Of a stretch of DNA of 64,000 nt, positions 1-64,000 are shown one piece after another. The translations under genes were made by a program, and so were the position numbers. Source of the DNA: Streptacidiphilus jiangxiensis (lineage in GTDB: Bacteria; Actinomycetota; Actinomycetes; Streptomycetales; Streptomycetaceae); the NCBI RefSeq assembly GCF_900109465.1, contig NZ_FOAZ01000007.1, positions 286,840 to 350,839 on the forward strand. The letters run 5' to 3'. Below the pieces are notes generated by a model. That model was not told the origin of the DNA, did no database searches, and saw only the letters and a program-made list of their open reading frames with translations. Positions within the stretch are counted from its first letter, which is position 1, and every line of letters begins with the position of its first letter.

Positions 1-1
1 G

Positions 2-334
2 CAGCGGCGACTCACGGCGTCGGGAAGCCCCGTCCGTTCGGTGCTCGCGCACCCCGGCATCGCCACGACGTCGTTGGCCGCCCACTCGTCGGCGAACCTC
101 GTCAACCGCTTCGCCTTCCTGCTCAACGACCCCGAACACGGGGCCCTGCCCACCCTCTACGCCGCCACGCAGGACCTGCCTGGGAACGCCTTCGTCGGCC
201 CGGACGGCCTCGGCGGGATCAAGGGCCACCCCGCAGTGCGCAGGCCGGCCAAGGTGGGTCTCGACCGGTCCCGGGCCACGGCGCTGTGGCAGGCGACCGC
301 CGCACTGACGGGAGTCGGCGAAGGAGCCGCCTGA
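2..334 (+). CDS. short-chain dehydrogenase, C-terminal part (cut by window start)
   Basis: The reading frame is open from base 2 and ends at TGA 332-334, so only the last ~110 residues are in the window and the start lies upstream. The visible part has the C-terminal layout of oxidoreductase-type SDR proteins: the HPGIATT segment that normally follows the catalytic YxxxK helix, then GALPTLYAAT and a GPDGLGG loop near the end. The nucleotide-binding TGxxxGxG motif and active-site Tyr/Lys are outside the window. Members are NAD(P)-dependent cytoplasmic oxidoreductases; the substrate cannot be told. The 94 bases downstream, up to the convergent gene ending at 429, show no gene. Confidence 0.75.
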   Translation, partial: QRRLTASGSPVRSVLAHPGIATTSLAAHSSANLVNRFAFLLNDPEHGALPTLYAATQDLPGNAFVGPDGLGGIKGHPAVRRPAKVGLDRSRATALWQATAALTGVGEGAA

Positions 335-428
335 AGCGGACCGACCACCGACGCCCGGCCGCTCAGAGCTGGTTCGGGGCCGGTGCGGTGGGGGGTGTCC
401 CGGAGAGTCGTGACGCCGGTCGGTCGCG

Positions 429-698
429 TCAGGTGAGGCCCGCCCAGACCAAGCGGGTCACGGTCACTTCCACCGCGCCTGCGGCGTCCTCGGGCGCGAT
501 GAACCACTCCACCGCGACGGGGCCGACCGCAGCGCTGAGAACATCACCGAACTCGTCCACCTGGTCCCCGGCGAAGTAGGGGTCCGCCTCGACCGTGGAG
601 AGCTTCTCCTTCACCGCCACGTACAGGGCCGGGTCCTTCGCCTGGATCTCGCCCAGCGTCCGCGCGGGGTCCTCGTCCAGGTATATGCGGACCCTCAC
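429..698 (-). CDS. small hypothetical protein, RelE/ParE-like (possible toxin of a TA pair)
   Basis: 89-residue protein starting at GTG 698, inside a GTGA overlap with the stop of the upstream gene, so the two are translationally coupled. The N-terminus (VRVRIYLDEDPARTLGEIQ) is followed by a helical stretch with VKEKLSTVEADPYF and a C-terminal run of beta-strand-like sequence (VEWFIAPED, VEVTVTRLVW). The order helices, DPY motif, then strands recalls the RelE/ParE fold, but no catalytic residues can be assigned. The toxin idea rests mainly on size and coupling to another small gene. It could equally be an unrelated conserved actinobacterial protein. Confidence 0.6.
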   Translation of the reverse strand: MRVRIYLDEDPARTLGEIQAKDPALYVAVKEKLSTVEADPYFAGDQVDEFGDVLSAAVGPVAVEWFIAPEDAAGAVEVTVTRLVWAGLT

Positions 699-979
699 GC
701 GGTGCCCTCGATCCCGGCCACGACCTCGGCGAGCGGTCGCCGACCGTCGATGCGGCCCGCCCGCGCAGCGGCGATCCGCTCGGCCTGGCCCGGCGCGAGG
801 ACCGCCCGCGACCACCAACGACCGATGACGGCCTCGAACTCCTGGCCCGAGCGCACCCGGCCGAGGTCGGCGTAGAACGCCATCCGGCGCGCTCCGGTCA
901 GTGCCTGGCCGATGCCGTCCGGAGTGCGCTCCACGCGCGGCAGTTCGTCGTGGTGGTAGGCCACGGGCTGAGCAGTCAT
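695..979 (-). CDS. small hypothetical protein, partner of the coupled gene ending at 429
   Basis: 94 residues. Start ATG 979 is preceded by a strong AGGAGGA Shine-Dalgarno sequence at good spacing, which decides the start. The protein is mainly helical, with an RVERTPDGIGQALTGARR segment and a charged C-terminus; no known domain is recognised. Its stop overlaps the next start (GTGA), so the two form one operon. The arrangement, small first gene with good RBS and smaller coupled second gene, resembles type II antitoxin-toxin pairs, with this one in the antitoxin position. That is inference only: no HTH or ribbon-helix-helix motif is visible. Confidence 0.65.
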   Translation of the reverse strand: MTAQPVAYHHDELPRVERTPDGIGQALTGARRMAFYADLGRVRSGQEFEAVIGRWWSRAVLAPGQAERIAAARAGRIDGRRPLAEVVAGIEGTA

Positions 980-1119
980 CAGGGTCCTCCTCCGAAAGCG
1001 CCCTTCGACGGTACCGCCGTCCCGCCGTCCACGACCGCCGGTCCGCATGTTCCCCCACCGAAGGGTCACAGCGCCACGGCGGACGGCCCGCGCACGGCGT
1101 CCTCCGCGGAGCGGGCGAT

Positions 1120-1776
1120 TCACCGGCGGTCGGCGTCCAGCGCGGCGCGCGCCTGGTCGAGGTCGACGACCTCGCCGTCCAGGCCGAACTGGTGCAGGTC
1201 GCCACCGGGGGCCTCGATGCGCCCGGCGTCGGCCAGGCCGCCGGCCTTCACCGGCTCGTAGCCGGCCGCGTGGATCAGGCGCTCGACGGCCGCCGCGGCG
1301 GTCTCGTCGTCCGTGGCGTAGAAGAGCGCCGCCCGCCGGGGCGTGCGGTTCGCGTTCGTGGCGAGCGCATCCGCGGCGAGGGTGCCGAACGCCTTCGCGT
1401 AGTGCGCTCCCGCCGGGAGCAGGGCCGCGGCGACCGACCCGGCCGACTGCCCGACGGGTAGCGACCTCACGATCTGACCCTTCTCGTCGAACGCGATCGG
1501 GTTCGACGGATCGATCACCACCTTGCCGTTCAACAGCGGCGCGACCTGAGGGACCAGCTCCCTCATCGCGTCCAGCCAGATGGCGAGCACGACGCTGTCG
1601 GCCTCGGTGATCGCCTCGGACACGGTGGCGGCGTGCGCGAGCGGCCCGAGTTCGTCTGCGAGGTCCTGGGCTCGTGATGCGCTCCTCCCCGCCAGGACGA
1701 CGTGCTCGCCTCCGGCGACCAGGTGCCGAGCGACGGCGCCCCCGATGTTGCCGACACCCACGATGGCGGTGGTCAT
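1120..1776 (-). CDS. NAD(P)-binding reductase, NADPH:F420 reductase-like
   Basis: 218 residues, close to the usual ~210-220 of the F420-dependent NADP reductase-like family. The N-terminus carries the Rossmann motif IVGVGNIGGAVARHL (GxGxIG) directly after the start, then GRS at the end of the second strand, typical of NADP binding, and VVIDPSNP in the middle. Known members reduce NADP with F420H2 or act as generic NAD(P)-dependent reductases in the cytoplasm; the true partner here is unknown. ATG 1776 has a GGGAGG ribosome binding site about 7 bases upstream. It is transcribed alone, in the same direction as the small pair below it. Confidence 0.8.
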   Translation of the reverse strand: MTTAIVGVGNIGGAVARHLVAGGEHVVLAGRSASRAQDLADELGPLAHAATVSEAITEADSVVLAIWLDAMRELVPQVAPLLNGKVVIDPSNPIAFDEKGQIVRSLPVGQSAGSVAAALLPAGAHYAKAFGTLAADALATNANRTPRRAALFYATDDETAAAAVERLIHAAGYEPVKAGGLADAGRIEAPGGDLHQFGLDGEVVDLDQARAALDADRR

Positions 1777-2045
1777 CTCGGGCCTCCCTTTCTGCTGTCC
1801 CTGCGCTCGAGCATCCTTGATGTGAGATCAGGTGTTCCTCGGATGTCGCGGAGTCGTCGGGCAGCAACCCGTATGCCTGATACGCCCTCACCCGGTCGGC
1901 CGCACCCCCTGTTCCCGCCGCTCGGCCCATCGCTCGCCGTCAGGTGTTGCTGCCGGGGAGGCCGGTGATCCGATTCCCTGGTTCTTGCAGGCTCGTGAAC
2001 GCCGGCGAAGTCGATCCTGGTCGACTCCCTGAGCGGTGGGATCTC

Positions 2046-2494
2046 CTACCAGCCGACCTGGGAGGGGCTGAGGTCGAGGCCGCAGGCCTCCCGCCACGCG
2101 TCCCTGACCGCCCGGTTCTCCGGGGGCCCAGGACGGCGACCATCTCATCCAGTTCCGCTTCGGTGCTGTCGTCCTCGTCAGTGCTGTCCGGACCGCCGAA
2201 CGGACTGGTCATCCCGAGACTCATCAGCAACCCGCCGGGCAGCGGCCAGAGGTCGAGCAGTTCGGGCGCCAGGCGCAGGTCGATCTTGAACCGACAGCTC
2301 GGCTCCTCGCGCTCGAACTCGGCGCCTCTGCGGGCAAGCTCATCCAGAAAGGGAGGCACATCCCGATCGTCGATCCCCATGAACTGGGCGGTGGGGAACC
2401 GGGAGCCGAGGATCTCGCGTGCTCGCGCGACAGCCGTCGCCGCGTCAGGGAACGGCTCAAGCACCCGGTAGAGGGCGGAATTGTTCGCGCACAG
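2046..2494 (-). pseudogene. frameshifted small gene, N-terminus unclear
   Basis: A coding-like frame runs leftward from about 2494 through LYRVLEPFPDAATAVAR, FMGIDDRDVPPFLDEL and LLDLWPLPGGLLM to an acidic stretch. At the five-G run 2122-2126 the good frame moves by one base and continues as ENRAVRDAWREACGLDLS, ending at TAG 2046-2048. Without that shift the original frame runs on in low-quality Arg/Ser-rich sequence. No ATG, GTG or TTG in frame was found near the 5' end, so the N-terminus may also be lost. The protein family is not recognised. A sequencing error in the homopolymer would also explain the shift. Confidence 0.5.
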
Positions 2495-2543
2495 GTCGGC
2501 CGTGCATCCGGCGGGTGATGTGCTCCGGGCACCGGACTGTTGT

Positions 2544-2774
2544 CTACGCAGGCGGGGTGGCCCCGTCGGCCCGCTTCTGGACGCGAGCGCGCACGCGTCG
2601 AAACGCAGCATGGACATTCAGGGCGAGCAGGATTCCCGCTGCGGCGACCCACCACCAGGAGGCGCCGTGCGGACGCATCCTGATCTCGTTGACCACAAGG
2701 CCGACGGCCGAGACCAGACCTATGACCCAGGACCCGAAATCGAGTGGTCCACCCTCTCTGAAAGGGTTCTTCAT
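2544..2774 (-). CDS. small membrane protein with two helices
   Basis: 76 residues starting at ATG 2774 with a GGAGGA ribosome binding site just upstream. Two hydrophobic stretches are visible: about residues 13-29 (FGSWVIGLVSAVGLVV) and 39-55 (WWWVAAAGILLALNV). They are followed by an Arg/Lys-rich tail (FRRVRARVQKR) that should stay in the cytoplasm by the positive-inside rule. No family is recognised. The frameshifted gene begins about 50 bases further on in the same direction, so the two may once have formed an operon. Confidence 0.65.
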   Translation of the reverse strand: MKNPFREGGPLDFGSWVIGLVSAVGLVVNEIRMRPHGASWWWVAAAGILLALNVHAAFRRVRARVQKRADGATPPA

Positions 2775-2856
2775 GGTCGGGTCCTCCGGGAAACAGGGGT
2801 GATGCTCACTGCGTCGCGAGAGCGTACACCCACGTCACCGGCCGACCGCTGCGGGC

Positions 2857-3054
2857 CTATCCGGAGCACGCGCCGCGCTGGGCCTGCTGCCACTCGCACC
2901 GCGGACACAGCACGGCCCCCGGCGAGTCGGACCGGTACTCGGTGGGCTCACCGCACCGCGTGCAGTCGGCCACGGACTGATCGCCGGTCGCGATCCACTT
3001 CCCCCTCCGCGCGGATTCCGAGGCGGGACTCTCGCAGTACTCCTCTGCCGGCAT
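2857..3054 (-). CDS. small zinc-ribbon protein
   Basis: 65 residues from ATG 3054, with a GAGAGGAG ribosome binding site. Two CxxC knuckles, CTRCGEP near residue 31 and CPRCEWQ near residue 50, form a probable one-zinc ribbon. The outer regions are charged and probably disordered. Such short zinc-ribbon proteins are common in Streptomyces; their targets are generally unknown. It lies 87 bases downstream of the esterase gene in the same direction and could be read from the same transcript. Confidence 0.65.
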   Translation of the reverse strand: MPAEEYCESPASESARRGKWIATGDQSVADCTRCGEPTEYRSDSPGAVLCPRCEWQQAQRGACSG

Positions 3055-3141
3055 GCGTGCTGCTCCTCTCGGACTTGCGGTGGTGATCGGCCGGGGCGGG
3101 TGGGTCCGCCCCGGCCGGTGGTCGGCGTCAGATGGTGTCGG

Positions 3142-4110
<969 letters not shown>

Positions 4111-4166
4111 GACGGACTCCTCTGGGGGGAGGGAGCCGGGGGGCTCCGTCTGAGAACTAACCTATG

Positions 4167-4198
4167 GCACGATTACCTCGGACGCAAGGTAATCGTGC
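4167..4198. promoter_or_regulatory. perfect 12-bp inverted repeat, likely operator of the MarR-type regulator
   Basis: GCACGATTACCT (4167-4178) and AGGTAATCGTGC (4187-4198) are exact reverse complements separated by 8 bases. The repeat lies between the divergent esterase and MarR-family genes, 57 bases from the esterase start and 72 from the regulator start. MarR proteins bind palindromes of this kind, so it is the best candidate operator for both genes. Confidence 0.7.
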
Positions 4199-4208
4199 AC
4201 AAGCTCAT

Positions 4209-4231
4209 CGGGGGCGTTGTCATCGCCCCCG
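4209..4231. repeat. 8-bp GC-rich hairpin in the leader of the MarR-type gene
   Basis: CGGGGGCG and CGCCCCCG pair perfectly around a 7-base loop, 39 bases upstream of the regulator start. It could be a second binding site, a leader hairpin or an attenuator-like element. There is no T-run, so an intrinsic terminator is unlikely. Confidence 0.4.
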
Positions 4232-4270
4232 TTGGTAACCTGTGGGGAGACATCGAACGGAGAGATGCCG

Positions 4271-4741
4271 ATGACCGCCGCCGACACCCCTGACGCCCCT
4301 GGCGCCTCGCCGGGCGGGTTCACGATGCTGCTCGACGACCAGCTCTGCTTCGTGCTCTACGCAGCCTCACGGGCGGTGACCCACCGGTACCGCCCGTTGC
4401 TGGAGGAGCTCGGGCTGACCTATCCGCAGTACCTGGTCATGCTGGTGCTGTGGGAGCACGGCGTCGTCCCGGTCAAGGAGATCGGCACGGCGCTCCAGCT
4501 CGACTACGGCACCCTCACCCCGCTGATCAAGCGGCTGGAGGGCAGCGGCCTGGTTCGGCGCGAGCGCGACCCGGAGGACGAGCGCACCGTGCTGGTGAGC
4601 CTGACCGAGCAGGGCGAGGCGATACGCGAACGCGCGCGCACGGTGCCCTCCGCCATCGGCGACGCCATGGCCCTGCCCCCGCAGGACTTCGAGGACGTCA
4701 AGCGGATCCTGCGGCAGCTGACGAGGAACGTCGCCCGCTGA
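4271..4741 (+). CDS. MarR-family regulator of OhrR type
   Basis: 156 residues from ATG 4271. An in-frame ATG at 4265 is rejected because GGAGAG (4259-4264) touches it directly, whereas the spacing to 4271 is 6. The N-terminal DQLCFVLYAASRAV carries the Cys at the position of the peroxide-sensing Cys of OhrR, and YPQYLVMLVLWE and the winged helix follow (LDYGTLTPLIKRLEGSGLV, then RERDPEDERTV). OhrR proteins repress by binding palindromes and let go when an organic hydroperoxide oxidises this Cys. The usual target ohr is absent; the divergent neighbour is an esterase. Autoregulation through the palindrome at 4167-4198 is likely. Confidence 0.85.
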   Translation: MTAADTPDAPGASPGGFTMLLDDQLCFVLYAASRAVTHRYRPLLEELGLTYPQYLVMLVLWEHGVVPVKEIGTALQLDYGTLTPLIKRLEGSGLVRRERDPEDERTVLVSLTEQGEAIRERARTVPSAIGDAMALPPQDFEDVKRILRQLTRNVAR

Positions 4742-4841
4742 GACGGCCGTCAGGTGGAGCTCGCTGCCGCCGGGCGAGGGTGGCGGGCCCGGGCGGTGCG
4801 GGGGCGTGGGGGAGTGCCGGGGCCGCCGACGGATGCGGTGA

Positions 4842-5552
4842 CTACCGTGCCGCCACCCGCATGTCCGCCATTAGGCGGCGGGCGAGCTGCTGGGAGGAAG
4901 CGGGATTCTGACCCGTGTAGACGTTGCGGTCGACGACCGTGAACGGGCGCAGCGGAATGTGTCCCTTCACGTAGTCGGCGCCGTACTCCCTGAGTCGGTC
5001 CTCAAGGAGCCAGGCGGCCTTCCGGCCGAAGCTGTTCAGCCTTTCCTCGAGGTTCGACAGGCCCGTCATCCGGTAGCCGCGGAAGGGCCAGGATCCGTCC
5101 TCGTTCTTCGCCGCGAGCGCGGCGGCGGGCGCGTGGCAGAGCAGGGCCAGCGGCCTGCCGGAGCGCAGGACGTGGGTGAGGAGCGCGCCCGAGACCGGGT
5201 CGAAGGCCAGATCCTCCATCGGGCCGTGGCCGCCGGGGTAGAAGACGAGGTCGTACTCGTCCGGGTGCATCTCCTGCAGCCTTTGTGGGGTGTGCAGCTG
5301 GGGCTGGATCGAGTCGAGATAGCGGGCGACCTCGCGCAGGGTGGTCGGCCAGCCGGCGGTGAAGGACATGCTCAGCTTGTCCAGGGTCGGGATCTTCCCG
5401 CCGGGGGTGGCGAGCGTGATGTCCCACCCCGCCTCGGAGAAGGCCTTGTGCGGCATCGCCAGTTCCTCGCCCCAGTATCCCGAGGGATGCTCCTCGCCGT
5501 CCCTGAGCGTCCAGTGGTCGGCCGCCGTCACGACCATGAGGACCTTGGTCAT
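4842..5552 (-). CDS. DJ-1/PfpI-family protein (class I glutamine amidotransferase-like)
   Basis: 236 residues from ATG 5552, preceded by GGGGAG at suitable distance. The fold markers are an N-terminal strand TKVLMVVTAAD, FYPGGHGPMEDL in the middle (residues ~100-115), and the nucleophile elbow LALLCHAPAAA with Cys near residue 137 followed by His. PGGHG plus CHAP are hallmarks of the DJ-1/PfpI and Hsp31-like subgroup, whose members act as glyoxalase-III-type enzymes, deglycases or chaperones. Which applies here cannot be told. The gene stands alone, convergent with the MarR-type gene. Confidence 0.8.
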   Translation of the reverse strand: MTKVLMVVTAADHWTLRDGEEHPSGYWGEELAMPHKAFSEAGWDITLATPGGKIPTLDKLSMSFTAGWPTTLREVARYLDSIQPQLHTPQRLQEMHPDEYDLVFYPGGHGPMEDLAFDPVSGALLTHVLRSGRPLALLCHAPAAALAAKNEDGSWPFRGYRMTGLSNLEERLNSFGRKAAWLLEDRLREYGADYVKGHIPLRPFTVVDRNVYTGQNPASSQQLARRLMADMRVAAR

Positions 5553-5863
5553 CTTCTCGCTCCCCTCGTGCGGTGCGGGCCGGGGGTCGATCCGGGGGAC
5601 GTGTCCGCTGCAACCGGGTGATGTCGATCGACACAATCATCGGCCACGAAGCCCGGCGGAGCGACTCCTCCTCGGCTGCCCGCCGCCCGGCGGATCGCCA
5701 AGGTCGACGAACGGCTCTGCCGGCGGCTGATGCTGTTCCCGCGCAGCGTCGCCCTGGTGGCCGGGTCGCGGTCGACGCGGGCCGCCACCGTCCGCCCGTC
5801 CGGCGCGGCAACGGCCGATGTGTGGATCGCCCGGGAGGCCCCCAGTGGGCTGCCCGGCGGCGC
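5553..5863. other. 311-bp gap; coding-like fragment on the plus strand
   Basis: No complete gene is seen. On the plus strand from about 5640 to the TAG at 5878 one frame has the strong third-position GC bias of a real gene (LPAARRIAKVDERLCRRLM, then FPRSVALVAGS), but it lacks a good start and ribosome binding site and overlaps the end of the HxlR gene. It may be a relic of a lost gene. I do not recognise it. Confidence 0.25.
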
Positions 5864-6313
5864 TCAAGCAGTCGGGTAGGCGGGGGTTCGCTGGAAGCGC
5901 ACGTCGTGAAGCGGTACCTCGTGCCCCTCGTCGTCGACGAATGCCACCCGCAGCGGCCGGCCGTCGGCCGACCAGCGCTCGACCGTCGGGCCCGGCGCGT
6001 ACGGGCGGTGCGCGTCACCCCACTGCATCAGCGCACCCAGCATCACCGTCAACTCCCGTCCCGAGGGCGTCAGGTGGTACTCCTCGCGGACGCGCTGGCC
6101 TTCCATGCGGTACGGCCGACGCTCCAGCACGCCGGCGTCGACCAGCACCTTCAGCCTGCTGGTCAGGATGTCCGGCGCGATCCCGAGCGCCCTGCGGAAG
6201 TCGGCGAAGCGCGACGTGCCGGACAGGGCCTCGCGCACCACGAGGAGTGTCCAGCGCTCGCCGAGCACCTCCAGGCTGCGCGCTATCGCGCACGGCGTCT
6301 CCATGGAGACCAT
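5864..6313 (-). CDS. HxlR-family transcriptional regulator
   Basis: 149 residues from ATG 6313, with AGGGG about 5 bases upstream. The family signature is present: Cys-Ala-Ile-Ala near residue 8, then LEVLGERWTLLVVREAL, FADFRRALGIAPDILTSRL as recognition region, LVDAGVLERRPY and the wing EYHLTPSGREL. HxlR proteins are small dimeric winged-helix regulators, often responding to aldehydes, quinones or other electrophiles. It is divergent from an SDR reductase, a common pairing in which the regulator controls the enzyme. Its own promoter (-35 TTGGAT, 17-bp spacer, -10 TAGGAC) lies inside the shared intergenic repeats. Confidence 0.9.
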   Translation of the reverse strand: MVSMETPCAIARSLEVLGERWTLLVVREALSGTSRFADFRRALGIAPDILTSRLKVLVDAGVLERRPYRMEGQRVREEYHLTPSGRELTVMLGALMQWGDAHRPYAPGPTVERWSADGRPLRVAFVDDEGHEVPLHDVRFQRTPAYPTA

Positions 6314-6325
6314 TCTACCCCTGGA

Positions 6326-6361
6326 TTGGAAAGTCCTACCCATGCTAGGTTGGAAATCCAA
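6326..6361. promoter_or_regulatory. promoter and putative HxlR operator between divergent genes
   Basis: Two related sites lie here: TTGGAAAGTCC (6326-6336) and the palindrome TTGGAAATCCAA (6350-6361). Read leftward, TTGGAT (6361-6356), a 17-base spacer and TAGGAC (6338-6333) make a good promoter for the HxlR gene, overlapping both sites. Repression of both genes by HxlR bound here is the natural model. Confidence 0.5.
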
Positions 6362-6381
6362 ACTCACTGGAGGATGTCGTC

Positions 6382-7083
6382 ATGGACCTCACCGGCGCAA
6401 CCGCGCTCGTCACCGGCGCCAACCGCGGCCTCGGCCGCCGTCTCGCCGAAGCTCTGCTCGACCGGGGAGCGGCCAAGGTCTACGCCGCGGCACGCAACCC
6501 CGACTCGATCGACCTGCCGGGCGTCGTCCCCGTCCGGCTCGACGTCACCGACCCCGCGCAGGTCCAGGCGGCCGCCGCGCTCGCAACCGACGTCGACCTG
6601 CTGGTCAACAACGCGGGGAGCTACACCGGCGCGTCCCTGCTCCAGGGGGACCTGGCCGACATCCGGCTGGAGATGGAAACCCACTACTTCGGCACGCTGT
6701 CCGTCACCCGGGCCTTCGCCACGATCCTTGCGGCGAACGGCGGTGGGGCCGTGCTCAACGTGCTCTCGGTGCTGTCCTGGTTCACCAACGCCGACATGTC
6801 CGCCTACGCCGCCGCGAAGGCCGCGGAGCTGTCGCTGACCAATGCACTGCGCCTCTCCCTCGCCGAGCAGAAGACCCAGGTGACGGCCCTTCACGTGGGC
6901 TTCATGGACACCGACATGGCCGCGCACGTCGACGTGCCCAAGAACGACCCGCTCGCCGTTGCCCGCCTGGCCCTGGACGGCGTGGCGGAAGGCCTTCCCG
7001 AGGTGCTGGCCGACGACGTCTCCCGCCACGTCCGCTCCGGACTGTCGGGGCCGCTGGCCGGCCTCTATCCGACCGTGGCTTGA
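6382..7083 (+). CDS. SDR-family oxidoreductase
   Basis: 233 residues, normal for classical SDRs. Motifs in order: TGANRGLG for NAD(P) binding at residues ~11-18, NNAG near 75-78, a Ser in LSVLSWF near 134, and YAAAKAA (YxxxK) near 143. These are the catalytic residues for NAD(P)H-dependent reduction of a carbonyl or the reverse. GGAGG about 8 bases before ATG 6382 supports the start. The divergent HxlR gene probably controls it, which suggests a reactive carbonyl or quinone as inducer and substrate; this is inference from context. Confidence 0.9.
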   Translation: MDLTGATALVTGANRGLGRRLAEALLDRGAAKVYAAARNPDSIDLPGVVPVRLDVTDPAQVQAAAALATDVDLLVNNAGSYTGASLLQGDLADIRLEMETHYFGTLSVTRAFATILAANGGGAVLNVLSVLSWFTNADMSAYAAAKAAELSLTNALRLSLAEQKTQVTALHVGFMDTDMAAHVDVPKNDPLAVARLALDGVAEGLPEVLADDVSRHVRSGLSGPLAGLYPTVA

Positions 7084-7245
7084 CAGCCGCCGCCCGGGGC
7101 CGCTCCGGCGGGCCCGGTCGGCACCGCGGTCGGCGCGTGCGCCGGGTGAGACGACAGCGGTCGGCGCCATGAGGCGGCCCCGTGCGCGACGATCCGGTCG
7201 GTCGCCGATTTGGGCCCCCCGAACAGGGCGCAAGCTGCCCGAGCG

Positions 7246-7404
7246 TCAGGCCCGCACGCCCGTAGGCCCGTAGCTGTTGTTGATCCACGCGGCGACCAGA
7301 GCGATCGCGGTCGCCTGGCACACCACGATCAGCAGGACGCGCTGGACCAGCCGCAGCAGGCCCGGGCCGTGCACGCGATTCCACAGGGCCGTTGCCGCCG
7401 TCAC
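7246..7404 (-). pseudogene. N-terminal remnant of a membrane-anchored esterase
   Basis: A 52-codon open frame from GTG 7404 to TGA 7246 reads LWNRVHGPGLLRLVQRVLL, then VCQATAIALVAAWINNSYG. This is the transmembrane start seen in a Streptomyces family of alpha/beta-hydrolase esterases, where the helix ends in VNNxYG before the catalytic domain. Here the frame stops just after that point and no catalytic domain follows, so the gene looks truncated. Family recall is from memory and should be checked by alignment. Confidence 0.4.
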
Positions 7405-7532
7405 CGCCCCCGACGGTCAGGGCGGCCAGAATCGTACAAAGCGCTCTGGCGGATGAATGCCAGGGCAGCCTGGTGGCGGGCGCCGCGGCTCTCCGGATGC
7501 CGGCGTCCGGACCCGGCCGCGTGCAGCCCCCG

Positions 7533-7721
7533 TCATCCGCGTGGGCGGCGGATCCAGCCCAGGACGAGCAGGACCAGCCCGGCCAGCACGGTGACCGCCC
7601 CGAGAGCCGCGTAGCCGGGATGCCCGCTCATCATGGATCCGTGCAGTGCGCCGACCCCTTGGGCGATCCACACCCCGCCCAGCACCACCAGGACGACTCC
7701 TATGATCCGTGGCACCCACAT
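7533..7721 (-). CDS. small membrane protein, two helices
   Basis: 62 residues from ATG 7721, with GGAGG 7 bases upstream. Two transmembrane stretches are clear: IIGVVLVVLGGVWIAQGVG near the N-terminus and YAALGAVTVLAGLVLLVLGW in the second half. They are linked by a short loop (ALHGSMMSGHPG) and followed by a basic tail (RRPRG). Proteins of this size and pattern are widespread and uncharacterised in actinomycetes. It stands alone, convergent with the SDR gene and divergent from the GH15 gene. Confidence 0.7.
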   Translation of the reverse strand: MWVPRIIGVVLVVLGGVWIAQGVGALHGSMMSGHPGYAALGAVTVLAGLVLLVLGWIRRPRG

Positions 7722-8022
7722 CGCGCAGCCTCCATCGTCGAACGTATGCCTTCTGCGGTCCTACGCGTCGGGTCGGTCGCGGGTTCAGCTGCGGCCGTCG
7801 TGGCGGGACCCCCGGGCTTCGTTCCGGGCGTGCGGCAGGTCGATGTCCGGTGCACCGGTGCCTGCGTCGAGGTCACCCCCAGCCTGCATTCCCACGCCGC
7901 CAGGCCGTGCGCGTGCGCGGCCGACCGGGTGAGCCCACGATGGAAGGCGGTGACGGCGACCGCTGCTCGGCCGTCGGGCCGGGTGGCGCACGACACCCAC
8001 GTCCGATTCGGGAGTGACACCC

Positions 8023-9867
8023 ATGCTCGATCTGGACCCTTCCTTTCGGGCCGTCCGGCGCGTGGACGGCTACCTGCCGCTGGAGGACTACGGCCTCGTC
8101 GGCGACGGCAGGACCGCGGCCCTGGTGGGCCTGGACGGTTCGGTCGACTGGCTCTGCCTGCCCCGTTTCGACTCCGAACCGCTGTTGTGCGCACTGCTCG
8201 ACCACGCTCGCGGCGGCTGCTTCACCATCGCCCCGGAGGGACTGACGGAGGCGCGTCAGCGCTACGTTCCGGACACCGCGGTCCTGGTCACCGAGATGCG
8301 CTGCCCGACCGGCGTCGTCCAGCTCACCGACGCACTGGCGGTGCGGTCCGGCGCGGATCTGGCCGACGACTCGCCACAGTCCCACGAGGAGCTCGTGCGC
8401 TCGGCCGTCGTCGTCGACGGCACCGTGGACCTGCGCGTCGATCTGGAGCCTCGCGGTGGGGCCGAGGTCGCCGTCCTGTTCAGCGGCCTCGAGATCCGTG
8501 CGGCCGGACGCCCGGACCTGCGCATCCACCTGCGTTCGGACCGCCCGCTCGACTCCCTGCACGGCGTCCATCACCTCGCGGCAGGCGAACGGCTGGACCT
8601 GGTGCTGTCCTGGGGCCGCTTCCACCGGCACCACCGGTTCGACGCGGCGGAGACGCTGCGGCAGACCGCAGGCGCGTGGCGCCGTTGGATGCGCCGCATG
8701 GAGTACGACGGCCCCGAGAGCGAGCTGGTGCGGCGCGCCGCGATCACACTCAAGCTCTGCGACGACTGGTGCGACGGCTCGCTGGTGGCGGCCCCCACCT
8801 CTTCGCTGCCCGCTCCCGTCGGCGGTGTACGCAACTGGGACTACCGCTACACCTGGGTCCGCGACGCCGCTTACGCCGTGTTCGCGATGCGCCGTGTCGG
8901 TTTCACGGGCGAGGCGGACGCCTTTCTCGGCTGGGTGCTGGACGCGTTCGAACACAGTCGGCATCCGAGAATCATGTACACGCTCGGCGGACTGCCGGTG
9001 CCGGACGAGGTCGAGGATGCCGCCCTGGAGGGCTACCGGCGCTCGGCGCCGGTCCGCTGGGGCAACGGGGCCGCCGACCAGCGGCAGCACGACGTCTACG
9101 GCGAGGTCATGGACTGCGCCTACAAGTGGCTGCTGGCCGGACACCAGTTGGAGCCGCCGTTCGCAGCCGGTCTGGCCGCGCTCGCCGACGCCGCGGCGAC
9201 CGCGTGGACACAACCGGATCAAGGAATCTGGGAGGTCCGCAGCGAGGGCCGGGTGTTCACCTACTCCGCGGCCATGTGCCAGGTGGCCCTCGACCGCGCC
9301 GCCGCGATCGGCGAACGGCTCGGCCTGCGGGGGCGCACCGGCGGATGGCGTGCTGCGGCCGAAGACCTGCGCCGACGGATCCTGGAGGGCTCTTGGGACG
9401 AGGACGCGCAGACCCTGAGTGAGCACCTGGACGGCGGTGGGAACCTGGACGCCAGCCTGCTCGCCCTCCCGCTGCGGCGTGTGGTTCCCGCCGACCATCC
9501 GCGCATGATCGCCACCACTGCGGCGGTCGGCGAGAGGCTCTCCGCGGGCTCGGGTCTGCTCTACCGATACCTGCACAAGGAGTCTCCCGACGGCCTGCCG
9601 GGTGACGAGGGCGCGTTCCTGTTGTGCAGCTTCTGGCTGGTGGACAACCTGGTCGGCCAGGGCCGGATCGAGGAGGCGCACGAGCTGTACGCGTCGCTGT
9701 GCGGCCGGGCGAGCCCGCTGGGGTTGCTGCCGGAGCAGATCGACCCGTCGACCGGCGCGTTCATCGGCAACTACCCCCAGGCGTTCAGCCACATCGGCGT
9801 CATCGCCAGCGGCGTCGCCCTGGCGCGCGCGACCGGATCCCCTGCAGGCGGACGCGGTACCGACTGA
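8023..9867 (+). CDS. GH15-family glycoside hydrolase (glucoamylase/trehalase-like)
   Basis: About 614 residues, usual for bacterial GH15. ATG 8023 is preferred over GTG 8014 because GGGAG lies about 8 bases upstream of it. The N-terminal domain has YLPLEDYGLVGDGRTAALV and GSVDWLCLPRFDSE. The (alpha/alpha)6 domain has NWDYRYTWVRDAAY, RHDVYGE-type QHDVYGEVMDCAYKW, IWEVRSE with the probable general acid Glu, and GLLPEQIDP with the probable general base Glu. It probably hydrolyses an alpha-glucan or trehalose in the cytoplasm, since no signal peptide is seen. In mycobacteria this subgroup includes a trehalase. Confidence 0.88.
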   Translation: MLDLDPSFRAVRRVDGYLPLEDYGLVGDGRTAALVGLDGSVDWLCLPRFDSEPLLCALLDHARGGCFTIAPEGLTEARQRYVPDTAVLVTEMRCPTGVVQLTDALAVRSGADLADDSPQSHEELVRSAVVVDGTVDLRVDLEPRGGAEVAVLFSGLEIRAAGRPDLRIHLRSDRPLDSLHGVHHLAAGERLDLVLSWGRFHRHHRFDAAETLRQTAGAWRRWMRRMEYDGPESELVRRAAITLKLCDDWCDGSLVAAPTSSLPAPVGGVRNWDYRYTWVRDAAYAVFAMRRVGFTGEADAFLGWVLDAFEHSRHPRIMYTLGGLPVPDEVEDAALEGYRRSAPVRWGNGAADQRQHDVYGEVMDCAYKWLLAGHQLEPPFAAGLAALADAAATAWTQPDQGIWEVRSEGRVFTYSAAMCQVALDRAAAIGERLGLRGRTGGWRAAAEDLRRRILEGSWDEDAQTLSEHLDGGGNLDASLLALPLRRVVPADHPRMIATTAAVGERLSAGSGLLYRYLHKESPDGLPGDEGAFLLCSFWLVDNLVGQGRIEEAHELYASLCGRASPLGLLPEQIDPSTGAFIGNYPQAFSHIGVIASGVALARATGSPAGGRGTD

Positions 9868-9901
9868 TCGCGGGGCCAGTCCCGGTGATGTGCCGGTTCG
9901 G

Positions 9902-11446
9902 TCATCGTGCTGCCGTGGCCGGCTGGGGAGTTCCGGTCGGGTTGCCCTGGGTGCGCAGGGGGTGGTTGGGCAGGGCGGTGGCGGCGAGGGCGCCCGCCAC
10001 ACACAGCACCGCTGCGACGACGCAGGCGGTGTGGAAGCCGTGCATGAAGGCGCCTTGAACCGCGGTCAGCAGGTCGCTCCGGTGGGTGGTTCGGGCGATG
10101 CCGAGGGCTGCGGCGACCGACTCGCGCGCTGAGGCCGGCTGTCCGAGCGGCAGGGCGGAGAAGGCCGAGCTGGTCAGGTGTGTGGCGTACAGCGAGGTGA
10201 AGATGCTGCCGAGGACCGCGACGCCGAGCGTGCCGCCGGTCTCCCTGGTCGCGTCGTTGACGGCGGATCCCAGCCCGGCCTTCGCCGCGGGCAGGACGCT
10301 GAGGATCGACTCGGTGGCCGGCGCCGTCGTCATGCCGAGGCCCAGGCCCATCAACACCATCTGGCCCACGATGCGCGGATAGGCGGTGAAGGTGGGGGAG
10401 AGGGCGATCCATCCGTAGGCCGCGGCCAGGAGCAGGAGTCCGGTCACCACCACGGCGCGGGTGCCGAGACGCGTGGCCAGGGCCACGCCCGCGACCGACC
10501 CGACGGCGATGGTCAGGGCGACGGGCAGGATGCGCACGCCCGTGGACAGCGCCCCGTAGTCGCGCACGAGCTGGAAGTACTGGGTGACCAGGAAGATGAA
10601 CCCGAACAGCGCGAAGAAGGCGACCGTCACCGAGGCGCTGGCGGCCGAGAACGCCGGGGTGCGGAACAGCCGGATGTCGATCATGGGCCGCTCGCGCCGC
10701 CGCTCGACCAGCAGGAAACCGGCCATGAGTGCGGCCGACGCGGCGAATCCGACGACGGTCTGCGGCGAGGCCCAGCCGTGCGAGGGCGCCTCGATGATCG
10801 TGTACACCAGCAAGCCCACTGCTGACGCCGAGCAGGCCAGCCCGGGCAGGTCCAGGCGTGCCTCGGCCGGGTTGCTGGACTCCGGCACCCACCGCCAGGC
10901 GGCGAGGAGGGCGATCAGGCTCACCGGCACCAGAGCCAGGAAGACCGATTTCCAGCCGAAGTGGGACAACAGCAGGCCGCCACAGACCGGACCGACCGCC
11001 ACGCCGAGGCCGGTGACCGCGCCCCAGAGGCCGATGGCGCGGGCGCGTTCGTGCCGCACGGGATAGGCGTTCGTGATGACGGACAGCGTGGTCGGAAAGA
11101 TGACGGCGGCGCAGGCTCCCATCGCGAACCGCAGCGCGATCAGGCCCTCGGGGCCGGTGACGAGGGCTGCTGCGGTGCTGGCGGCGGCGAAGCCGGCGAG
11201 CCCCAGCAGCAGGGCGGGCCGACGCCCGAATCGGTCCCCCAAGGAGCCGGCGATCAGGACCAATGTGGCGAACGACAGGTTGTAGCCGTCCACGATCCAC
11301 TGCAGATCGCGGGTGCCGGCGTGGAGTTCGCGCGAGATGGACGGCAGGGCGACGTTCACGATGGTGGTGTCGAGATTGATGGTGAAGGCGGCAAGGCAGG
11401 CCACCGCGAGCACCAGGGCCGGACGCGAGGTGGTAGAGGAGGGCAT
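9902..11446 (-). CDS. MFS drug exporter, DHA2 (14-helix, EmrB/QacA) type
   Basis: 514 residues from ATG 11446, chosen because GGAGG lies 5 bases upstream; in-frame starts further upstream would run into the regulator's control region. Signature segments are LDTTIVNVALPSI in helix 1, WIVDGYNLSFATLVLIAGSL and DRFGRR in loop 2-3. Fourteen hydrophobic segments fit the DHA2 family, which exports drugs or metabolites by proton antiport. It is divergent from a TetR-type regulator that probably represses it. It ends 34 bases from the convergent GH15 gene. Confidence 0.9.
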   Translation of the reverse strand: MPSSTTSRPALVLAVACLAAFTINLDTTIVNVALPSISRELHAGTRDLQWIVDGYNLSFATLVLIAGSLGDRFGRRPALLLGLAGFAAASTAAALVTGPEGLIALRFAMGACAAVIFPTTLSVITNAYPVRHERARAIGLWGAVTGLGVAVGPVCGGLLLSHFGWKSVFLALVPVSLIALLAAWRWVPESSNPAEARLDLPGLACSASAVGLLVYTIIEAPSHGWASPQTVVGFAASAALMAGFLLVERRRERPMIDIRLFRTPAFSAASASVTVAFFALFGFIFLVTQYFQLVRDYGALSTGVRILPVALTIAVGSVAGVALATRLGTRAVVVTGLLLLAAAYGWIALSPTFTAYPRIVGQMVLMGLGLGMTTAPATESILSVLPAAKAGLGSAVNDATRETGGTLGVAVLGSIFTSLYATHLTSSAFSALPLGQPASARESVAAALGIARTTHRSDLLTAVQGAFMHGFHTACVVAAVLCVAGALAATALPNHPLRTQGNPTGTPQPATAAR

Positions 11447-11465
11447 GAGTGCCTCCGCGGACATG

Positions 11466-11516
11466 TTGACACTGGCTAGATTGCTTACAATTCCACTCAA
11501 AGTAGACATCGTCAAG
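11466..11516. promoter_or_regulatory. divergent control region between MFS exporter and TetR-type gene
   Basis: The short intergenic region contains TTGACA (11466-11471) as a possible rightward -35 element and the interrupted palindrome ATTGCTTACAAT (11480-11491) as a candidate TetR operator. A convincing -10 box was not found at standard spacing, so the promoter assignment is weak. Confidence 0.35.
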
Positions 11517-11531
11517 ATGGGGCGGGATCCG

Positions 11532-12152
11532 ATGACCGTCAAGGAGAGCTACCACCACGGCAACCTGCGCCAAGCGCTGATCGACGCCGGCGTGGCCTTG
11601 GCCCGCGCCGGAGGTCCCGAGGCGATCGGACTGCGCGAGGCGAGCCGCCGGGCCGGTGTCTCCCACAACGCGGCCTACGGCCACTTCGCCGACCGCAGCT
11701 CCCTGGTCGCGGCGGTTGCCGACCGCTGCATGCAGGAGCTCGGCCTGCTCATGCGTCGGCGCACCCAGGGCATCGCCGAGTCCGATCCGGCGGCCGGCGC
11801 GGGGGCGAGACTGAACGCGCTGGGACGGGCCTACGTGGATTTCGCCCGCGACGAGCCCGGATGGTTCCGCACGGCGTTCGGTGCGCCTCCCGCGCACACG
11901 GCGCACGACCGGCTCGAAGCGGCGGCCTTGCCCGAGGGGCATCCCTTCCGCCAGCTCAACGACGCCCTCGACGACCTTGTCACCAGCGGGGTCCTCCCCT
12001 CCAGCCGCCGCCCCGGCGCCGAGTACGCGGCTTGGTCCGCCGTCCACGGCTTCGCCGGCCTCCTGCTCGATGGGCCCCTCCACGACATGCCGCCCTCGCA
12101 AGCGGACCAAGCCCTCACGGTCGTCCTCGACGTCGTCTCCCGCGGACTGTGA
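11532..12152 (+). CDS. TetR-family regulator
   Basis: About 206 residues from ATG 11532; an in-frame ATG at 11517 is an alternative and neither has a strong ribosome binding site. The N-terminal HTH is clear: YHHGNLRQALIDAGVALA, then GLREASRRAGVSHNAAYGHF and ADRSSL. The C-terminal part (FARDEPGWFRTAFGAP and later helices) fits the TetR_C ligand domain that follows this YHHGNLR type. It probably represses itself and the divergent DHA2 exporter and is released by the exported compound. Confidence 0.88.
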   Translation: MTVKESYHHGNLRQALIDAGVALARAGGPEAIGLREASRRAGVSHNAAYGHFADRSSLVAAVADRCMQELGLLMRRRTQGIAESDPAAGAGARLNALGRAYVDFARDEPGWFRTAFGAPPAHTAHDRLEAAALPEGHPFRQLNDALDDLVTSGVLPSSRRPGAEYAAWSAVHGFAGLLLDGPLHDMPPSQADQALTVVLDVVSRGL

Positions 12153-12485
12153 GGAGGTGGGCTCGAACGCCAGGAAGGACGACACGTCGCACGGGAGCCG
12201 GGCTGGGTCGGGGTGGAGTGAGGGATGGGGACCCCGGCCCAGCGACCGTCACGGCCGCACCATTCACCGCGACGTGGCCACGATGAATGCCGCGCGACGG
12301 CGTCGCCTGCCGCAACGACCGTGCATCCCTTTCCCTCGTGACCGTCCCGCTCGGCGCCCGTCGCCTTGCCTGCCTGCGCCCCGCCCCGCGCTGCTTATGC
12401 CAACGCCATTGACGTTCTGCGGTGGCCAGGCGTTGGATCGGGCCGAACCGCGGCCCAGTGGGGGCTTCGGGTGAGGAGAGACGGC
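12153..12485. other. 333-bp gap, no gene seen
   Basis: No frame on either strand combines a start, a ribosome binding site and coding-like sequence. AGGAGAG at its right end belongs to the next gene. Confidence 0.4.
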
Positions 12486-12995
12486 GTGGACCTGGGTTAC
12501 TGCCGAGAGGGCGGAGACGGCGACGATCTTGCGCGGCAGCTCGATGCCATCCGCGGCGCCGCGGTCCCGGCGGAGCGGATCTACGTGGACGCCAAGCCCG
12601 GTCACGGTGGTCAGCGGGATGGCTTCAACGCGCTGCTGCGGGCCGCGAAGCCGGGCGACCGCGTCACTCTGGCGAGGCTCGACCGTCTCGGATGCAGCCT
12701 GCGAGAGACGTTGAGCCTGGCCGGAGATCTCAGCGAGCGCGGGATCTTCCTGCGCACACTCGATCCCGCTCTCGCCCTGGACACGAGCGTTCCCGGACCT
12801 GCCACGGACATGGCCCTGGCCATGTTGGTGCGGCTTGCCACGCTGGGACGCGACTACCGATCGGAGCACGCCGCGACCGCCAGGGCCGCCCGACCGGCCC
12901 GCAGACCGGTGCGCGACCGCCGCGAGGTGCGGTCCGAACCGGTCCCTGCGGCAACCCTGCCTCGGGTGGGCGCTCTGCCGCCCCGACTTGTCTGA
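12486..12995 (+). CDS. serine-recombinase-like protein lacking the catalytic serine
   Basis: 169 residues from GTG 12486, with AGGAGAG 5-6 bases upstream. The resolvase N-terminal fold is recognisable: GYCREGGDGDDLARQLDAIR aligns with GYARVSTxxQxxxxQxxAL, then IYVDAKPG, and LARLDRLGCSLRETLSLAGD aligns with the KLDRLGRD region. The active-site Ser of RVS is Gly here and the second Arg of DRLGRD is Cys, so recombination activity should be lost. There is no recognisable DNA-binding domain of usual length, only a basic tail. The frame is intact and its codon use is normal, so it may have been kept for another role, such as DNA binding or dimerisation. Confidence 0.7.
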   Translation: MDLGYCREGGDGDDLARQLDAIRGAAVPAERIYVDAKPGHGGQRDGFNALLRAAKPGDRVTLARLDRLGCSLRETLSLAGDLSERGIFLRTLDPALALDTSVPGPATDMALAMLVRLATLGRDYRSEHAATARAARPARRPVRDRREVRSEPVPAATLPRVGALPPRLV

Positions 12996-13023
12996 GCGTC
13001 GAGCGCCCCCGGCGAGTCGTAGG

Positions 13024-13611
13024 TCAGTTGACTGGCTGCGGGCAGTCGAAGGTTCCGTCCGGCCCGAGGCAGGACTTGATGTCCGTGGAGCCGCCGTGGC
13101 CGTCGGGCACGAAGACCTCCGAGCCGTAGAAGCCGTAGGAGAACGTGATGGTCTCCTTGGGCACGCCGCCGTTGGCGCCTGACACGTCGTCCGAGATGAC
13201 GGTCGGACGGCCCAGGGTGATCTTCATCTCCGGCTGGTTGCTGCCCGCCCGGGTGAGAGTCAGCGCAAGGCCGTGCGTGAGCATCGGGGTCGCCGGGAAG
13301 AACATCGTTCGGCGCAGGAACCCGGAGTCGGCGTCGCCCGCGTACCGGACGATCGTGAGGTTGCCCGGCAGCGGCGACAACGTGCCCGAGCGCGCGGTCA
13401 CCGCTTCGCTGTAGGAGAGCACGGTCGTGGTGTGGATGGGACCATCCGGGAGCAGCAACTGCGCGTGCAGCGGCGCGGGCGTCGCGCGGGTCCCCGAGGC
13501 ATCGGCCGCCGCGCCGGTCGTGCCCGGCTGCGCGGCGACGAGCGCCAGCGCGCAGCCCAGTGCCGCGCCCAGACGGGGCAGTCGACGCAGCAGCTGACGG
13601 GGACGGGACAT
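13024..13611 (-). CDS. secreted protein with Hcp-like (T6SS tube) domain
   Basis: 195 residues from ATG 13611, with AGGAG 7 bases upstream. The N-terminus is a Sec signal: basic RPRQLLRRLPR, hydrophobic LGAALGCALALVAA, and small residues before a probable cleavage near GAAADA. The mature part ends with ITLGRPTVISDDVSGANGG, PKETITFSYGFYGSEVF. This matches the late strands of Hcp1-type proteins, where a short loop precedes the conserved ESVSLNFxKIE strand. Hcp forms the tube of type VI secretion in Gram-negatives; some actinomycetes have stand-alone secreted Hcp-like proteins of unknown function. Two Cys near the C-terminus could form a disulfide. Confidence 0.5.
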   Translation of the reverse strand: MSRPRQLLRRLPRLGAALGCALALVAAQPGTTGAAADASGTRATPAPLHAQLLLPDGPIHTTTVLSYSEAVTARSGTLSPLPGNLTIVRYAGDADSGFLRRTMFFPATPMLTHGLALTLTRAGSNQPEMKITLGRPTVISDDVSGANGGVPKETITFSYGFYGSEVFVPDGHGGSTDIKSCLGPDGTFDCPQPVN

Positions 13612-13819
13612 GGGCTTCTCCTGCCTGAGGGTCGGGTCCGTTCGCGCTCAGGATGCGCGGCCCCGGCCCGGCGGTGCCCGCAATCAGCCGGACGAGGTCG
13701 TGTCACTGCCCGCGCCACGTCCACGTTCCTGCGGGACTCGAGCTCGCCGGTGCCGTCCTGTGCAAGGAGCACCGGCGAGGGCTCGACTGCGTGCGACGTG
13801 CGGTTGACGGCCGGCTCCG

Positions 13820-14044
13820 TCAGCCGTCAGCGCCGTTCCCGACCGGCTGATCGGTCGCGCGGTCGCGCAGGGAGCGCGGGGTCATGTCCGTCCAGACTTC
13901 CTCGATGTGGGCGAGGCACTCCTCGTGGGAGCCGCGAAAGCCCGTCGCGGACCAGCCCGCCGGAAGGGCCGGGCCCCCGTCCTCCCACAGTGAGTACTGT
14001 TCTTCGTCGTTGACGACGACCATGTGGATGCGTTCGGTGGTCAT
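13820..14044 (-). CDS. MbtH-family NRPS chaperone
   Basis: 74 residues from ATG 14044, overlapping the stop of the NRPS-MFS gene by ATGA. Family hallmarks are all present: [21 protein letters not shown], the strictly conserved Ser and Cys-Leu in [17 protein letters not shown], and SLR at the end. MbtH proteins bind the adenylation domain and are needed for its folding or activity. As the last gene of the leftward NRPS operon it presumably serves one or more of the four A domains in the cluster. The C-terminal [14 protein letters not shown] tail is ordinary. Confidence 0.95.
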
Positions 14045-17000
14045 CTGTGTTGCAGCTCCTTGTCCGTCGGGTGAGTGGGGCGGTGCGGTCCGCTGGGTCC
14101 GGACCGTTGGGTCCGGTCGTGGTCGCGGTCCGCGAGGATCTGAAGGCCGAGAAGGTCGTCGGGTGGGGCATCCGGCACGGTTGCGTCGAAGCGGCGCAGC
14201 GTCGGCAGGCGCAGCGAGACGGTGACGACGGCGAGCATCGCCAGCGCGAACAGCACGTAGAGCAGGGCCGTTCCGCGTCCCGGGCCCGTGCCGAGGACGC
14301 GTCCCACCGAGTCGGCGAGGGCTCCGTGCCGGGTGAGCAACGGGTTGAGGAGCCCGGTGCCGAGCGGTGCCACGACGCCGAAGGCGAGCGGCAGCGTGGA
14401 CCACGAGATGACCGTGTTCAGGGCGAACACCCGGCCGTGGAAGCGCTGGGCGACCTTCACCTGCACGGTGGTGAAGTAGATGCCGTTCATGATGCCGAGC
14501 GAAAGGCACATGGCGAACGCGCCGACGGCCACCGTCCAGACCTGGGCGCTCAGTCCCGGGACGGCGGAGACGCAGGCCAGGGCGAGGGCCGAGAGCAGCA
14601 CGCCGCGCATCCGCTGGTGGCGGGGGCCTCCCCAGAAGCCCATCACCAGGCCGCCGGCGACCGCGCCCAGGCCCGCGCACAGGGAGACCCGCCCGGCGTC
14701 GGCGAGGTGACCGAAGCTCAGGGTGAGCGGGGTCAGCAGCAGGAACAGCGGGGACAGGAAGATGTTGAGCACCGCGAAGAACAGGAGCATGGACCGCAGT
14801 CCCCGGTTGCCCCAGGAGTGGCGCAGCCCCTGCCTGATCTCCTCGCCCAGGGACTCGCGACGGCGCCACGGGAGGGTGTTCGGGAAGCGCACGGCCGCGG
14901 TGACCGCGACCGCCAGGGCGTAGCTGGTGACGTCGAGGGCCAGGATCCCGTCGAGGCCGATCAGCGCGAGCAGTCCCGTGGCCAGCACGGGGGCGAGTAC
15001 GGACGAGGTGCCGCCGACGACCTGGAGGAGGCCGTTGGCGTGGCCGAGGTACTGCTTGGGGACCAGCTGCGGGATGGATGAGCCGTAGGCCAGCCGCTGG
15101 AAGGTGAGCGCCACGGACAGGACCATGGCGAAGGCGTAGATGGCGCCGACCGTGAGATGTCCGGTCGCGGCTGCGAGGGCGAAGAGGCCCTGGACGCCCC
15201 CGGCGGCGAGGTCTCCGGCCAGCATGACCCGCCTGCGGTCGGCGCGGTCGACGACGGCGCCGGCGATCGGCGCGATGAGCAGGCCGGGGATCAGGCTGAG
15301 GACGGTCAACAGGGCGAACCGTGCGACCGATCCGGTGTGCAGGTAGATCCACAGTGGGACGGCGAACTCGGTGAGGGCGGAGCCGAGCAGCGAGAGGGAC
15401 TGGCCCCCCGCGACGGCGAGGAAGCGTCGCATGTCCGGCGGCGTCCCGGTTCGGGCCCGGTCCTCGCCCGCGGCGTCGTCCGCGCCCTCGGCGACCGCCC
15501 GGCCTCCCGCGCCGGCACCCGAACCGGCACCCGAACCGGCACTGGCACCCGCGCCGGTACCCGCACCCGCACCCGCACCGGTATCGGCGCGGGTGCCAGT
15601 GGCGTCGGTGTCCTCGCCGGCGGTCCCGCGCGGATCCGGCTTCGCGCCGGCCGGCGACCGGGACGACTCCGCCTGAAGCCACCACGTGCGCTCCCCGGCG
15701 GAGCCGCGCAGCCGATCCCCGGCCCCCTCGGCCAGGGCGACGTGCACGCCGGTGACGATCGCGGCGACCTCTGCGGCGCGGTACTTGAGGAAGAAGTGCC
15801 CCGCCTCGTCCAACACGACCAGCGCCGCACGGGGGCTGAGGAAGTGCCACTCGCGGAAGCGCTCGTCGGCGTACTCGGTGGCGGGGTCGCGATCGCCGAC
15901 GACGGAGACGACCGGCGCGGCGATCGGCGTGACGCGCCGGTGGAGCAGCTCGGTGAAGCGCTGCTCGGCGTCCTCGCTGTCCCGGCGCATGGTGCGCACG
16001 ATCCGGTGGGCCTGCTCCTGGTCGAGGTCGCCGAGCTCCAGTCCGAGCCCGCGCAGCCAGTTCTCGTAGACGCGGTTGCCGGTCAGCACGTCGCGCCGCG
16101 CCGCCGCGGCGAGCCAGCGCACCGCGCGGCTGCGTGGGCGGGCGAAGGGAAAGATCCCGCCGACGTAGACGGCCTCCAGGCCACGTCCGGCCGCCTCCAG
16201 ACGGCGGGCCAGCTCCACGGCCACGGCACTGCCGATCGCGCAGTGCCCGTAGAGGGCGAGCGGTCCGGTCACCCGGTCGAGGATCTCCGCCGTGCAGCGG
16301 TCGACCAGTTCGTCGAAGGGCAGCGGCTCCTCGTCGCGGCCGACGTCGTGGCCGGGCATCTGCAGGGCCAGCAGCCGGCAGTCGTCCGGGAGGGCGTCGG
16401 CCACGGGCTGGTAGACCACGGCGCTGCCTCCGCCGAAGGGGGCGCACACCAGGGTCAGTCGTGGGGTGGCACTGACGGAGTTGCGGCGGGTGAGGTCGTG
16501 CAGCAGCGGCGTCGGGCCGCGCTCCGCGGTGGGAGTGCCTGCCAGGTCGGCGAGTTCGCGGACGGTGGGGTTCTGGAAGAGGTCCAGCACGCTGATCCCG
16601 GCCCCGAGGGCCGTGCGCAGCCGGGCGACGACCTGGGTGGCCAGCAGGGAATGGCCGCCGAGGTCGAAGAAGTCGTCGTCCAGGCCCACCTCCGGCACGT
16701 CCAGGACGTCGCACCAGACGCGGGCGATGTCCTGCTGGACGCCGGGGGCGGGGGGCTCGCCGGACCCGGTCGCGCGCGTCGGCGTGGGGGCCGGCAGGGC
16801 GGAGCGGTCGAGTTTGCCGCTCGGCGTGAGCGGCAGTCGGTCCAGCAGCACGTAGGCGGCGGGCACGAACAGGTCGGGCAGTGTGGCCTTCAGGGCGGCG
16901 CGCAGGAGGGCCGGTTCCGGGGCGGTGTCGGCGGCCTCGGTGGCCGTCACGTAGGCCACGAGTCGTTTGTCGCCGGGGCGGTCCTCGCGGACGACGACCG

Positions 17001-19851
17001 CGGCCTCGCGCACCTCGGGCCGTGCGGTGAGCGCCGCCTCGATCTCGCCGGGCTCGATCCGCACGCCGCGCAGCTTCAGCTGACGGTCGATGCGGCCCAG
17101 GAACTCCAGCGCGCCGTCCTCGCGGCGCAGCGCGAGGTCGCCGGTGGCGTACAGGCGCGTGCCCGGCGGCCCGTAGGGGTCGGGGCGGAAGCGGTCGGCG
17201 GTGGCGCCGGGGCGGCCGAGGTAGCCGCGGGCCAGCGCCACGCCGGCGATGTGCAGTTGACCGGGCACGCCGTCGGGGACCGGGCGGCCGCGCTCGTCCA
17301 GGACGTGGAGGCGGGTGTTCTGGATCGGCGTGCCGATGGGCAGGCGTGCCACGCCCTCGCACTGCGCGGGAGGGCAGGGCCAGGAGGAGACGTCGACAGC
17401 CGCCTCGGTGGGACCGTAGAGGTTGTCCACGCGCACGTCGAGCCGTCGCTGCAGCCGGGCGGCGAGCGCGGGCGGCAGTTCCTCGCCGCTGCACACGACC
17501 AGGCGCAGGGCCGTGCACGTCTCGATGTCCTCCTGTTCGACGAACGCGGCCAGCATGGACGGGACGAAGTGCGCGGCGGTGATCCGCTCGGCGGCGATGA
17601 CCTCGCGCAGGTAGGCCGGGTCCTTGTGGCCGCCCGGGCGGGCGAGCACGAGGCGGGCTCCCGCGAGCAGCGGCCAGAAGAACTCCCACACGGAGACGTC
17701 GAAGCCGGCCGGGGTCTTCTGCAGTACCGCGTCGTCGCCGGTCAGGGTGTAGGCGCGCTGCATCCAGTCGAGACGGTTGACGATGGCGGCGTGCGGGACC
17801 AGGACGCCCTTGGGGCGACCGGTGGAGCCGGAGGTGTAGATGGCGTAGGCGGGATCGAGCGGGCCCACCGCCGGCGCCGCGGCGGCTTCGCCGTCGGGTT
17901 CCTGCCGGACGAGGTCGTCCAGCAGCAGCGTCTGCGTGGCCTTCCCCGGTGCCTGCGCCGCGAGCCGGCGCTGCGTCAGCAGCAGGGGAGCGCCGGAGTC
18001 CTCGAGCACGAGGGCCAGGCGTTCGGGCGGGTAGTCGGGGTCGAGCGGCAGGTAGGCGGCTCCGGCGCCGAGCACCCCGAGCAGCGCGGTCACCAGGTCG
18101 AGTGAGCGCTCGGCGTGGACGGCGACCAGTGTGCCGGGACCCGCGCCACGCGCCCGCAGCGCACGGCTCACGCGCCGGGCACGGTCGGCGAGCTCGGCGC
18201 ACGTCAGGCTGCCCTCCTCGGCGGTGACGGCGATCCGGCCGGGAGTCAGGGCCAGCGCGGCGGCAAGACGCGCCGACAGGGTGTCCTGCTCGGGCACGGG
18301 AACGGTGGGGCCGTGGCCCGCCGCCAGGGCCGCCCGCTGTCCGGCCGGGTCCAGCAGGGGCAGGTCCGCGACGGGGGTGTCCGGATCGGCGAGGGCGGCC
18401 GCGAGCAGGGTCGTGAAGGCGCGGGCCAGCCGTCGCGCGGTGGCCCCGGTGAACAGGTCGGTGTTGTGGACGATCTGGCAGTGGAAGCCGTCCGGGCCCT
18501 CGACGACGTACAGCTCCAGGTCGAACCGGGCCGCCCAGGTGCTGACCGGGTAGGTCTCGGCGGTCACGGAGGATGCCTGCGTGCCGCCGCCGGGGCCGTA
18601 GTTCTGCAGGGCGAACAGGACCTGGAACACGGGAGAGCGGCTGGTGTCGCGCGCCGGGTCCAGGGCGGTCACCAGACGTTCGAACGGCAGGCCCTGGTGG
18701 GAGAACGCGTCGAGCGTGTCCGTCCGCACGGCCGTCAGGTGCTGGGCGAAGCTCCGCCCGGGGTCCAGCGTCGCCCGCAACGCCAGCATGTTCACGAAGC
18801 AGCCGACGACGTCCTCGAACTCCGGGCGGGTGCGCCCGGCCACCGGTGTGCCCACGGCGAAGTCGCGTTGCCCGCTGAACCGGCCCAGCAGCAGCTGGAA
18901 TGCGGTCAGCAGGACCATGAACGGGGTGGCGGCCCCGGCCCGGGCCATCTCGTTCACGCGCCGGCTGGTCTCCTCGCCGAGCGCAAAGGAGTGGGTGGCG
19001 CCGCAGAAGGTCTGCCGGGCCGGTCTGGGACGGTCCGGCGGCAGGTCCAGCGCCGGGACGCCGGCCAGGCGCGGCAGCCAGTAGCCCAGGTCGCGGGTCT
19101 CCTCGTCCCCGGCGTCGCGGCCGCGCTGCCAGGCGGCGAAGTCCCCGTAGCGGACCGCCGGTTCGGGCTGCGGTGCGGCGCCGTCGGCCAGCGCCAGCAG
19201 CTCCCGCAGCAGCAGTTCGGCGGACCAGCCGTCGCAGGCGAGGTGGTGCACGCGCAGGACCAGCACGTGCTCCTCGGGGCCGAGCCGGAGCAGGAGGGCG
19301 TGGGCCAGCGGGGCCCGCGCGGGGTCGACGGGCCGCGCGAGCTCCGCCTCGACGCGTTGCTGCGCCTCCTCCTCGCTCGCGACGGTGACCGTGGGGAGCG
19401 CGGGGGCGGCGTCGGGGTCCACGACGGCCACGGGGCGGCCGTCCTCGGTGGCGGGGAAGCGGGTGCGCAAGGCCTCGTGACGTCGGATCACCTGGTGCAG
19501 CGCGTGCTCCAGGGCGGCCGGGTCCAGGGCGCCGCGCAGGCGCCGGACCAGGGGAATGGTGTAGGCGGCGGTGCCGGGTGCGTACTGCTCCATGAACCAC
19601 AGCCGCTCCTGGGCGTACGACAGGGGCGGGTCCGGCTGGGTGCGGCGGGGGATCGGCGCGGGGGCCTCGCGTCCGGATGGCCGCAACCGTGCGGAGAGCA
19701 GCGAGGCGCGGGCGGTGGCAGCGTCGGTCGGCGAACCGGGTGCCGAGGGCCGGGCGGCGGTGGGCGGGGCCGGAGAGGGCCGGTCGGTGGCGGGCGGGGC
19801 CGGAGAGGGCGGTTCGGTGGTGGGCAGGTCGGTGGTGGGCAGGTCGGTCAT
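14041..19851 (-). CDS. NRPS module C-A-T-TE fused to an MFS exporter
   Basis: 1936 residues. ATG 19851 overlaps the upstream stop (ATGA). Order: Pro/Thr-rich leader; C domain with HHLACDG (~201); A domain with [11 protein letters not shown] (~670), [23 protein letters not shown] and TPSGKLDR; T domain with DLGGHSLL (~1062); TE (~1115-1370) with GHCAIG (~1200), GDRDPA and GHFFLKY. A Gly/Ala-rich linker (~1380-1470) leads into a complete 12-helix MFS domain (~1472-1890) starting [10 protein letters not shown], with [11 protein letters not shown] in loop 2-3. The pocket reads D-V-W-H-V-S-L-V-D-K, matching serine codes. It should add Ser, release the chain and perhaps export it. TE has Cys as nucleophile instead of Ser. 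Confidence 0.93.
15505..15600. repeat. imperfect short tandem repeats encoding the Gly/Ala linker between TE and MFS
   Basis: The DNA consists of repeated ACCGGCAC/ACCCGCAC-like units, which encode alternating Gly-Ala with some Ser and Thr on the minus strand ([20 protein letters not shown]). Such slippage-prone sequence is expected to vary in length between strains. It marks the junction of the thioesterase and transporter parts. Confidence 0.7.
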
Positions 19852-22800
19852 GCGGTCGGGGTCCTTCCGAGGGATTCGGCCACCTCGTCGTCGGTCAGCC
19901 GGTCGATGTCGTCCAGCACCAGGGCGCGAACCGCCGCCGCCAGGCCGGCCAGGGTGCGGTGTTCGAAGAGCACCCGGACCGGAATCTCCACGTCCACGGT
20001 GGCGGACAGTCGCGCGGCCACCCGCAGGGCGTGCAGCGAGTGTCCGCCCAGGAGGAAGAAGTCGGCCTCGGGCCCGAGCGGACCGCACCCCAGCACCCCC
20101 GACCAAACGGCGGCCACGAGTTCCTCGGCCTCGTCACGCGGCTTCGACCACCCGGAGCGCCCGTCAGGCAGGTCCGCGTCCCTGGCAGCCGGCACGGCCG
20201 CCAGTGCGGCCAGCGCCGCCCGGTCCACCTTGCCCGTGCCGGTGAGCGGCAGGCGCTCCACCTGCCGCAGCCGCACCGGCAGCAGGCGGGAGGGCAGCGC
20301 GGCGGCCAGCGCGTCGTGCAGGGCGGAGAGGTCGTCGAGGCCGGTGACCACGAACGTGGTCAGCGCCTGGTCCACCACCGTCACCGCTGCGGCGGTCACC
20401 GCCGGGTGGGCGCACAGGACGCGTTCGATCCCGGCGGGCTCGACGCGCAACCCGCGAACCTTGACCTGGTCGTCGATCCGGCCGAGGTGGCGCAGGCGGC
20501 CGTCGGGGAGCCACAGGGCGAGGTCCCCGGTTGCGTACAGCCGGGATCCGGGCGGGCCGTAGGGGTCCGGGCGGAAGCGGTCGGCGGTCCGGGCCGGGTC
20601 GCCCCGGTAACCGCGGGCGAGTCCGGCGCCGCCGAGGTACAGCTCGCCGGGCGTGCCGACCGGCACCGGACGCATCCGGCTGTCGAGGACGTGCGCCTCG
20701 GTGTCGGCGAGCGGCCGTCCGATCGGCGGGTCCATGTCCTGCGGCACGACCGTGCCCGCGCCGATCTCCTGACCGTGGCCGACACCGGGGCTTTCGACGC
20801 CGCCGCCCGCGGCGAAAACGTCGCACGCGGTGGCGACGACGGTGGCCTCGGTGGGTCCGTAGGTGTTGACCAGACGCGGCCCGGGACCGACCGCGCGCCG
20901 CCAGGCCGCGACGGCGCCGGCGTGGGCCGTCTCCCCGCCCACCACGAGCAGGCGCAGGCCCGGGGGCCATGCGGTGGCCGGCTCGGCCGCCAGCGCGTGC
21001 CAGTAGCTGGTGGGCAGGTCGAGGACGGTCAGTGAGGCGCCGTCGGCCGTACGCAGGAAGTCGGGCAGGAGTTCGCCGCCCCCGGGGAGCAGGACCAGGG
21101 CGGCGCCCCGGGTCAGGGCCGGGAAGATCTCCTCGGCGTGGGTGTCGAAGGCGGGCGAGGCGAACTGCAGCACGCGGTCGCCGGGGCCGAGCCGGTACTC
21201 CTCGCCCATCCAGCGGACCCGGGCGGCCAGGCCCTCCCGGGTGACCATGACGGCCTTCGGCGCGCCGGTCGTGCCGGAGGTGTGGCACAGGTAGGCGAGC
21301 CCGGGGCCGGCGGGCGGTCCCGACGTGGCCGGGGTGGCGGGGCGGGGTCCGTCCTCGTCGAGGAGCAGATCGGCGCCCGACCCGGCCAGGAGCGCATCGA
21401 CGCGGGCAGGGGGGTCGTTCGGGTGCAGGCCGGTGTAGGCGGCGCCGGTGGCCAGGATCGCGAGCAGTGCGGCCACCAGGTGGACCGAACGCTCCCGGCG
21501 TACGGCCACGACCCGGCCCGGACCGCAGCCCGCCGCGCGCAGCCGGTCGGTCTCGCCGCGCACGAGCTCGGCCAGCTCGGCGTAGCTCCAGGCGCGGCCG
21601 CGGTCGTGGACCGCCGCGGCGGCGGGCGTGCGGGCCGCCTGGGCGGCGAAGAGCTCGGACACGTCCAGGGCGGGGGCCTCGGGGTGCGGCCCACGCGCGA
21701 GGGCGAGCAGGCGGTTGTGTTCCTCGGAGGTCAGCAGCGGCAGCAGGTCGACCGGTTGGTCGGGCGTGCGGGTCGCGGCGTCGACGAGCGTGGCCAGGTG
21801 ACGGGCGAGTTCCCGTCCGGCGGCGTGGTCGAAGAGGCTCAGCCGGTGGCCGAGCAGGAGGGTGAGGCCGTCGGTTCCGGTCATCCGGTCGTGGCCTTCG
21901 AGCGTCAGTGGGGCCTTGACGCGGTGCAGGCCGTCCCCGAAGGGCGTGACGGCCAGGCCGGGCAGGGCCCGCATGCTGCCGGTGGGGGCGCCCGCGCCGA
22001 GGACGAACATGGCCTGGTAGGGGCCGGCCGGGTCGCGCGGCAGTTCCTCGAACGGGACCTGGGGGTGGGCGTAGGCGGCGAAGAACCGGGACCGGTTGCG
22101 GCGCATCAGGTCCCGGAAGGAGGGTCGGTCGCCCAGCTCGGCCCGTAGCACCACGGTGCTGCTCAGGTACCCGAACAGCGGCTCGGTCTCCAGCTCGTCC
22201 CGGCAGGCGAGCGGGGTGCCGACGCAGACGTCCGTCGTCCCCGCCCAGCGGGCGACTAGCACCTGGAACGCGGAGAGCAGCACCACGAAGACACTGGTGC
22301 GCTCGGCCCTGGCCAGCTCGCGCACGCGCTGCTGTGCGTCGTGGGGGAGGGGAACGGGGTGGAACGCCCCGGCGGAGTCGCCGTCGGCGGCGAGTGCCTC
22401 GGGGCGGGTTCCCGCCGGGGCCAGCGCGGGTGCGCCGTCGAGCTCGCGCAGCCAGTGGGCGCGGTCGGCGGCGGCCCGTTCCCGCAGGAGCTCCGCGTGC
22501 CGGTGGAAGGGTCGGGCCAGGGCCGGCGGTTGGTCCTGTCGGCCCGCGAGCAGGCTTTCGTAGCGATCCGCGAGCTCCGCGGCCCACAGGTCCAGGGACC
22601 AGCCGTCGGCGGCGATGTGGTGCACCACCAGGCTGAGCACGTGGTCCTCGGGGCCCAGACGCAGCAGGCCCAGGCGCACCGGCGGCTGCTCGCACAGGTC
22701 GAACGGCAGGTCCAGGCGGCGGCGCAGTTCCCGCGTCGCCATGGCCTGCGGGTCGGCCGATCCGCTCAGGTCCACCAGATCCAGCGGTACCCCGGCCGGG

Positions 22801-23033
22801 CGCACCCGCCCGCGGGCGACGCCCTCGTCGTCGACGTAGACGGTGCGTAGCGGCTCATGGCGCTCGGCCAGGTCCGCGAGTGCCGCCTCGAGGACCGGCC
22901 GGTGCAGCGTGCCGCGCAGGCGGGCGTTCCAGTAGACGTGGTAGGCGGTGTCCTGCGGGTCGAGCCGGTGCAGGAACCAGAGCCGTTCCTGCGCGGGGGA
23001 GAGACGGAAGTCCAGCCGTCGGTCGTCGCTCAC
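19848..23033 (-). CDS. NRPS module C-A-T, basic amino acid predicted
   Basis: 1061 residues from GTG 23033 (GTGA overlap with the upstream stop). C domain: HHIAADGWS near residue 137. A domain: a variant A3, [14 protein letters not shown] (~583), A5 [11 protein letters not shown] and A10 TGTGKVDR. T domain: LLGGHSLH (~994). The A2 region ([14 protein letters not shown]) also departs from the common AYVPLDP form. Pocket residues read D-T-E-D-V-G-T-V-V-K by eye. Two acidic residues at positions 239 and 278 point to a positively charged side chain such as Lys, Orn or a diamino acid; I cannot name it with certainty. No epimerase or methylase domain is present. Confidence 0.9.
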
Positions 23034-26000
23034 GCGAGCTCCTCCACGGCCCGGCTCAGTCCGGTGATCGTCGGGGTGTCGAAGTAGGCGTGGAGGGGGA
23101 GGTCGACGCCGAGCCGGTCGCGGACCCGGGCGGCGATCCGCGAGATGACCAGGGAGTGCCCGCCGAGGTCGAAGAGGTCCTCGTCGGGGCCGACCGCGTC
23201 CACGCCGAGCACCTCGCACCAGATGGCGTGCATCTCGGCCGCCGTGCCCTCGTACGCGACCGCGGCCGGTTCGCCGGCGCGGGTGGGCGCGAGGGCGGGC
23301 AGCGCGGACCGGTCCAGCTTGCCGTTGAGCGTGGTCGGCAGGGCGTCGAGCCGGACGACGGTCGTCGGCACGGCGTAGCCGGGAAGGAGGGCCACCAGGT
23401 GGGCGCGCACCGCGGCCGGGTCGGCGTCGCCAGTCACGTAGCCGACGAGGGTGTCGCCGTGGAGCCGGGCGGCGGCGGCCCGTACCTGAGGGGCCGTGCG
23501 CAGCGCGGCCTCCACCTCGCCCAGTTCGATGCGATGGCCGCGCACCTTGACCTGGTCGTCCAGGCGGCCGAGGAACTCCAGCCCGCCGTCGGCCCGGTGG
23601 CGGACCAGGTCGCCGGTGCGGTACATGCGGGCGCCGGGGGCTCCCCAGGGGTTGGGGACGAAACGGTCGGCGGTCAGCGCCGGTCGGCGCAGGTAGCCCT
23701 GCGACAGTCCGGCGCCGCCGATGAACAGCTCGCCGGGCACCCCGATCGGACACAGCCGCCCACGCCGGTCCAGCACACGCAGCCGGGTGCCCGGGATCGC
23801 CGTGCCGATCAGGACGTGCGGCGGGTCGGGCGGGAGTTCCCAGCCACTGGACCAGATCGTCGTCTCGGTCGGCCCGTAGAGGTTGACGGCGCGTCCGGTG
23901 CGGGCGCGCAGCTCCCGGGCGACGGGCAGCGGCAGAGCCTCGCCGCCGACGAGGGCGGTGATGCGGGGGGCGTGCAGGCCGGCGGCGAGCAGGACCTGCC
24001 AGCCCGTGGGCGTGGCCTGCAGGTGGGTCACCGCGCGTTCGCGGGCCAGCCGGGCCAGGTCCGTGCCGTCGCCGGCTGCCTGCTCCTCGTCGGGGAGCAC
24101 CAGGCGGCCGCCGGTGGTGAGCGGCAGATGCGTCTCCAGCCCGGAGATGTCGAAGGAGACGGAGGTGAGCCCGAGCCAGGTCGCCTCCGGGCCGGTGCCG
24201 CCGACGAGCGAGGCGGTGGCGTCCAGGAAGGCGGTGAGCGCGCCGTGGGCGACGGCGACGCCCTTGGGCCGCCCGGTCGAACCGGAGGTGTAGAGCACGT
24301 ACGCGGTGTCCTGCGCGCCCGGTGGCGGCCCGTCCAGGGCGCGCGACCGCAGATCGTGCCCTGTCTCGCAGCCGTCCACGCGGACCTGCGGCGTGGCGCA
24401 GTCCTGGGGCAGCCGGTCCGCGGACGCCGAGGACACCAGCACGCAGCGGGCCCCGGAGTCCTCCAGTGCGAGCGAGGTCCGGGTGGCCGCGTAGCGGGGG
24501 TCGAGCGGAAGATAGGCCGCGCCCGCCCGCCAGACGCCCAGCAGCGCGGCGATCAGGGCGGGCGAACGCTCCACGAAGACGCCGACCACGTCGCCGGGCG
24601 CCACGCCGTGCGCGCGCAGGCGACGCGCGATCTCCGCGCTCATGCCGTCCAGCGCACGGTAGCTGACGACGCTTCGCTCCGCGGCGCCGTGGCAGTCCCC
24701 GCCGCTCGCGTCCAGGGCCGGGGCGTCCGGCGTGGCGCGAGCCTGAACGAGGAAGCGGTCCAGCGCCGTGGCGCCCGCGGTCGCAGTCAGCGCCGGGCCG
24801 TCGCCCAGGAGGAGGAGCTCGGCCCGCTCCGGCTCGGGCAGCAGATCGGCGTCGAGGGCGGGCGCGTCGGGGGCGGAGACGAGCGAGCGCAGCAGGGTGA
24901 GGTAGCGCTCGCTCACGCGGCGTGCGGTGTCCGCGGTGAACAGCCCGGTGGACCAGCTGAGGTGGCACTCGGTGCGCCCCGGACCACGCCAGACCTCCAT
25001 CGCGAGATCGCACTTGGCCTGGCCGTAGTCGATCTCCAGCACGTCGCCGGAGCCGCCGCCCAGGGCGAAGCCGTCGGAGTCGATGTGCTGGAGGGCGAAC
25101 ATGGTCTGGTAGACGGGCGTGCGTGAGCGGTCGCGGGCCACCTCCAGACGTCCGAGCAGCTCCGCGAAGGGCATGTGCTGGTGGGTGAAGGCGGCCAGTG
25201 TCCGGGAGCGGACCCGGTCCACGAGGGCGTCGAAGCTCGGGTCGCCGCTCAGGTCGGCGCGCAGCGCGACGGTGGTGGCCAGGCACCCGACCACCTCCTC
25301 GTGCTCGACCCGGGTGCGACCGGCGACGGGGGTGCCCACGCAGAAGTCGAGTTGGCCGCTGTGCCGGGCCAGCAGGACCTGCCAGGCGGCCAGCAGCACC
25401 ATGAAGGCGGTGCAGCGGTGGGCGCGGGCCAGCTTGTCGATGTCGGCCAGCAGTGCGGTGGGGAGCTCGGTCTTGTGCAGGCCGCCGGTGCTGACGCGGA
25501 CCGGTGCGCGCGGCAGGTCGGTCGGGAGCTCCAGGTCCGGCGCCCCGGTCAGTTCACCGGTCCAGTGGTCCAGAGCGGCCCGGCTGCGCGCGCGGCCCTC
25601 GGGGCCGAGCAGTTCGGCGGTGTAGTCGCCGTGGGTGTGGGCGAGCGGGGCGAGCGGGGACGGCTTGCCCTCGGCGTAGGCCTCGTAGACGTGGGCGATC
25701 TCGGCCCCGAGCACCCGGATCGACCAGCCGTCCGCGGCGATGTGGTGCACCACCACGCACAGGACGTGGTCCTGCGGCGCCAGGCGCAGCAGGGTGGCCC
25801 GCACGGGCGCGCCGGCGGCCAGGTCGAACGGACGCCGGACGCGCGAGAGGACCTCGGTGTGGGCGGCCCGCAGCGCGGCCCCGGGGTCCGGCGCGTGGCC
25901 GGGGCCGTCGAGGTCGACCAGCTCGAGCGCGATGGTCGTGGACGGGTCGGTGCGGGCCAGCGGGACGCCGTCGGTCTCGGTGTAGTGGGTGCGCAGCGTC

Positions 26001-26158
26001 TCGTGACGGGACACCACCTCGTCCAGGGCGCGCCCCAGCACGGCCGGGTCGAGAGCGCCGTGCAGGCGGTGCACCCAGAAGATGTTGTAGGAGGCGTCCT
26101 CGGGGTCCAGCTGTTGCAGGAACCACAGACGTTCCTGGTGGGGGGAGAGCTCAGGCAC
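23030..26158 (-). CDS. NRPS module C-A-T, glycine predicted
   Basis: 1042 residues from ATG 26158, which overlaps the end of the T-C gene by 8 bases. C domain: HHIAADGWS near residue 136 and [12 protein letters not shown] domain: [14 protein letters not shown] (~621), [33 protein letters not shown] and TLNGKLDR. T domain: DLGGHSLV (~996). Pocket residues read D-I-L-Q-L-G-L-I-W-K, which agrees with known Gly codes, so glycine is the likely substrate. The protein ends right after the T domain, so the chain passes in trans to the next module, encoded directly downstream. Confidence 0.92.
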
Positions 26159-27809
26159 GGGCGGGCTCCTGACCGTGGGCGACGGCTTCGACGTGCGCGC
26201 GGAAGGCCTCGGCGAGGGCGGCAGCGGTGGCGCCGTCGAAGGCGTGGTGGTTGTGGACGACGGCGGCCTCGAGCGTGCCGTCCGGTCGTTCCTCGGCGAT
26301 CAGCTCGGGGGTGCTCAGGTCCGGCTCCCCGTTCGGCGTGGGCCAGTCCAGGCTCTGCTGCTCGCGCGGCAGCGCGAAGGCCTCGGAGCGCAGTCCGGGG
26401 AAGAACGGGGTGCCGCCCCAGCTCTCGTAGTGGATGCGTGCGGGGTAGGGCACCTGCAGCGCGGTCTCGTGGTAGGCGTGGAACTGGTGGCGGGCGGCAT
26501 CGAGGGCGGCCGTGCGCACGCGCTCCAGCAGCGCGGCGAAGTCGGGCCGCCCGCTCGTGTCCACGCGGATGAGCAGGGACTGGACCAGGCACCCGATCAG
26601 CGCGTCGTGCTCCGGCAGGGTGCGGCCGGGCACGGGGGACATCAGCACGATGTCGTCGGCGCCGGTCCACTCGTGCAGGACGGCGGTCCAGCAGGTGGCG
26701 GCGCCCATGAAGGCCGTGCCGCCCGTGGCGGCGACGCGCTCGCGGAAACGGGCCCACAAAGGTGCGGCGAGCGTGAGCGGGTGGCGCCGCCGGGAGAAGC
26801 GGTGCGCCTCACGCCGGCCCGGGAACGGTTCCAGCGCGCGGGGCGCGCCGTGCAGGGTCCGCTGCCAGTAGGGCCGGTTCAGCGTCCACTGCTGTGCGGT
26901 CCAGTCGCAGTAGGCCTCGTGGTCCAGCGTCAGCGGTGGCAGCGGATCGCGGTCGCCGGTCTGCAACGCCGAGTAGCGCAGGCCGAGTTCACGCAGCAGG
27001 ACGCCCAGGGACCAGCCGTCGAAGACGAAGTGGTGGACGGCGAGGACGACCACCCAGTCGTCGGGGGCGAGGCGGACCGCCAAGGCGCGTACGAGCGGGT
27101 CGTGCGGCAGCTCCGGGGCCAGGTCGCGGGCCGCGCGGGCGAGCTCGGCCGCGTGCCGTTCGCGTTCCTGCGGGGTCTCTCCCTGTGCGTCGACGACCTC
27201 GACCACGGGGGGCCGGTGCGCGGTGGTGGAGGGGGAGAGACGCCCGGTCGGGGTGGCCCGGAAGGCGGTGCGCAGCGGGGAGTGACGGCGGGTCACCGCG
27301 TCGAGTGCTTGCCGCAGCAGCTCAGGGTCGAACGGCTCGTGGAGGCGCAGGGCCGTGCAGACGGTGCCGGGGTCCCGGGGCGGGTCGGTGGCGGCCATCC
27401 AGTCCAGGAACTCCCACTGCTGGGTGGTGAGCCGCTGTCCCGGTCCGGGACCGCCCGCCGGGGCGTCCGGGGCGTCCGGGGCGTCCGGGGCGTCCGGCGC
27501 GTGCGGCGGGTCGGCGGTCGCCGCGGCGGCCCCGGCGGTGGAGTCGATCCAGGCGGCCTGTCCGCGCAGGCGGGGGCGGTCGAAGGCCAGCGTCACGGGC
27601 AGGTCGACGCCGAACAGCCGTCCGGCCTCGACCGCCAGGCGGGAGGCGCGGAAGGAGTCCCCGCCCAGGGCGAAGAAGTCGTCGTCGAGGCCGATCCGGG
27701 GGACGCCGAGGAGCCGCCGCCAGATCCGGGCGAGGACGGTCGCAGTGGCGGTCCACTGCGCTGACTGCTGGTCAGCGAGGGTGCTGCCGTGACTCGGTGA
27801 AGCATCCAT
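26151..27809 (-). CDS. free-standing T-C didomain NRPS protein (loading/starter)
   Basis: About 552 residues. ATG 27809 is used, but GTG 27863 is also possible and neither has a strong ribosome binding site. A carrier domain comes first, with DDDFFALGGDSFRAS (Ser near residue 47). A disordered linker of APD repeats follows, then a condensation domain with HHFVFDGWS (~257), MSPVPGRTLPEHDALIGC and late NHHAFDG. There is no A domain, so the carrier must be charged in trans; the AMP ligase starting at 27988 is the obvious candidate. The C domain would then pass the starter acyl group to the Gly module. It is the first gene of the leftward operon. Confidence 0.88.
   Translation of the reverse strand: MDASPSHGSTLADQQSAQWTATATVLARIWRRLLGVPRIGLDDDFFALGGDSFRASRLAVEAGRLFGVDLPVTLAFDRPRLRGQAAWIDSTAGAAAATADPPHAPDAPDAPDAPDAPAGGPGPGQRLTTQQWEFLDWMAATDPPRDPGTVCTALRLHEPFDPELLRQALDAVTRRHSPLRTAFRATPTGRLSPSTTAHRPPVVEVVDAQGETPQERERHAAELARAARDLAPELPHDPLVRALAVRLAPDDWVVVLAVHHFVFDGWSLGVLLRELGLRYSALQTGDRDPLPPLTLDHEAYCDWTAQQWTLNRPYWQRTLHGAPRALEPFPGRREAHRFSRRRHPLTLAAPLWARFRERVAATGGTAFMGAATCWTAVLHEWTGADDIVLMSPVPGRTLPEHDALIGCLVQSLLIRVDTSGRPDFAALLERVRTAALDAARHQFHAYHETALQVPYPARIHYESWGGTPFFPGLRSEAFALPREQQSLDWPTPNGEPDLSTPELIAEERPDGTLEAAVVHNHHAFDGATAAALAEAFRAHVEAVAHGQEPARA
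27462..27497. repeat. 9-bp tandem repeat, four copies
   Basis: Four exact copies of GGCGTCCGG encode the repeated Ala-Pro-Asp linker between the T and C domains on the minus strand. In-frame expansion or contraction would only change linker length. Confidence 0.85.
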
Positions 27810-27987
27810 GGGAAGCGTCCAAGGTGGTTCGCAGACGGCGGGACGGGCGGTGCGAGTGAGCACTCTGGCTCATGAAGACGATCTCTGCAAGAGGATTCAG
27901 AAACTTGCTGCAACCCCTTCCCAAGCATGTTTCGGCGCTGTTACCGTCCCGGGCTGTCCGCAGTCGAACAGCCGAAGGGGGCGCGCC
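27810..27987. promoter_or_regulatory. divergent promoter region of the two NRPS operons
   Basis: This is the only non-coding stretch between the leftward (T-C first) and rightward (AMP ligase first) operons, so promoters for both must lie here or just inside. TTGCTGCAA near 27903 and TTACCGT near 27940 are weak promoter-like elements. AAGGGGG just upstream of ATG 27988 is the ribosome binding site of the rightward operon. No pathway-specific regulator gene lies in the cluster. Confidence 0.5.
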
Positions 27988-29712
27988 ATGCCGCGAGTCG
28001 AGCAGTCACAGCGGCCACCCGACGCCCCCTCCCGACCGCTCACGGTGCCGGGCCTGCTGGCCGACCGCGCCGCCCGAGATCCCGAAGCCGAAGCGATCGT
28101 CGACGCCCGTAGCCGGCTCAGCTTCGCCGCCTGGCACCGCGACGCCACCACGCTGGCACGGGCCCTGGCCGCCACGGGCCTGCGGCACGGCGACCGGGTG
28201 GCCCTGCTCCACGGCACCGACTGGACCGGCTACGCCGTCGCGTTCTGCGCGGTGCTGGCGGCGGGCGGCGTCGCCGTCCCGCTCACCTCCGGCCTGCCGC
28301 CCCGTCAGGCCGAGGAGACCCTGGGCCGCACGGGCGTCCGCGTCGTCCTGCACGCCCCCGACGAACAGCCCCCGCCGGGACCCTGGCGAACCGACACCGC
28401 CGAGACCCTGCTTGCCCGCGCCCATGGCCCGGCCGCGGGCACGGAACCGCTCGTGCCCGCGCCAGCCTGCCGACCCGGGGACCTCGCCCAGATCGTGTGC
28501 ACCTCCGGCAGCACGGGCACCCCGAAGGACGTGGGCGCGACCCACGCCAACCTCTGCCACGGCTCGACCGCCCGCGGGCGCGGCCCACGCCGCTACGCCC
28601 ACTCGCGGGCCATGCTGCACGCGTTCCCGATCGGCACCAACGCCGCGCAGATGATGCTCATCGAAGCCCTCACCGCGCATCCCACCCTGGTGTGCGCCGG
28701 ACGCTTCGACGCGGACGACTTCTGCGCGCTGATCGAACGACACCGGGCCGGCACCGTCTTCCTCGTGCCCGCGATGGCCGCCGAACTGCTGCGCTCCGAC
28801 GCACCCGCGCGCCACGACCTGAGCACGGTCCAGCTGGTCAGCTCCTCGGCGGCGGCGCTGCCGCCGGCCCTCGCCCGCGGTCTGACCTCGCTCTTCCCCG
28901 GCGCGTTCCTGGTCAACTACTACACCAGCACCGAGGCGGTGCCCGCCCAGGTCAGCATGCTGGTCGACCCGAACCGCCCGGACGCCCTCGGCCGCCCGGC
29001 CGACCCGCGTGACCTGAGGATCGCGGACGAGCAGGGCGAACCCCTCCCGCCCGGCACCGTCGGCGAGGTGTGGCTGCGCTCGGACGCGCCCCCGCGCCGC
29101 TACGAGAACGACCCCGCCACCACCGCCGCCGTCTTCCGCGACGGGTGGGTGCGCATGGGCGACCTCGGCCGCATCGACGAGGCGGGCTACCTGTGCCTCG
29201 TCGACCGCGACAGCGACGTCATCAAGTCGGGTGCCCTGAAGGTGTCCACGCTGCGCATCGAGGCGGCGCTGCTGGAACATCCCCTGATCGTCGAGGCCGT
29301 GGCCGTCGGTGTCCCCAGCCCCGTCATGGGCGCCGTACCCGCGGTGGTGGTGCGCGCCGAACCCGGTCTCGACCTCGACGAGCTGCGCGACCATCTCGCC
29401 CGGCGCCTGAGCCGCGCCGAGCGGCCGGTGTGGATCGTGCCGGTCCTGGCCATCCCGCGCACCGCCACCGGCAAGCCGGTCAAGCCGCAGGTGCGCGCGC
29501 TGGTGCAGGCGGCCATGGCCGCGCCCGCGCCGCCCCCGGCAGCCGCGCCGGAGCCGCGGCCCGCACCTGCGCCCGAGCCGCGGCCCGCACCTGCGCCCGA
29601 GCCCGCCGCCTCCCTCATCGACCCCTTCGGCCGGTCCTTCATGACCGCCCTGCCTGCGACGGCCACCGATCCCGACCACCGCACGGAAGCGAGCCCCGAT
29701 GCCGCTCAGTGA
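27988..29712 (+). CDS. acyl/aryl-AMP ligase (ANL superfamily)
   Basis: 574 residues from ATG 27988, with AAGGGGG upstream. Adenylation motifs: CTSGSTGTPKDVGATH (P-loop), YYTSTEAVPAQ, GWVRMGDLGRIDEAGYL and TATGKPVK with the catalytic Lys. It lacks C and T domains and the usual NRPS A-domain pocket motifs, so it resembles free-standing acyl-CoA/acyl-AMP ligases. Its place at the head of the rightward operon, facing a T-C gene without an A domain, suggests it activates the starter acid and loads that T domain. A Pro/Ala-rich tail carries two exact 24-bp repeats. Its end overlaps the next start by 14 bases. Confidence 0.88.
   Translation: MPRVEQSQRPPDAPSRPLTVPGLLADRAARDPEAEAIVDARSRLSFAAWHRDATTLARALAATGLRHGDRVALLHGTDWTGYAVAFCAVLAAGGVAVPLTSGLPPRQAEETLGRTGVRVVLHAPDEQPPPGPWRTDTAETLLARAHGPAAGTEPLVPAPACRPGDLAQIVCTSGSTGTPKDVGATHANLCHGSTARGRGPRRYAHSRAMLHAFPIGTNAAQMMLIEALTAHPTLVCAGRFDADDFCALIERHRAGTVFLVPAMAAELLRSDAPARHDLSTVQLVSSSAAALPPALARGLTSLFPGAFLVNYYTSTEAVPAQVSMLVDPNRPDALGRPADPRDLRIADEQGEPLPPGTVGEVWLRSDAPPRRYENDPATTAAVFRDGWVRMGDLGRIDEAGYLCLVDRDSDVIKSGALKVSTLRIEAALLEHPLIVEAVAVGVPSPVMGAVPAVVVRAEPGLDLDELRDHLARRLSRAERPVWIVPVLAIPRTATGKPVKPQVRALVQAAMAAPAPPPAAAPEPRPAPAPEPRPAPAPEPAASLIDPFGRSFMTALPATATDPDHRTEASPDAAQ
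29551..29598. repeat. two exact 24-bp tandem repeats
   Basis: Units 29551-29574 and 29575-29598 are identical and encode repeated PRPAPAPE in the tail of the AMP ligase. It is a disordered linker, similar in kind to the other low-complexity linkers of this cluster. Confidence 0.85.
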
Positions 29713-32700
29713 CCGCCAGCCCCACCCCCTGTCCGCGACGCAGCACGGCATCTGGGTCACCGAACGCGCCGGGGGCCTCGGCACCGTCTTCTCCATGCCG
29801 TTCGCCGTCACCCTCACCGGCGACGTCGACCAGGAGGCGCTGCGCGCGGCCTGCCGCACCCTGGTGCGCCGCCACCCCGTGCTCGGCTGCGCCGTCCGGG
29901 AACGGGCCGGCGTGCCGGGCCTGGTTCCCGCTGCCGTCCCCCCGGTCCCGGTCACCGTGGACCTGCGCGAGGACCCGCAGCTCGCGGCCGCCGTGGAGGA
30001 GGGGGAGATCCGGCGGCCCTTCGACCTGGAGCACGGGCCCCTGGTCCGGTTCACGTTGCTCCGCACCGCCGACGACACCGTCCGGCTGCTGGTCGTGGCC
30101 CACCACCTGGTCTTCGACGGCCGGTCGACCTCGATCCTTCTCGACGACCTCGCGCTGCTGTACGCGGGCAAGGAACTGCCCGACCTCCCACCGGACGGAC
30201 ACCCTGACGACGCGGAAGACCGCATCGCCGAACTGCTCTCGGGCGCCCGCGACTTCTGGCGCACCCAGCCTGCCGTCGAGCACAGCGTGCAACTGCCCGG
30301 CCTGCGATCGCTGCCCGAGCCGGCGCCCCGCCGAGCCGGCGACGGGGCTTCGGCGGGCGCCGTCGTGATTCGGGACCTGGACGACGCGCTGCGCCGCGCC
30401 GTCGCCGAGGCGTGTGCGGAGCTGGGACTGACCGTCTTCCAGTTCACTGCTGCCACCTGGCTGGCGTTGCTGCACCGCTACGGCAACCCCACCCCCGTCC
30501 TCGGCGTCGACCTCGGCACCCGCCGACCCGCGGACCTCGAGCGGATCGGCGCCCACGTCAACGAACTGCCGCTCACCCGCGCACCGCACCGCGGTGAGAG
30601 TTTCCGTGACTTCGCCCAGTCCCTCGTCTTCGAACAGGGACTGCGTTCCGACCTGCGAGGCCTGTACCGGTACCGGGAGGTGCCGTTGGCCCGCGCCCTG
30701 CCCGGCGTGCGGCCGGGCGCCGCGCTGGTGCCGGTCACCCTCGGTTACCGTCGGCGAGAGGCACCACCCGGCTTCCCCGGGGCGGAGGCCATGGTCGACT
30801 GGGCGCTGCCCAACGGCACCTCGCGCGGTGCGCTGCGGATCCACATGGTCGACGGCCCCGACGCCTGGCGGTTCGCCCTGAACCACGACCCGCAGGCCCT
30901 GGCTCCGGCCTTCGCCGAGCGGATCGCCGACCACTGGTGCGCCCTCGCGGCCGCGGTCGCCGCGCGGCCGGACGCCCTCCTCGACAGCCACGACCTCGCA
31001 CCCGAGGAGACCGTGCTGCGCGCGCAGGCGAACGCCACCGAGGTGCCGATGCCCCCCAAGACCGTGGGAGAGCTCGTGGCCGACCAGGCGTCGCGGACGC
31101 CGGACCGGGTCGCGGTGGAAGACGGGAGCCTGCGGCTGACGTACCGCCAGCTTCAGCAGGCCGTCGCGGCGACGGCGGGCCGGCTGAGTGCCGCGGGCGC
31201 CCGTCCGGGAGGTCTCGTTGCCCTTGCGCTTCCACGTTCCGCCGCCTGCCTGGTCGCGCAACTCGCGGTCCTGCGCTGCGGCGCCGCCTACGTGCCGCTC
31301 GATCCGCAGCACCCCTCCGCGCGGCTGGCCCTGCAGCTCGAGGACTGCCGCCCGGATCTGCTGCTGGCCCTGCCCGGCGGCGCCGACGCCCTCCCGGCGT
31401 CCGCGCACACCCCGCTGCTGGTCCTCGATCCGACAGCGGACCTCGCCGCCGCCACCGCCGCCGGCACGGGTGACGGTGCGCCGGGCGGTGTGCCGGGCGG
31501 TGTGCCGGTCGGGCGGGACCGCGCATACGTGCTCCACACCTCGGGGTCGACGGGCCGGCCCAAGGGCGTCGAGATCGAGCACCGGGCCCTGGTCAATCTG
31601 CTGCTGTCCTTCCGGTCCCTGCTCGGCGACGGCGACGGCGGCGGTGATCGCGACACAGCCGGTGGCGGTCCGGTCGGCGGCGGCGGCGAACCCGGCCGCG
31701 AGCAGGCTCCGCGCTGGCTGGCCCTGACCTCGCCGACCTTCGACATCTCCGCCCTCGAGTGCTACCTGCCGCTGATCGACGGCGGACGTGTCGTGTTCGC
31801 GCCGCCCGGCGCCGCCCTGGACGGCCGGGCGACCGAGGCGCTCGTGCGAGAGCGGGGCATCACGCACGTGCAGGCGACACCGTCCGGTTGGCAGTTGCTG
31901 CTCGAGGCGGGGGTCGGCGGGCCGGGGCTGACCGCGGTGGTGGGCGGGGAGGCGCTCGCGCCGGTGCTGGCAGCGGAGTTGACGCGCCGCTGTGGCCGGG
32001 TGCTGCATGCCTACGGGCCGACGGAGACGACCGTCTGGTCGACCGTCGACCAGGCGCTGCCGACGAGCGGCGCTCCGGTGCTCGGTCGTCCGATCGCGAA
32101 CACCACCGTGCAGGTCCTGGACCGGTGGGGGCGTCCGGTTCCGGCCGGTGTGCCGGGCGAGCTGTGGATCGGGGGCGCGGGGTTGGCGCGCGGCTATCTC
32201 GGTCGGCCCGGCGCGACCGCGGACCGGTTCCGTCCCGACCCGGACGGCGCCCCGGGGGCGCGACGGTATCGCACGGGCGACCTGGTGTGCCGGGGGCTGG
32301 ACGGGCGTCTGGTGTTCTCGGGGCGGCTGGACGGGCAGGTGAAGATCCGCGGTCACCGGGTCGAGACCGGCGAGATCGAGTCGGCGCTGCTCGCCCTGCC
32401 CGAGGTGGTGCGCGCGGCGGTCGTCGCGCACGACGGACCGGCGGGAGCGGTCCTGACCGCCTTCGTGGTGGCCGTCCCGGCCGAGCCGTCGTCCGCGGGG
32501 CTGCGTGCGGCCCTGTCCCGCGTCCTGCCCGCGGTGATGCTGCCCGAGCGCTGGCGTTTCCTGGACCGGCTCCCGTTGACGGCTGCCGGGAAGGTCGACC
32601 GCGTCGCGCTGGGGCTGCTCGCGGACGCACAGCCGCACACCGGCGTCGAGACCGGTGCCACGCCCGGTGCCGAGGCCGACACGCCGGACCGGGACGGTCC

Positions 32701-32959
32701 GGCGCCGGGAGCGTCCGTGCCGGCCCATGCCGTGGTGGTCCGCGAGATCTGGGCCGAGGTCCTCGGTGTGCCCGCGGTGGACCTGGAGCTGGACGAGGAC
32801 CTGTTCGAGCTCGGTGGTCACTCGCTGACGGTGGCGCGGATCGCGGCCAGGATCAGCGACCGCCTGGGCGTGGATCTGCCGCTGCATCAGCTCTACGACG
32901 AGGCGACGGTGCGCGGCATGGCCCTGGCCGTCGCCCGGATCGAGGGAGGGACCCGATGA
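29699..32959 (+). CDS. NRPS module C-A-T, glycine-like code
   Basis: 1086 residues from ATG 29699. C domain: HHLVFDGRS near residue 134. A domain: [14 protein letters not shown] (~612), FDISALECYLPL, HAYGPTETTVWS, YRTGDLVC and TAAGKVDR. T domain: ELGGHSLT (~1038). Pocket residues read D-I-L-Q-V-G-A-V-W-K by eye, close to Gly codes but with Ala at position 322, so Gly is likely, not certain. A Gly/Asp-rich insertion lies between motifs A3 and A4 (about residues 640-665). It overlaps the next gene by ATGA. Its order relative to the leftward modules cannot be read from gene order. Confidence 0.92.
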   Translation: MPLSDRQPHPLSATQHGIWVTERAGGLGTVFSMPFAVTLTGDVDQEALRAACRTLVRRHPVLGCAVRERAGVPGLVPAAVPPVPVTVDLREDPQLAAAVEEGEIRRPFDLEHGPLVRFTLLRTADDTVRLLVVAHHLVFDGRSTSILLDDLALLYAGKELPDLPPDGHPDDAEDRIAELLSGARDFWRTQPAVEHSVQLPGLRSLPEPAPRRAGDGASAGAVVIRDLDDALRRAVAEACAELGLTVFQFTAATWLALLHRYGNPTPVLGVDLGTRRPADLERIGAHVNELPLTRAPHRGESFRDFAQSLVFEQGLRSDLRGLYRYREVPLARALPGVRPGAALVPVTLGYRRREAPPGFPGAEAMVDWALPNGTSRGALRIHMVDGPDAWRFALNHDPQALAPAFAERIADHWCALAAAVAARPDALLDSHDLAPEETVLRAQANATEVPMPPKTVGELVADQASRTPDRVAVEDGSLRLTYRQLQQAVAATAGRLSAAGARPGGLVALALPRSAACLVAQLAVLRCGAAYVPLDPQHPSARLALQLEDCRPDLLLALPGGADALPASAHTPLLVLDPTADLAAATAAGTGDGAPGGVPGGVPVGRDRAYVLHTSGSTGRPKGVEIEHRALVNLLLSFRSLLGDGDGGGDRDTAGGGPVGGGGEPGREQAPRWLALTSPTFDISALECYLPLIDGGRVVFAPPGAALDGRATEALVRERGITHVQATPSGWQLLLEAGVGGPGLTAVVGGEALAPVLAAELTRRCGRVLHAYGPTETTVWSTVDQALPTSGAPVLGRPIANTTVQVLDRWGRPVPAGVPGELWIGGAGLARGYLGRPGATADRFRPDPDGAPGARRYRTGDLVCRGLDGRLVFSGRLDGQVKIRGHRVETGEIESALLALPEVVRAAVVAHDGPAGAVLTAFVVAVPAEPSSAGLRAALSRVLPAVMLPERWRFLDRLPLTAAGKVDRVALGLLADAQPHTGVETGATPGAEADTPDRDGPAPGASVPAHAVVVREIWAEVLGVPAVDLELDEDLFELGGHSLTVARIAARISDRLGVDLPLHQLYDEATVRGMALAVARIEGGTR

Positions 32960-33978
32960 CCCGCGCGACACCTGACGCACCCGAGAGCTCGGCCGCGCGG
33001 GTTCCCGCCGTGCACGTGAACTGGACGGGGCCGCACCGGGCAGGGCTCCGGCGGACCCGGTCCGGCTCCCGGCGTGGTCCCTACGCTCTCGCGGAGCCTG
33101 AGATCCTCACCTGCGTGCACGGGGCGCTGGCCTGGCGGCGCCTCCACGGCCCGGTGGAGTTGGCCACCGACTCGCTCGGCGCCGCCTGGTTCCGCGAGCA
33201 GGGGCTGGACGTGCTCTACGACCGCATCGACACCGACCTCGACGAACTCGACGACCTGGCCCTGGACCCCGTCGTCTACTTCACCGGCGGCAAGTACCTG
33301 GCGGTGCGCCGGCGCACGGCCCCCTTCGCGCTCCTGGACCTCGACCTCTATCTGCGCCGTCCACTGCCGGGCCTGGACGGCAAAGGGTTCGTCTTCGCGC
33401 ACTGGGAGTCCGTCGGCAACGCCGTCTATCCGGAGCCCGCGGAGCTGCTGGGCCGCTCCGGCGCGGACCTCGGCGGTATGCGTTTCGACACGCCGGCCAC
33501 GAACATGGCCGTCGCGGCGTTCCTGGACGAGGAGCACCGGGCGGCGTTCGCCGAGGCCGCCCTCGGCTACGCCCTCGCCAACGGCGGTCCGGCGCCGCTG
33601 CACCCCGTCGCGCGGGCCGCGTTCGCCGAGCAGCGCCTGGCACCGGCCGTCGCCCGCAGGCTCGGCACGCCGCTGCGCCCCGCCGGTGACGGCTTCTGGC
33701 TGGTCGAGGAGGAACGCTGGGACGGGCCCGCCCCGGTCGAGCTGTTCCACCACACCTGGAACCTCAAGGCGGTGCTGCGCAACGTGCCGGACCTGCGGGC
33801 CGGCTACACCCGCCAGCTGATCGAGGAACTGCTGTGGCGTCACCCGGAGAGCCTCGACCTGCTCCTGCGCGTGCCCGCGCTAGCCGCACTGGCTCCGGTC
33901 GTCCGCGCGGTCGCGGACGGGTTGGAGCGCCACGGCCCGCTCACCGCCCACGGCGCCGCCGCGCCACCCGGCCGCTGA
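32956..33978 (+). CDS. glycosyltransferase-like protein (DUF6734-like)
   Basis: 340 residues from ATG 32956, overlapping the NRPS stop (ATGA) and preceded by GGAGGGA. The middle has VELATDSLGAAWFREQGLDV followed by YFTGGKYLAV and LLDLDLYLRRPLPG. The DLD placed after a strand resembles the metal-binding DxD of GT-A glycosyltransferases. The layout, a strand with ATD and then a DxD strand, recalls DUF6734-type proteins. No transmembrane segment or signal peptide is seen. Coupling to an NRPS gene suggests a tailoring step, perhaps glycosylation of the peptide, but neither donor nor acceptor is known. Confidence 0.55.
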   Translation: MTRATPDAPESSAARVPAVHVNWTGPHRAGLRRTRSGSRRGPYALAEPEILTCVHGALAWRRLHGPVELATDSLGAAWFREQGLDVLYDRIDTDLDELDDLALDPVVYFTGGKYLAVRRRTAPFALLDLDLYLRRPLPGLDGKGFVFAHWESVGNAVYPEPAELLGRSGADLGGMRFDTPATNMAVAAFLDEEHRAAFAEAALGYALANGGPAPLHPVARAAFAEQRLAPAVARRLGTPLRPAGDGFWLVEEERWDGPAPVELFHHTWNLKAVLRNVPDLRAGYTRQLIEELLWRHPESLDLLLRVPALAALAPVVRAVADGLERHGPLTAHGAAAPPGR

Positions 33979-34071
33979 CCCGCAGCGCCGGGACACCGGC
34001 ACACGACCGCGCCCGCCCCGGGTGGGACGGCGCGCCCTGATTCGACCGATTCCCGACCACCAGGGGGACAC

Positions 34072-37000
34072 GTGGCCGCCACGGCCGTCCGAGCAAGCCA
34101 GGCACCGCCCGCCCGGAGACTGCCGCCCGCGTTGCGGCGTTCCGGGCGCCACGGCCTGGTCCTGGCCGCTGCTGCGGCGACCGTGCTCCTGGCGGGCCTG
34201 GTGCTGGCCGTGCTCGCGGCGCTGACCGAGGGTTCGGTCGACTCCGGTGTCGCCGCCGCCCTGACCGCTGATCCCAGCGCGCAGGTGCGGGTCACCATGC
34301 CCTACCGCGCGGACACCTCGGCCGCCGCGGACGCCCGGATCCGCGCCGCCCTCGACCGTGCGTTCGCGCCGGTGCCGCACGACCTCGGTACGGGCCTGCT
34401 CGGGCTGCTGCCGCTGGCCGTCACCTCGCCGCAGCCCGGCGCCGACGGCCTCAGCCTCTTCCCGCTCGCCCTGCCGGTGACGACCGCGCAGGCTCACGCG
34501 CGCCTCGTCGCAGGTACCTGGCCGACCGCGGGCGCCCCGTCCGCGGGCGGGGCGGTACCGGCGGCGGTCCCCCTGGCCTTGGCGCAGCGGTTGCGCCTGC
34601 GCCCCGGCTCCCTGCTCCAGGTCGCCGACGCGCTCGGGCACAGCGTCCGGATCCGCGTCAGTGGCGTCTTCCGGCCCGATGGTGCGGCGGCGTTCTGGCC
34701 GGCGATGGCGGGCGATCCGGCCGGGACGGCCGGGACCGCCGACCGAGTGCTGGTCCTCTCGCCGGGGGCGCTCACCGCGACCGCCGCGTTCGGTGGCCAC
34801 GTGCTGGCGGAGTGGACCGCCCTGCCCGACACCGCGCACGTGGTGGCCGCAGACCTCGCCCCGCTGGCGGATCGGATCTCCGCGCTCGGCGACGGCGTCC
34901 GGCAGCCCGGCCGCGCCGTGCCGGTCGACGCCGCCGTGCAGACGGGTCTGGTGGGTTCGCTGCGGGGGCTGGTCGGCCCGAGCGTCGTCGCCCGCTCCGT
35001 GCTCTACCTGCCGACAGCGCTGCTGGCCGCGCTGGCACTGGTCACCGTCGGGTTGACGGGGCGCCAGCTCGCCGTCCACCGGCAGGGCGAGCTGGTGTTG
35101 CAGCAGACCAGGGGAGCAGGCACCGGGAGGCTGCTGCGCGACGCCGCCGCCGAGTGGAGCTGTACCGCGCTGCCGGCGGCGGGGGTGGCGTTGCTGCTGG
35201 CCGGGCCGTTGCTGCGGGTCCTGCACGCCCTCGGATGGCTCGCGGTTCCCGTGCCGGGGGACGCGGTTGGCGCGTCCGCGTGGCTCGCGGTCGGCGCCAC
35301 CCTGCTCGTCCACGGCGCCGCCACCCTCGCGCCGGTGCTGTCCGCGGTCACCGGGCACGGTCTGGGGGCGCGGCTGCGGCTGCGTGGGCCGCGCGCGGCC
35401 GCGGTGGGACGTCACGGGGCGGACCTGGCCCTGCTGCTGGTCGCGGTGCTCGGATATCTGCAATTGGCGCACTACCACGCGGCCGTGACCGGTTCCGGCG
35501 GTGCGCTGGGAGTCGACCCGGTTCTCGTACTGGTCCCGACCGTGGCCACGGTCGCGGCGGCGCTGCTGCTGCTGCGCCTGTTGCCGCCCGCCGCCCGTGC
35601 GCTCGACCGGCTCGGCCGGGCGCTCGGTGGGCTGGTCGTTCCGCTGGCGGGTTGGCAGGTGGGCCGGCGCTCGGCGAAGGTGGCCGGGCCGGTGCTGCTG
35701 ATGAGCGTCGCCGTGGCGGTCGGGACGTTGGCGACGACGGTGCTGGCGTGCGTGAACGGCCTGGCGGGGGACCAGGCCGATTTCCAGGTCGGTGCGGACG
35801 TGAGGGTGACGCTGCCGGCGGCCGCGGGCCTGCCGGCCGCAGCCGCCCAGCAGGCGCTGCTCGCCCTTCCGGGCGTCACCGGCGCCACCCCCGTGACCCG
35901 CACCCCCGCCACCACCGCCTCCGGCGGCCTCGACGAGATCGTCGCCGTCGACACCGGCGTGACGGCCGCGGGGGGTGCCCCTCCGCCGGTGCCGCGCCTG
36001 CGGGCCGACCTCGCCGGTCCCGGCTACGCCTCCGCTCTCGCCGCCCTGGGACGGGACGTTGCGCCGCAGGGCCTGACCCTGCCGGGCGCCCCGGCCACGC
36101 TCGTCCTGGACGAGACCCTGGGCAGCGACGGCGACCGGTCCGCGCCCCAGCTCCAGCTGACGGTCCAGGACGCCACCGGCGTCAGCGACACCGTCACCGT
36201 GACGCTCCCGGCGGCGGACGGCGCCCGCCACCAGGTCGGTGTTCCGCTCGGCCTGCCCGGCGCTGAGCGGCGCGCCTCTCCGCTCACCATCACCGGGCTC
36301 ACCCTGGTTCCGACACCCGGCCGCCCCGCCGCCGACCTCGACTTCGCCCTGCACCGAGTGGGCGCCGGCGGCGCCTGGCTGTCGGCCCTGCCCGGCGCCC
36401 TGGCGTGGTCGGACCATTCGCCGAGCGTCTCCGGCGCCCGGAGCACCCTGTGCCAGGGCGCCGGCGGGCCGCAGGCCGGGGCCTGCGCCGGTGGCGCGGA
36501 CCTCCTCGACGCAGGCCTGCGCACCGGTGCGCCGGGGGGCACGACCCAGGCGGGCACCGAGCTGGAGGCCGACCTCGCCCCTTCGGCGCAGGACGCCCTG
36601 CCGGTCCTCGCCGACAGCGCCGCGCTCGCGGACGGACACCACCGCGTCGGGGACCAGGTCGCCCTGGGGCTGGTCGACGGCCGGCAACTGACGGTGCGGA
36701 TCATCGGGGAGATCGCCGCCGTCCCGGGCCAGGACCACGAACTGGGCGCCTTCCTGACGGACCAGCGCCGGCTCGCGGCGACGCTGGCGGGCCTGGGCGA
36801 ACCGCAACTGCCGCCCACCTCCTGGTGGCTGGCCAGCAGCCGTCCCGCCGCGACCGCCGCGGCGGTGGCCGCACGGCCGCAGCTGGGTGAGGCCGTCACC
36901 CGCGACGAGCAGGCCGCGCGTCTGCGGGCGGATCCGTTCAAGCAGGGCATGCGGACGGTCCTGGACCTGTGCCGGTTGCTGGCGCCCGGGTTCGCCGTGA

Positions 37001-37374
37001 TCGGGTTCACGGTCCACTGCGTGGTGGGGGTCCGTGAACGGCGCCGCGACTTCGCCCTGTTGCGGGCCATGGGGCTGCGGCCGGGCCAGCTGTCCGCGCT
37101 GTTGTGGCTGGAGCAGGTGGGGGTGTGCCTGTTCGCGCTGGTGCCCGGGGCGCTGCTGGGTACCGCGCTGGCCGTGGGCGTGTTGCCGTCGGTCTCGGTC
37201 GACGACCAGGGCACGGCCCCGTTCCCGCCGCTGCGCGTGGACGTGCCGTGGGGGCAGGTCGCGGTGACCTCGGTCGTGGTCTGCGCGGCCATCCTGCTGG
37301 TGGTCTCGGCGCTGTCCCGCCTGCTCGCGCGGGTCGATCTGGTCCGCGTCCTGCGCGCGGGGGAGGACGTGTGA
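34072..37374 (+). CDS. FtsX-type ABC transporter permease, large
   Basis: 1100 residues from GTG 34072, with AGGGGG 4-5 bases upstream. A basic cytoplasmic start (SQAPPARRLPPALRRSGRH) leads into a first helix, VLAAAAATVLLAGLVLAVLA, then a long extracytoplasmic domain. A block of helices in the middle (~310-560) is followed by a second large outside domain. The final FtsX block has VVGVRERRRDFALLRAMGLR, a typical signature, and three helices. This is the two-lobed layout of MacB/LolC-like mechanotransmission permeases. With the following permease and two ATPases it should form an exporter, likely for the peptide product or for self-protection. Confidence 0.88.
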   Translation: MAATAVRASQAPPARRLPPALRRSGRHGLVLAAAAATVLLAGLVLAVLAALTEGSVDSGVAAALTADPSAQVRVTMPYRADTSAAADARIRAALDRAFAPVPHDLGTGLLGLLPLAVTSPQPGADGLSLFPLALPVTTAQAHARLVAGTWPTAGAPSAGGAVPAAVPLALAQRLRLRPGSLLQVADALGHSVRIRVSGVFRPDGAAAFWPAMAGDPAGTAGTADRVLVLSPGALTATAAFGGHVLAEWTALPDTAHVVAADLAPLADRISALGDGVRQPGRAVPVDAAVQTGLVGSLRGLVGPSVVARSVLYLPTALLAALALVTVGLTGRQLAVHRQGELVLQQTRGAGTGRLLRDAAAEWSCTALPAAGVALLLAGPLLRVLHALGWLAVPVPGDAVGASAWLAVGATLLVHGAATLAPVLSAVTGHGLGARLRLRGPRAAAVGRHGADLALLLVAVLGYLQLAHYHAAVTGSGGALGVDPVLVLVPTVATVAAALLLLRLLPPAARALDRLGRALGGLVVPLAGWQVGRRSAKVAGPVLLMSVAVAVGTLATTVLACVNGLAGDQADFQVGADVRVTLPAAAGLPAAAAQQALLALPGVTGATPVTRTPATTASGGLDEIVAVDTGVTAAGGAPPPVPRLRADLAGPGYASALAALGRDVAPQGLTLPGAPATLVLDETLGSDGDRSAPQLQLTVQDATGVSDTVTVTLPAADGARHQVGVPLGLPGAERRASPLTITGLTLVPTPGRPAADLDFALHRVGAGGAWLSALPGALAWSDHSPSVSGARSTLCQGAGGPQAGACAGGADLLDAGLRTGAPGGTTQAGTELEADLAPSAQDALPVLADSAALADGHHRVGDQVALGLVDGRQLTVRIIGEIAAVPGQDHELGAFLTDQRRLAATLAGLGEPQLPPTSWWLASSRPAATAAAVAARPQLGEAVTRDEQAARLRADPFKQGMRTVLDLCRLLAPGFAVIGFTVHCVVGVRERRRDFALLRAMGLRPGQLSALLWLEQVGVCLFALVPGALLGTALAVGVLPSVSVDDQGTAPFPPLRVDVPWGQVAVTSVVVCAAILLVVSALSRLLARVDLVRVLRAGEDV

Positions 37375-39560
37375 GGAACACGATGCTGCTGCCTGTCATC
37401 CGCCGCGAACTGCGCGGCGACCTGCCACTGCTGTGCGCCCTGGCGGTCGTGGTCGCCACGCTGACCGCGTTGTGCGCCCTGGGCCCGCTGCTGATGGCAC
37501 GCCAGGAGGACCGCGCGCTGACGGGGCGCCTGGAGGCCGCGCAGAGGAGAGCGCCGCTGATCACCGTCGGCGCCCAGCTGCTCGCCGCCCCCGCGGGGAA
37601 GGCCACGGCGCTGCCCGAGGTCCTCGCGGTGGCCGGCCGCGCACTGGTCGGCGACGCCGACCTGCCGCTGGACCGCATGCTGGGCGTGACCTGGTCGGCC
37701 GCCGACTACACCGCCGCAAGCCTGCCGGGCCTGAAGCCCACCGCCGCGGGCGCCGACTCCGCGCAGCTGGCCGTGTCGTATCTCAGCGACGGCCTCGCAC
37801 ACGTGCGCCTGGTCCAGGGCAGCGCCCCCGCGCCCGGCACCCCCGCGCCGGCGGCCGGGCCCGCGGCGCGCCCGGCCGGGGTGCTGGTGCCGATCGCGGT
37901 GTCCCAGGCCACGGCCCGGCTGCTCGGCCTGCACGTCGGACAGCATCTGACGGCGCGCTACTCGCTGCCCACGCAGTCCACGGACGTGACGTTCACCGTC
38001 TCCGGGATCTTCGTCCCGGCCCCGGGCGGCGCGGACTTCTGGAGCGCTCGGCGGACCCTGGACATCCCGCTGCAGTACGCGCAAACGGGCGCGCCGGGGC
38101 GCCAGGTCGCGGCGCAGGCGCTGCTCGGCGCGGACGGCCCCGGGTTGCTGGAGGCGGACGGCGTCCCGGAACCGGCGCTGAGCTGGCAGCTGCACGTGAC
38201 CCTCGGGCCCGCGGCCGTGCGCGCCGCGGACACGGTCCCGCAGGTCCTGCACGGCTATCTGAGCCAGGTCGACCAGTTGCAGTGCAGTGGCACCGACGCC
38301 AACGGCAACCCCGTCTGCGTGGCCGACGACCGCGCCACGACTCTCTACCAGGGCACCGACCGCCTCAGCCCCCTGCTGGCCGACTTCGCCGCGAAGGACC
38401 GCCGCGCCCGCGCCCTGGGCTCCTACGCCGAGGCCGCCCTCGCCGCCCTGGCACTCGCCACCGTCGTCGTCACCGGACGCCTGCTGCTGGCCCGCCGCCA
38501 CCCCCAGATGCGGCTGCAACAGGCACGCGGAGCCGCCGTCGCGACACTGGTACTGCTGCGCGGCACGGCAGCGGCCGTCGTGGTCGCCGTCGCCGCAGGG
38601 CTCGGCTGGGGGGCGGGCTCGGCCATGGCGCCGGGAGGGACCTCGGGTCGACCCGAGCCCCTGCTCGCGTGGTCCGTCGCCGCTGCAGCGGCCCTCGTGG
38701 TGCCCGTGCAGGCCTGGCTGTCGGTGCGTGAACCGCGGCACACCGCCACCGGGGCGGCGAGACCGGCCGGGCGGCGCGTCGTCGCTGAGGCCACCGTCCT
38801 GCTGCTGGCCGTGGCCGCCGTCGTCGCTCTGCGGGCACGCGGCGCCTCCGGCGGAGCGCAGGGGCCGGACCCACAGCTGACGGCGACACCGGTGCTGGTG
38901 TCGGTGGCCGTGGTCGCCGTGCTGCTGCGGCTGTACCCGCTGGTCCTGCGGGGCCTGGCCCGTGGCACGCGGCGTGGCCCCGGCCTGGTCGCCTTCGTGG
39001 CGCTGCGCAGCGCGGCCGACGCAGCGCCGACGACGGGCCTGGCGCTCTACGTCCTCGTCCTGACGCTCGGAACGGCGGTCTTCGGGGACCTGGTCACGGC
39101 GCAGGTCGCAGGCACGGGGGAGGGGTCCGACGCGTTGGCCGGGGTCGTGTCGGGCAGCTACGCGCTCTGCACCAGCGTCGGTGCGGTGTTCTGCCTGCTC
39201 GCGCTGACGCTGGAACTGGTCCTGACGGCGGGCGGGCGTGCCCGCACGGTCGCGGTCCTGCGCACCCTGGGCCTGGGCGGTCCGCGGGTGCTGGCCCTGC
39301 ACCTGCTGCAGACGCTGCCGTTGGCGCTTGCCGCCGCGGCCGGTGGAGCGGTCCTGGGGCTCGTCGAGCCGCATGCCCTGGGCCCCGCACTGGACCTGCG
39401 CGCGCTCGCCGGCGCGGCGGCGCCCGGGCCGACCGACCACACACGGGTGGCCCTCCTGGCACTGGCCGCGGCGCTGCTGGTGCTCGGCGCGGCGGCCGCC
39501 GAAACGCTGGCCCTGCGGCGCACACGCCTGCACGCCGTCCTGCGCCTGGGCGAGCGATGA
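37371..39560 (+). CDS. FtsX-type ABC transporter permease
   Basis: 729 residues from GTG 37371, in a GTGA overlap with the preceding permease; GGGAGGA lies upstream. An N-terminal helix (LLCALAVVVATLTALCALGPL) is followed by an extracytoplasmic region up to residue ~340 and a helix block (LGSYAEAALAALALATVVV and later). The last part is an FtsX domain with RARTVAVLRTLGLGGPRVLAL. It is shorter than its neighbour and presumably its heterodimer partner. Two Cys in the outside domain, in QCSGTDANGNPVC, may form a disulfide. It overlaps or closely abuts the ATPase gene. Confidence 0.85.
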   Translation: MRNTMLLPVIRRELRGDLPLLCALAVVVATLTALCALGPLLMARQEDRALTGRLEAAQRRAPLITVGAQLLAAPAGKATALPEVLAVAGRALVGDADLPLDRMLGVTWSAADYTAASLPGLKPTAAGADSAQLAVSYLSDGLAHVRLVQGSAPAPGTPAPAAGPAARPAGVLVPIAVSQATARLLGLHVGQHLTARYSLPTQSTDVTFTVSGIFVPAPGGADFWSARRTLDIPLQYAQTGAPGRQVAAQALLGADGPGLLEADGVPEPALSWQLHVTLGPAAVRAADTVPQVLHGYLSQVDQLQCSGTDANGNPVCVADDRATTLYQGTDRLSPLLADFAAKDRRARALGSYAEAALAALALATVVVTGRLLLARRHPQMRLQQARGAAVATLVLLRGTAAAVVVAVAAGLGWGAGSAMAPGGTSGRPEPLLAWSVAAAAALVVPVQAWLSVREPRHTATGAARPAGRRVVAEATVLLLAVAAVVALRARGASGGAQGPDPQLTATPVLVSVAVVAVLLRLYPLVLRGLARGTRRGPGLVAFVALRSAADAAPTTGLALYVLVLTLGTAVFGDLVTAQVAGTGEGSDALAGVVSGSYALCTSVGAVFCLLALTLELVLTAGGRARTVAVLRTLGLGGPRVLALHLLQTLPLALAAAAGGAVLGLVEPHALGPALDLRALAGAAAPGPTDHTRVALLALAAALLVLGAAAAETLALRRTRLHAVLRLGER

Positions 39561-39619
39561 GGACGACGCCTGGCAGAGGGACGACGCAGCCGACGGGCAT
39601 GGATGAAAGGGGCGTACCT

Positions 39620-40576
39620 GTGAGCACCGAAACGCTCGATCTGGAGGAGCTGCGACACAAGGCCGTCGCGGCGGCCCGTCCGCAGCGGGAGGAAGGCCTG
39701 ATCGTCTGCGAGAACCTCGTGCGGATCTACCGGGCCGAGGGAGTGGAGGTCCAAGCCCTGCAGGGTCTGGACCTGACCGTCGCCGACGGCGAGCTGGTGG
39801 CGGTGGTGGGCGCGTCCGGCTCCGGCAAGTCGACGCTGCTGGGCATCCTGTCCGGCCAGGACACGCCCACCGCCGGAGCAGCCCGAGTGGCCGGCCACGA
39901 CCTGCTCGCGATGCGCCGGCGCGAACGCCGCGACTACCGCCGCCAGGTGGTCGGGTTCGTATGGCAGCAGACCGCCCGCAACCTGCTGCCCTACCTGACG
40001 GCGGCGGAGAACGTGATGCTGCCGATGTCCTACCTGAAGGTGCCGCGCGGCGAGCGCCGCGCCCGCGCGGAGGAACTGCTCGACCTGCTCGGCGTCGGAC
40101 ACTGCCGCCACCGCCGTCAGGGCGAGATGTCCGGCGGCGAGCAGCAGCGCGTGGCGATCGCGGTGAGCGTCGCCAACCGGCCCCGGGTGCTCCTGGCCGA
40201 CGAACCCACCGGTGAACTCGACACCACCACCAGCGAGGAGATCTTCGCCGCGCTGCGCCGGGCCAATGCCGAACTGGGTGTGACCGTGGTCGTGGTGACC
40301 CACGATCCGCTGGTGTCCGAGCAGGTCGGGCGCACGGTTCGGATCCGCAACGGACGCACCTCCACCGAGGTGCTGCGGGCCGCGGACACCGGCGACTCGA
40401 CCGAGTTCGCGGTGCTGGACCGCCACGGACGCCTCCAGTTGCCGCGTGAGTTCACCGAGCGCCTCGGCATCAGCAGACGCGTCCGGCTCGCGCTGGAGCA
40501 CGACCACATCACCGTTCGGCCCGACACCCCACAGCCCGGCCCGGCCGGTGACGGAACGACAGGAGGCATGCCATGA
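39620..40576 (+). CDS. ABC transporter ATPase with C-terminal AbrB-like domain
   Basis: 318 residues from GTG 39620 (AAGGGG 7 bases upstream); an in-frame ATG at 39557, overlapping the permease stop, is an alternative adding 21 residues. Walker A GASGSGKST, Q-loop WQQTARNLL, signature MSGGEQQR, Walker B VLLADEPTGE and switch His VVTHDP are all intact. After the usual end, residues ~255-305 (FAVLDRHGRLQLPREFTERL, then GISRRVRLALE) match an AbrB/SpoVT swapped-hairpin domain. AbrB domains usually bind DNA or dimerise. In LolD/MacB-type ATPases this tail is uncommon. Confidence 0.88.
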   Translation: MSTETLDLEELRHKAVAAARPQREEGLIVCENLVRIYRAEGVEVQALQGLDLTVADGELVAVVGASGSGKSTLLGILSGQDTPTAGAARVAGHDLLAMRRRERRDYRRQVVGFVWQQTARNLLPYLTAAENVMLPMSYLKVPRGERRARAEELLDLLGVGHCRHRRQGEMSGGEQQRVAIAVSVANRPRVLLADEPTGELDTTTSEEIFAALRRANAELGVTVVVVTHDPLVSEQVGRTVRIRNGRTSTEVLRAADTGDSTEFAVLDRHGRLQLPREFTERLGISRRVRLALEHDHITVRPDTPQPGPAGDGTTGGMP

Positions 40577-41304
40577 CCAGCCGAACCCAGACCCCAATCC
40601 CGCCCACCGTGGAAGGCACGCCTCCGGGGCCGGCGATGATCGTGGTGGAGGACGTCCACAAGTCCTTCGGCACGGAACCCACCGCCGTCCACGCCCTGCG
40701 CGGTGCCTCCTTCACCGCCCGGGCGGGAGAACTGACTGCGCTCAGGGGCAGGTCCGGCTCCGGCAAGACCACCCTGCTCAACCTGGTCGGCGGACTGGAC
40801 CGCGCCGACAGCGGACGGATCCAGGTCGACGGCCACGACCTTGCCGCCCTCGGTGAGTCGGACCGGCTGCGGCTGCGCCGGGACCGGATCGGCTTCGTCT
40901 TCCAGTCCTTCGGGCTGCTCCCCGTCCTCACCGCGGCGGAGAACGTCGGTGTCCCGTTGCGCCTGCGCCGCACCCCACCGGCCGAACGGGAGGCCAGGGT
41001 CCACGAACTGCTCGCCCTGGTGGGCCTGTCCGACCACGCCGAGCAGCGGCCGGGGGAGCTGTCCGGCGGGCAGCAGCAGCGCGTCGCGATCGCCCGCGCG
41101 CTGGCCAACCGTCCGGCCCTGATCATCGCGGACGAACCGACGGGGCAACTCGACTCCGAGACCGGCCACGCCGTGATGCACCTGCTGCACGCCCTGGTCC
41201 GCAGCGAGGGCGTGGCGGTCGTGGTCGCCACCCACGACCCGCACCTGATAGACCGTGCCGACGTTGTTCTGAACCTCCGCGACGGCCGCATCGTGGCGAA
41301 GTGA
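40573..41304 (+). CDS. ABC transporter ATPase, MacB/LolD type
   Basis: 243 residues from ATG 40573, which overlaps the previous stop (ATGA); AGGAGG precedes it. Walker A GRSGSGKTT, Q-loop FQSFGLLPVLTAAENV, signature LSGGQQQR, Walker B LIIADEPTGQLDSETG and switch His ATHDP are intact. The length and LTAAENV motif match MacB/LolD ATPases that drive FtsX-type permeases. It is the last gene of the rightward operon. Having two different ATPases suggests either a heterodimeric ATPase or two transporters sharing parts. Confidence 0.92.
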   Translation: MTSRTQTPIPPTVEGTPPGPAMIVVEDVHKSFGTEPTAVHALRGASFTARAGELTALRGRSGSGKTTLLNLVGGLDRADSGRIQVDGHDLAALGESDRLRLRRDRIGFVFQSFGLLPVLTAAENVGVPLRLRRTPPAEREARVHELLALVGLSDHAEQRPGELSGGQQQRVAIARALANRPALIIADEPTGQLDSETGHAVMHLLHALVRSEGVAVVVATHDPHLIDRADVVLNLRDGRIVAK

Positions 41305-41686
41305 GCTCCGGCCCCGGGCCGGGCCCCGGGCCGGGGCCGGGCGTCGTCGGCATACTCACGGGCGGGCAGACCGAGCCGCCGCACCACGTGGGCGCCGCCC
41401 TGAGCACACCGTCAGTCAGGCCGGCCATGCGGCCGTGCGCGTCCTCGGCCTCCGCCGGCCGGCCGGCACCACAGTGCGGCGGCGGTTGGGCCGACGCCCG
41501 TCGGCTACGCGGTCTCCGTGGCCGGCCCCTCGACGGTTGCCTGCTGCTCCGGCGCGCGCTGCCCCGCTCCGTCGAAGTGCGGAGCGGGTAGCCATCTGCC
41601 ACGGTGGTCGAGTGGTACGTGCCGCACGCTCGACGAATTCGCACGCGGCGAGCGCAGTCCGGGCGGACAGGCTCCGGACACACGAA
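41305..41686. other. 382-bp gap with GC-only repeats
   Basis: It begins with overlapping GGCCCCGGGCC palindromic units (about 41309-41341), directly after the stop of the ATPase gene, which could fold into a strong hairpin and end the rightward operon. No gene is supported in the rest. Confidence 0.45.
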
Positions 41687-41717
41687 GAAGCCCCCGGCCC
41701 AGATGGCCGGGGGCTTC
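41687..41717. terminator. perfect 13-bp hairpin, likely bidirectional terminator
   Basis: GAAGCCCCCGGCC (41687-41699) and GGCCGGGGGCTTC (41705-41717) pair exactly around a 5-base loop. It sits 21 bases past the stop of a leftward remnant gene (41739) and 382 bases past the ABC operon. There is no long T-run, as usual for actinomycete terminators. Confidence 0.75.
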
Positions 41718-41738
41718 GTGCCCGTCTGAAGCGACCTG

Positions 41739-41875
41739 TCAGGCGCCGCCCATGAGGTCGCGTTCGGCTACCCGTTGGAGGAGCCTCTCGGTGGTGTGGT
41801 GGGAGTGTCTGACCGTGGGCCCGAGAGCGGGGGTAGGGACGACCAGCTGTCCTGTGACAGTGAACTTGGACCGAG
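41739..41875 (-). pseudogene. C-terminal remnant of an unidentified gene
   Basis: A leftward frame reads KFTVTGQLVVPTPALGP, then TVRHSHHTTERLLQRVAERD, and ends at TGA 41739, right before the terminator hairpin. The codon bias and the terminator fit a real 3' end whose upstream part has been lost. The 5' side holds a near-identical 13-bp direct repeat (GAACTTGGACCGA at 41862, GAAGTTGGACCGA at 41883). No family is recognised. Confidence 0.35.
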
Positions 41876-42021
41876 CGCGAGCGAAGTTGGACCGATTCCA
41901 GTCAGTACTCCGGCTCTAGATCTTGATCTTGGCCTGTGGGCGGAGCGCATCTGGAGTCGGCAGGTCGGTTTCCTGGCGCTGCCAGGTAGACCGAGCCCGG
42001 TGGAGCAGGCACTATGCCCCG

Positions 42022-42459
42022 ATGAGCATCGTCATCAAGTTCTTCGTGGCATCGGACCACGAAGCCGCCGCTGCTGTCGCGGAGGATGGTCCTGAGGGGG
42101 TCTTTGAGTCCCTGACCTTCGGCAACTTCGATGTCGAGGAGGCCCTGATCGAGTGGGAGGGCATCTTCACCGGTCGGAGCTTCGAGGAAGTCCTTGACGA
42201 CGATGTCCCTGAGACTGTTGCCGACCCGCACGACGGCGAGGGTCCGCTCGTCCTTGCCGTCTCCCGCACCCTTCAAGCCGCCCTGAGTGCTGGCGACGAG
42301 GACCGGCTCGCTGAGGTCAGCCAGCTGTGGCTGGCCGAGCGGGCGGCAGACGACGAGGTCTTCGACCCCGAGATCGCCGTGTGGATCCTGAGCGGCTTGG
42401 CCAACCTGGCCCGTGCCGTCCGAGAGCGAGCCGACAACCTGTACTGCTGGGTGGCGTAG
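42022..42459 (+). CDS. conserved actinobacterial protein of unknown function
   Basis: 145 residues from ATG 42022; no good ribosome binding site is adjacent. The protein is acidic, starts MSIVIKFFVASDHEAAAAV, has FESLTFGNFDVEEALIEWE and ends in YCWVA. I recall similar Streptomyces proteins with the same SIVIKFF start and YCWV end, but no function. The acidic composition and the setting among immunity-like genes would fit a small cytoplasmic accessory protein. Confidence 0.7.
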   Translation: MSIVIKFFVASDHEAAAAVAEDGPEGVFESLTFGNFDVEEALIEWEGIFTGRSFEEVLDDDVPETVADPHDGEGPLVLAVSRTLQAALSAGDEDRLAEVSQLWLAERAADDEVFDPEIAVWILSGLANLARAVRERADNLYCWVA

Positions 42460-42891
42460 AAAGCGCACGGCTACCCCTGATCGCGGTGAAGGCCTCCGCC
42501 CCGTCGTGGCCGGCGGCCTACAACACGTCGAGGCGGTCGGGCTGCGGAGCTGAGCGCCGGCCCAGATGTGTGCACCACCACGTCGACGGCGCGGGCCAGG
42601 TTGGATTCCCGAGGCCGGTCAACCCGAGCTCGGGCGCAACCCTCTACGAGGTTGTGCTCGGGGGTCGCGCCAATTTCAGTAGTGCAATCGCACCTGATGC
42701 GCCGCTTTCTCCCCAGGCCATGCCGTACGAGGCAGATAGTGCGAGATGCAACTTTGGCAAGAGCGGGCCCATGTGGGGACCGACTCAGCGAGATCCTCAA
42801 ATGCCCCTCAAGCCAATGGAGTGTCCGCGTCAAGTCGTCTAGTGTCTCGGCGCAACGGCAAGCAATGCCGTCACTTTCACATGGGGGAAAC
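42460..42891. other. 432-bp gap, no gene seen
   Basis: Base composition is lower in GC than the flanking genes and no frame keeps a coding-like pattern. A GGGGGAAAC stretch just before 42892 may serve as the ribosome binding site of the next gene. Confidence 0.4.
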
Positions 42892-43487
42892 ATGCGTCAG
42901 ATCACGTCCGCAAACAGGGGGCTCCTCAAGGCCGTCACCGTCACGAGCGTGGTCGCTGGGGCCATGCTGGCGACGGTGGCCCGGGCAAGCGCGCACACCC
43001 CGCTCCGCACGAGGCCAAGCCCACCACCGTGACACCGCAGGGTGCCTGCAGTGGCTACCCTGGGCCGTTCGTCAAGGTGACCGCCGACTGCGGCACCGCC
43101 TACCACGTGGTGGCCGGTCCGTGGATCCACGACAACGGCACGAACAGTCCGTCCACGACGAGCTCCCAGAACAACTGGAGCGACATGATCAACGCCACCG
43201 TGTCGGGCGATGCAAAGATCAGCGGGAGCCTACTCATCGAGGGCGTCGAAGCCCACTTCGGGTTGTCCTTGTCTCTGTCCGCGTCCATCGGCCAAGCACA
43301 CAGCGCCACCTACACGGTCTCGCCCCACACCGCGCTGCACGCGGAGTACGCGGAGTACGCGGAGTTCCTGAAGTACAGCCAGGAGGAGTCCTACACCGTC
43401 AACAGCGTGTGTGCCCAGACCGAAATCGGCCTGGATGGCACCTGGTTCAACGAGGGCAGCGGCTTCCACACCTGGGTCATCAGCTAA
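42892..43487 (+). pseudogene. secreted protein gene split by a frameshift in an AC repeat
   Basis: ATG 42892 opens a frame with a clear Sec signal peptide: RGLLKAVTVTSVVAGAM, LATVARASAHT. That frame stops at 43032. From about 42995 the neighbouring frame continues the protein: HPAPHEAKPTTVTPQGACSG, then CGTAYHVVAGPWIHDNG, long Ser-rich beta-type sequence and a final SGFHTWVIS ending at TAA 43487. Removing one AC from GCGCACACCCC would join the two. The mature part, with several Cys and SATYTVSPHT, resembles a Streptomyces family of secreted proteins of unknown role. Phase variation, pseudogenisation or sequence error are all possible. Confidence 0.6.
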
Positions 43488-43957
43488 TGAGGCCAACCAT
43501 GAAGATCCAGTCCATACGCTTGGCGGCACTCGCCGCGGCGAGTGCCGGAGCCGTACTCGGCACGACCACAGCCTGCATTTCGCAAGGAACCACGGCTCCA
43601 CGCGCGTCGGGCTCATCGTCGCCTACTGCAGGCGCCGGTCTCCCCTCGTTTCCGACGGTTTCCCCGCAGAACTGGCTTCTTGAGGAGGCAAACGCAAGCG
43701 GGCAGCGCACGTTCACCACCCGGGCCTTGGCGAGCCGTGCGATCACGGTTCAGCTCGCGTGCGCCGGCGGAAGCGACTTGGCCGTCTCAGCGGAGATCTT
43801 CCAAGGGGGCGCCAAGCCGATCTACGCGATCAACAGGCAGCCGTGTGAAGGCAGCATCCAGAAGATCACGCTGACCACAGATGGTCTGGCGCCTCTGAAG
43901 ATCCAAACGTCGCCTCAGGCGGGCTCCGTGTACTCGCTCTTGATTACGCAAGGGTAG
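43487..43957 (+). CDS. putative secreted lipoprotein, unknown function
   Basis: 156 residues from ATG 43487, whose A is the last base of the preceding TAA; ATG 43499 is an alternative. After basic MKIQSIR the hydrophobic LAALAAASAGAVLG leads to TTTACIS, an acceptable lipobox with Cys as modified residue. A Ser/Thr/Pro-rich spacer follows, then a globular part of about 100 residues with two further Cys (LACAGG, RQPCEG). The translational coupling to the frameshifted secreted gene suggests the two work together at the cell surface. Confidence 0.65.
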   Translation: MRPTMKIQSIRLAALAAASAGAVLGTTTACISQGTTAPRASGSSSPTAGAGLPSFPTVSPQNWLLEEANASGQRTFTTRALASRAITVQLACAGGSDLAVSAEIFQGGAKPIYAINRQPCEGSIQKITLTTDGLAPLKIQTSPQAGSVYSLLITQG

Positions 43958-43958
43958 G

Positions 43959-44235
43959 GCCGAACACCTCGTCCAGCAGGCCACCCACGCTCCCGGACCC
44001 GTCCCGATGACCGGCTGCGGGCCACGGCCGACAGCCTCCGCGATCTCGCCACCACCCACGACCGTACGCGCCTCACCACCCAAGAGCGCAGCCGATGAGC
44101 CCGCCACCGACGAGCGCGAGCGACTGCGTGCAGCGATGGAACATCCTCACCGGCACCCCCGAACACTCCACTGGCGCCCAGGCGATCGTCGCCCTCGCCC
44201 ATGAGGCGGGCGATCCGCCGGGCGCTCCACCACAG
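43959..44235 (+). pseudogene. multiply frameshifted remnant of an HTH-like gene
   Basis: Three coding-like segments on the plus strand lie in different frames: AEHLVQQATHAPGP; DDRLRATADSLRDLATTHDR with LTTQERSR (stop at 44098); and LTGTPEHSTGAQAIVALAHE. Together they resemble a helical protein often found beside tyrosine integrases in Streptomyces mobile DNA, in which a TGTP..STGA..IVALA..AG helix-turn-helix occurs. The recall is from memory. The repeated frame changes show it is not functional. Confidence 0.35.
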
Positions 44236-44355
44236 TGGAACCGATACGAGGCCGGGATCGGCGGCGACCACCGCTTCCCACTCCGCGGCGCTGATGTCCT
44301 GGCCCTCTTCATCCCACCAGTTCTCGCGCCGCGTGATGTGTACGTCGTAACCCAT
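44230..44355 (-). pseudogene. truncated N-terminus of a MGYDVHITR-type protein
   Basis: The leftward frame from ATG 44355 reads MGYDVHITRRENWWDEEGQ, then DISAAEWEAVVAADPGL. This start is characteristic of a family of small Streptomyces proteins of unknown function. After about 42 residues the sequence no longer fits the family and meets the plus-strand remnant, so the gene is cut. It starts next to a fragment of another gene on the opposite strand. Confidence 0.4.
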
Positions 44356-44358
44356 GGC

Positions 44359-44538
44359 CAGCCGAAGCGTGGCGCGAACCCGACCGTTGGCGACCTGCGG
44401 TTCGACCAGGCCATCGGGTACAAGCAGCCGCTCTTCCTCGGTGGTGCAGATGCGGTGGAGAACCTGGAGTTGAGCGACCGTGGCGTGTACTTCTCGCTGT
44501 GCACGCAGATCGCGCAGCAACTTCGGGGCAATCAGTAG
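44359..44538 (+). pseudogene. 3' fragment of a DUF1851-like (immunity-type) gene
   Basis: The plus frame reads GDLRFDQAIGYKQPLFLGGA, DAVENLELSDRGVYFSLC and ends at TAG 44538. The pattern GYKxPLFLGGxDxVENLELSDxxVY matches the C-terminal end of DUF1851 / Tdi1-type immunity proteins as I recall them. The N-terminal part is missing: upstream sequence belongs to the opposite-strand fragment. The intact small gene at 44561 follows after 22 bases and probably belonged to the same operon. Confidence 0.45.
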
Positions 44539-44560
44539 CCGCGCCGACCAAGGAGGAACG

Positions 44561-44764
44561 ATGGTGGAGCTGCCCGAGAGCGTGGACAGGGACATCCTGG
44601 GGCATCGGATCCTGCCGGCGCTCACAACGATCCGAGAGACCCTCGGCTGCTCGATCCCGGAGGCTCTTGACACCTTCAACGAGAGGTACAAGGTGCTCCG
44701 CCGCAACCGCCCTGCCGAGTTCACTGTCGGTCCCGACGAGTATGGTCGCGGCTTCTTCTCCTGA
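44561..44764 (+). CDS. small conserved protein of unknown function
   Basis: 67 residues from ATG 44561 with a strong AAGGAGGA ribosome binding site. Sequence VELPESVDRDILGHRILPAL and FTVGPDEYGRGFFS; the middle is helical (IRETLGCSIPEALDTFNERY). Similar small proteins occur in Streptomyces next to immunity-like genes. It follows the truncated DUF1851-like gene and may have been its partner. It is intact despite the damaged neighbours. From its stop to 44930 nothing convincing is seen. Confidence 0.65.
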   Translation: MVELPESVDRDILGHRILPALTTIRETLGCSIPEALDTFNERYKVLRRNRPAEFTVGPDEYGRGFFS

Positions 44765-44930
44765 ACACGACTCAGAATGTGATCATCGGTCCCGAATCGC
44801 CTTCACGGCGGTTCCGCGTTTCATGTCGTCGGCGGTAGCGGACATGCGGACGATCGTCTGAACACGCTGACCTGCCGGGGAAGGCGGCGACCTTGTTGCC
44901 GTACTCCTCGACGGGCTGCTGCGCGGCGTA

Positions 44931-45137
44931 CTCCCAGCGGGAGGGGCCTCGCGGTTCTTTGACAGCTACGCCCGGGCGGACGAGGCCGCGGTCCGACGGG
45001 TGCGTGGGCTTGCCGCCATGAAGAGCTTGTTCTTGATGCTGATGGGTCAGAACGGGGACCGCGGACTGCCTGGCGGAAAGCCGAACTGGGGGCCCGTAGG
45101 CCGGTCGGCACTCGATCGTGTCCTGATGGGCCTTTGA
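44931..45137 (+). pseudogene. 3' fragment of an aminoglycoside-phosphotransferase-like gene
   Basis: The plus frame reads GGASRFFDSYARADEAAV, LAAMKSLFLMLMGQNGDRG and ends at TGA 45137 (VLMGL). It is almost identical to the last ~65 residues of the intact gene at 52929-53828. The kinase active site is absent. It belongs to the 302-bp inverted duplication described separately. Confidence 0.85.
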
Positions 45138-45232
45138 CGGGCGGCCAAGGTCGACCTGCTCAGAGATCGAACATGGGGCCGAGCCGGCGTGATGAGGAGG
45201 ATGAGCCGGTCAACCGTGACGGTCCCTTGAAG
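44931..45232 (+). repeat. 302-bp inverted duplication, copy 1
   Basis: This stretch matches the reverse complement of 52834-53135 over exactly 302 bases with about 16 mismatches and no gaps by eye. It includes the 3' end of the phosphotransferase-like gene plus about 95 bases past its stop. Both edges are sharp. Confidence 0.9.
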
Positions 45233-45289
45233 CCGAGGGTGCTGTCCGACAAGAGCAAGCCTCGTGACCAGCTCTTATCTGCTGCGCAA

Positions 45290-45763
45290 CTATCGGACCG
45301 GTCCGCACTCGTCAACCAGAACTGTCGGCTCCGACACGAACACGTTTGCAGCGACGGGCCCATAGGCGACATTGAACGTGTCGAGCCAGTACGACCAGTC
45401 CTTCATCCCGGCGGCGCTGCTGAACCGGTAGTTCAGCTGCCACCGGACCCACTGTCCTGGGCGAAGACGCACCGCCGGTGGCCGACGCGGGCGCGGCGGC
45501 AGACCGAACATCGGCTCCACGCGCGCCAGCACACGAAGCCGGCCGCCTTCGTCCCGCAGGCTGAGGCCGACCTCGCGGAGATCTCGCTCGCTCACGCGCG
45601 GGTGGAAGCCATCGCACTCGGACATCTCGATGACCTGCGCGAAGGACGGCGGCACCAACGACACCGGAAAGCCCGTCAGCGCCGCGTTTCTCAGTGCAGC
45701 AGCCTCACCGCCTCTGGAACGCTTCGTCCAGGACGTCCTGACCCACTGCACCGTGATCTCCAA
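45290..45763 (-). CDS. conserved hypothetical protein
   Basis: 157 residues from a TTG start at 45763 with a GGCGG-type ribosome binding site; a later internal ATG would give about 110 residues. Sequence blocks: VSLVPPSFAQVIEMSECDGF, LSLRDEGGRLRVLARVEPMF, LRPGQWVRWQLNYRFSS and WLDTFNVAYGPV. It looks like a compact beta-rich protein; I recall similar Streptomyces proteins without known role. It points toward the duplicated phosphotransferase fragment and ends 58 bases from it. Confidence 0.6.
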   Translation of the reverse strand: MEITVQWVRTSWTKRSRGGEAAALRNAALTGFPVSLVPPSFAQVIEMSECDGFHPRVSERDLREVGLSLRDEGGRLRVLARVEPMFGLPPRPRRPPAVRLRPGQWVRWQLNYRFSSAAGMKDWSYWLDTFNVAYGPVAANVFVSEPTVLVDECGPVR

Positions 45764-45951
45764 TGCGACCGCCTTTCGCCGGGGGACTACGGTGCCTTGC
45801 GCTGAACGTCATCCTCATTCCGACGCGACAGCTCTCACTTCTCAGCAACATCCGAGAGCCATGAGCGGACCAACCGCTCTCGGTACGGACCTACAACCAC
45901 TCTTGCTTCTCACCTACGCAGCCACCCACCCTCACGTCGTCATCCAACGTC

Positions 45952-46167
45952 TCATCCAACAGGCCGGCCGACCCGCGGCATGTCCGACATCACCGTGCGG
46001 CTGCGCCGGACGACGGCGACGGCCTGAACGAGCTGCGCCTGCTCCTCGGAGGCCAGATCGTCCAGGTCCGCCTTGACCCGGCTGATGAGTCGTGGGATCC
46101 GGCCGATCTCCTCCTGCGAGGGCGTAGCCTCGCTCCGAGCCCCGTCGTCGGCCTCGAACTCCGACAT
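45952..46167 (-). CDS. small acidic protein, possibly a fragment
   Basis: 71 residues from ATG 46167. Charged helical sequence SQEEIGRIPRLISRVKADLD, LASEEQAQLVQAVAVVRR with normal third-position bias. The open frame continues upstream into transposase-derived sequence, so the true 5' end may be lost and the start is uncertain. No family recognised. Confidence 0.35.
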   Translation of the reverse strand: MSEFEADDGARSEATPSQEEIGRIPRLISRVKADLDDLASEEQAQLVQAVAVVRRSRTVMSDMPRVGRPVG

Positions 46168-46209
46168 CGGCCGCTCTGGACTGCGCTGCAGGTCGGCGAG
46201 ATGGGCTTC

Positions 46210-46500
46210 GAGGTCGACTTGCCGGGACACTGTCGGATCCAATGCGACCGGCCCGAGTACACCCGGCTGGGCCCAGCATCGCCACATCAGGCAGGCAGTT
46301 ACCGCCCAGCGCGACCATCAGTGCCAGATCCAGAAGGACCTTGCCAGGGTCGTGCACCGCGCCAGGGCGCCAGCGTCAGCGCGACATCCAGACCGGCCCG
46401 GCGGCGGCCTCCGTCAGCAGCACCCCTGGCCTGCGAGACCACCCCACGGCCGCCACCTTCACCTGCACCCGCGGATACGAGCCGCTACGCTTCCCCACCG
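46210..46500 (-). pseudogene. IS1380-family transposase remnant, frameshifted
   Basis: On the minus strand, pieces in different frames give VQVKVAAVGWSRRPGVLLTE, VHDPGKVLLDLALMVALGGN, CLPDVAMLGPAG and VLGPVALDPTVSR. The motif VHDPGKxLLDLALAVALGGDCLADxAxLR, then FGPVASDPTVSR, is characteristic of the N-terminal part of IS1380-type transposases. The DDE residues further on are missing. It is a dead relic. Confidence 0.6.
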
Positions 46501-46630
46501 CAGAGCGTTCCTTCCCCGGGCTGGAACGGACCATCGACAAGCCCTATCGTCCCAGGTCAGAGGCATTTATCAGCCTGTCCGATCACTCATCGGACAGTGC
46601 CGTAGTAGCGGGTTCGCCCAGGAGGTCGTC

Positions 46631-47155
46631 GTGCATCACGCCGTCGAACAGCTGCTGCAGCTGATGCCCGCGACACCGAATGGCGGCGACGCACTGGACT
46701 GGGATCGTGTGGATGCGCAGTTCGGCTGGCGCCTCCCGAGTGACTACCGGGACTTCGTTGCTGCCTTCGGGATGGGCACGATCAACGAGACGCTGAGCAT
46801 CGTCACCCCACCACCCAGTGACTACCCCTACGCCCACCATCTGCTCTACGAGCGCACCTACCCGCCAGCCGACGGCCTGCTGTTGTGGGGTGCGACTGAC
46901 TGCGCCGACGACTTCTACTGGCGCTGCGAGGACGCCGACCCTGACCGGTGGACCGTGGCCGTCCGCACTCGTTCCAACGGCTGGCACGACTATCCACACG
47001 GGATGACCGACTTCCTCCTCCAGCTGCTGAGTGGACGGATCAAGACCCCACTCAACGCCGACCTCGGCATCGACCAGCCACCGACCTTCGAGTCCTGGCG
47101 CGAGGAAGTTCAACAGCTGCGCGAGTCCGACGACTCGGGCAGCTTCGGCTACTGA
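46631..47155 (+). CDS. SMI1/KNR4 (SUKH) family protein, immunity-like
   Basis: 174 residues from GTG 46631, with AGGAGG 5 bases upstream. The SUKH core is visible: LDWDRVDAQFGWRLPSDYRD, FVAAFGMGTINETLSI, then GLLLWGATDCADDFYW and FLLQLLSGRIK near the end. In bacteria this superfamily includes immunity proteins that neutralise polymorphic nuclease toxins. No toxin gene is next to it, so it may be an orphan defence gene. Confidence 0.75.
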   Translation: MHHAVEQLLQLMPATPNGGDALDWDRVDAQFGWRLPSDYRDFVAAFGMGTINETLSIVTPPPSDYPYAHHLLYERTYPPADGLLLWGATDCADDFYWRCEDADPDRWTVAVRTRSNGWHDYPHGMTDFLLQLLSGRIKTPLNADLGIDQPPTFESWREEVQQLRESDDSGSFGY

Positions 47156-47235
47156 AGTTGAATGAGTGTTGTCGGGAGGCGGGCTCGCCTCACCTCGTGT
47201 AGATCACGCAACAGTTGCTGCGACATGATGTGCAG

Positions 47236-47730
47236 GTGACGGAGAGTGGGGCGGATCTGCTGGCGTTGCTGCGTGAGCTCGATGACCCGCAGTGGCTTGA
47301 GTGGCCGACATCGTACGACCGGAGCGCAGTTGCTGCGCGGTTCGGCGAGCTGGTCGCGCGCCTCGAAGGTGACTTCGGGGTTCCGTGCGTGGCTGAGCAG
47401 GATACGCAGGATTCCAGCGAGTACGGGCGGGCCACTGTGCCCGCCGAGGCCACGGTGTGCGGCACCCGGATCGTGGTCTGCGTCAGCAAGTTCGGGTCCC
47501 TCGCCCTGGTCTGTGCTGAGAATCCGGGAGCCTACCTCGGGACGCAAGACGCCCAGGAAGAAGGCGAGCTGGATGACGCCGATCTCGCCTCCGTCGAGCG
47601 GGCCCTGGTCGAGCTCGGCTTCACGGTCGTCCCGGAGGAACTGGTGGAGTCCGACTACGACGGGCCGAGTCGAGCGCACCTATACGGGCAGCGGCCCACG
47701 TGGTGGGACCGGTTCTTCGGAACCTTCTAA
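47236..47730 (+). CDS. conserved hypothetical protein, immunity-like context
   Basis: About 164 residues if GTG 47236 is used; TTG 47215 would add 7. Neither has a clear ribosome binding site. The sequence is acidic: SGADLLALLRELDDPQWLEW, RIVVCVSKFGSLALVCAENP and a C-terminal PTWWDRFFGTF. The family is conserved in Streptomyces as far as I recall, function unknown. It follows the SUKH gene by 80 bases in the same direction and may be co-transcribed with it and with the next gene. Confidence 0.6.
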   Translation: MTESGADLLALLRELDDPQWLEWPTSYDRSAVAARFGELVARLEGDFGVPCVAEQDTQDSSEYGRATVPAEATVCGTRIVVCVSKFGSLALVCAENPGAYLGTQDAQEEGELDDADLASVERALVELGFTVVPEELVESDYDGPSRAHLYGQRPTWWDRFFGTF

Positions 47731-47780
47731 CGGTCGCGCGCCGAGGGCCAGGCCTGTGCCTGCATGAGGATCGGAATTTC

Positions 47781-48524
47781 ATGAGTCGCGAACCAGACCC
47801 AGCCGTTCTCTATCCGGACGTGGCCGCCCACGGCAGCCTCGCCGCAGCCCTCCAAGCCGAAGCCGCGGCCCAACACATGTCTCTGCCACTCGCCGTGACC
47901 TCGTCCGATCCTCTGCGCCATGCCAAGATCACCAGTGTCGTGCCGCATCGCCACTCCGCCTACATCGCTGCGTGGCATCACGAGCGAAAGTGGTCCTTCT
48001 GGGGCTCGTCCAACGACAGGCTCATGATCTGCGGCGGAACCAAGAACCTACGCGATCTCCCCCAAGTGATCCGCGGCTGGGCGGAGGGGGCCAGCCTCGA
48101 GGAGATCGGGCAGGCCGCGACCTTTGACCTTCTGACCGGACGTTTCGAGGTCCCTGACAACAACCCCGCTGACGTCATCGCCTCAGAGTGGCAGTGGCTG
48201 CTGAAGGACGCCGATCACGCTGAATGGCCGCAGTACTGGGACCTCATCGAGGCCGCACACGCCGAACGGCAGCTTCGCCGGCTCTACCCCTTCACCAGCC
48301 ACTGGGCACTGAGTTTCTCCAACACGCCCGACTTCCCCTTCTCCCCGTCCTTCGTCTCGATCGACTCACCCCGGGGTGCCGGCGATTACATCATCAGAGA
48401 GTGGTGGAACGGTCCTGCCCTGCACCAGGTCACCACAGCCGCCGAAGCGATCGCCATCGCTGTGGGCCGAGTCCCTGCTGATCTGCTCCACGCGTCATCT
48501 CGGCACCCTGCACAAGACTCCTGA
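47781..48524 (+). CDS. DUF6193-family protein
   Basis: 247 residues from ATG 47781, with only a weak AGGA upstream. Blocks fitting DUF6193: VVPHRHSAYIAAWHHERKW, GGTKNLRDLPQVIRGWAEGA, a Phe-rich middle and RLYPFTSHWALSFSNTPDFP. The family is widespread in Streptomyces; some annotations link it to natural product biosynthesis, but the role is not established. Here the neighbours are immunity-like genes, so a defence role is equally possible. Confidence 0.6.
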   Translation: MSREPDPAVLYPDVAAHGSLAAALQAEAAAQHMSLPLAVTSSDPLRHAKITSVVPHRHSAYIAAWHHERKWSFWGSSNDRLMICGGTKNLRDLPQVIRGWAEGASLEEIGQAATFDLLTGRFEVPDNNPADVIASEWQWLLKDADHAEWPQYWDLIEAAHAERQLRRLYPFTSHWALSFSNTPDFPFSPSFVSIDSPRGAGDYIIREWWNGPALHQVTTAAEAIAIAVGRVPADLLHASSRHPAQDS

Positions 48525-48549
48525 GCTCGACATCGGTGACGCGGCGCGG

Positions 48550-48835
48550 TCAGGCCAGGAGGACTCGCTTCCGCAAGACGCCGAGGCCGCCGGCGCGGCC
48601 GTACATCTGGCGTTTGATCATTTTGATCCGGTTGACGTGGCCCTTGACCATGCCTGAGCACGAGGGCAGTGCAAGGCCCGCGGTGTCGGAGGCGAGATCG
48701 CGTTCGAGGCCGTTGGCGAAGGCGTGGGGCTTGGGCAGGTTCTCGGCGCGGACCGCCTTGATCCATTGTCGGAGCTGGTCGCCCTGGAGCTGGGTGAGCT
48801 TCCCCGAACGCTTGGACGTGCCCGTTCAGGGCTTT
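48550..48835 (-). pseudogene. ISL3-family transposase, C-terminal fragment
   Basis: The minus frame ending at TGA 48550 reads LQGDQLRQWIKAVRAENLPK, LERDLASDTAGLALPSCSG, MVKGHVNRIKMIKRQMYGRA and a final LRKRVLLA. This is the conserved end of ISL3 transposases (usually SNGxVEGHVNRIKxIKRQMYGRAGFDLLRKRVLL). Upstream parts with the catalytic Asp residues are missing and no terminal repeats were found. Confidence 0.85.
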
Positions 48836-48982
48836 CACTTAGGGGCAACTGGCGATGATGGACTTCAGCTCAGGCGCTCGAGGTCCGGAAAGCTGTCGGG
48901 ATGAGTCCGCCGGGCCAGCACCCCGACCTGTCCGGGTGGGTTCGGCAGGACGTGATGGCCGTCTCGTTGTGGGCGGGGAGCA

Positions 48983-49888
48983 TCAGCTCGCGCACCGCCC
49001 TTTGAGCAGCTCCAGGTACGTCTTGGACTGGAGCTGGAGCGGCGGAGCCATGTCGCCGAAGGACTTGCTGAACGCTTGCGGCGACCGCGCCAGTTCATTC
49101 AGCACCTGGCTCGCGGTGTCGTCGTGGGCAAGGTCGGGCGCCAGGGCCGCGCAGGCCCGAATGCCCGCATTCGGATCACTGAGCCATGGTCGCGTGTTCC
49201 CGCCGATCTGGCCGATGGCAATCAAGATCGTCGCCAGATCGTGCGGGGACTCGCAGGATCGGGTCATCGTCAGCAATTGCCTCAGCAGCTCCGGACGCTG
49301 CGCTGCGGTCGCGGGATGCCGCGCCAGTGACCCGACAGCCGCAGCGGCGCATGTCCGGCGCCTGACGCGTTCCGACACGAGGTAGGGCAGCGTCCGCCGC
49401 AGGAGTTCGGGAACCAGGTCGAAGCAGGCAAGCGCCGCCTGATCGAGGACAAGCCCGCCCAGCCCGGTGCCGTCCTGCCACATGTGGGCCCTGCCATCCG
49501 CATCGGCGGACACGTACTCGGCAGTCCAGCCACGCACCTCCGGCGCGCGGTCCTGGACCCGGGCACGAATCTCCCCAGCCTGGTCCCCGAGGTCAGCGGC
49601 GACGCCGACCTCGTACAGATAGGCGAGCATGGCATCGCGCAGCGAGGGATCGTCGGGCCCCAGCAGCGGATTCTCCAGGAGCTCGACGACAAGCCGCGCG
49701 GTGGGCGCCGTCACGGGCCAGGCCTTGCCCTCGCGGCGAAGCGTCACCGACCACAGGTGCGAGTACCCGTCGACGAACGCCCGCGCATCCTCGCCGAGGA
49801 GAGCTGTCAGATGCCTCGGGGTATCGCTGGCGCACCCCCGGGCGTGGAACAAGCCGGACCAGTCCACGTCATGCGCACGGTCATCCAC
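48983..49888 (-). CDS. HEAT-repeat-like protein
   Basis: 301 residues from GTG 49888; a GGGAC motif is the only ribosome binding site candidate. The start HDVDWSGLFHARGCASDTPR and following helices resemble a Streptomyces family (xVDWxxLxHAYGxAxDxPxLLxAL) made of HEAT-type helical pairs. Later repeats include LSDPNAGIRACAALAPDLAH. HEAT proteins act as protein-binding scaffolds. A similar protein is encoded at 58414. The frame remains open upstream of the chosen start, so the N-terminus is not certain. Confidence 0.65.
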   Translation of the reverse strand: MDDRAHDVDWSGLFHARGCASDTPRHLTALLGEDARAFVDGYSHLWSVTLRREGKAWPVTAPTARLVVELLENPLLGPDDPSLRDAMLAYLYEVGVAADLGDQAGEIRARVQDRAPEVRGWTAEYVSADADGRAHMWQDGTGLGGLVLDQAALACFDLVPELLRRTLPYLVSERVRRRTCAAAAVGSLARHPATAAQRPELLRQLLTMTRSCESPHDLATILIAIGQIGGNTRPWLSDPNAGIRACAALAPDLAHDDTASQVLNELARSPQAFSKSFGDMAPPLQLQSKTYLELLKGRCAS

Positions 49889-50055
49889 AACGGGGATGGT
49901 CCCACAACGCTTCGGCGTGCTTCCGGCCCGGGTGCACCGTCCGGATCGGCAAGCCTGCTCGTGCGGCTCCCCTGGCCCGACACGAACACCCGACTCGGCG
50001 ACGTCCGTGGACCCGCAGGCAAGAAGCGCGCACATCATGTCGCGCGTTGCCCCCT

Positions 50056-50274
50056 TCAGTACCAGTCGCTGCGGGGTTTTTTGAGGGCGAGGGTGGTGAT
50101 GGTGTGCAGGGCGACGGGGACCAGGGCGAGGATGGCGATGACAGCGGTCAGGGCCATGAGGGCGATCGCGGGGGCGCCGTGGCCGTAGTGCAACTCGCTG
50201 ACGAACACTCCGGTGCAGGACGCGGACAGGGCTGCCAGGAGTGTGAGGGAGACCCGGTCTCGGTGGGTTGTCAT
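50056..50274 (-). CDS. small two-helix membrane protein, plasmid-transfer (Spd) like
   Basis: 72 residues from ATG 50274; GAAGGA lies about 12 bases upstream. Two transmembrane segments: VSLTLLAALSASCTGVFV and PAIALMALTAVIAILALVPV, then a basic tail KKPRSDWY. Size and layout resemble spread (Spd) proteins of Streptomyces conjugative plasmids and integrative elements, which help plasmid spread in mycelium. The resemblance is in layout only. No other transfer gene is intact nearby. Confidence 0.5.
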   Translation of the reverse strand: MTTHRDRVSLTLLAALSASCTGVFVSELHYGHGAPAIALMALTAVIAILALVPVALHTITTLALKKPRSDWY

Positions 50275-51025
50275 CCTGTTGCTGTCCTTCACGCCCGTGT
50301 GGGCCGGGGTCCTGCGCCCCGGTGTGTGCAGCGTGCCCGTGGGGCGGGGGACTGTGCATGAGTGCGGGTACTCAGAGCGGGCCCGGGCATATGCCGGGGC
50401 CGGCCGGGGGGACGGCCTCTTGACGGTCTGCACCATGGTCCGACTGCCGGGGTTGCCTTGCGGTGTCGAGGTGTGCGCGCTGTGGCTGCCTCGCCAGGCG
50501 GGCAATGGCTCACCGGGGCTGCGGGTGCCTTCGAGGCGGCCGCTGGGCGGGCGTCAGGGCGGGATATCTGGGCAGGGTTGACGGGGTGTTGGGCCAGGGG
50601 CCCGGGGTTGGCGGGCCGGCCGGTCAGCATCTGGTGTTCCAGTCGGACTCGTGACCTGCACCGTGCGGGAGCTGCCGCCACGCCCGGCGGCGCTGATGTG
50701 CGCGGTCATGCCGTTGGTACGGCGTCCGGCGTTGGCCTGCCACTGGCGCGCCGCCTGACAGGCCGCGGCCACTCAGGTGGCGGTCTCGACTGTGCCGGTG
50801 AGGAGGGCTCCGGCGTCGATGATGGTTCCGTCTGCTCGGTGCTCGGTGCTCGGTGCTCGGTGCTCGGTGGCCGCAGGCCGGCGCGCCGACGGCTGGGTGT
50901 GCAGCATACGTACGTGGCACACCCAGCGGGTCGGCGCGCGCGATGCCAGGGCTCACGGACGGGCGGGTTGGTATCCCCGGGGTGCGTGGGCACTCGCAGG
51001 TCGCTCGACCGTGTCCCGGTTCGCG
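50275..51025. other. 751-bp gap with no clear gene
   Basis: Several short frames exist on both strands, but none has a ribosome binding site plus recognisable sequence. A leftward frame at 50554-50772 with NGMTAHISAAGRGGS could be a small relic of the same mobile element as the Spd-like gene. The stretch contains the heptamer repeat at 50834-50868. Confidence 0.4.
50834..50868. repeat. 7-bp tandem repeat, five exact copies
   Basis: GCTCGGT is repeated five times without error (50834-50868). It lies outside any convincing gene, 157 bases from the end of the ricin-type lectin gene. A seven-base unit would shift the reading frame of anything translated through it when copy number changes. Confidence 0.9.
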
Positions 51026-51610
51026 TCAGTAGTGCGTCTGCTGCCACACCTGGTTGGAGTCCGGGTTTCCGTTGCCGTCGTTCAGGCAGTCCCACTGGTC
51101 GGCGAGCGCGCCGTTGTTCTGCGCCCAGCCGCCGATCTCCAGGCACTTGCCGCTGTTGACGTTCCAGATCTGGCCGCTGCCGGCGATGTACCAGGCCTGG
51201 TTCTTGTCCGGGTTTCCATTGCCGTCGTACAGGCAGTCCCACTGGTCGACGGTCGCGCCGTTGTTCTGCGCCCAGCCCTGGACCTCGAGGCACTTGCCGC
51301 TGTTGACGTTCCGGATCTGGGTGTAGCCGTTGACGACATTGACCGTCCACACCTGGTTCTCGTCGAACCAGCCGTTGCTGGCGGCGCTGCCGTGCAGGCA
51401 GTCCCACTGGTTGGCGGTGGCGCCGTTGTTCTGCGCCCAGCCGCCGATCTCCAGGCACTTGCCGCTGTTCGCGTTGGCGAACGCGACGTAACCCCAGGCG
51501 CCCGCAGACGCAGGCGACGCCGCGAGTCCGACCAGGAGCAGGGAGCCGGCCGCGGTGCCCACGGCGAGGTTGCGCAGCCGGACTGCGCGGGGGTGGCGGA
51601 GTGCTGACAC
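51026..51610 (-). CDS. secreted ricin-type beta-trefoil lectin
   Basis: 194 residues from GTG 51610. The signal peptide is typical: RHPRAVRLRNLAVG, then TAAGSLLLVGLAASPASAGA with cleavage after ASA. The mature protein is one beta-trefoil of three repeats, each with NxxSGKCLEIxGWAQNNGA and QWDC; QxW-type motifs close each repeat. Ricin-type domains bind galactose-containing or other sugars and are usually attached to glycoside hydrolases. Here the lectin stands alone with no catalytic domain. The three repeats are nearly identical to one another, which suggests recent internal duplication. Confidence 0.88.
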   Translation of the reverse strand: MSALRHPRAVRLRNLAVGTAAGSLLLVGLAASPASAGAWGYVAFANANSGKCLEIGGWAQNNGATANQWDCLHGSAASNGWFDENQVWTVNVVNGYTQIRNVNSGKCLEVQGWAQNNGATVDQWDCLYDGNGNPDKNQAWYIAGSGQIWNVNSGKCLEIGGWAQNNGALADQWDCLNDGNGNPDSNQVWQQTHY

Positions 51611-51658
51611 GGTGTCGGTCCGTTCTCGTGAGGATGGGAGGCTGTCGGGCCCCGGCGA

Positions 51659-52069
51659 CTATGGCACGAACGGTCCCGACGCCTTCGGCGCGCGCCCGTC
51701 CCGCCAGGCCTTGAGACGCCGTCTCACGGCGTCGGCCTGCGGTTTCTCAGACCGAGCCTGGGCCGGTAGCGGTGGGACTGAAACAATTGCAGCCAGGGCG
51801 CGGCCGATCCGCCGCGCGATTCGGACGCTCGGCCGGGCCTTGGCGGCGGTCTTCGGGGGCCGGACGTGCCGGTCTTCGGCGGCCTGCCCATCGCGTGTGT
51901 CATCCGCGTTCAGGGCCTGCGCAGCTGGGGCACCTTGGAGGCGTGGCGTGCCGGTGCGGTCCCCGTGGGATGCGACACCGGCCTGGTGCGTGCCACCGGA
52001 CGGCCGGCGGACCGGTTTGCTCGGTCGGTCGGTGTCTACCTTGGCGCGCTCCTTGAAGGGCCCCTCCAC
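51659..52069 (-). CDS. basic hypothetical protein, possibly a mobile-element relic
   Basis: 136-codon frame from ATG 52069. The C-terminal half (PKTAAKARPSVRIARRIGRA, then KPQADAVRRRLKAWRDGRA) has coding-like third-position bias and is strongly basic, as in DNA-binding tails; the N-terminal half is less convincing. No family is recognised. It may be the 3' part of a plasmid-type gene that decayed along with its surroundings. Confidence 0.35.
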   Translation of the reverse strand: MEGPFKERAKVDTDRPSKPVRRPSGGTHQAGVASHGDRTGTPRLQGAPAAQALNADDTRDGQAAEDRHVRPPKTAAKARPSVRIARRIGRALAAIVSVPPLPAQARSEKPQADAVRRRLKAWRDGRAPKASGPFVP

Positions 52070-52319
52070 CTTGCGGGGCGGGAGCGCGCCAACGGTCGAG
52101 CGACCAGGCGAGCCGCTCAGTCGTGTCTGCTCTCGTGGCTCCAGCCCCTGGCTGTCGGCGAAACAGGCTGCGCGCGCCGCCGCGTTGCCGTGCGCGTTTG
52201 TCCTGGTCAGCTTGGGTTTGGTGGCGACTGGAAGTCCGACAACCCCCCTCTGCGTGTCCCTGCCCCGGCAGGATGAAAAAGGGTGGTGGGGGGGAGTGCG
52301 GGTGCTGGGGCGCGGCGGG

Positions 52320-52483
52320 TGGGGCTTGTTCTCGATGCCGAAGCCGACGACGGTGGCTCCTCCCTCGTCGTTCCAGTGTCACGCCTGCTCACAGCCGCCT
52401 GGGACCGCGGCTACGACGCCGTTGCCGCCTGCGACTTCGAAGATGAGCTTCCCGACCTCGGCGGGCTCCCGCGCTACCGCTGA
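52320..52483 (+). pseudogene. 3' fragment of an unidentified gene
   Basis: The plus frame ending at TGA 52483 reads LVLDAEADDGGSSLVVPVSR, LLTAAWDRGYDAVAACDFED. Codon bias is that of a real gene, but no start or ribosome binding site lies in front; upstream sequence is a G-rich low-quality stretch. It appears to be the end of a broken gene. Confidence 0.35.
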
Positions 52484-52506
52484 CGTGCCCGATCCACAGG
52501 TCTTGA

Positions 52507-52653
52507 TTATTCCTCGTCCGCGACCTGGTCGGGCTCGAGGTAGCGCTCGCGGTACTCGGAGGTCTTGAACTGGGTGTAGTCGGCGAGGGCCTGGGCGGCG
52601 GCGAGGTCGCGCTGGAGGTGGACCAGGTCGTGGGGATCGGGAGCATCAGCCAT
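52507..52653 (-). CDS. small acidic protein
   Basis: 48 residues from ATG 52653. Sequence PHDLVHLQRDLAAAQALADY and YLEPDQVADEE suggests a single helical hairpin. The ribosome binding site is weak (GGGG). It faces the broken gene ending at 52483 and lies just beyond copy 2 of the 302-bp duplication. Function unknown. Confidence 0.45.
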   Translation of the reverse strand: MADAPDPHDLVHLQRDLAAAQALADYTQFKTSEYRERYLEPDQVADEE

Positions 52654-52833
52654 GCGCCCCGGGCGCATCACCCGGCGGTCCTCCCGCCGGGCCGGCCAGC
52701 CACCATCCCGCGGAGCCCAACGCGACTGATCCTTGCCACGGTGGCGGTCACCACCTCGGGCCAGTCCAATCCCCGAGGGTGCCGCATTGACAACACTGTC
52801 CCCACGACCGCTGGCGACCGTCAGCACAATCGA

Positions 52834-53135
52834 CTTCAAGAGATCGCCACGGTTGACCGGCTCATCCTCCTCACGACGCCGGTTCGACCCCGTGTTCGAT
52901 CTCGGAGCAGGTCGACCTTGGCCGCCCGTCAAAGGCCCGCCAGGACACGATCGAGTGCCGACCGGCCTACGGGCCCCCACTTCGGTTTTCCGCCAGGCAG
53001 TCCGCGGTCCCCGTTCTGACCCATCAGCATCAAGAACAAGCTCTTCATGGCGGCAAGCCCACGCGCCCGTCGGACCGCGGCCTCGTCCGCCCGGGCGTAG
53101 CTGTCGAAGAACCGCGAGGCTCCTCCCGCTGGGAG
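52834..53135 (-). repeat. 302-bp inverted duplication, copy 2
   Basis: This is the reverse-complement partner of 44931-45232. Here it is the natural 3' end of the intact phosphotransferase-like gene plus about 95 bases beyond its stop, so it is the likely source copy. Confidence 0.9.
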
Positions 53136-53828
53136 CAGCAGCCAGGCGGCCGCGAGGTCCCAGGCCGGGTCACCGGCAAAGAGGTCCCCGAAGTCGACGA
53201 CCCCCGCCAGGGTGCCGTCACCGACAACCACGTTCGCGGGATGGAGGTCGCCGTGGACCCACAGCCGCGGGCCCCGCCACACGGGAGCCGCGACCGCGTC
53301 ATCCCACACGGCCCGAATGTCGTGCTCGGCGAAGCTGCCGAGGTCCACGGCCTTCAGGAAGTGCTCGAAGCCGCCCGTGCACTGCTTGGGGTGGCCGCCG
53401 CGGTCCGAGGAGTCCGGCGCGTCGGCGGGCGCCTCCACATGCAGCGCCATCAGGAAGGCCGCCAGGATGTCGGCAGCGTGGTCGCCCCGGGTGATCGAGC
53501 CGTGGTCCAGCGGCGTGCCCTCGACCCATGTCATGACGGTCCAGATCTTGGGGAAGCGCTTGGACGGTGCACCGCTTCGCACCGGAGTTGGAATCGGCAG
53601 CGGCAGGCGTGGGGCCAGCACCGGCAGCCAGCGCCGCTCCTTGAGCTGCAGGTCGGGACCGCTGTCCATCCGCTGCATCCGGACGGCCAACTCGTCGCCG
53701 AGGCGCCACATCTGGTTGCCCCAGCCGCCTGACACCTCGCGGATGGGCAGCTCGGCCAGGTCCGGATGCTGGTCCCGCAGCAGGTCCCGGACCAGATCTT
53801 CGCTGATCTCACTCTCGGATTCGATCAC
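52929..53828 (-). CDS. aminoglycoside phosphotransferase (APH)-family protein
   Basis: 299 residues, a normal length. Kinase-like motifs: GGWGNQMWRLGDELAVRM with the ATP-binding Lys position taken by Arg, MTWVEGTPLDHG hinge, WVHGDLHPANVVV (catalytic HGDxxxxN) near residue 190 and VVDFGDLFAGDPAWDLA (metal-binding DxD). Streptomyces encode many such proteins, some giving resistance, others phosphorylating small alcohols; the substrate is not predictable. Its 3' end is duplicated at 44931-45232. Confidence 0.88.
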   Translation of the reverse strand: MIESESEISEDLVRDLLRDQHPDLAELPIREVSGGWGNQMWRLGDELAVRMQRMDSGPDLQLKERRWLPVLAPRLPLPIPTPVRSGAPSKRFPKIWTVMTWVEGTPLDHGSITRGDHAADILAAFLMALHVEAPADAPDSSDRGGHPKQCTGGFEHFLKAVDLGSFAEHDIRAVWDDAVAAPVWRGPRLWVHGDLHPANVVVGDGTLAGVVDFGDLFAGDPAWDLAAAWLLLPAGGASRFFDSYARADEAAVRRARGLAAMKSLFLMLMGQNGDRGLPGGKPKWGPVGRSALDRVLAGL

Positions 53829-53847
53829 GGGAAGTCACAGTAGAGGT

Positions 53848-53990
53848 ATGGAAGAAGGAAACCTGGCCACGGGCAAGAGCATCGCGGCGGAGCGTGGGGC
53901 CTGGATCGTCTTCGAGGACGAGGCCGGGCAGTCGATGACTCCGCCGCGAGCCAGGACCTGGAGCCGATACGGCCAGACCCCGGTCGTGCA
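53848..53990 (+). pseudogene. IS630-family transposase fragment
   Basis: The plus frame reads AERGAWIVFEDEAGQSMTPP, RTWSRYGQTPVV and then diverges. FEDEAGxxxxPPxxRTWxxxGxTPVV is the region around the second catalytic residue of IS630/Tc1-type transposases. Only about 45 residues remain, with no ends of the element detected. Confidence 0.75.
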
Positions 53991-54133
53991 GCCGAGCTCG
54001 ACAAGGGCTCGCTCGACGCGGGGCTCGAGGGAGCACTTGGTTTCATGACGAGAGTGCCCTCCGCAACCGCCACCGGCCCGCCACGGATTGCCCTCTTGGC
54101 TCACCTGACGGTTCGCGCCGAGGCGGCCGTTTG

Positions 54134-54634
54134 TCAGTAGTGCCAGCGGAAGTATCCGTTGACGTCGGAGCAGGTGATGGGAGTGCCACCGGAGTCGACG
54201 GTGGTCACGCCGTCGTCGGCGTGAGGACAGAACTCGCCGGCATGGTAGTAGCGGCCGCTCGGTGACAGGAGGACCGGGTAGCCGTTGCTCGCCGTGGTTC
54301 CGCTGCTGTCCGATGCGCTCGTGCTCGCAGCGGTGGCGCTCGCGGCGGACACGGTGGGAGACGGCTTGGGGGTGGGCTTCGCCGGTTTCTTGCTGAGGGT
54401 CGGGCGCGGGGCCGCTGTGACCGTGACGGTAGTGTGCACCGTCGCGGTCACCGTGACTGTGACGGTGGGGGTGGGCTGCTTGTAGCCGGTCACGGCCTGA
54501 CCGAGACCCTGGCCTGTGCCGACCAGGAACGACGGGATGAAGATCGCTGCGGCTGCCCCTGTCGCGATCTTCTTCGGACGGGTGAGCCTGTCCCAGCGAG
54601 TGCGCAGGTCGGGCTTGGCCGGAGTCTGGATCAA
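54134..54634 (-). CDS. single-pass membrane protein with Thr/Val-rich stalk
   Basis: 166 residues from TTG 54634, with AAAGGG upstream. A basic cytoplasmic start (TRWDRLTRPKKI), one helix (ATGAAAAIFIPSFLVGTGQG), a stalk rich in Thr-Val and Ala-Ser, and a small outside domain at the end: YPVLLSPSGRYYHAGEFC, PHADDGVTTVDSGGTPITC, then a WHY end. The two Cys probably pair. Similar small Cys domains with GEYC..GVTT..GxPLTC occur in Streptomyces surface proteins; the role is unknown. Confidence 0.65.
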   Translation of the reverse strand: MIQTPAKPDLRTRWDRLTRPKKIATGAAAAIFIPSFLVGTGQGLGQAVTGYKQPTPTVTVTVTATVHTTVTVTAAPRPTLSKKPAKPTPKPSPTVSAASATAASTSASDSSGTTASNGYPVLLSPSGRYYHAGEFCPHADDGVTTVDSGGTPITCSDVNGYFRWHY

Positions 54635-54936
54635 GGAGAAGCGCCCTTTCGATGATCTTTCAGTGGGCGCACAGGCTACAGCGGATGATCACCGTTTGAA
54701 TACACAATCAACATGGATCGGAGTGGGTCGATCCGTGTTGATGGATCCACGCAGGTCGTCCAAGTCGTCCTACCTGAGTGGCGGGCAAGTTGATCCTGCG
54801 CAAGCCGACCGTGTGGCGAAGCTGGTAAACCAGATGTCGGACGGCCGCTGGCCCGGGGCGCTGTGGCGACTGTGAACCCCACCTGACCCGGCTTCCTGGT
54901 GATCGGGCTCCGCGCCGGATCGGATTGCTGGCCCAG
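54635..54936. other. 302-bp gap with a short coding-like 3' fragment
   Basis: A plus frame ending near 54875 reads LSGGQVDPAQADRVAKLVNQ, MSDGRWPGALWRL and looks like a gene end, but has no start or ribosome binding site. Otherwise nothing is seen. Confidence 0.3.
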
Positions 54937-55200
54937 TCAGGGCTGGCTGGGCTTGACTCCCACAGCTGCCAGGCCGTGCCAGCGCGGCAGCTGGTCAGCT
55001 CCTGCGCGGTCGGGATGCCAGTCGGGGATGGGCACGAGCCCCGGAGCGCACACCTCCCAGCCGGACAGCATCGCGGCGATCTCGTAGCGGCTGCGCAGGT
55101 GGATCGGGGTGACGATCTCCGAGTAGCAGCGGGCCGCCTCGAACGTCCCCGGCGGCTGATGAGGATCAGCGAAAACTGGACTGGCATGCTCGCCGTTCGC
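54937..55200 (-). pseudogene. SAM-dependent methyltransferase, C-terminal fragment (SAV2177/DUF574 type)
   Basis: The minus frame ending at TGA 54937 reads FEAARCYSEIVTPIHLRSRY, EIAAMLSGWEVCAPGLVPIP. The pattern of a helix, P-xxLRSR-EI, then W/F-E-L-xxPGLVxVPxWxPD is the conserved C-terminal end of the DUF574 methyltransferases common in Streptomyces. The SAM-binding half is absent. The break is near 55160-55200. Confidence 0.6.
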
Positions 55201-55315
55201 CACATGGTTGAACGCGACTCGAAGATTTTGTCCGGGCGATGTAGAGAACCGCGTGATGGCTCCGTTGATGGAGCGAGTGCGCCACACTGGGCGCGCTGAC
55301 GATCAAGGAGAGCAG

Positions 55316-55510
55316 ATGCCCAGGTTCCTGCTGCTGGTCAACCACGACGGTGGTGTGTTCGAGGAGCCGATGGACGGCTGGGCGCCCGGCGACATCGCAG
55401 CGCACTTCGACTACTACTACGCGGTCCTGACGAAGGAACTGGCCGCGAGCGGTGAGATGGTGCGGTTCACCCCACTGGCTGATCCGCGGCTGGCCAGGAT
55501 CGTCCGCGCC
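55316..55510 (+). pseudogene. YCII-related protein, truncated
   Basis: ATG 55316 with AAGGAG upstream opens PRFLLLVNHDGGVFEEPMD, GWAPGDIAAHFDYYYAVLTK, ELAASGEMV, as in YCII/DGPF-domain proteins. After about 63 residues the frame runs into the end of the opposite-strand membrane gene and loses the family pattern, so the C-terminal half is missing. The start signals look intact. Confidence 0.6.
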
Positions 55511-55805
55511 TCAGGGCTTTCCAGGCGTGCCAGCAGCGGGCGCCTGCCCACAACGGCGCCCCAAGGGGGGCCAGCGCGATCCGGATCCACCATTCTTCCG
55601 GCTCGTTCCGCCGCCACATGCGTGCCCCCGTCACCGCTGCTGCCAGCACCCAGGCCGCGAGGAGGACCTGCGGAATGCGGTTGTCCGGCCACACGCCGCT
55701 CAGCACGGACAGCGCGATGATGCCGCACCAGGAAAGCAGCATCCCGACCCACGGCCCGAAGAAGATCAGCGCGAGACCCCGGGTCTGCTTTTTGTCAAAG
55801 CCCAC
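55467..55805 (-). CDS. small membrane protein, three helices
   Basis: 112 residues from GTG 55805. Hydrophobic segments: LALIFFGPWVGMLLSWCGII, IPQVLLAAWVLAAAVTGARM and IALAPLGAPLWAGARCW. Its last codons overlap the truncated YCII gene on the other strand, so its own C-terminus (RRGRSWPAADQPVG) may also be altered by the same rearrangement. Family not recognised. Confidence 0.5.
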   Translation of the reverse strand: MGFDKKQTRGLALIFFGPWVGMLLSWCGIIALSVLSGVWPDNRIPQVLLAAWVLAAAVTGARMWRRNEPEEWWIRIALAPLGAPLWAGARCWHAWKALRRGRSWPAADQPVG

Positions 55806-55848
55806 AGGCGATGGTCCCACGGCCGCTCCGACGTGCCCAGAGCCGCGC

Positions 55849-55978
55849 GCGGCAGCTGACGGATCCCCACGAAACGGGCAACAATCTTCTGGCTCACTGC
55901 GGGCGGCGCTACCACGTCGAGCTCGACCCGGTGTTCGTCGCCCACGCGCGCGGCAACCACTGGGCCGTTCAGAGCTGA
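55849..55978 (+). pseudogene. short 3' gene fragment
   Basis: The plus frame ending at TGA 55978 reads LAHCGRRYHVELDPVFVAHA, RGNHWAVQS with coding-like bias but no start. It overlaps the end of the SUKH-like gene by 10 bases. It is probably another relic; the family is not recognised. Confidence 0.3.
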
Positions 55979-56466
55979 CTGTTGATTTGTCGCGAGATCC
56001 CTTCGAAGAACTCCTGCAGGCTGTCCGCGGCGAGGTCGAACTGGTCGAACCACGAGGCGGTCGTCGACTTCCAGACCCGCCCTGAGTCTCCCAGCGCGAA
56101 CAGATGGCCGCCGCCGTCGCTGGCGAAGACCACGGCGGGCTCTTCGCCGTCGATCTGGACAGCGCCGTACTCGCGGAAGTGGTCCGCAACCAGCGATGCC
56201 GGATGCACGAAGCAGCCGTTCTCCAGATCGGGGAAGGAGACCTCGCTGATCACCCAGTACATCGTGGTCAGGTCCGAAGGGATCGGAGTTAGCTCTACCA
56301 GCGCATCTGCCGCGTCGTGGCTCTCCTGCGTTGCGAGTACGACAGTGCTGTCGCCAGGCTCGAAGCCGTGCTGTGCATGGAACGACTGCGCCAGCTTCGC
56401 GACCGACGCAGCCGCTTGCCCACACCAGTCACGGAGCCACTCGGCATCCAGTCGTTCGTCAGCCAC
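55969..56466 (-). CDS. SUKH-like immunity-type protein
   Basis: 165 residues from ATG 56466. Blocks: WLRDWCGQAAASVAKLAQSF, YWVISEVSFPDLENGCFVHP, then IDGEEPAVVFASDGGGHLFA and WFDQFDLAADSLQEFFEGI. The late part, with FASDGGG and a helix after a Trp-rich strand, is typical of SUKH-type immunity proteins. No ribosome binding site is obvious. No toxin lies nearby. Confidence 0.6.
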   Translation of the reverse strand: MADERLDAEWLRDWCGQAAASVAKLAQSFHAQHGFEPGDSTVVLATQESHDAADALVELTPIPSDLTTMYWVISEVSFPDLENGCFVHPASLVADHFREYGAVQIDGEEPAVVFASDGGGHLFALGDSGRVWKSTTASWFDQFDLAADSLQEFFEGISRQINSQL

Positions 56467-56628
56467 GATCAGTCCTTCGTCTCCGCCAGGGACCCGTCCT
56501 CGCGGGTCCGGAAGAACCTACAAGGGTTCCCGGACTTTCGGGCAGAGCCAAAATGGCTCTGACCGCGATTCGTGATCTCCGCGCTCCAGCCCTGCCTATT
56601 CGTCAGCAGTTGGATATCGGGACTGGCC

Positions 56629-58050
56629 TCATTCCTGACGTGCGGTATTCGGGGCTGGCCATGGGTCGTTGCCGATGTGGTCGGCGCCGGGGGTGAGGGC
56701 TTGCTCCCCGTTCATTCGCAGGTGCCGGGCCTCCTCCCGCTGGGCGTTCACGTCTGGGATGGCGGCGATGGCTTCGGTGAAGCGGTTCTGGCGGATGAGC
56801 AGTTCGGCCAGGGCGGTTGCGGCCCTTGTGCCGGGCAGGGAGCGCAGGAGGGCGATGGCCTCCTCGACGCGCGCCTCCTGGGCGAGCAGCCACGCGATGG
56901 TCAGCTCGCGGTCGTCCACCTCGCCGGCCGGTAGGGCCTCGATCTCCGCGATCGCTTCCCGGGCGCGTCCGGACTCTCCCATCAGCCACCACCGGTTGGA
57001 GCGAAGCCAGTACGCCTCGTTCTCCGCGAGGAACTCGGGGCTGCGTCCTTCTGTGAGTCCGATCGCCTTGCTGTGCTGGCCGTGATCGGCAAGGAGGATC
57101 AGGGCCCCTTGGAGGAGGTTCCCGTCGTAGAGGTCGTCGAACGTGTGCTCCACCGCCTTGATGGCGTCGTCGAACCTCCCCTGGCGGATGAGCAGTTCCA
57201 TCAGCGTGTTCTCATGCCAGCCCGGATTCCCGGCGGCAATGAGATCGCGCAGATAGGTCTCTGCCTTATCGGCCTGTTCTGCGCTTTCCAACGCCCTCAC
57301 GTACGGAACCACGGCACCGTACCTCTGGGTGTCGGCGAGCTCGCGCAGCTCCTCGATCCGCTCGTGGCGGGCCAACAACTCCGCATAGAATTGCACGTTG
57401 TTCTGCGGCCCGTACCGGCGTTCGGCCACGTCCGCACCGAGTAGCCGGATCGCCTCGTCCACGCGGCCGGACCGTTCCAGAACCCGGGCCTGCGCCGGCA
57501 AGACGTCCCACAGATCGCGGACGCCGGACTGCTCCGGATCGCGCCGGAACTCCTCGGCAATCGGGGCCAGCAGCTCCAGCACCCGCTCGTCGCACCCCTG
57601 GCCTTGGGTCATTTCCACCAGGGCCGCCAGCACCCGTCCGCTGCGCAGGTGCGGGCCGAGTGCGCCGATCGCCTCCTGCACCCGCCCGGCCCGGGCCAGC
57701 ACCACGGCATAGTCCCGCGACGCGCCGACCGCGTTCTCCTGCGGCCCCTCGGGGCGCGCCAGCTCCAGCGCCCGGTCGACGCGGCCCCACCGCACCAGCA
57801 CGTCCGCCCCCACCCGTACCGCCGGCTGCCAACGGGTAGCCGCGAACGGCTCCACCACCGCCCAGGCCCGCCCGAAGTCCCCGGCCGCGCACAGCCCCCG
57901 CGCCGCACCCGCAGCGCAGAACCAGTCCTCACGCTCCCGCGCCGCCTGGACCAAAGCCTCCAGGCCACCGCGGTCGCGGATCTCGTCCACGAGCCGCGGC
58001 AGCACGCCGCCAAGGGTGCCGACCTGCCATTGAAGATCGTCCACATTCAC
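56629..58050 (-). CDS. TPR-like helical repeat protein
   Basis: 473 residues from GTG 58050. Nearly the whole length is Ala/Leu/Arg-rich helix pairs of about 34 residues. Repeated blocks of the type ELLIRQGRFDDAIKAVEH, ARAGRVQEAIGAL, LERSGRVDEAIRLLGADV and LLIRQNRFTEAIAAI match the TPR/SEL consensus (xxxGRxxEAI). Such solenoids bind peptides. Here it lies among immunity-like and HEAT-repeat genes and may be part of a defence or signalling module, which is inference. Confidence 0.8.
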   Translation of the reverse strand: MNVDDLQWQVGTLGGVLPRLVDEIRDRGGLEALVQAAREREDWFCAAGAARGLCAAGDFGRAWAVVEPFAATRWQPAVRVGADVLVRWGRVDRALELARPEGPQENAVGASRDYAVVLARAGRVQEAIGALGPHLRSGRVLAALVEMTQGQGCDERVLELLAPIAEEFRRDPEQSGVRDLWDVLPAQARVLERSGRVDEAIRLLGADVAERRYGPQNNVQFYAELLARHERIEELRELADTQRYGAVVPYVRALESAEQADKAETYLRDLIAAGNPGWHENTLMELLIRQGRFDDAIKAVEHTFDDLYDGNLLQGALILLADHGQHSKAIGLTEGRSPEFLAENEAYWLRSNRWWLMGESGRAREAIAEIEALPAGEVDDRELTIAWLLAQEARVEEAIALLRSLPGTRAATALAELLIRQNRFTEAIAAIPDVNAQREEARHLRMNGEQALTPGADHIGNDPWPAPNTARQE

Positions 58051-58413
58051 GGGGACACCCTAGGAGCAGCAACCGACACCACTCGCGACCTCGTCGGGTC
58101 GGCCCGCCGGGCCCGCTCCAGAAGCGTTCACACAGGTCCGGTTTGGAAGGAGTTCACCGGCCGTGCGGCGACCCGAAGGCTCTGTGAACTGTGAACGAAC
58201 GTAGCGGGCATGATCGTCACGCGCCCAGGCGACACGTGACGAACAACTCGAAGGAGGTAGAACCGCCAGTGGGGAGGCGGCCGCGTTCCAGGCCGTCCCG
58301 CTCCTGCCAGGGCGCCGCCGGCACGGTGGTGCCAGGCAGTTCCCGTGCTCGAACGCCATCCACGTCCAACTGCCCTCCGCCCTCGATATTTGGCGAGGTG
58401 GCATACTGCGCGC
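58051..58413. other. 363-bp divergent gap with possible leaderless promoter
   Basis: It separates the leftward TPR gene from the rightward HEAT gene. CATACT (58402-58407) is a possible -10 element only 6 bases before GTG 58414; together with the lack of a ribosome binding site this suggests a leaderless transcript. GAGG and AAGGAGG at 58248-58256 are not followed by a convincing gene. Confidence 0.35.
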
Positions 58414-59934
58414 GTGGTGGAGAACACAAGCACAGCTGAGATCACCGGTGCGCGAGTATTGGAGTCCCTTCTGGAGGCTCTCGCCGCGTGGCCGGACCTC
58501 GGGAGCAGGGCGCGCGTCAGCATCGAGCAGTGGAGCAGTCTGACTGCGGACGAAGCGAGGGCTTACCAGGATGTCAGCATCTCCGCCGTCCGCAGCGTTG
58601 CCGGCGGAGGGGCGGCTTCTGACCTGATCCGTACCCTCGGGAGGCTGCGCTACGAGCCGTCCGTCCCGACATTGATCGCGCTGTGGGAGCAGTGCCCGGT
58701 CCATCCGATCGCGGTGGCTGCTGCCCATGCACTGTTCGAGATCGGGACCGTCGAGGCCCGCGACGCGTTGCGGAAGGGCATCCACGACCACGAGCACCTC
58801 GGCCGGTTCATGGCCCTGAAGGTCATGTTCACGGACGAGGGGACGGCCTGGGACAACGTCAGCCACCTGTTCGCCCCCGAGTGCCTGACTGCCTCACCCG
58901 GGCAGATCGCTGCCGCCGAAGCTCTCAGCCTCCTGTCACCACGAATGCTCCGCGCGTCCGGTCCCGAATGGCACTCCGCCGATCTCCGCGACCTCGTGTC
59001 CCGGGATCGCCGCTGGCTTGACCTCTGCGTCGGCCTCCGCGACCACGAAGACCTGGGCGGGCAGGCCCGCCAGGTGCTCAAGTACGCCGATCCTGCTGTC
59101 ACTGGCCCGGCGCTGGACGCAGCCGGAGCGGCGCGTTCGACGCAGCCTCGACCTGTACGCCGGCAGTGGTGGCAGGCGGGGGATCTCGTTGCACGCTATG
59201 CGAACGGGGACCACCAGGGCGTTTGGCGCGAGCTCGGCACTGTCGAACACCTGGACGGCCCGCAGCGCGCCGAGGCCGAGCAGGTGGCCGCCATGACCAT
59301 GGAGCGTGTCCGACGGAACGCCCACAACCTCACCGCCGCCCTCATAGCCCGCGGCTGGCCGGTCACCCTGGACCAGGCCCTGCCGGGACCTGCTTCGGAC
59401 GTCGAAGAGCACCTGAGGCACCTGGAACAGATCACAGGCACCCCGGCGCCACCGGCCCTGGCCGCCTACTGGCGCATCGTCGGAACAATCGACCTCGTCC
59501 CGCGGGACGCGTGGAACGCCCCCTTCCCGCCCGGCGTGCCGGAACAACTTGCCGTCGCCGACCCGCTGGAGGTCCTGGACCTCCCCACCGCGTGGTTCTC
59601 GGTCGACGAGTGGCAGGACGAGTCCGCAGACCTGCACCCGGAAATCGCCGGCCCGCTGGAACTGATGATCGCGGCCGACTATCTCCACAAGGCGAACATC
59701 AGCGGCGGGGCCCCGTACTCCGTCTGGCTTCCGTACACAGGCGCCGATCCGCTCGTCCGTGAGGAGGAACACTTCCTGAGCTTCACCGACTACTTGCGGC
59801 GAGCGTTCGCGGGCAAGGGCTTCCTCCGGCTCGACCGCCAGGACGAATGGCTGGCACACGGCCTCACCCGCGACCACCTGGCCGGGCTGACCGGCTGGCT
59901 GGCGAGCGTCGAATACGAGCACACCGACTTCTGA
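58414..59934 (+). CDS. HEAT-repeat protein with SMI1-like C-terminal part
   Basis: 506 residues from GTG 58414. Residues ~1-300 are helical HEAT-type repeats, for example LGRLRYEPSVPTLIALWEQ and AVAAAHALFEIGTVEARDAL. The C-terminal part starting LEQITGTPAPPALAAYWRIV, then LPTAWFSVDEWQDESADLH and FLSFTDYLRRAFAGKGF follows the SMI1/SUKH order: a helix with P-PxxLxxxxxxxG, Trp strands and a final FxxYLRxAFxxGGFP helix. The combination may link sensing by HEAT repeats to an immunity-like domain. Confidence 0.7.
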   Translation: MVENTSTAEITGARVLESLLEALAAWPDLGSRARVSIEQWSSLTADEARAYQDVSISAVRSVAGGGAASDLIRTLGRLRYEPSVPTLIALWEQCPVHPIAVAAAHALFEIGTVEARDALRKGIHDHEHLGRFMALKVMFTDEGTAWDNVSHLFAPECLTASPGQIAAAEALSLLSPRMLRASGPEWHSADLRDLVSRDRRWLDLCVGLRDHEDLGGQARQVLKYADPAVTGPALDAAGAARSTQPRPVRRQWWQAGDLVARYANGDHQGVWRELGTVEHLDGPQRAEAEQVAAMTMERVRRNAHNLTAALIARGWPVTLDQALPGPASDVEEHLRHLEQITGTPAPPALAAYWRIVGTIDLVPRDAWNAPFPPGVPEQLAVADPLEVLDLPTAWFSVDEWQDESADLHPEIAGPLELMIAADYLHKANISGGAPYSVWLPYTGADPLVREEEHFLSFTDYLRRAFAGKGFLRLDRQDEWLAHGLTRDHLAGLTGWLASVEYEHTDF

Positions 59935-60440
59935 CCAGAACCAGGCTCAGCCTGCGCGGTTCATCACGGTGTTCCTCCAGGCGCCCCGCCGACCTGGCCT
60001 CAGATCCTCGCGTCCACTCGCAGCAGGCCGGGTCTGGCGCGAGATGACTGACGAGCCCCGTTCACGAACTGCCGACCTGAACAGAAGAACGTGGGCCTCG
60101 ACCTTCAGACCGGGTGGGCTACCCCGTGGGCTGCCCCGTGAGGTAGGCCGTGGGTTGCCCCGTGGGCTGCGCTTCGGGCCCGCATCACGGCGCAGTCTTG
60201 CTGATCAGGGCCGCTGGTGACCGAGGTTCAGGCGCTGACGTCCCCCTCTGAGCGCCCTGCGCCTGCCCGACCTTGGGGAGTGAGCGGGTAGGGAGGGCAG
60301 GGGCGGGGCGGCCTGAGAGGATATTCTGAACCGGTATGCCTGATTCTGGTGTGGCTCGGAATGAGGTGCTGTCAGGGCGAGCGCGCCGTCCTTTCGCGGC
60401 TTCGATAGTCCCGGACGAGGATGGGTCAGCACTGTGATCT
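59935..60440. other. 506-bp gap with short imperfect tandem repeats
   Basis: No gene is supported. From about 60115 to 60170 units close to CCCCGTGGGCTG occur several times with slight changes. A leftward frame at 60185-60454 lacks a ribosome binding site and family signature. Confidence 0.4.
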
Positions 60441-61475
60441 ATGGTCACGGCCATGACCAGGACGACGCCGCCCCGACCGCTGGATGTCGAAGGGCTCTTC
60501 CCGAAGCTGGCCGGCTACCGTGGCGTCACGACTCGGCTACACCCGCGGGCCGGGAGCCCGGACCGGTCGGTCAGCTCGATCGGCGGCCCGCTGCTCTGGC
60601 CCGTGGACGAACCGTGGCCGATGTGCACCGAGCCGCACCGACGAGGGCGCGGGTACCGGATCGCGGACATCCGCCACCGGCGGCAGTTGCTCGCACAGGC
60701 CTGGGCCCGCGACGTGGCCCCGGGCCCGACGGACGAGGAACGGGTTCTGCTCAAGGAGTTGGAGCGAAAGCACCGCGTGCCCGACCTCGCGGACACCCAC
60801 CCGGTCCCGCTGATCGGCCTGGTTCAGCTGTATCAGCGGGACGTGCCGGGCCTCCCGGCCGGACCGGAGTGCTGCGATCTGCTGCAAGTGCTCTGGTGCC
60901 CGTTCGAGGCCCATGGTCCGAGCGGTTACGGCCTCGCCCTGCACATGATCTGGCGTCGATCCGACCAGGTCCGCGAGCCGCTGGGCGCCGCACCGGAGCC
61001 GCTGCTGGTCGGCTTCGAGGGCGCGGTGCCCGAGCCGTGCGTGCTGCACCCCGAGCAGGTGACCACCTATCCCTACGTCGGGACGCTGCCCGCGCGCCTG
61101 CAGTCCAAGATCGACGCCTGGGAGGAGAAGCAGGAGCGAAAGGCGGACAAGGACCCGGACGCCGACGTGCTCACTTATCAGCACGACCTGTCGATCCCGC
61201 CCGGCTACCGTGTCGGTGGCTTCGCTTCCTGGCACAGCACCGACCCGCATGCCATGACCTGCTCGGTCTGCGGCGCGCCCATGGCCTTGCTGATGACCTT
61301 GGACAGCGGGGAATGGGACGGCTGCATCAGCTGGATGCCGGTCGAGGACGGTCGCCTCCCCGAGCACCTACGGTACCCCCGCCCCGCCCAGCTGGCCTTC
61401 GGCCGGTACGGGCTGCTGAACGTCTTCAGCTGCCCCGCGAGGCCGGAGCATCCGCACCGGTGGAGCATCCAGTAG
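60441..61475 (+). CDS. DUF1963-like (YwqG-type) protein
   Basis: 344 residues from ATG 60441 (ATG 60453 is also possible; neither has a ribosome binding site). Features are SSIGGPLLWPVDEPWPMC near residue 50, HPVPLIGLVQLYQRDVPGLP near 115, a QVLWCPFEAHG strand and, near the end, GGFASWHSTDPHAMTCSVCG with a CxxC, and LLMTLDSGEWDG. GGxPxLPxxxxWP, then PLxFLxQ and LLFQIDSD-type strands are the DUF1963 pattern. Function unknown; often found in immunity or stress gene clusters. Confidence 0.6.
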   Translation: MVTAMTRTTPPRPLDVEGLFPKLAGYRGVTTRLHPRAGSPDRSVSSIGGPLLWPVDEPWPMCTEPHRRGRGYRIADIRHRRQLLAQAWARDVAPGPTDEERVLLKELERKHRVPDLADTHPVPLIGLVQLYQRDVPGLPAGPECCDLLQVLWCPFEAHGPSGYGLALHMIWRRSDQVREPLGAAPEPLLVGFEGAVPEPCVLHPEQVTTYPYVGTLPARLQSKIDAWEEKQERKADKDPDADVLTYQHDLSIPPGYRVGGFASWHSTDPHAMTCSVCGAPMALLMTLDSGEWDGCISWMPVEDGRLPEHLRYPRPAQLAFGRYGLLNVFSCPARPEHPHRWSIQ

Positions 61476-61530
61476 ACACCGGGATTCGCCCAAGAGCAGT
61501 CGTGGCGTACGGCTCGACGCGAGGAGGCGG

Positions 61531-62099
61531 CTACAGGCGGCGCTGGGTGAACGGGCCCGGTTCGGTCTGCGCAGGTCCCTCGGCGGCAGTGCGAGCGGCC
61601 ATCGGGTCGTGCCAGTTCCGCAGCAGCCCGATGGCTTCCGCGGAGGTGTGCCAGTACGCGGACCGCACTTGCTCGATCAGGCGGGTGGGGAGCCGGACCG
61701 GGACCTTCTCCGGGGAGCCGCGGTCCCGCGACCCGGGCCACCGGCCGGGCAGCATCGCCTCCGCCGGCGCCGCCGGCCAGTTCCTGTCCCAGCCGTGGGC
61801 GCTAAGTTCGGCGCGGACCTCGAGCATGATCACCGCGTCGAGACAGTCCAGCAGCTGCCCATTCTCGCGCAGCTGCGCGCGGTGCGCGTACGAGGCGACC
61901 CGGCCGTCGCCTCCCGCCTCGGCAGGCCCTCGGCGTTCCACTCCTTCGTCCGCGAGAACACGCGAGCTCGGCGTTGCTCCGCCGCGAAGAGCGGCTTGAG
62001 CTGCTTGAGCGCGTCCTTCGTGCCGAACGGCACCGGGGCGGTCACCGGCAGCATCGCCGCCGCGGTTGGCGTGGTGGTGGAGGCGTCCATGGCCGCCAT
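61531..62099 (-). pseudogene. conserved hypothetical gene interrupted by a frameshift
   Basis: The 5' part, from ATG 62099 (62102 and 62090 also possible), reads PVTAPVPFGTKDALKQLKPL, FAAEQRRARVFSRTKEWNAE. Near 61915 the good frame changes and continues as GRVASYAHRAQLRENGQLLD, then VRLPTRLIEQVRSAYWHTSA to TAG 61531. A one-base indel in the G-rich CGAGGCGGGAGGCGAC stretch would join them. The protein type is familiar from Streptomyces but its function is unknown. Sequence error is possible. Confidence 0.55.
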
Positions 62100-62425
62100 C
62101 ATCCCGCGCGCGCCGGCCCGGCCCGAACCCGGCATACCACCGATTCTGCCGGGCCGCCGGGCGTCTCATCCAGAGAGTCGTCCGGCATGTTGGCGGCTGT
62201 GGCGGACTGCGCACGATGACTTTGACGCCCAGGCAGGAAGCTGAGGCCGGCCGTCGAGGCCCGGGCGTGGGAGGGGTGGGGCTCAGGGGTGTTCGGGTAG
62301 TACCCTCGGTCGGCTCCGGTGCGGCGGCGAGCGCCAGGACGACGGCCGAGCGGTCGGCCGCCGGAGCGGGCGCGGATCCTGGGACTTGTGGGGCCCTTGG
62401 TACGGGGAAGGTCTACCGTGGCTTC

Positions 62426-62974
62426 ATGGCTTCCACGGCACTGCGGGTCGAACTGAGTCCACTCACCCTCGCCGACGAGGAGGAGTTCTGTGCGCTCGTG
62501 CGGGTGAGTGCCGAACTGCACCACCCGTGGATGCAGTTGCCCTCGACTCCGGAGGAGTTCCGGGTCTGGATGCGGCGGTTCGAGGACGGCAGCAATCTGG
62601 GGTTCTTGATCCGGGTGCGGGAGACCGGCGTGGCCGCCGGGTCGGTGAACATCAACTCGGTGATCCGGGGCCGGTACCAGGGCGCGTCCCTCGGGTACGC
62701 GGCCTTCGCCCCGTCGGCCGGCCAGGGCTACATCACCGAAGGGATCACCGCCGCCATGGGGTACGCGTTCACCGAACTGCGGCTGCACCGCCTGGAGGCG
62801 TGCATCCAGCCGGGGAACAAGGCGTCCCTGGCGGTGGTGCAGCGGCTCGGGTTCCACTTCGAGGGTGTGTCCCCCGACTACCTCTACATCGACGGACAGT
62901 GGCGCGACCACGAGCGCTGGGCAGTCACGGCACCGAAGCCGTGGACACCGGATCCGTCGCTGCCCGCGGCCTGA
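62426..62974 (+). CDS. GNAT acetyltransferase, RimJ/RimL type
   Basis: 182 residues from ATG 62426. The GNAT core is clear: GFLIRVRETGVAAGSVNINS, LGYAAFAPSAGQGYITEGIT (motif A with Q/RxxGxG/A variant GQGYITEG), LRLHRLEACIQPGNKASLAV and VQRLGFHFEGV. RimJ/RimL-like enzymes transfer acetyl from acetyl-CoA to protein N-termini or small amines. There is no ribosome binding site; TACCGT 6 bases before the start suggests a leaderless transcript. Confidence 0.85.
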   Translation: MASTALRVELSPLTLADEEEFCALVRVSAELHHPWMQLPSTPEEFRVWMRRFEDGSNLGFLIRVRETGVAAGSVNINSVIRGRYQGASLGYAAFAPSAGQGYITEGITAAMGYAFTELRLHRLEACIQPGNKASLAVVQRLGFHFEGVSPDYLYIDGQWRDHERWAVTAPKPWTPDPSLPAA

Positions 62975-63032
62975 CGGTCTGGTGCACAGGGTCGCCATTC
63001 AGGGGCTGGAGCGGGCTGTCGGTTCGTGATCG

Positions 63033-63320
63033 TTAGTGCTGGGGAGGCCCCGTCCACGGGGGGTGACGGGGCCTCGCAGCACCCAGAGTAGGCCGGCCTG
63101 CACCACTCCTCGGCGCGGGGCGGCGTCGCGGGGTTCTCGCCGGTTCGGTGGCTTCGCGAGTGTGCTGCAGCAGCGTGGGTGCGGCGTTGATGAGCCGTTC
63201 GATGGCGGCGGACCAGGTCTGCCTGGTGATGGTTACCTTCTTGGCCGGTTCCTGGTAGTCGGCCGCTGCCTTGGCCTTGCGTTCGGTGCTCAGGTCCCGG
63301 GGCGGCAGTCCGAGGGCCAC
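63033..63320 (-). CDS. basic hypothetical protein, boundaries uncertain
   Basis: 95 codons from GTG 63320, though the coding-like frame continues upstream (RPAFAEIARHFGG at about 63375) to a stop near 63455 without a better start. It has LSTERKAKAAADYQEPAKKV and TWSAAIERLINAAPTLLQHT helices and a Pro/Arg-rich tail. It could be the 3' part of a DNA-binding protein gene. The family is not recognised. Confidence 0.35.
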   Translation of the reverse strand: MALGLPPRDLSTERKAKAAADYQEPAKKVTITRQTWSAAIERLINAAPTLLQHTREATEPARTPRRRPAPRSGAGRPTLGAARPRHPPWTGPPQH

Positions 63321-63499
63321 TGGTTGCGCCGGTCCCGCTGTAGGTCGATCGACTCCGCCGAAGTGCCGGGCGATCTCGGCGAAGGCGGGGCGCTCAGCAC
63401 GCCCACCGCGATCTTTGCCGTCGCGTGGCTGTTGCCTCCGGGTGCTGTGGTCTCCCTATCGGGGCTCCGTGTGTCGCGGCATAGCTTTCACCCATGCTC

Positions 63500-63541
63500 A
63501 ATGCAACGAGATCGACTCTCTTCGTTGCATTAGATTCAGGC
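63500..63541. promoter_or_regulatory. 10-bp inverted repeat and TGCAACGA motifs upstream of the DUF4097 gene
   Basis: AATGCAACGA (63500-63509) and TCGTTGCATT (63532-63541) are exact reverse complements around 22 bases. Further TGCAACGA or TGCAAC copies follow near 63550 and 63590, and CGCAACG near 63620. The set looks like a multi-site operator or promoter region for the gene at 63671. Confidence 0.55.
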
Positions 63542-63670
63542 CCAGTGCAACGAAATATGGGCGTCTACCTGCACTGAATGGTGTCGCGTGCAACTTTCGT
63601 GTTGCGTGATTCGCGAACGCAACGTAGCTTTTCACTCATCGGAAACAATGGGCGAGTACAGGAGAGCACG

Positions 63671-64000
63671 ATGCAGAAGTTCGACACCCCGGCCGCGATC
63701 ACCACCATCCTGGACATCCCCTGCGGGCGCATCCAGGTCATCGCCGCCGACCGCGCCTCGACCGCGGTCGAGGTCCGCCCCGCGAACGCCTCCAAGAGCC
63801 GCGACGTGAGGGCGGCGGAGCAGGCGGTCGTCGCCTACGCGGACGGCGTCCTGCGGATCCGCACCGCGGACCCGAAGTACCAGACCTTCGGTCCCTCCGG
63901 CGCGTTGGAGGTCACCGTGCAGCTGCCGGCCGGTTCCCGCGTCGAGGCCAAGGGGGCCAGCACCGAGTTCCGGGCCGTCGGGCGCCTGGGCGACGTCGTC
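63671..64000 (+). CDS. DUF4097-family protein, N-terminal part (cut by window end)
   Basis: 110 codons are visible from ATG 63671, which has AGGAGAG (63660-63666) upstream; the frame stays open to the window end. Sequence FDTPAAITTILDIPCGRIQV, then ALEVTVQLPAGSRVEAKGAS and RAVGRLGDVV is the start of the DUF4097 beta-helix-like repeat, in which short strands of the type VxxxxGxVxVxxxxG follow each other. Streptomyces DUF4097 proteins of this kind often lie beside a small HicB-like regulator; none is seen upstream here. Confidence 0.8.
   Translation, partial: MQKFDTPAAITTILDIPCGRIQVIAADRASTAVEVRPANASKSRDVRAAEQAVVAYADGVLRIRTADPKYQTFGPSGALEVTVQLPAGSRVEAKGASTEFRAVGRLGDVV

Follow-up and report, generated by a model that had tools for sequence, protein, structure and literature searches.

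The terminal non-ribosomal peptide synthetase (NRPS) gene of the window, the 64,000-nucleotide stretch of Streptacidiphilus jiangxiensis DNA analysed here (G+C content 72%; source genome 9.5 Mb), codes for a protein in which a thioesterase (TE) with a cysteine nucleophile of the obafluorin type lies behind a serine-coded adenylation (A) domain and in front of a fused transporter. Our leading reading of this arrangement, to which we give a probability of about one half, is that the peptide is released as a serine beta-lactone.

The gene is located on the minus strand at 14041-19851, with an ATG start at 19851 and an uninterrupted frame of 1936 residues, in which Pfam placed Condensation, AMP-binding, carrier, Thioesterase and MFS_1 domains in this order (C-A-T-TE-MFS). 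The condensation domain (18349-19626, minus strand, PF00668) exhibited the HHLACDGW motif of an ordinary C domain; a heterocyclisation (Cy) domain was ruled out, HHxxxDG being present in all 118 rows, of 122, with that column filled. It is followed on the same strand by the A domain (16786-18276, PF00501), the carrier domain (16531-16740, PF00550), the TE domain (15715-16515, PF00975), for which ObiF1 was the best PDB sequence match and which a structural model and fold match assigned in the same way, and, C-terminal to the TE, by the MFS transporter domain (14044-15432; PF07690, 3.6e-21; PF05977, 1.5e-12). The A-domain code DVWHVSLVDK, claimed in the initial annotation, was recovered by alignment, and from specificity tables we take it to mean serine. 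The Cys elbow and the Ser code of that annotation were correct, with the fused transporter overlooked.

The nucleophile elbow indeed reads GHCAIG and not GHSxG (16231-16248, minus strand), with the cysteine codon TGC at 16240-16242. Alignment to ObiF1 (PDB 6n8e, PMC6668435) placed on the same strand a glycine at triad position I (16141-16170, motif VYVGGIF, corresponding to ObiF Gly1173), the catalytic aspartate at position II in GDRDPATE (15874-15897, ObiF1 Asp1254) and the catalytic histidine in EAGHFFL (15787-15807, ObiF1 His1284). The triad, Cys1204, Asp1322 and His1352 in the numbering of the protein, with Gly at position I, is thus of the obafluorin type. The GDRDP aspartate comes after strand 204-209 of the TE model, by count beta-7 in the SulM numbering, and the TE has the features of the Cys-type strained-ring TEs, namely a Cys nucleophile, an Asp in position II after beta-7 and, as in ObiF, a small residue in place of Asp at position I.

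The closest solved structures were ObiF1, which forms a beta-lactone, followed by SulM, which forms a beta-lactam, with type II TEs below. ObiF1 is only about 30% identical to the window TE, yet it is the best match in sequence and in fold; according to PMC6668435, it shares with the window protein the Cys in YGHCA, the Asp at position II, the Gly at position I, the C-A-T-TE order and a terminal beta-hydroxyl, which for the window protein is predicted from the Ser code. The two differ in that the terminal residue of ObiF is beta-hydroxy-homophenylalanine, its A domain excluding L-Ser and L-Thr, and in that an MbtH-like domain stands behind the TE of ObiF (PMC6668435), an MFS transporter behind that of the window. 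SulM (PDB 8w2c and 8w2d), the second-best fold match at 17-20% identity, has likewise a Cys nucleophile and an Asp at position II, but its elbow is Gln-Cys-Asn, its substrate N-sulfo-diaminopropionate and its product a beta-lactam, as described in PMC11298585, according to which its TE also needed full reconstitution. The type II TEs RifR and BorB, ranking next, are unlike the window TE in being separate, hydrolytic proteins with a Ser nucleophile; a free-standing editing TE of the RifR type does not correspond to a TE that lies inside a 1936-residue synthetase and has a Cys nucleophile.

This likeness bears on the best surviving alternative, which we nevertheless consider unlikely: simple hydrolysis to a linear peptide with a C-terminal serine, the cysteine being an inheritance of the clade. 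Hydrolytic editing TEs of the RifR type have the same triad layout as the window TE (PMC6668435), which favours hydrolysis. Against it, the ObiF C1146S variant is described as yielding only the hydrolysed beta-hydroxy acid (PMC6668435). SulM C2818S rapidly hydrolyses the lactam (PMC11298585), so that in both known cases it is the cysteine that permits a strained ring to arise or to persist.

A tree in which the nucleophile column was masked split 198 rows of the family, along with ObiF and SulM, from five RifR-like Ser TEs with a support of 100, and a careful tree of 72 rows gave the same 67 versus 5 split at 100/100, with the MFS-fused TEs as a subclade at 99/99. The window TE does not group with hydrolytic TEs, a placement that the initial annotation had named as fatal to its idea, within a comparison made against five outgroup TEs: RifR (whose nucleophile is Ser, with Ala at that place in the structure chain compared), BorB, one TE of the window's genome and two NRPS-embedded TEs. 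Where precisely ObiF and SulM belong in the 72-row tree is loosely defined, since they stand, with some others, on long branches and the outgroup consists of five TEs, none of them a canonical type I TE; as both lie near the editing type II TEs, kinship alone is no proof of ring formation. Of the 67 rows on the ObiF/SulM side, 57 have Cys and 10 have Ser, and the nucleophile changes five times over the whole tree. A single clade for all Ser-nucleophile rows was rejected (p 5.3e-5), so that inside the MFS family the nucleophile switched two times or more. For the two groups of Ser TEs with DTED codes, a single origin appeared in 0% of 200 bootstrap trees, which suggests separate origins, but the AU test did not reject a common one (p 0.238); since these groups may share one origin, the independent switches are few.

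With the TE region as query, 1073 of the 7983 proteins scored matched at E <= 0.001. The nucleophile was Cys in 118 and Ser in 2 of the best 120 of these 1073, and GHCAIG is thus neither chance nor a sequencing error at the Cys codon. The MFS domain was present in 119 of the same 120 (P0108 is without), the nearest listed relatives were about 69% identical to the window TE, and many listed relatives bear the NCBI name 'non-ribosomal peptide synthetase/MFS transporter'. These are like the window protein in their C-A-T-TE-MFS order, Cys TE and mostly Ser code. A second search, with a Ser-TE member as query, added 39 proteins, and the listed matches of both searches, each of which had about a thousand matches, come to at least 159 proteins. 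We fetched 80 named loci, of which 43 were counted (L010-L051 and L073); the other 37 are distant or partial, and a crude motif search showed in them mostly Ser or no clear elbow, with GHCLGG in L057. At a threshold that we set at E <= 1e-50, the TE was matched in 43 of 200 genomes of the window's own family, the window's included, with at most 12 candidates scored per genome and 46 matches read. The TE-MFS kind extends beyond actinobacteria, since L050, from a Lachnospiraceae metagenome-assembled genome (a rumen Firmicute), codes for a TE-MFS protein with the elbow GHCMGG, a Ser code and an MFS domain confirmed by Pfam.

The window's genome contains 13 other PF00975 matches, and all five whose elbow was read have Ser. 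It contains also, on another contig, a C-A-T-TE-MFS paralogue (L009, 7681-13200) with the elbow YGHCGLG and the code DFTKVGHVGK. This Asp-like code offers the Cys TE of the paralogue no obvious beta-hydroxyl; by sequence, its neighbours are a ligase and genes resembling E1 and E2 parts of 2-oxoacid dehydrogenases.

The nucleophile was compared with the terminal A-domain code, on the presumption, made throughout, that the codes stand for Ser, Cys, Thr, Gly, Asn and Asp-, Orn- or diamino-like residues as named here. In the set of 204 rows nearest the window, the 190 rows with a Cys TE and a readable code were Ser-coded in 149 cases, Cys-coded in 24, Asp-like DFTK in 14 and Thr-coded in one, the last two having DFLKIASVAK and DMPQVGLVWK. 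All 11 readable Ser-nucleophile rows had DTED codes, and the code was unreadable in three (P0130 and L023 with Cys, P0148 with Ser). The Ser nucleophile occurred in this set only where a terminal Ser-activating A domain is absent and every Ser-, Cys- or Thr-coded module had Cys, which argues against the cysteine being mere inheritance in a hydrolytic enzyme. The locus L011, which has a Ser TE, ends with the DTED module. P0148 has the order A-C-T-TE-MFS, its sole A domain at residues 32-383 and the terminal A missing; with its elbow AHS, the deletion of the terminal A domain and the nucleophile change coincide in this protein.

Among 46 further loci, MFS-fused members were told from the length after the TE, a criterion confirmed by Pfam for L141, L158 and L167. 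The 27 loci with a long MFS-sized tail all had Cys (codes Ser 7, DFTK 4, DLTKIAHVSK 9, DMGEIG[SA]VDK 5, Gly 1, DFLK 1), and the 19 untailed loci comprised Cys TEs behind Ser (3), Thr (2), DMYNFGLIHK (2), an unread code (1) and DIWQSTADDK (4), together with seven Ser TEs, these also behind DIWQSTADDK. The 204 and 46 rows make 250, and without repeats of the TE core 239 remain, four with unread code; because the rows share ancestry and were chosen for their likeness to the window TE, the counts are not independent trials. In these 239, the nucleophile was Cys in 176 of 176 TEs behind Ser, Thr or Cys codes, and the other readable codes went with 42 Cys and 17 Ser. The Cys TEs behind such other codes include those with Gly (L141), the Gly-like DMPQVGLVWK (L049), the Orn-like DMGEIG[SA]VDK (5) and the Asp-like codes (18 DFTK, the genome's paralogue among them, and 9 DLTKIAHVSK). 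Behind the Orn-like code of L167-L171, the Cys TE-MFS might possibly close a six-membered lactam. In the DIWQSTADDK group (L142, L143, L146-L151, L154, L156 and L157), four Cys and seven Ser TEs stand behind an identical code; without an MFS-sized tail and within the window's family, this group is a natural comparison set for the role of the nucleophile. A strict rule that a Cys TE means a beta-nucleophile consequently fails clade-wide, as Cys occurs with Gly, Orn-like, DLTKIAHVSK and DFTK codes and DIWQSTADDK is mixed. Cys alone is not diagnostic of strained-ring release, given the 42 Cys TEs behind other codes and one code served by either nucleophile. Hydrolysis, in turn, is favoured by the mixed DIWQSTADDK group and by the retention of Cys after Gly, Orn-like and Asp-like codes, for which a beta-lactone is unexpected.

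The proposal of the initial annotation that a strained ring is released is nonetheless better supported than when it was made and, at roughly even odds, the likeliest of the readings. It is favoured by the grouping with ObiF and SulM, which are also the best fold matches, the triad, the Ser code and the invariant Cys behind Ser, Thr and Cys codes in the clade members sampled, and weakened by the Cys TEs behind other codes, the 10 Ser TEs among the 67 rows and the mixed group. For a beta-lactone, the A domain would load serine onto the carrier, as its observed code predicts, and the peptidyl-seryl chain would pass from the carrier to Cys1204 as a thioester, presumably aided by Asp1322 and His1352, which are in place. 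The serine hydroxyl would attack this thioester in a tight, lid-covered pocket to give the four-membered ring; by homology to ObiF and SulM, the use of Cys and not Ser may allow the ring to form and keep the enzyme from reopening it, and the fused MFS domain may export the reactive product. This mechanism agrees with the coupling of the Cys TE to Ser, Thr and Cys codes and with the Ser nucleophile of TEs that no terminal Ser A domain precedes, but not with the Cys TEs that follow Gly- and Orn-like codes or with the mixed DIWQSTADDK group.

It appears quite improbable that the TE uses the serine hydroxyl or an amine of the penultimate diamino acid for macrocyclisation or for oligomerisation in the manner of EntF. 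EntF, too, terminates its assembly line and acts on a seryl intermediate, as mentioned in PMC6668435. The NCBIfam EntF model aligns to residues 75-1223 with 552 bits, far below its cut-off of 2400 bits, and a DTED-coded, probably diamino, residue precedes the serine. An oligomerising TE of the EntF type has a Ser nucleophile and an Asp at position I, where the window TE has Cys and Gly. The least probable of the readings considered, that the terminal side chain sets which small or labile ring or adduct is made (a beta-lactone from Ser or Thr, a beta-thiolactone from Cys, a delta-lactam from Orn-like residues, others from Asp-like ones), would suit one Cys TE family taking all these terminal codes but is impossible for the Gly-coded rows L141 and L049, as far as the code meanings we assume hold.

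Upstream of the terminal gene, also on the minus strand, are two C-A-T modules, at 19848-23033 with the code DTEDVGTVVK of the penultimate residue, which we take to be of the diamino-acid type, and at 23030-26158 with the Gly code DILQLGLIWK, as well as a T-C protein assigned by Pfam (26151-27863, start approximate). The plus strand carries a stand-alone adenylating ligase (27808-29712, start approximate; Pfam and fatty-acyl-CoA-ligase-like matches) with the code NAMFSSYPAK, in which Asn takes the place of Asp at the first position, likely a carboxylic-acid starter ligase, and a further C-A-T module with the Gly-like code DILQVGAVWK (29699-32959). The product backbone would probably be acyl-(Gly)-Gly-diamino acid-Ser. 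L015, L018 and L178 have the Gly - DTED - Ser order as well, and L012 has it with Cys for Ser; an Asn - Ser order was found in eight Micromonospora/Amycolatopsis loci (L019-L022, L025, L027, L031 and L034), each adjoining a member of a long protein family that looks PKS-like. Farther along the plus strand (33979-41304), an FtsX-type permease gene (PF02687), a large gene with no Pfam match (37329-39557) and two ABC ATPases (PF00005) are possibly a second exporter or a self-protection system. Between the NRPS and the transporter genes, 32956-33975 gave a weak DUF6734 match below the cut-off. No self-resistance copy (duplicated SerRS or proteasome) was seen in the genome, which has one SerRS and two adjacent proteasome-family matches, a point against the beta-lactone reading.

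In the open-access PMC papers searched, we found no function or product for the NRPS/MFS transporter proteins and no match to the specificity code strings, and recognised no literature on NRPS-MFS fusions or their serine beta-lactones, which is not proof of absence. What is new here is a widespread family combining an ObiF-like TE, plain serine and a fused exporter, on which we recognised no paper in the same source. More tentatively than for the window protein, we suggest that a large, mostly actinobacterial C-A-T-TE-MFS family may release small N-acyl peptides of proteinogenic residues as C-terminal serine beta-lactones (and cysteine beta-thiolactones), hand them to the fused exporter, and take up Ser as the nucleophile once the terminal Ser module has been lost. 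As reactive warheads to which few NRPS routes are known, beta-lactones are of interest, and obafluorin is the sole TE-made beta-lactone that we met in the papers searched; a family of at least 159 proteins that keeps the obafluorin-type TE with plain serine would be, if this reading is true, a large and searchable source. The natural Cys/Ser swap allows TEs to be compared for the features that enable strained-ring closure, and with the fused transporter one can ask if the release of a reactive product is tied to its export. If true, the enzyme of S. jiangxiensis would make a reactive serine beta-lactone peptide and ship it out itself.
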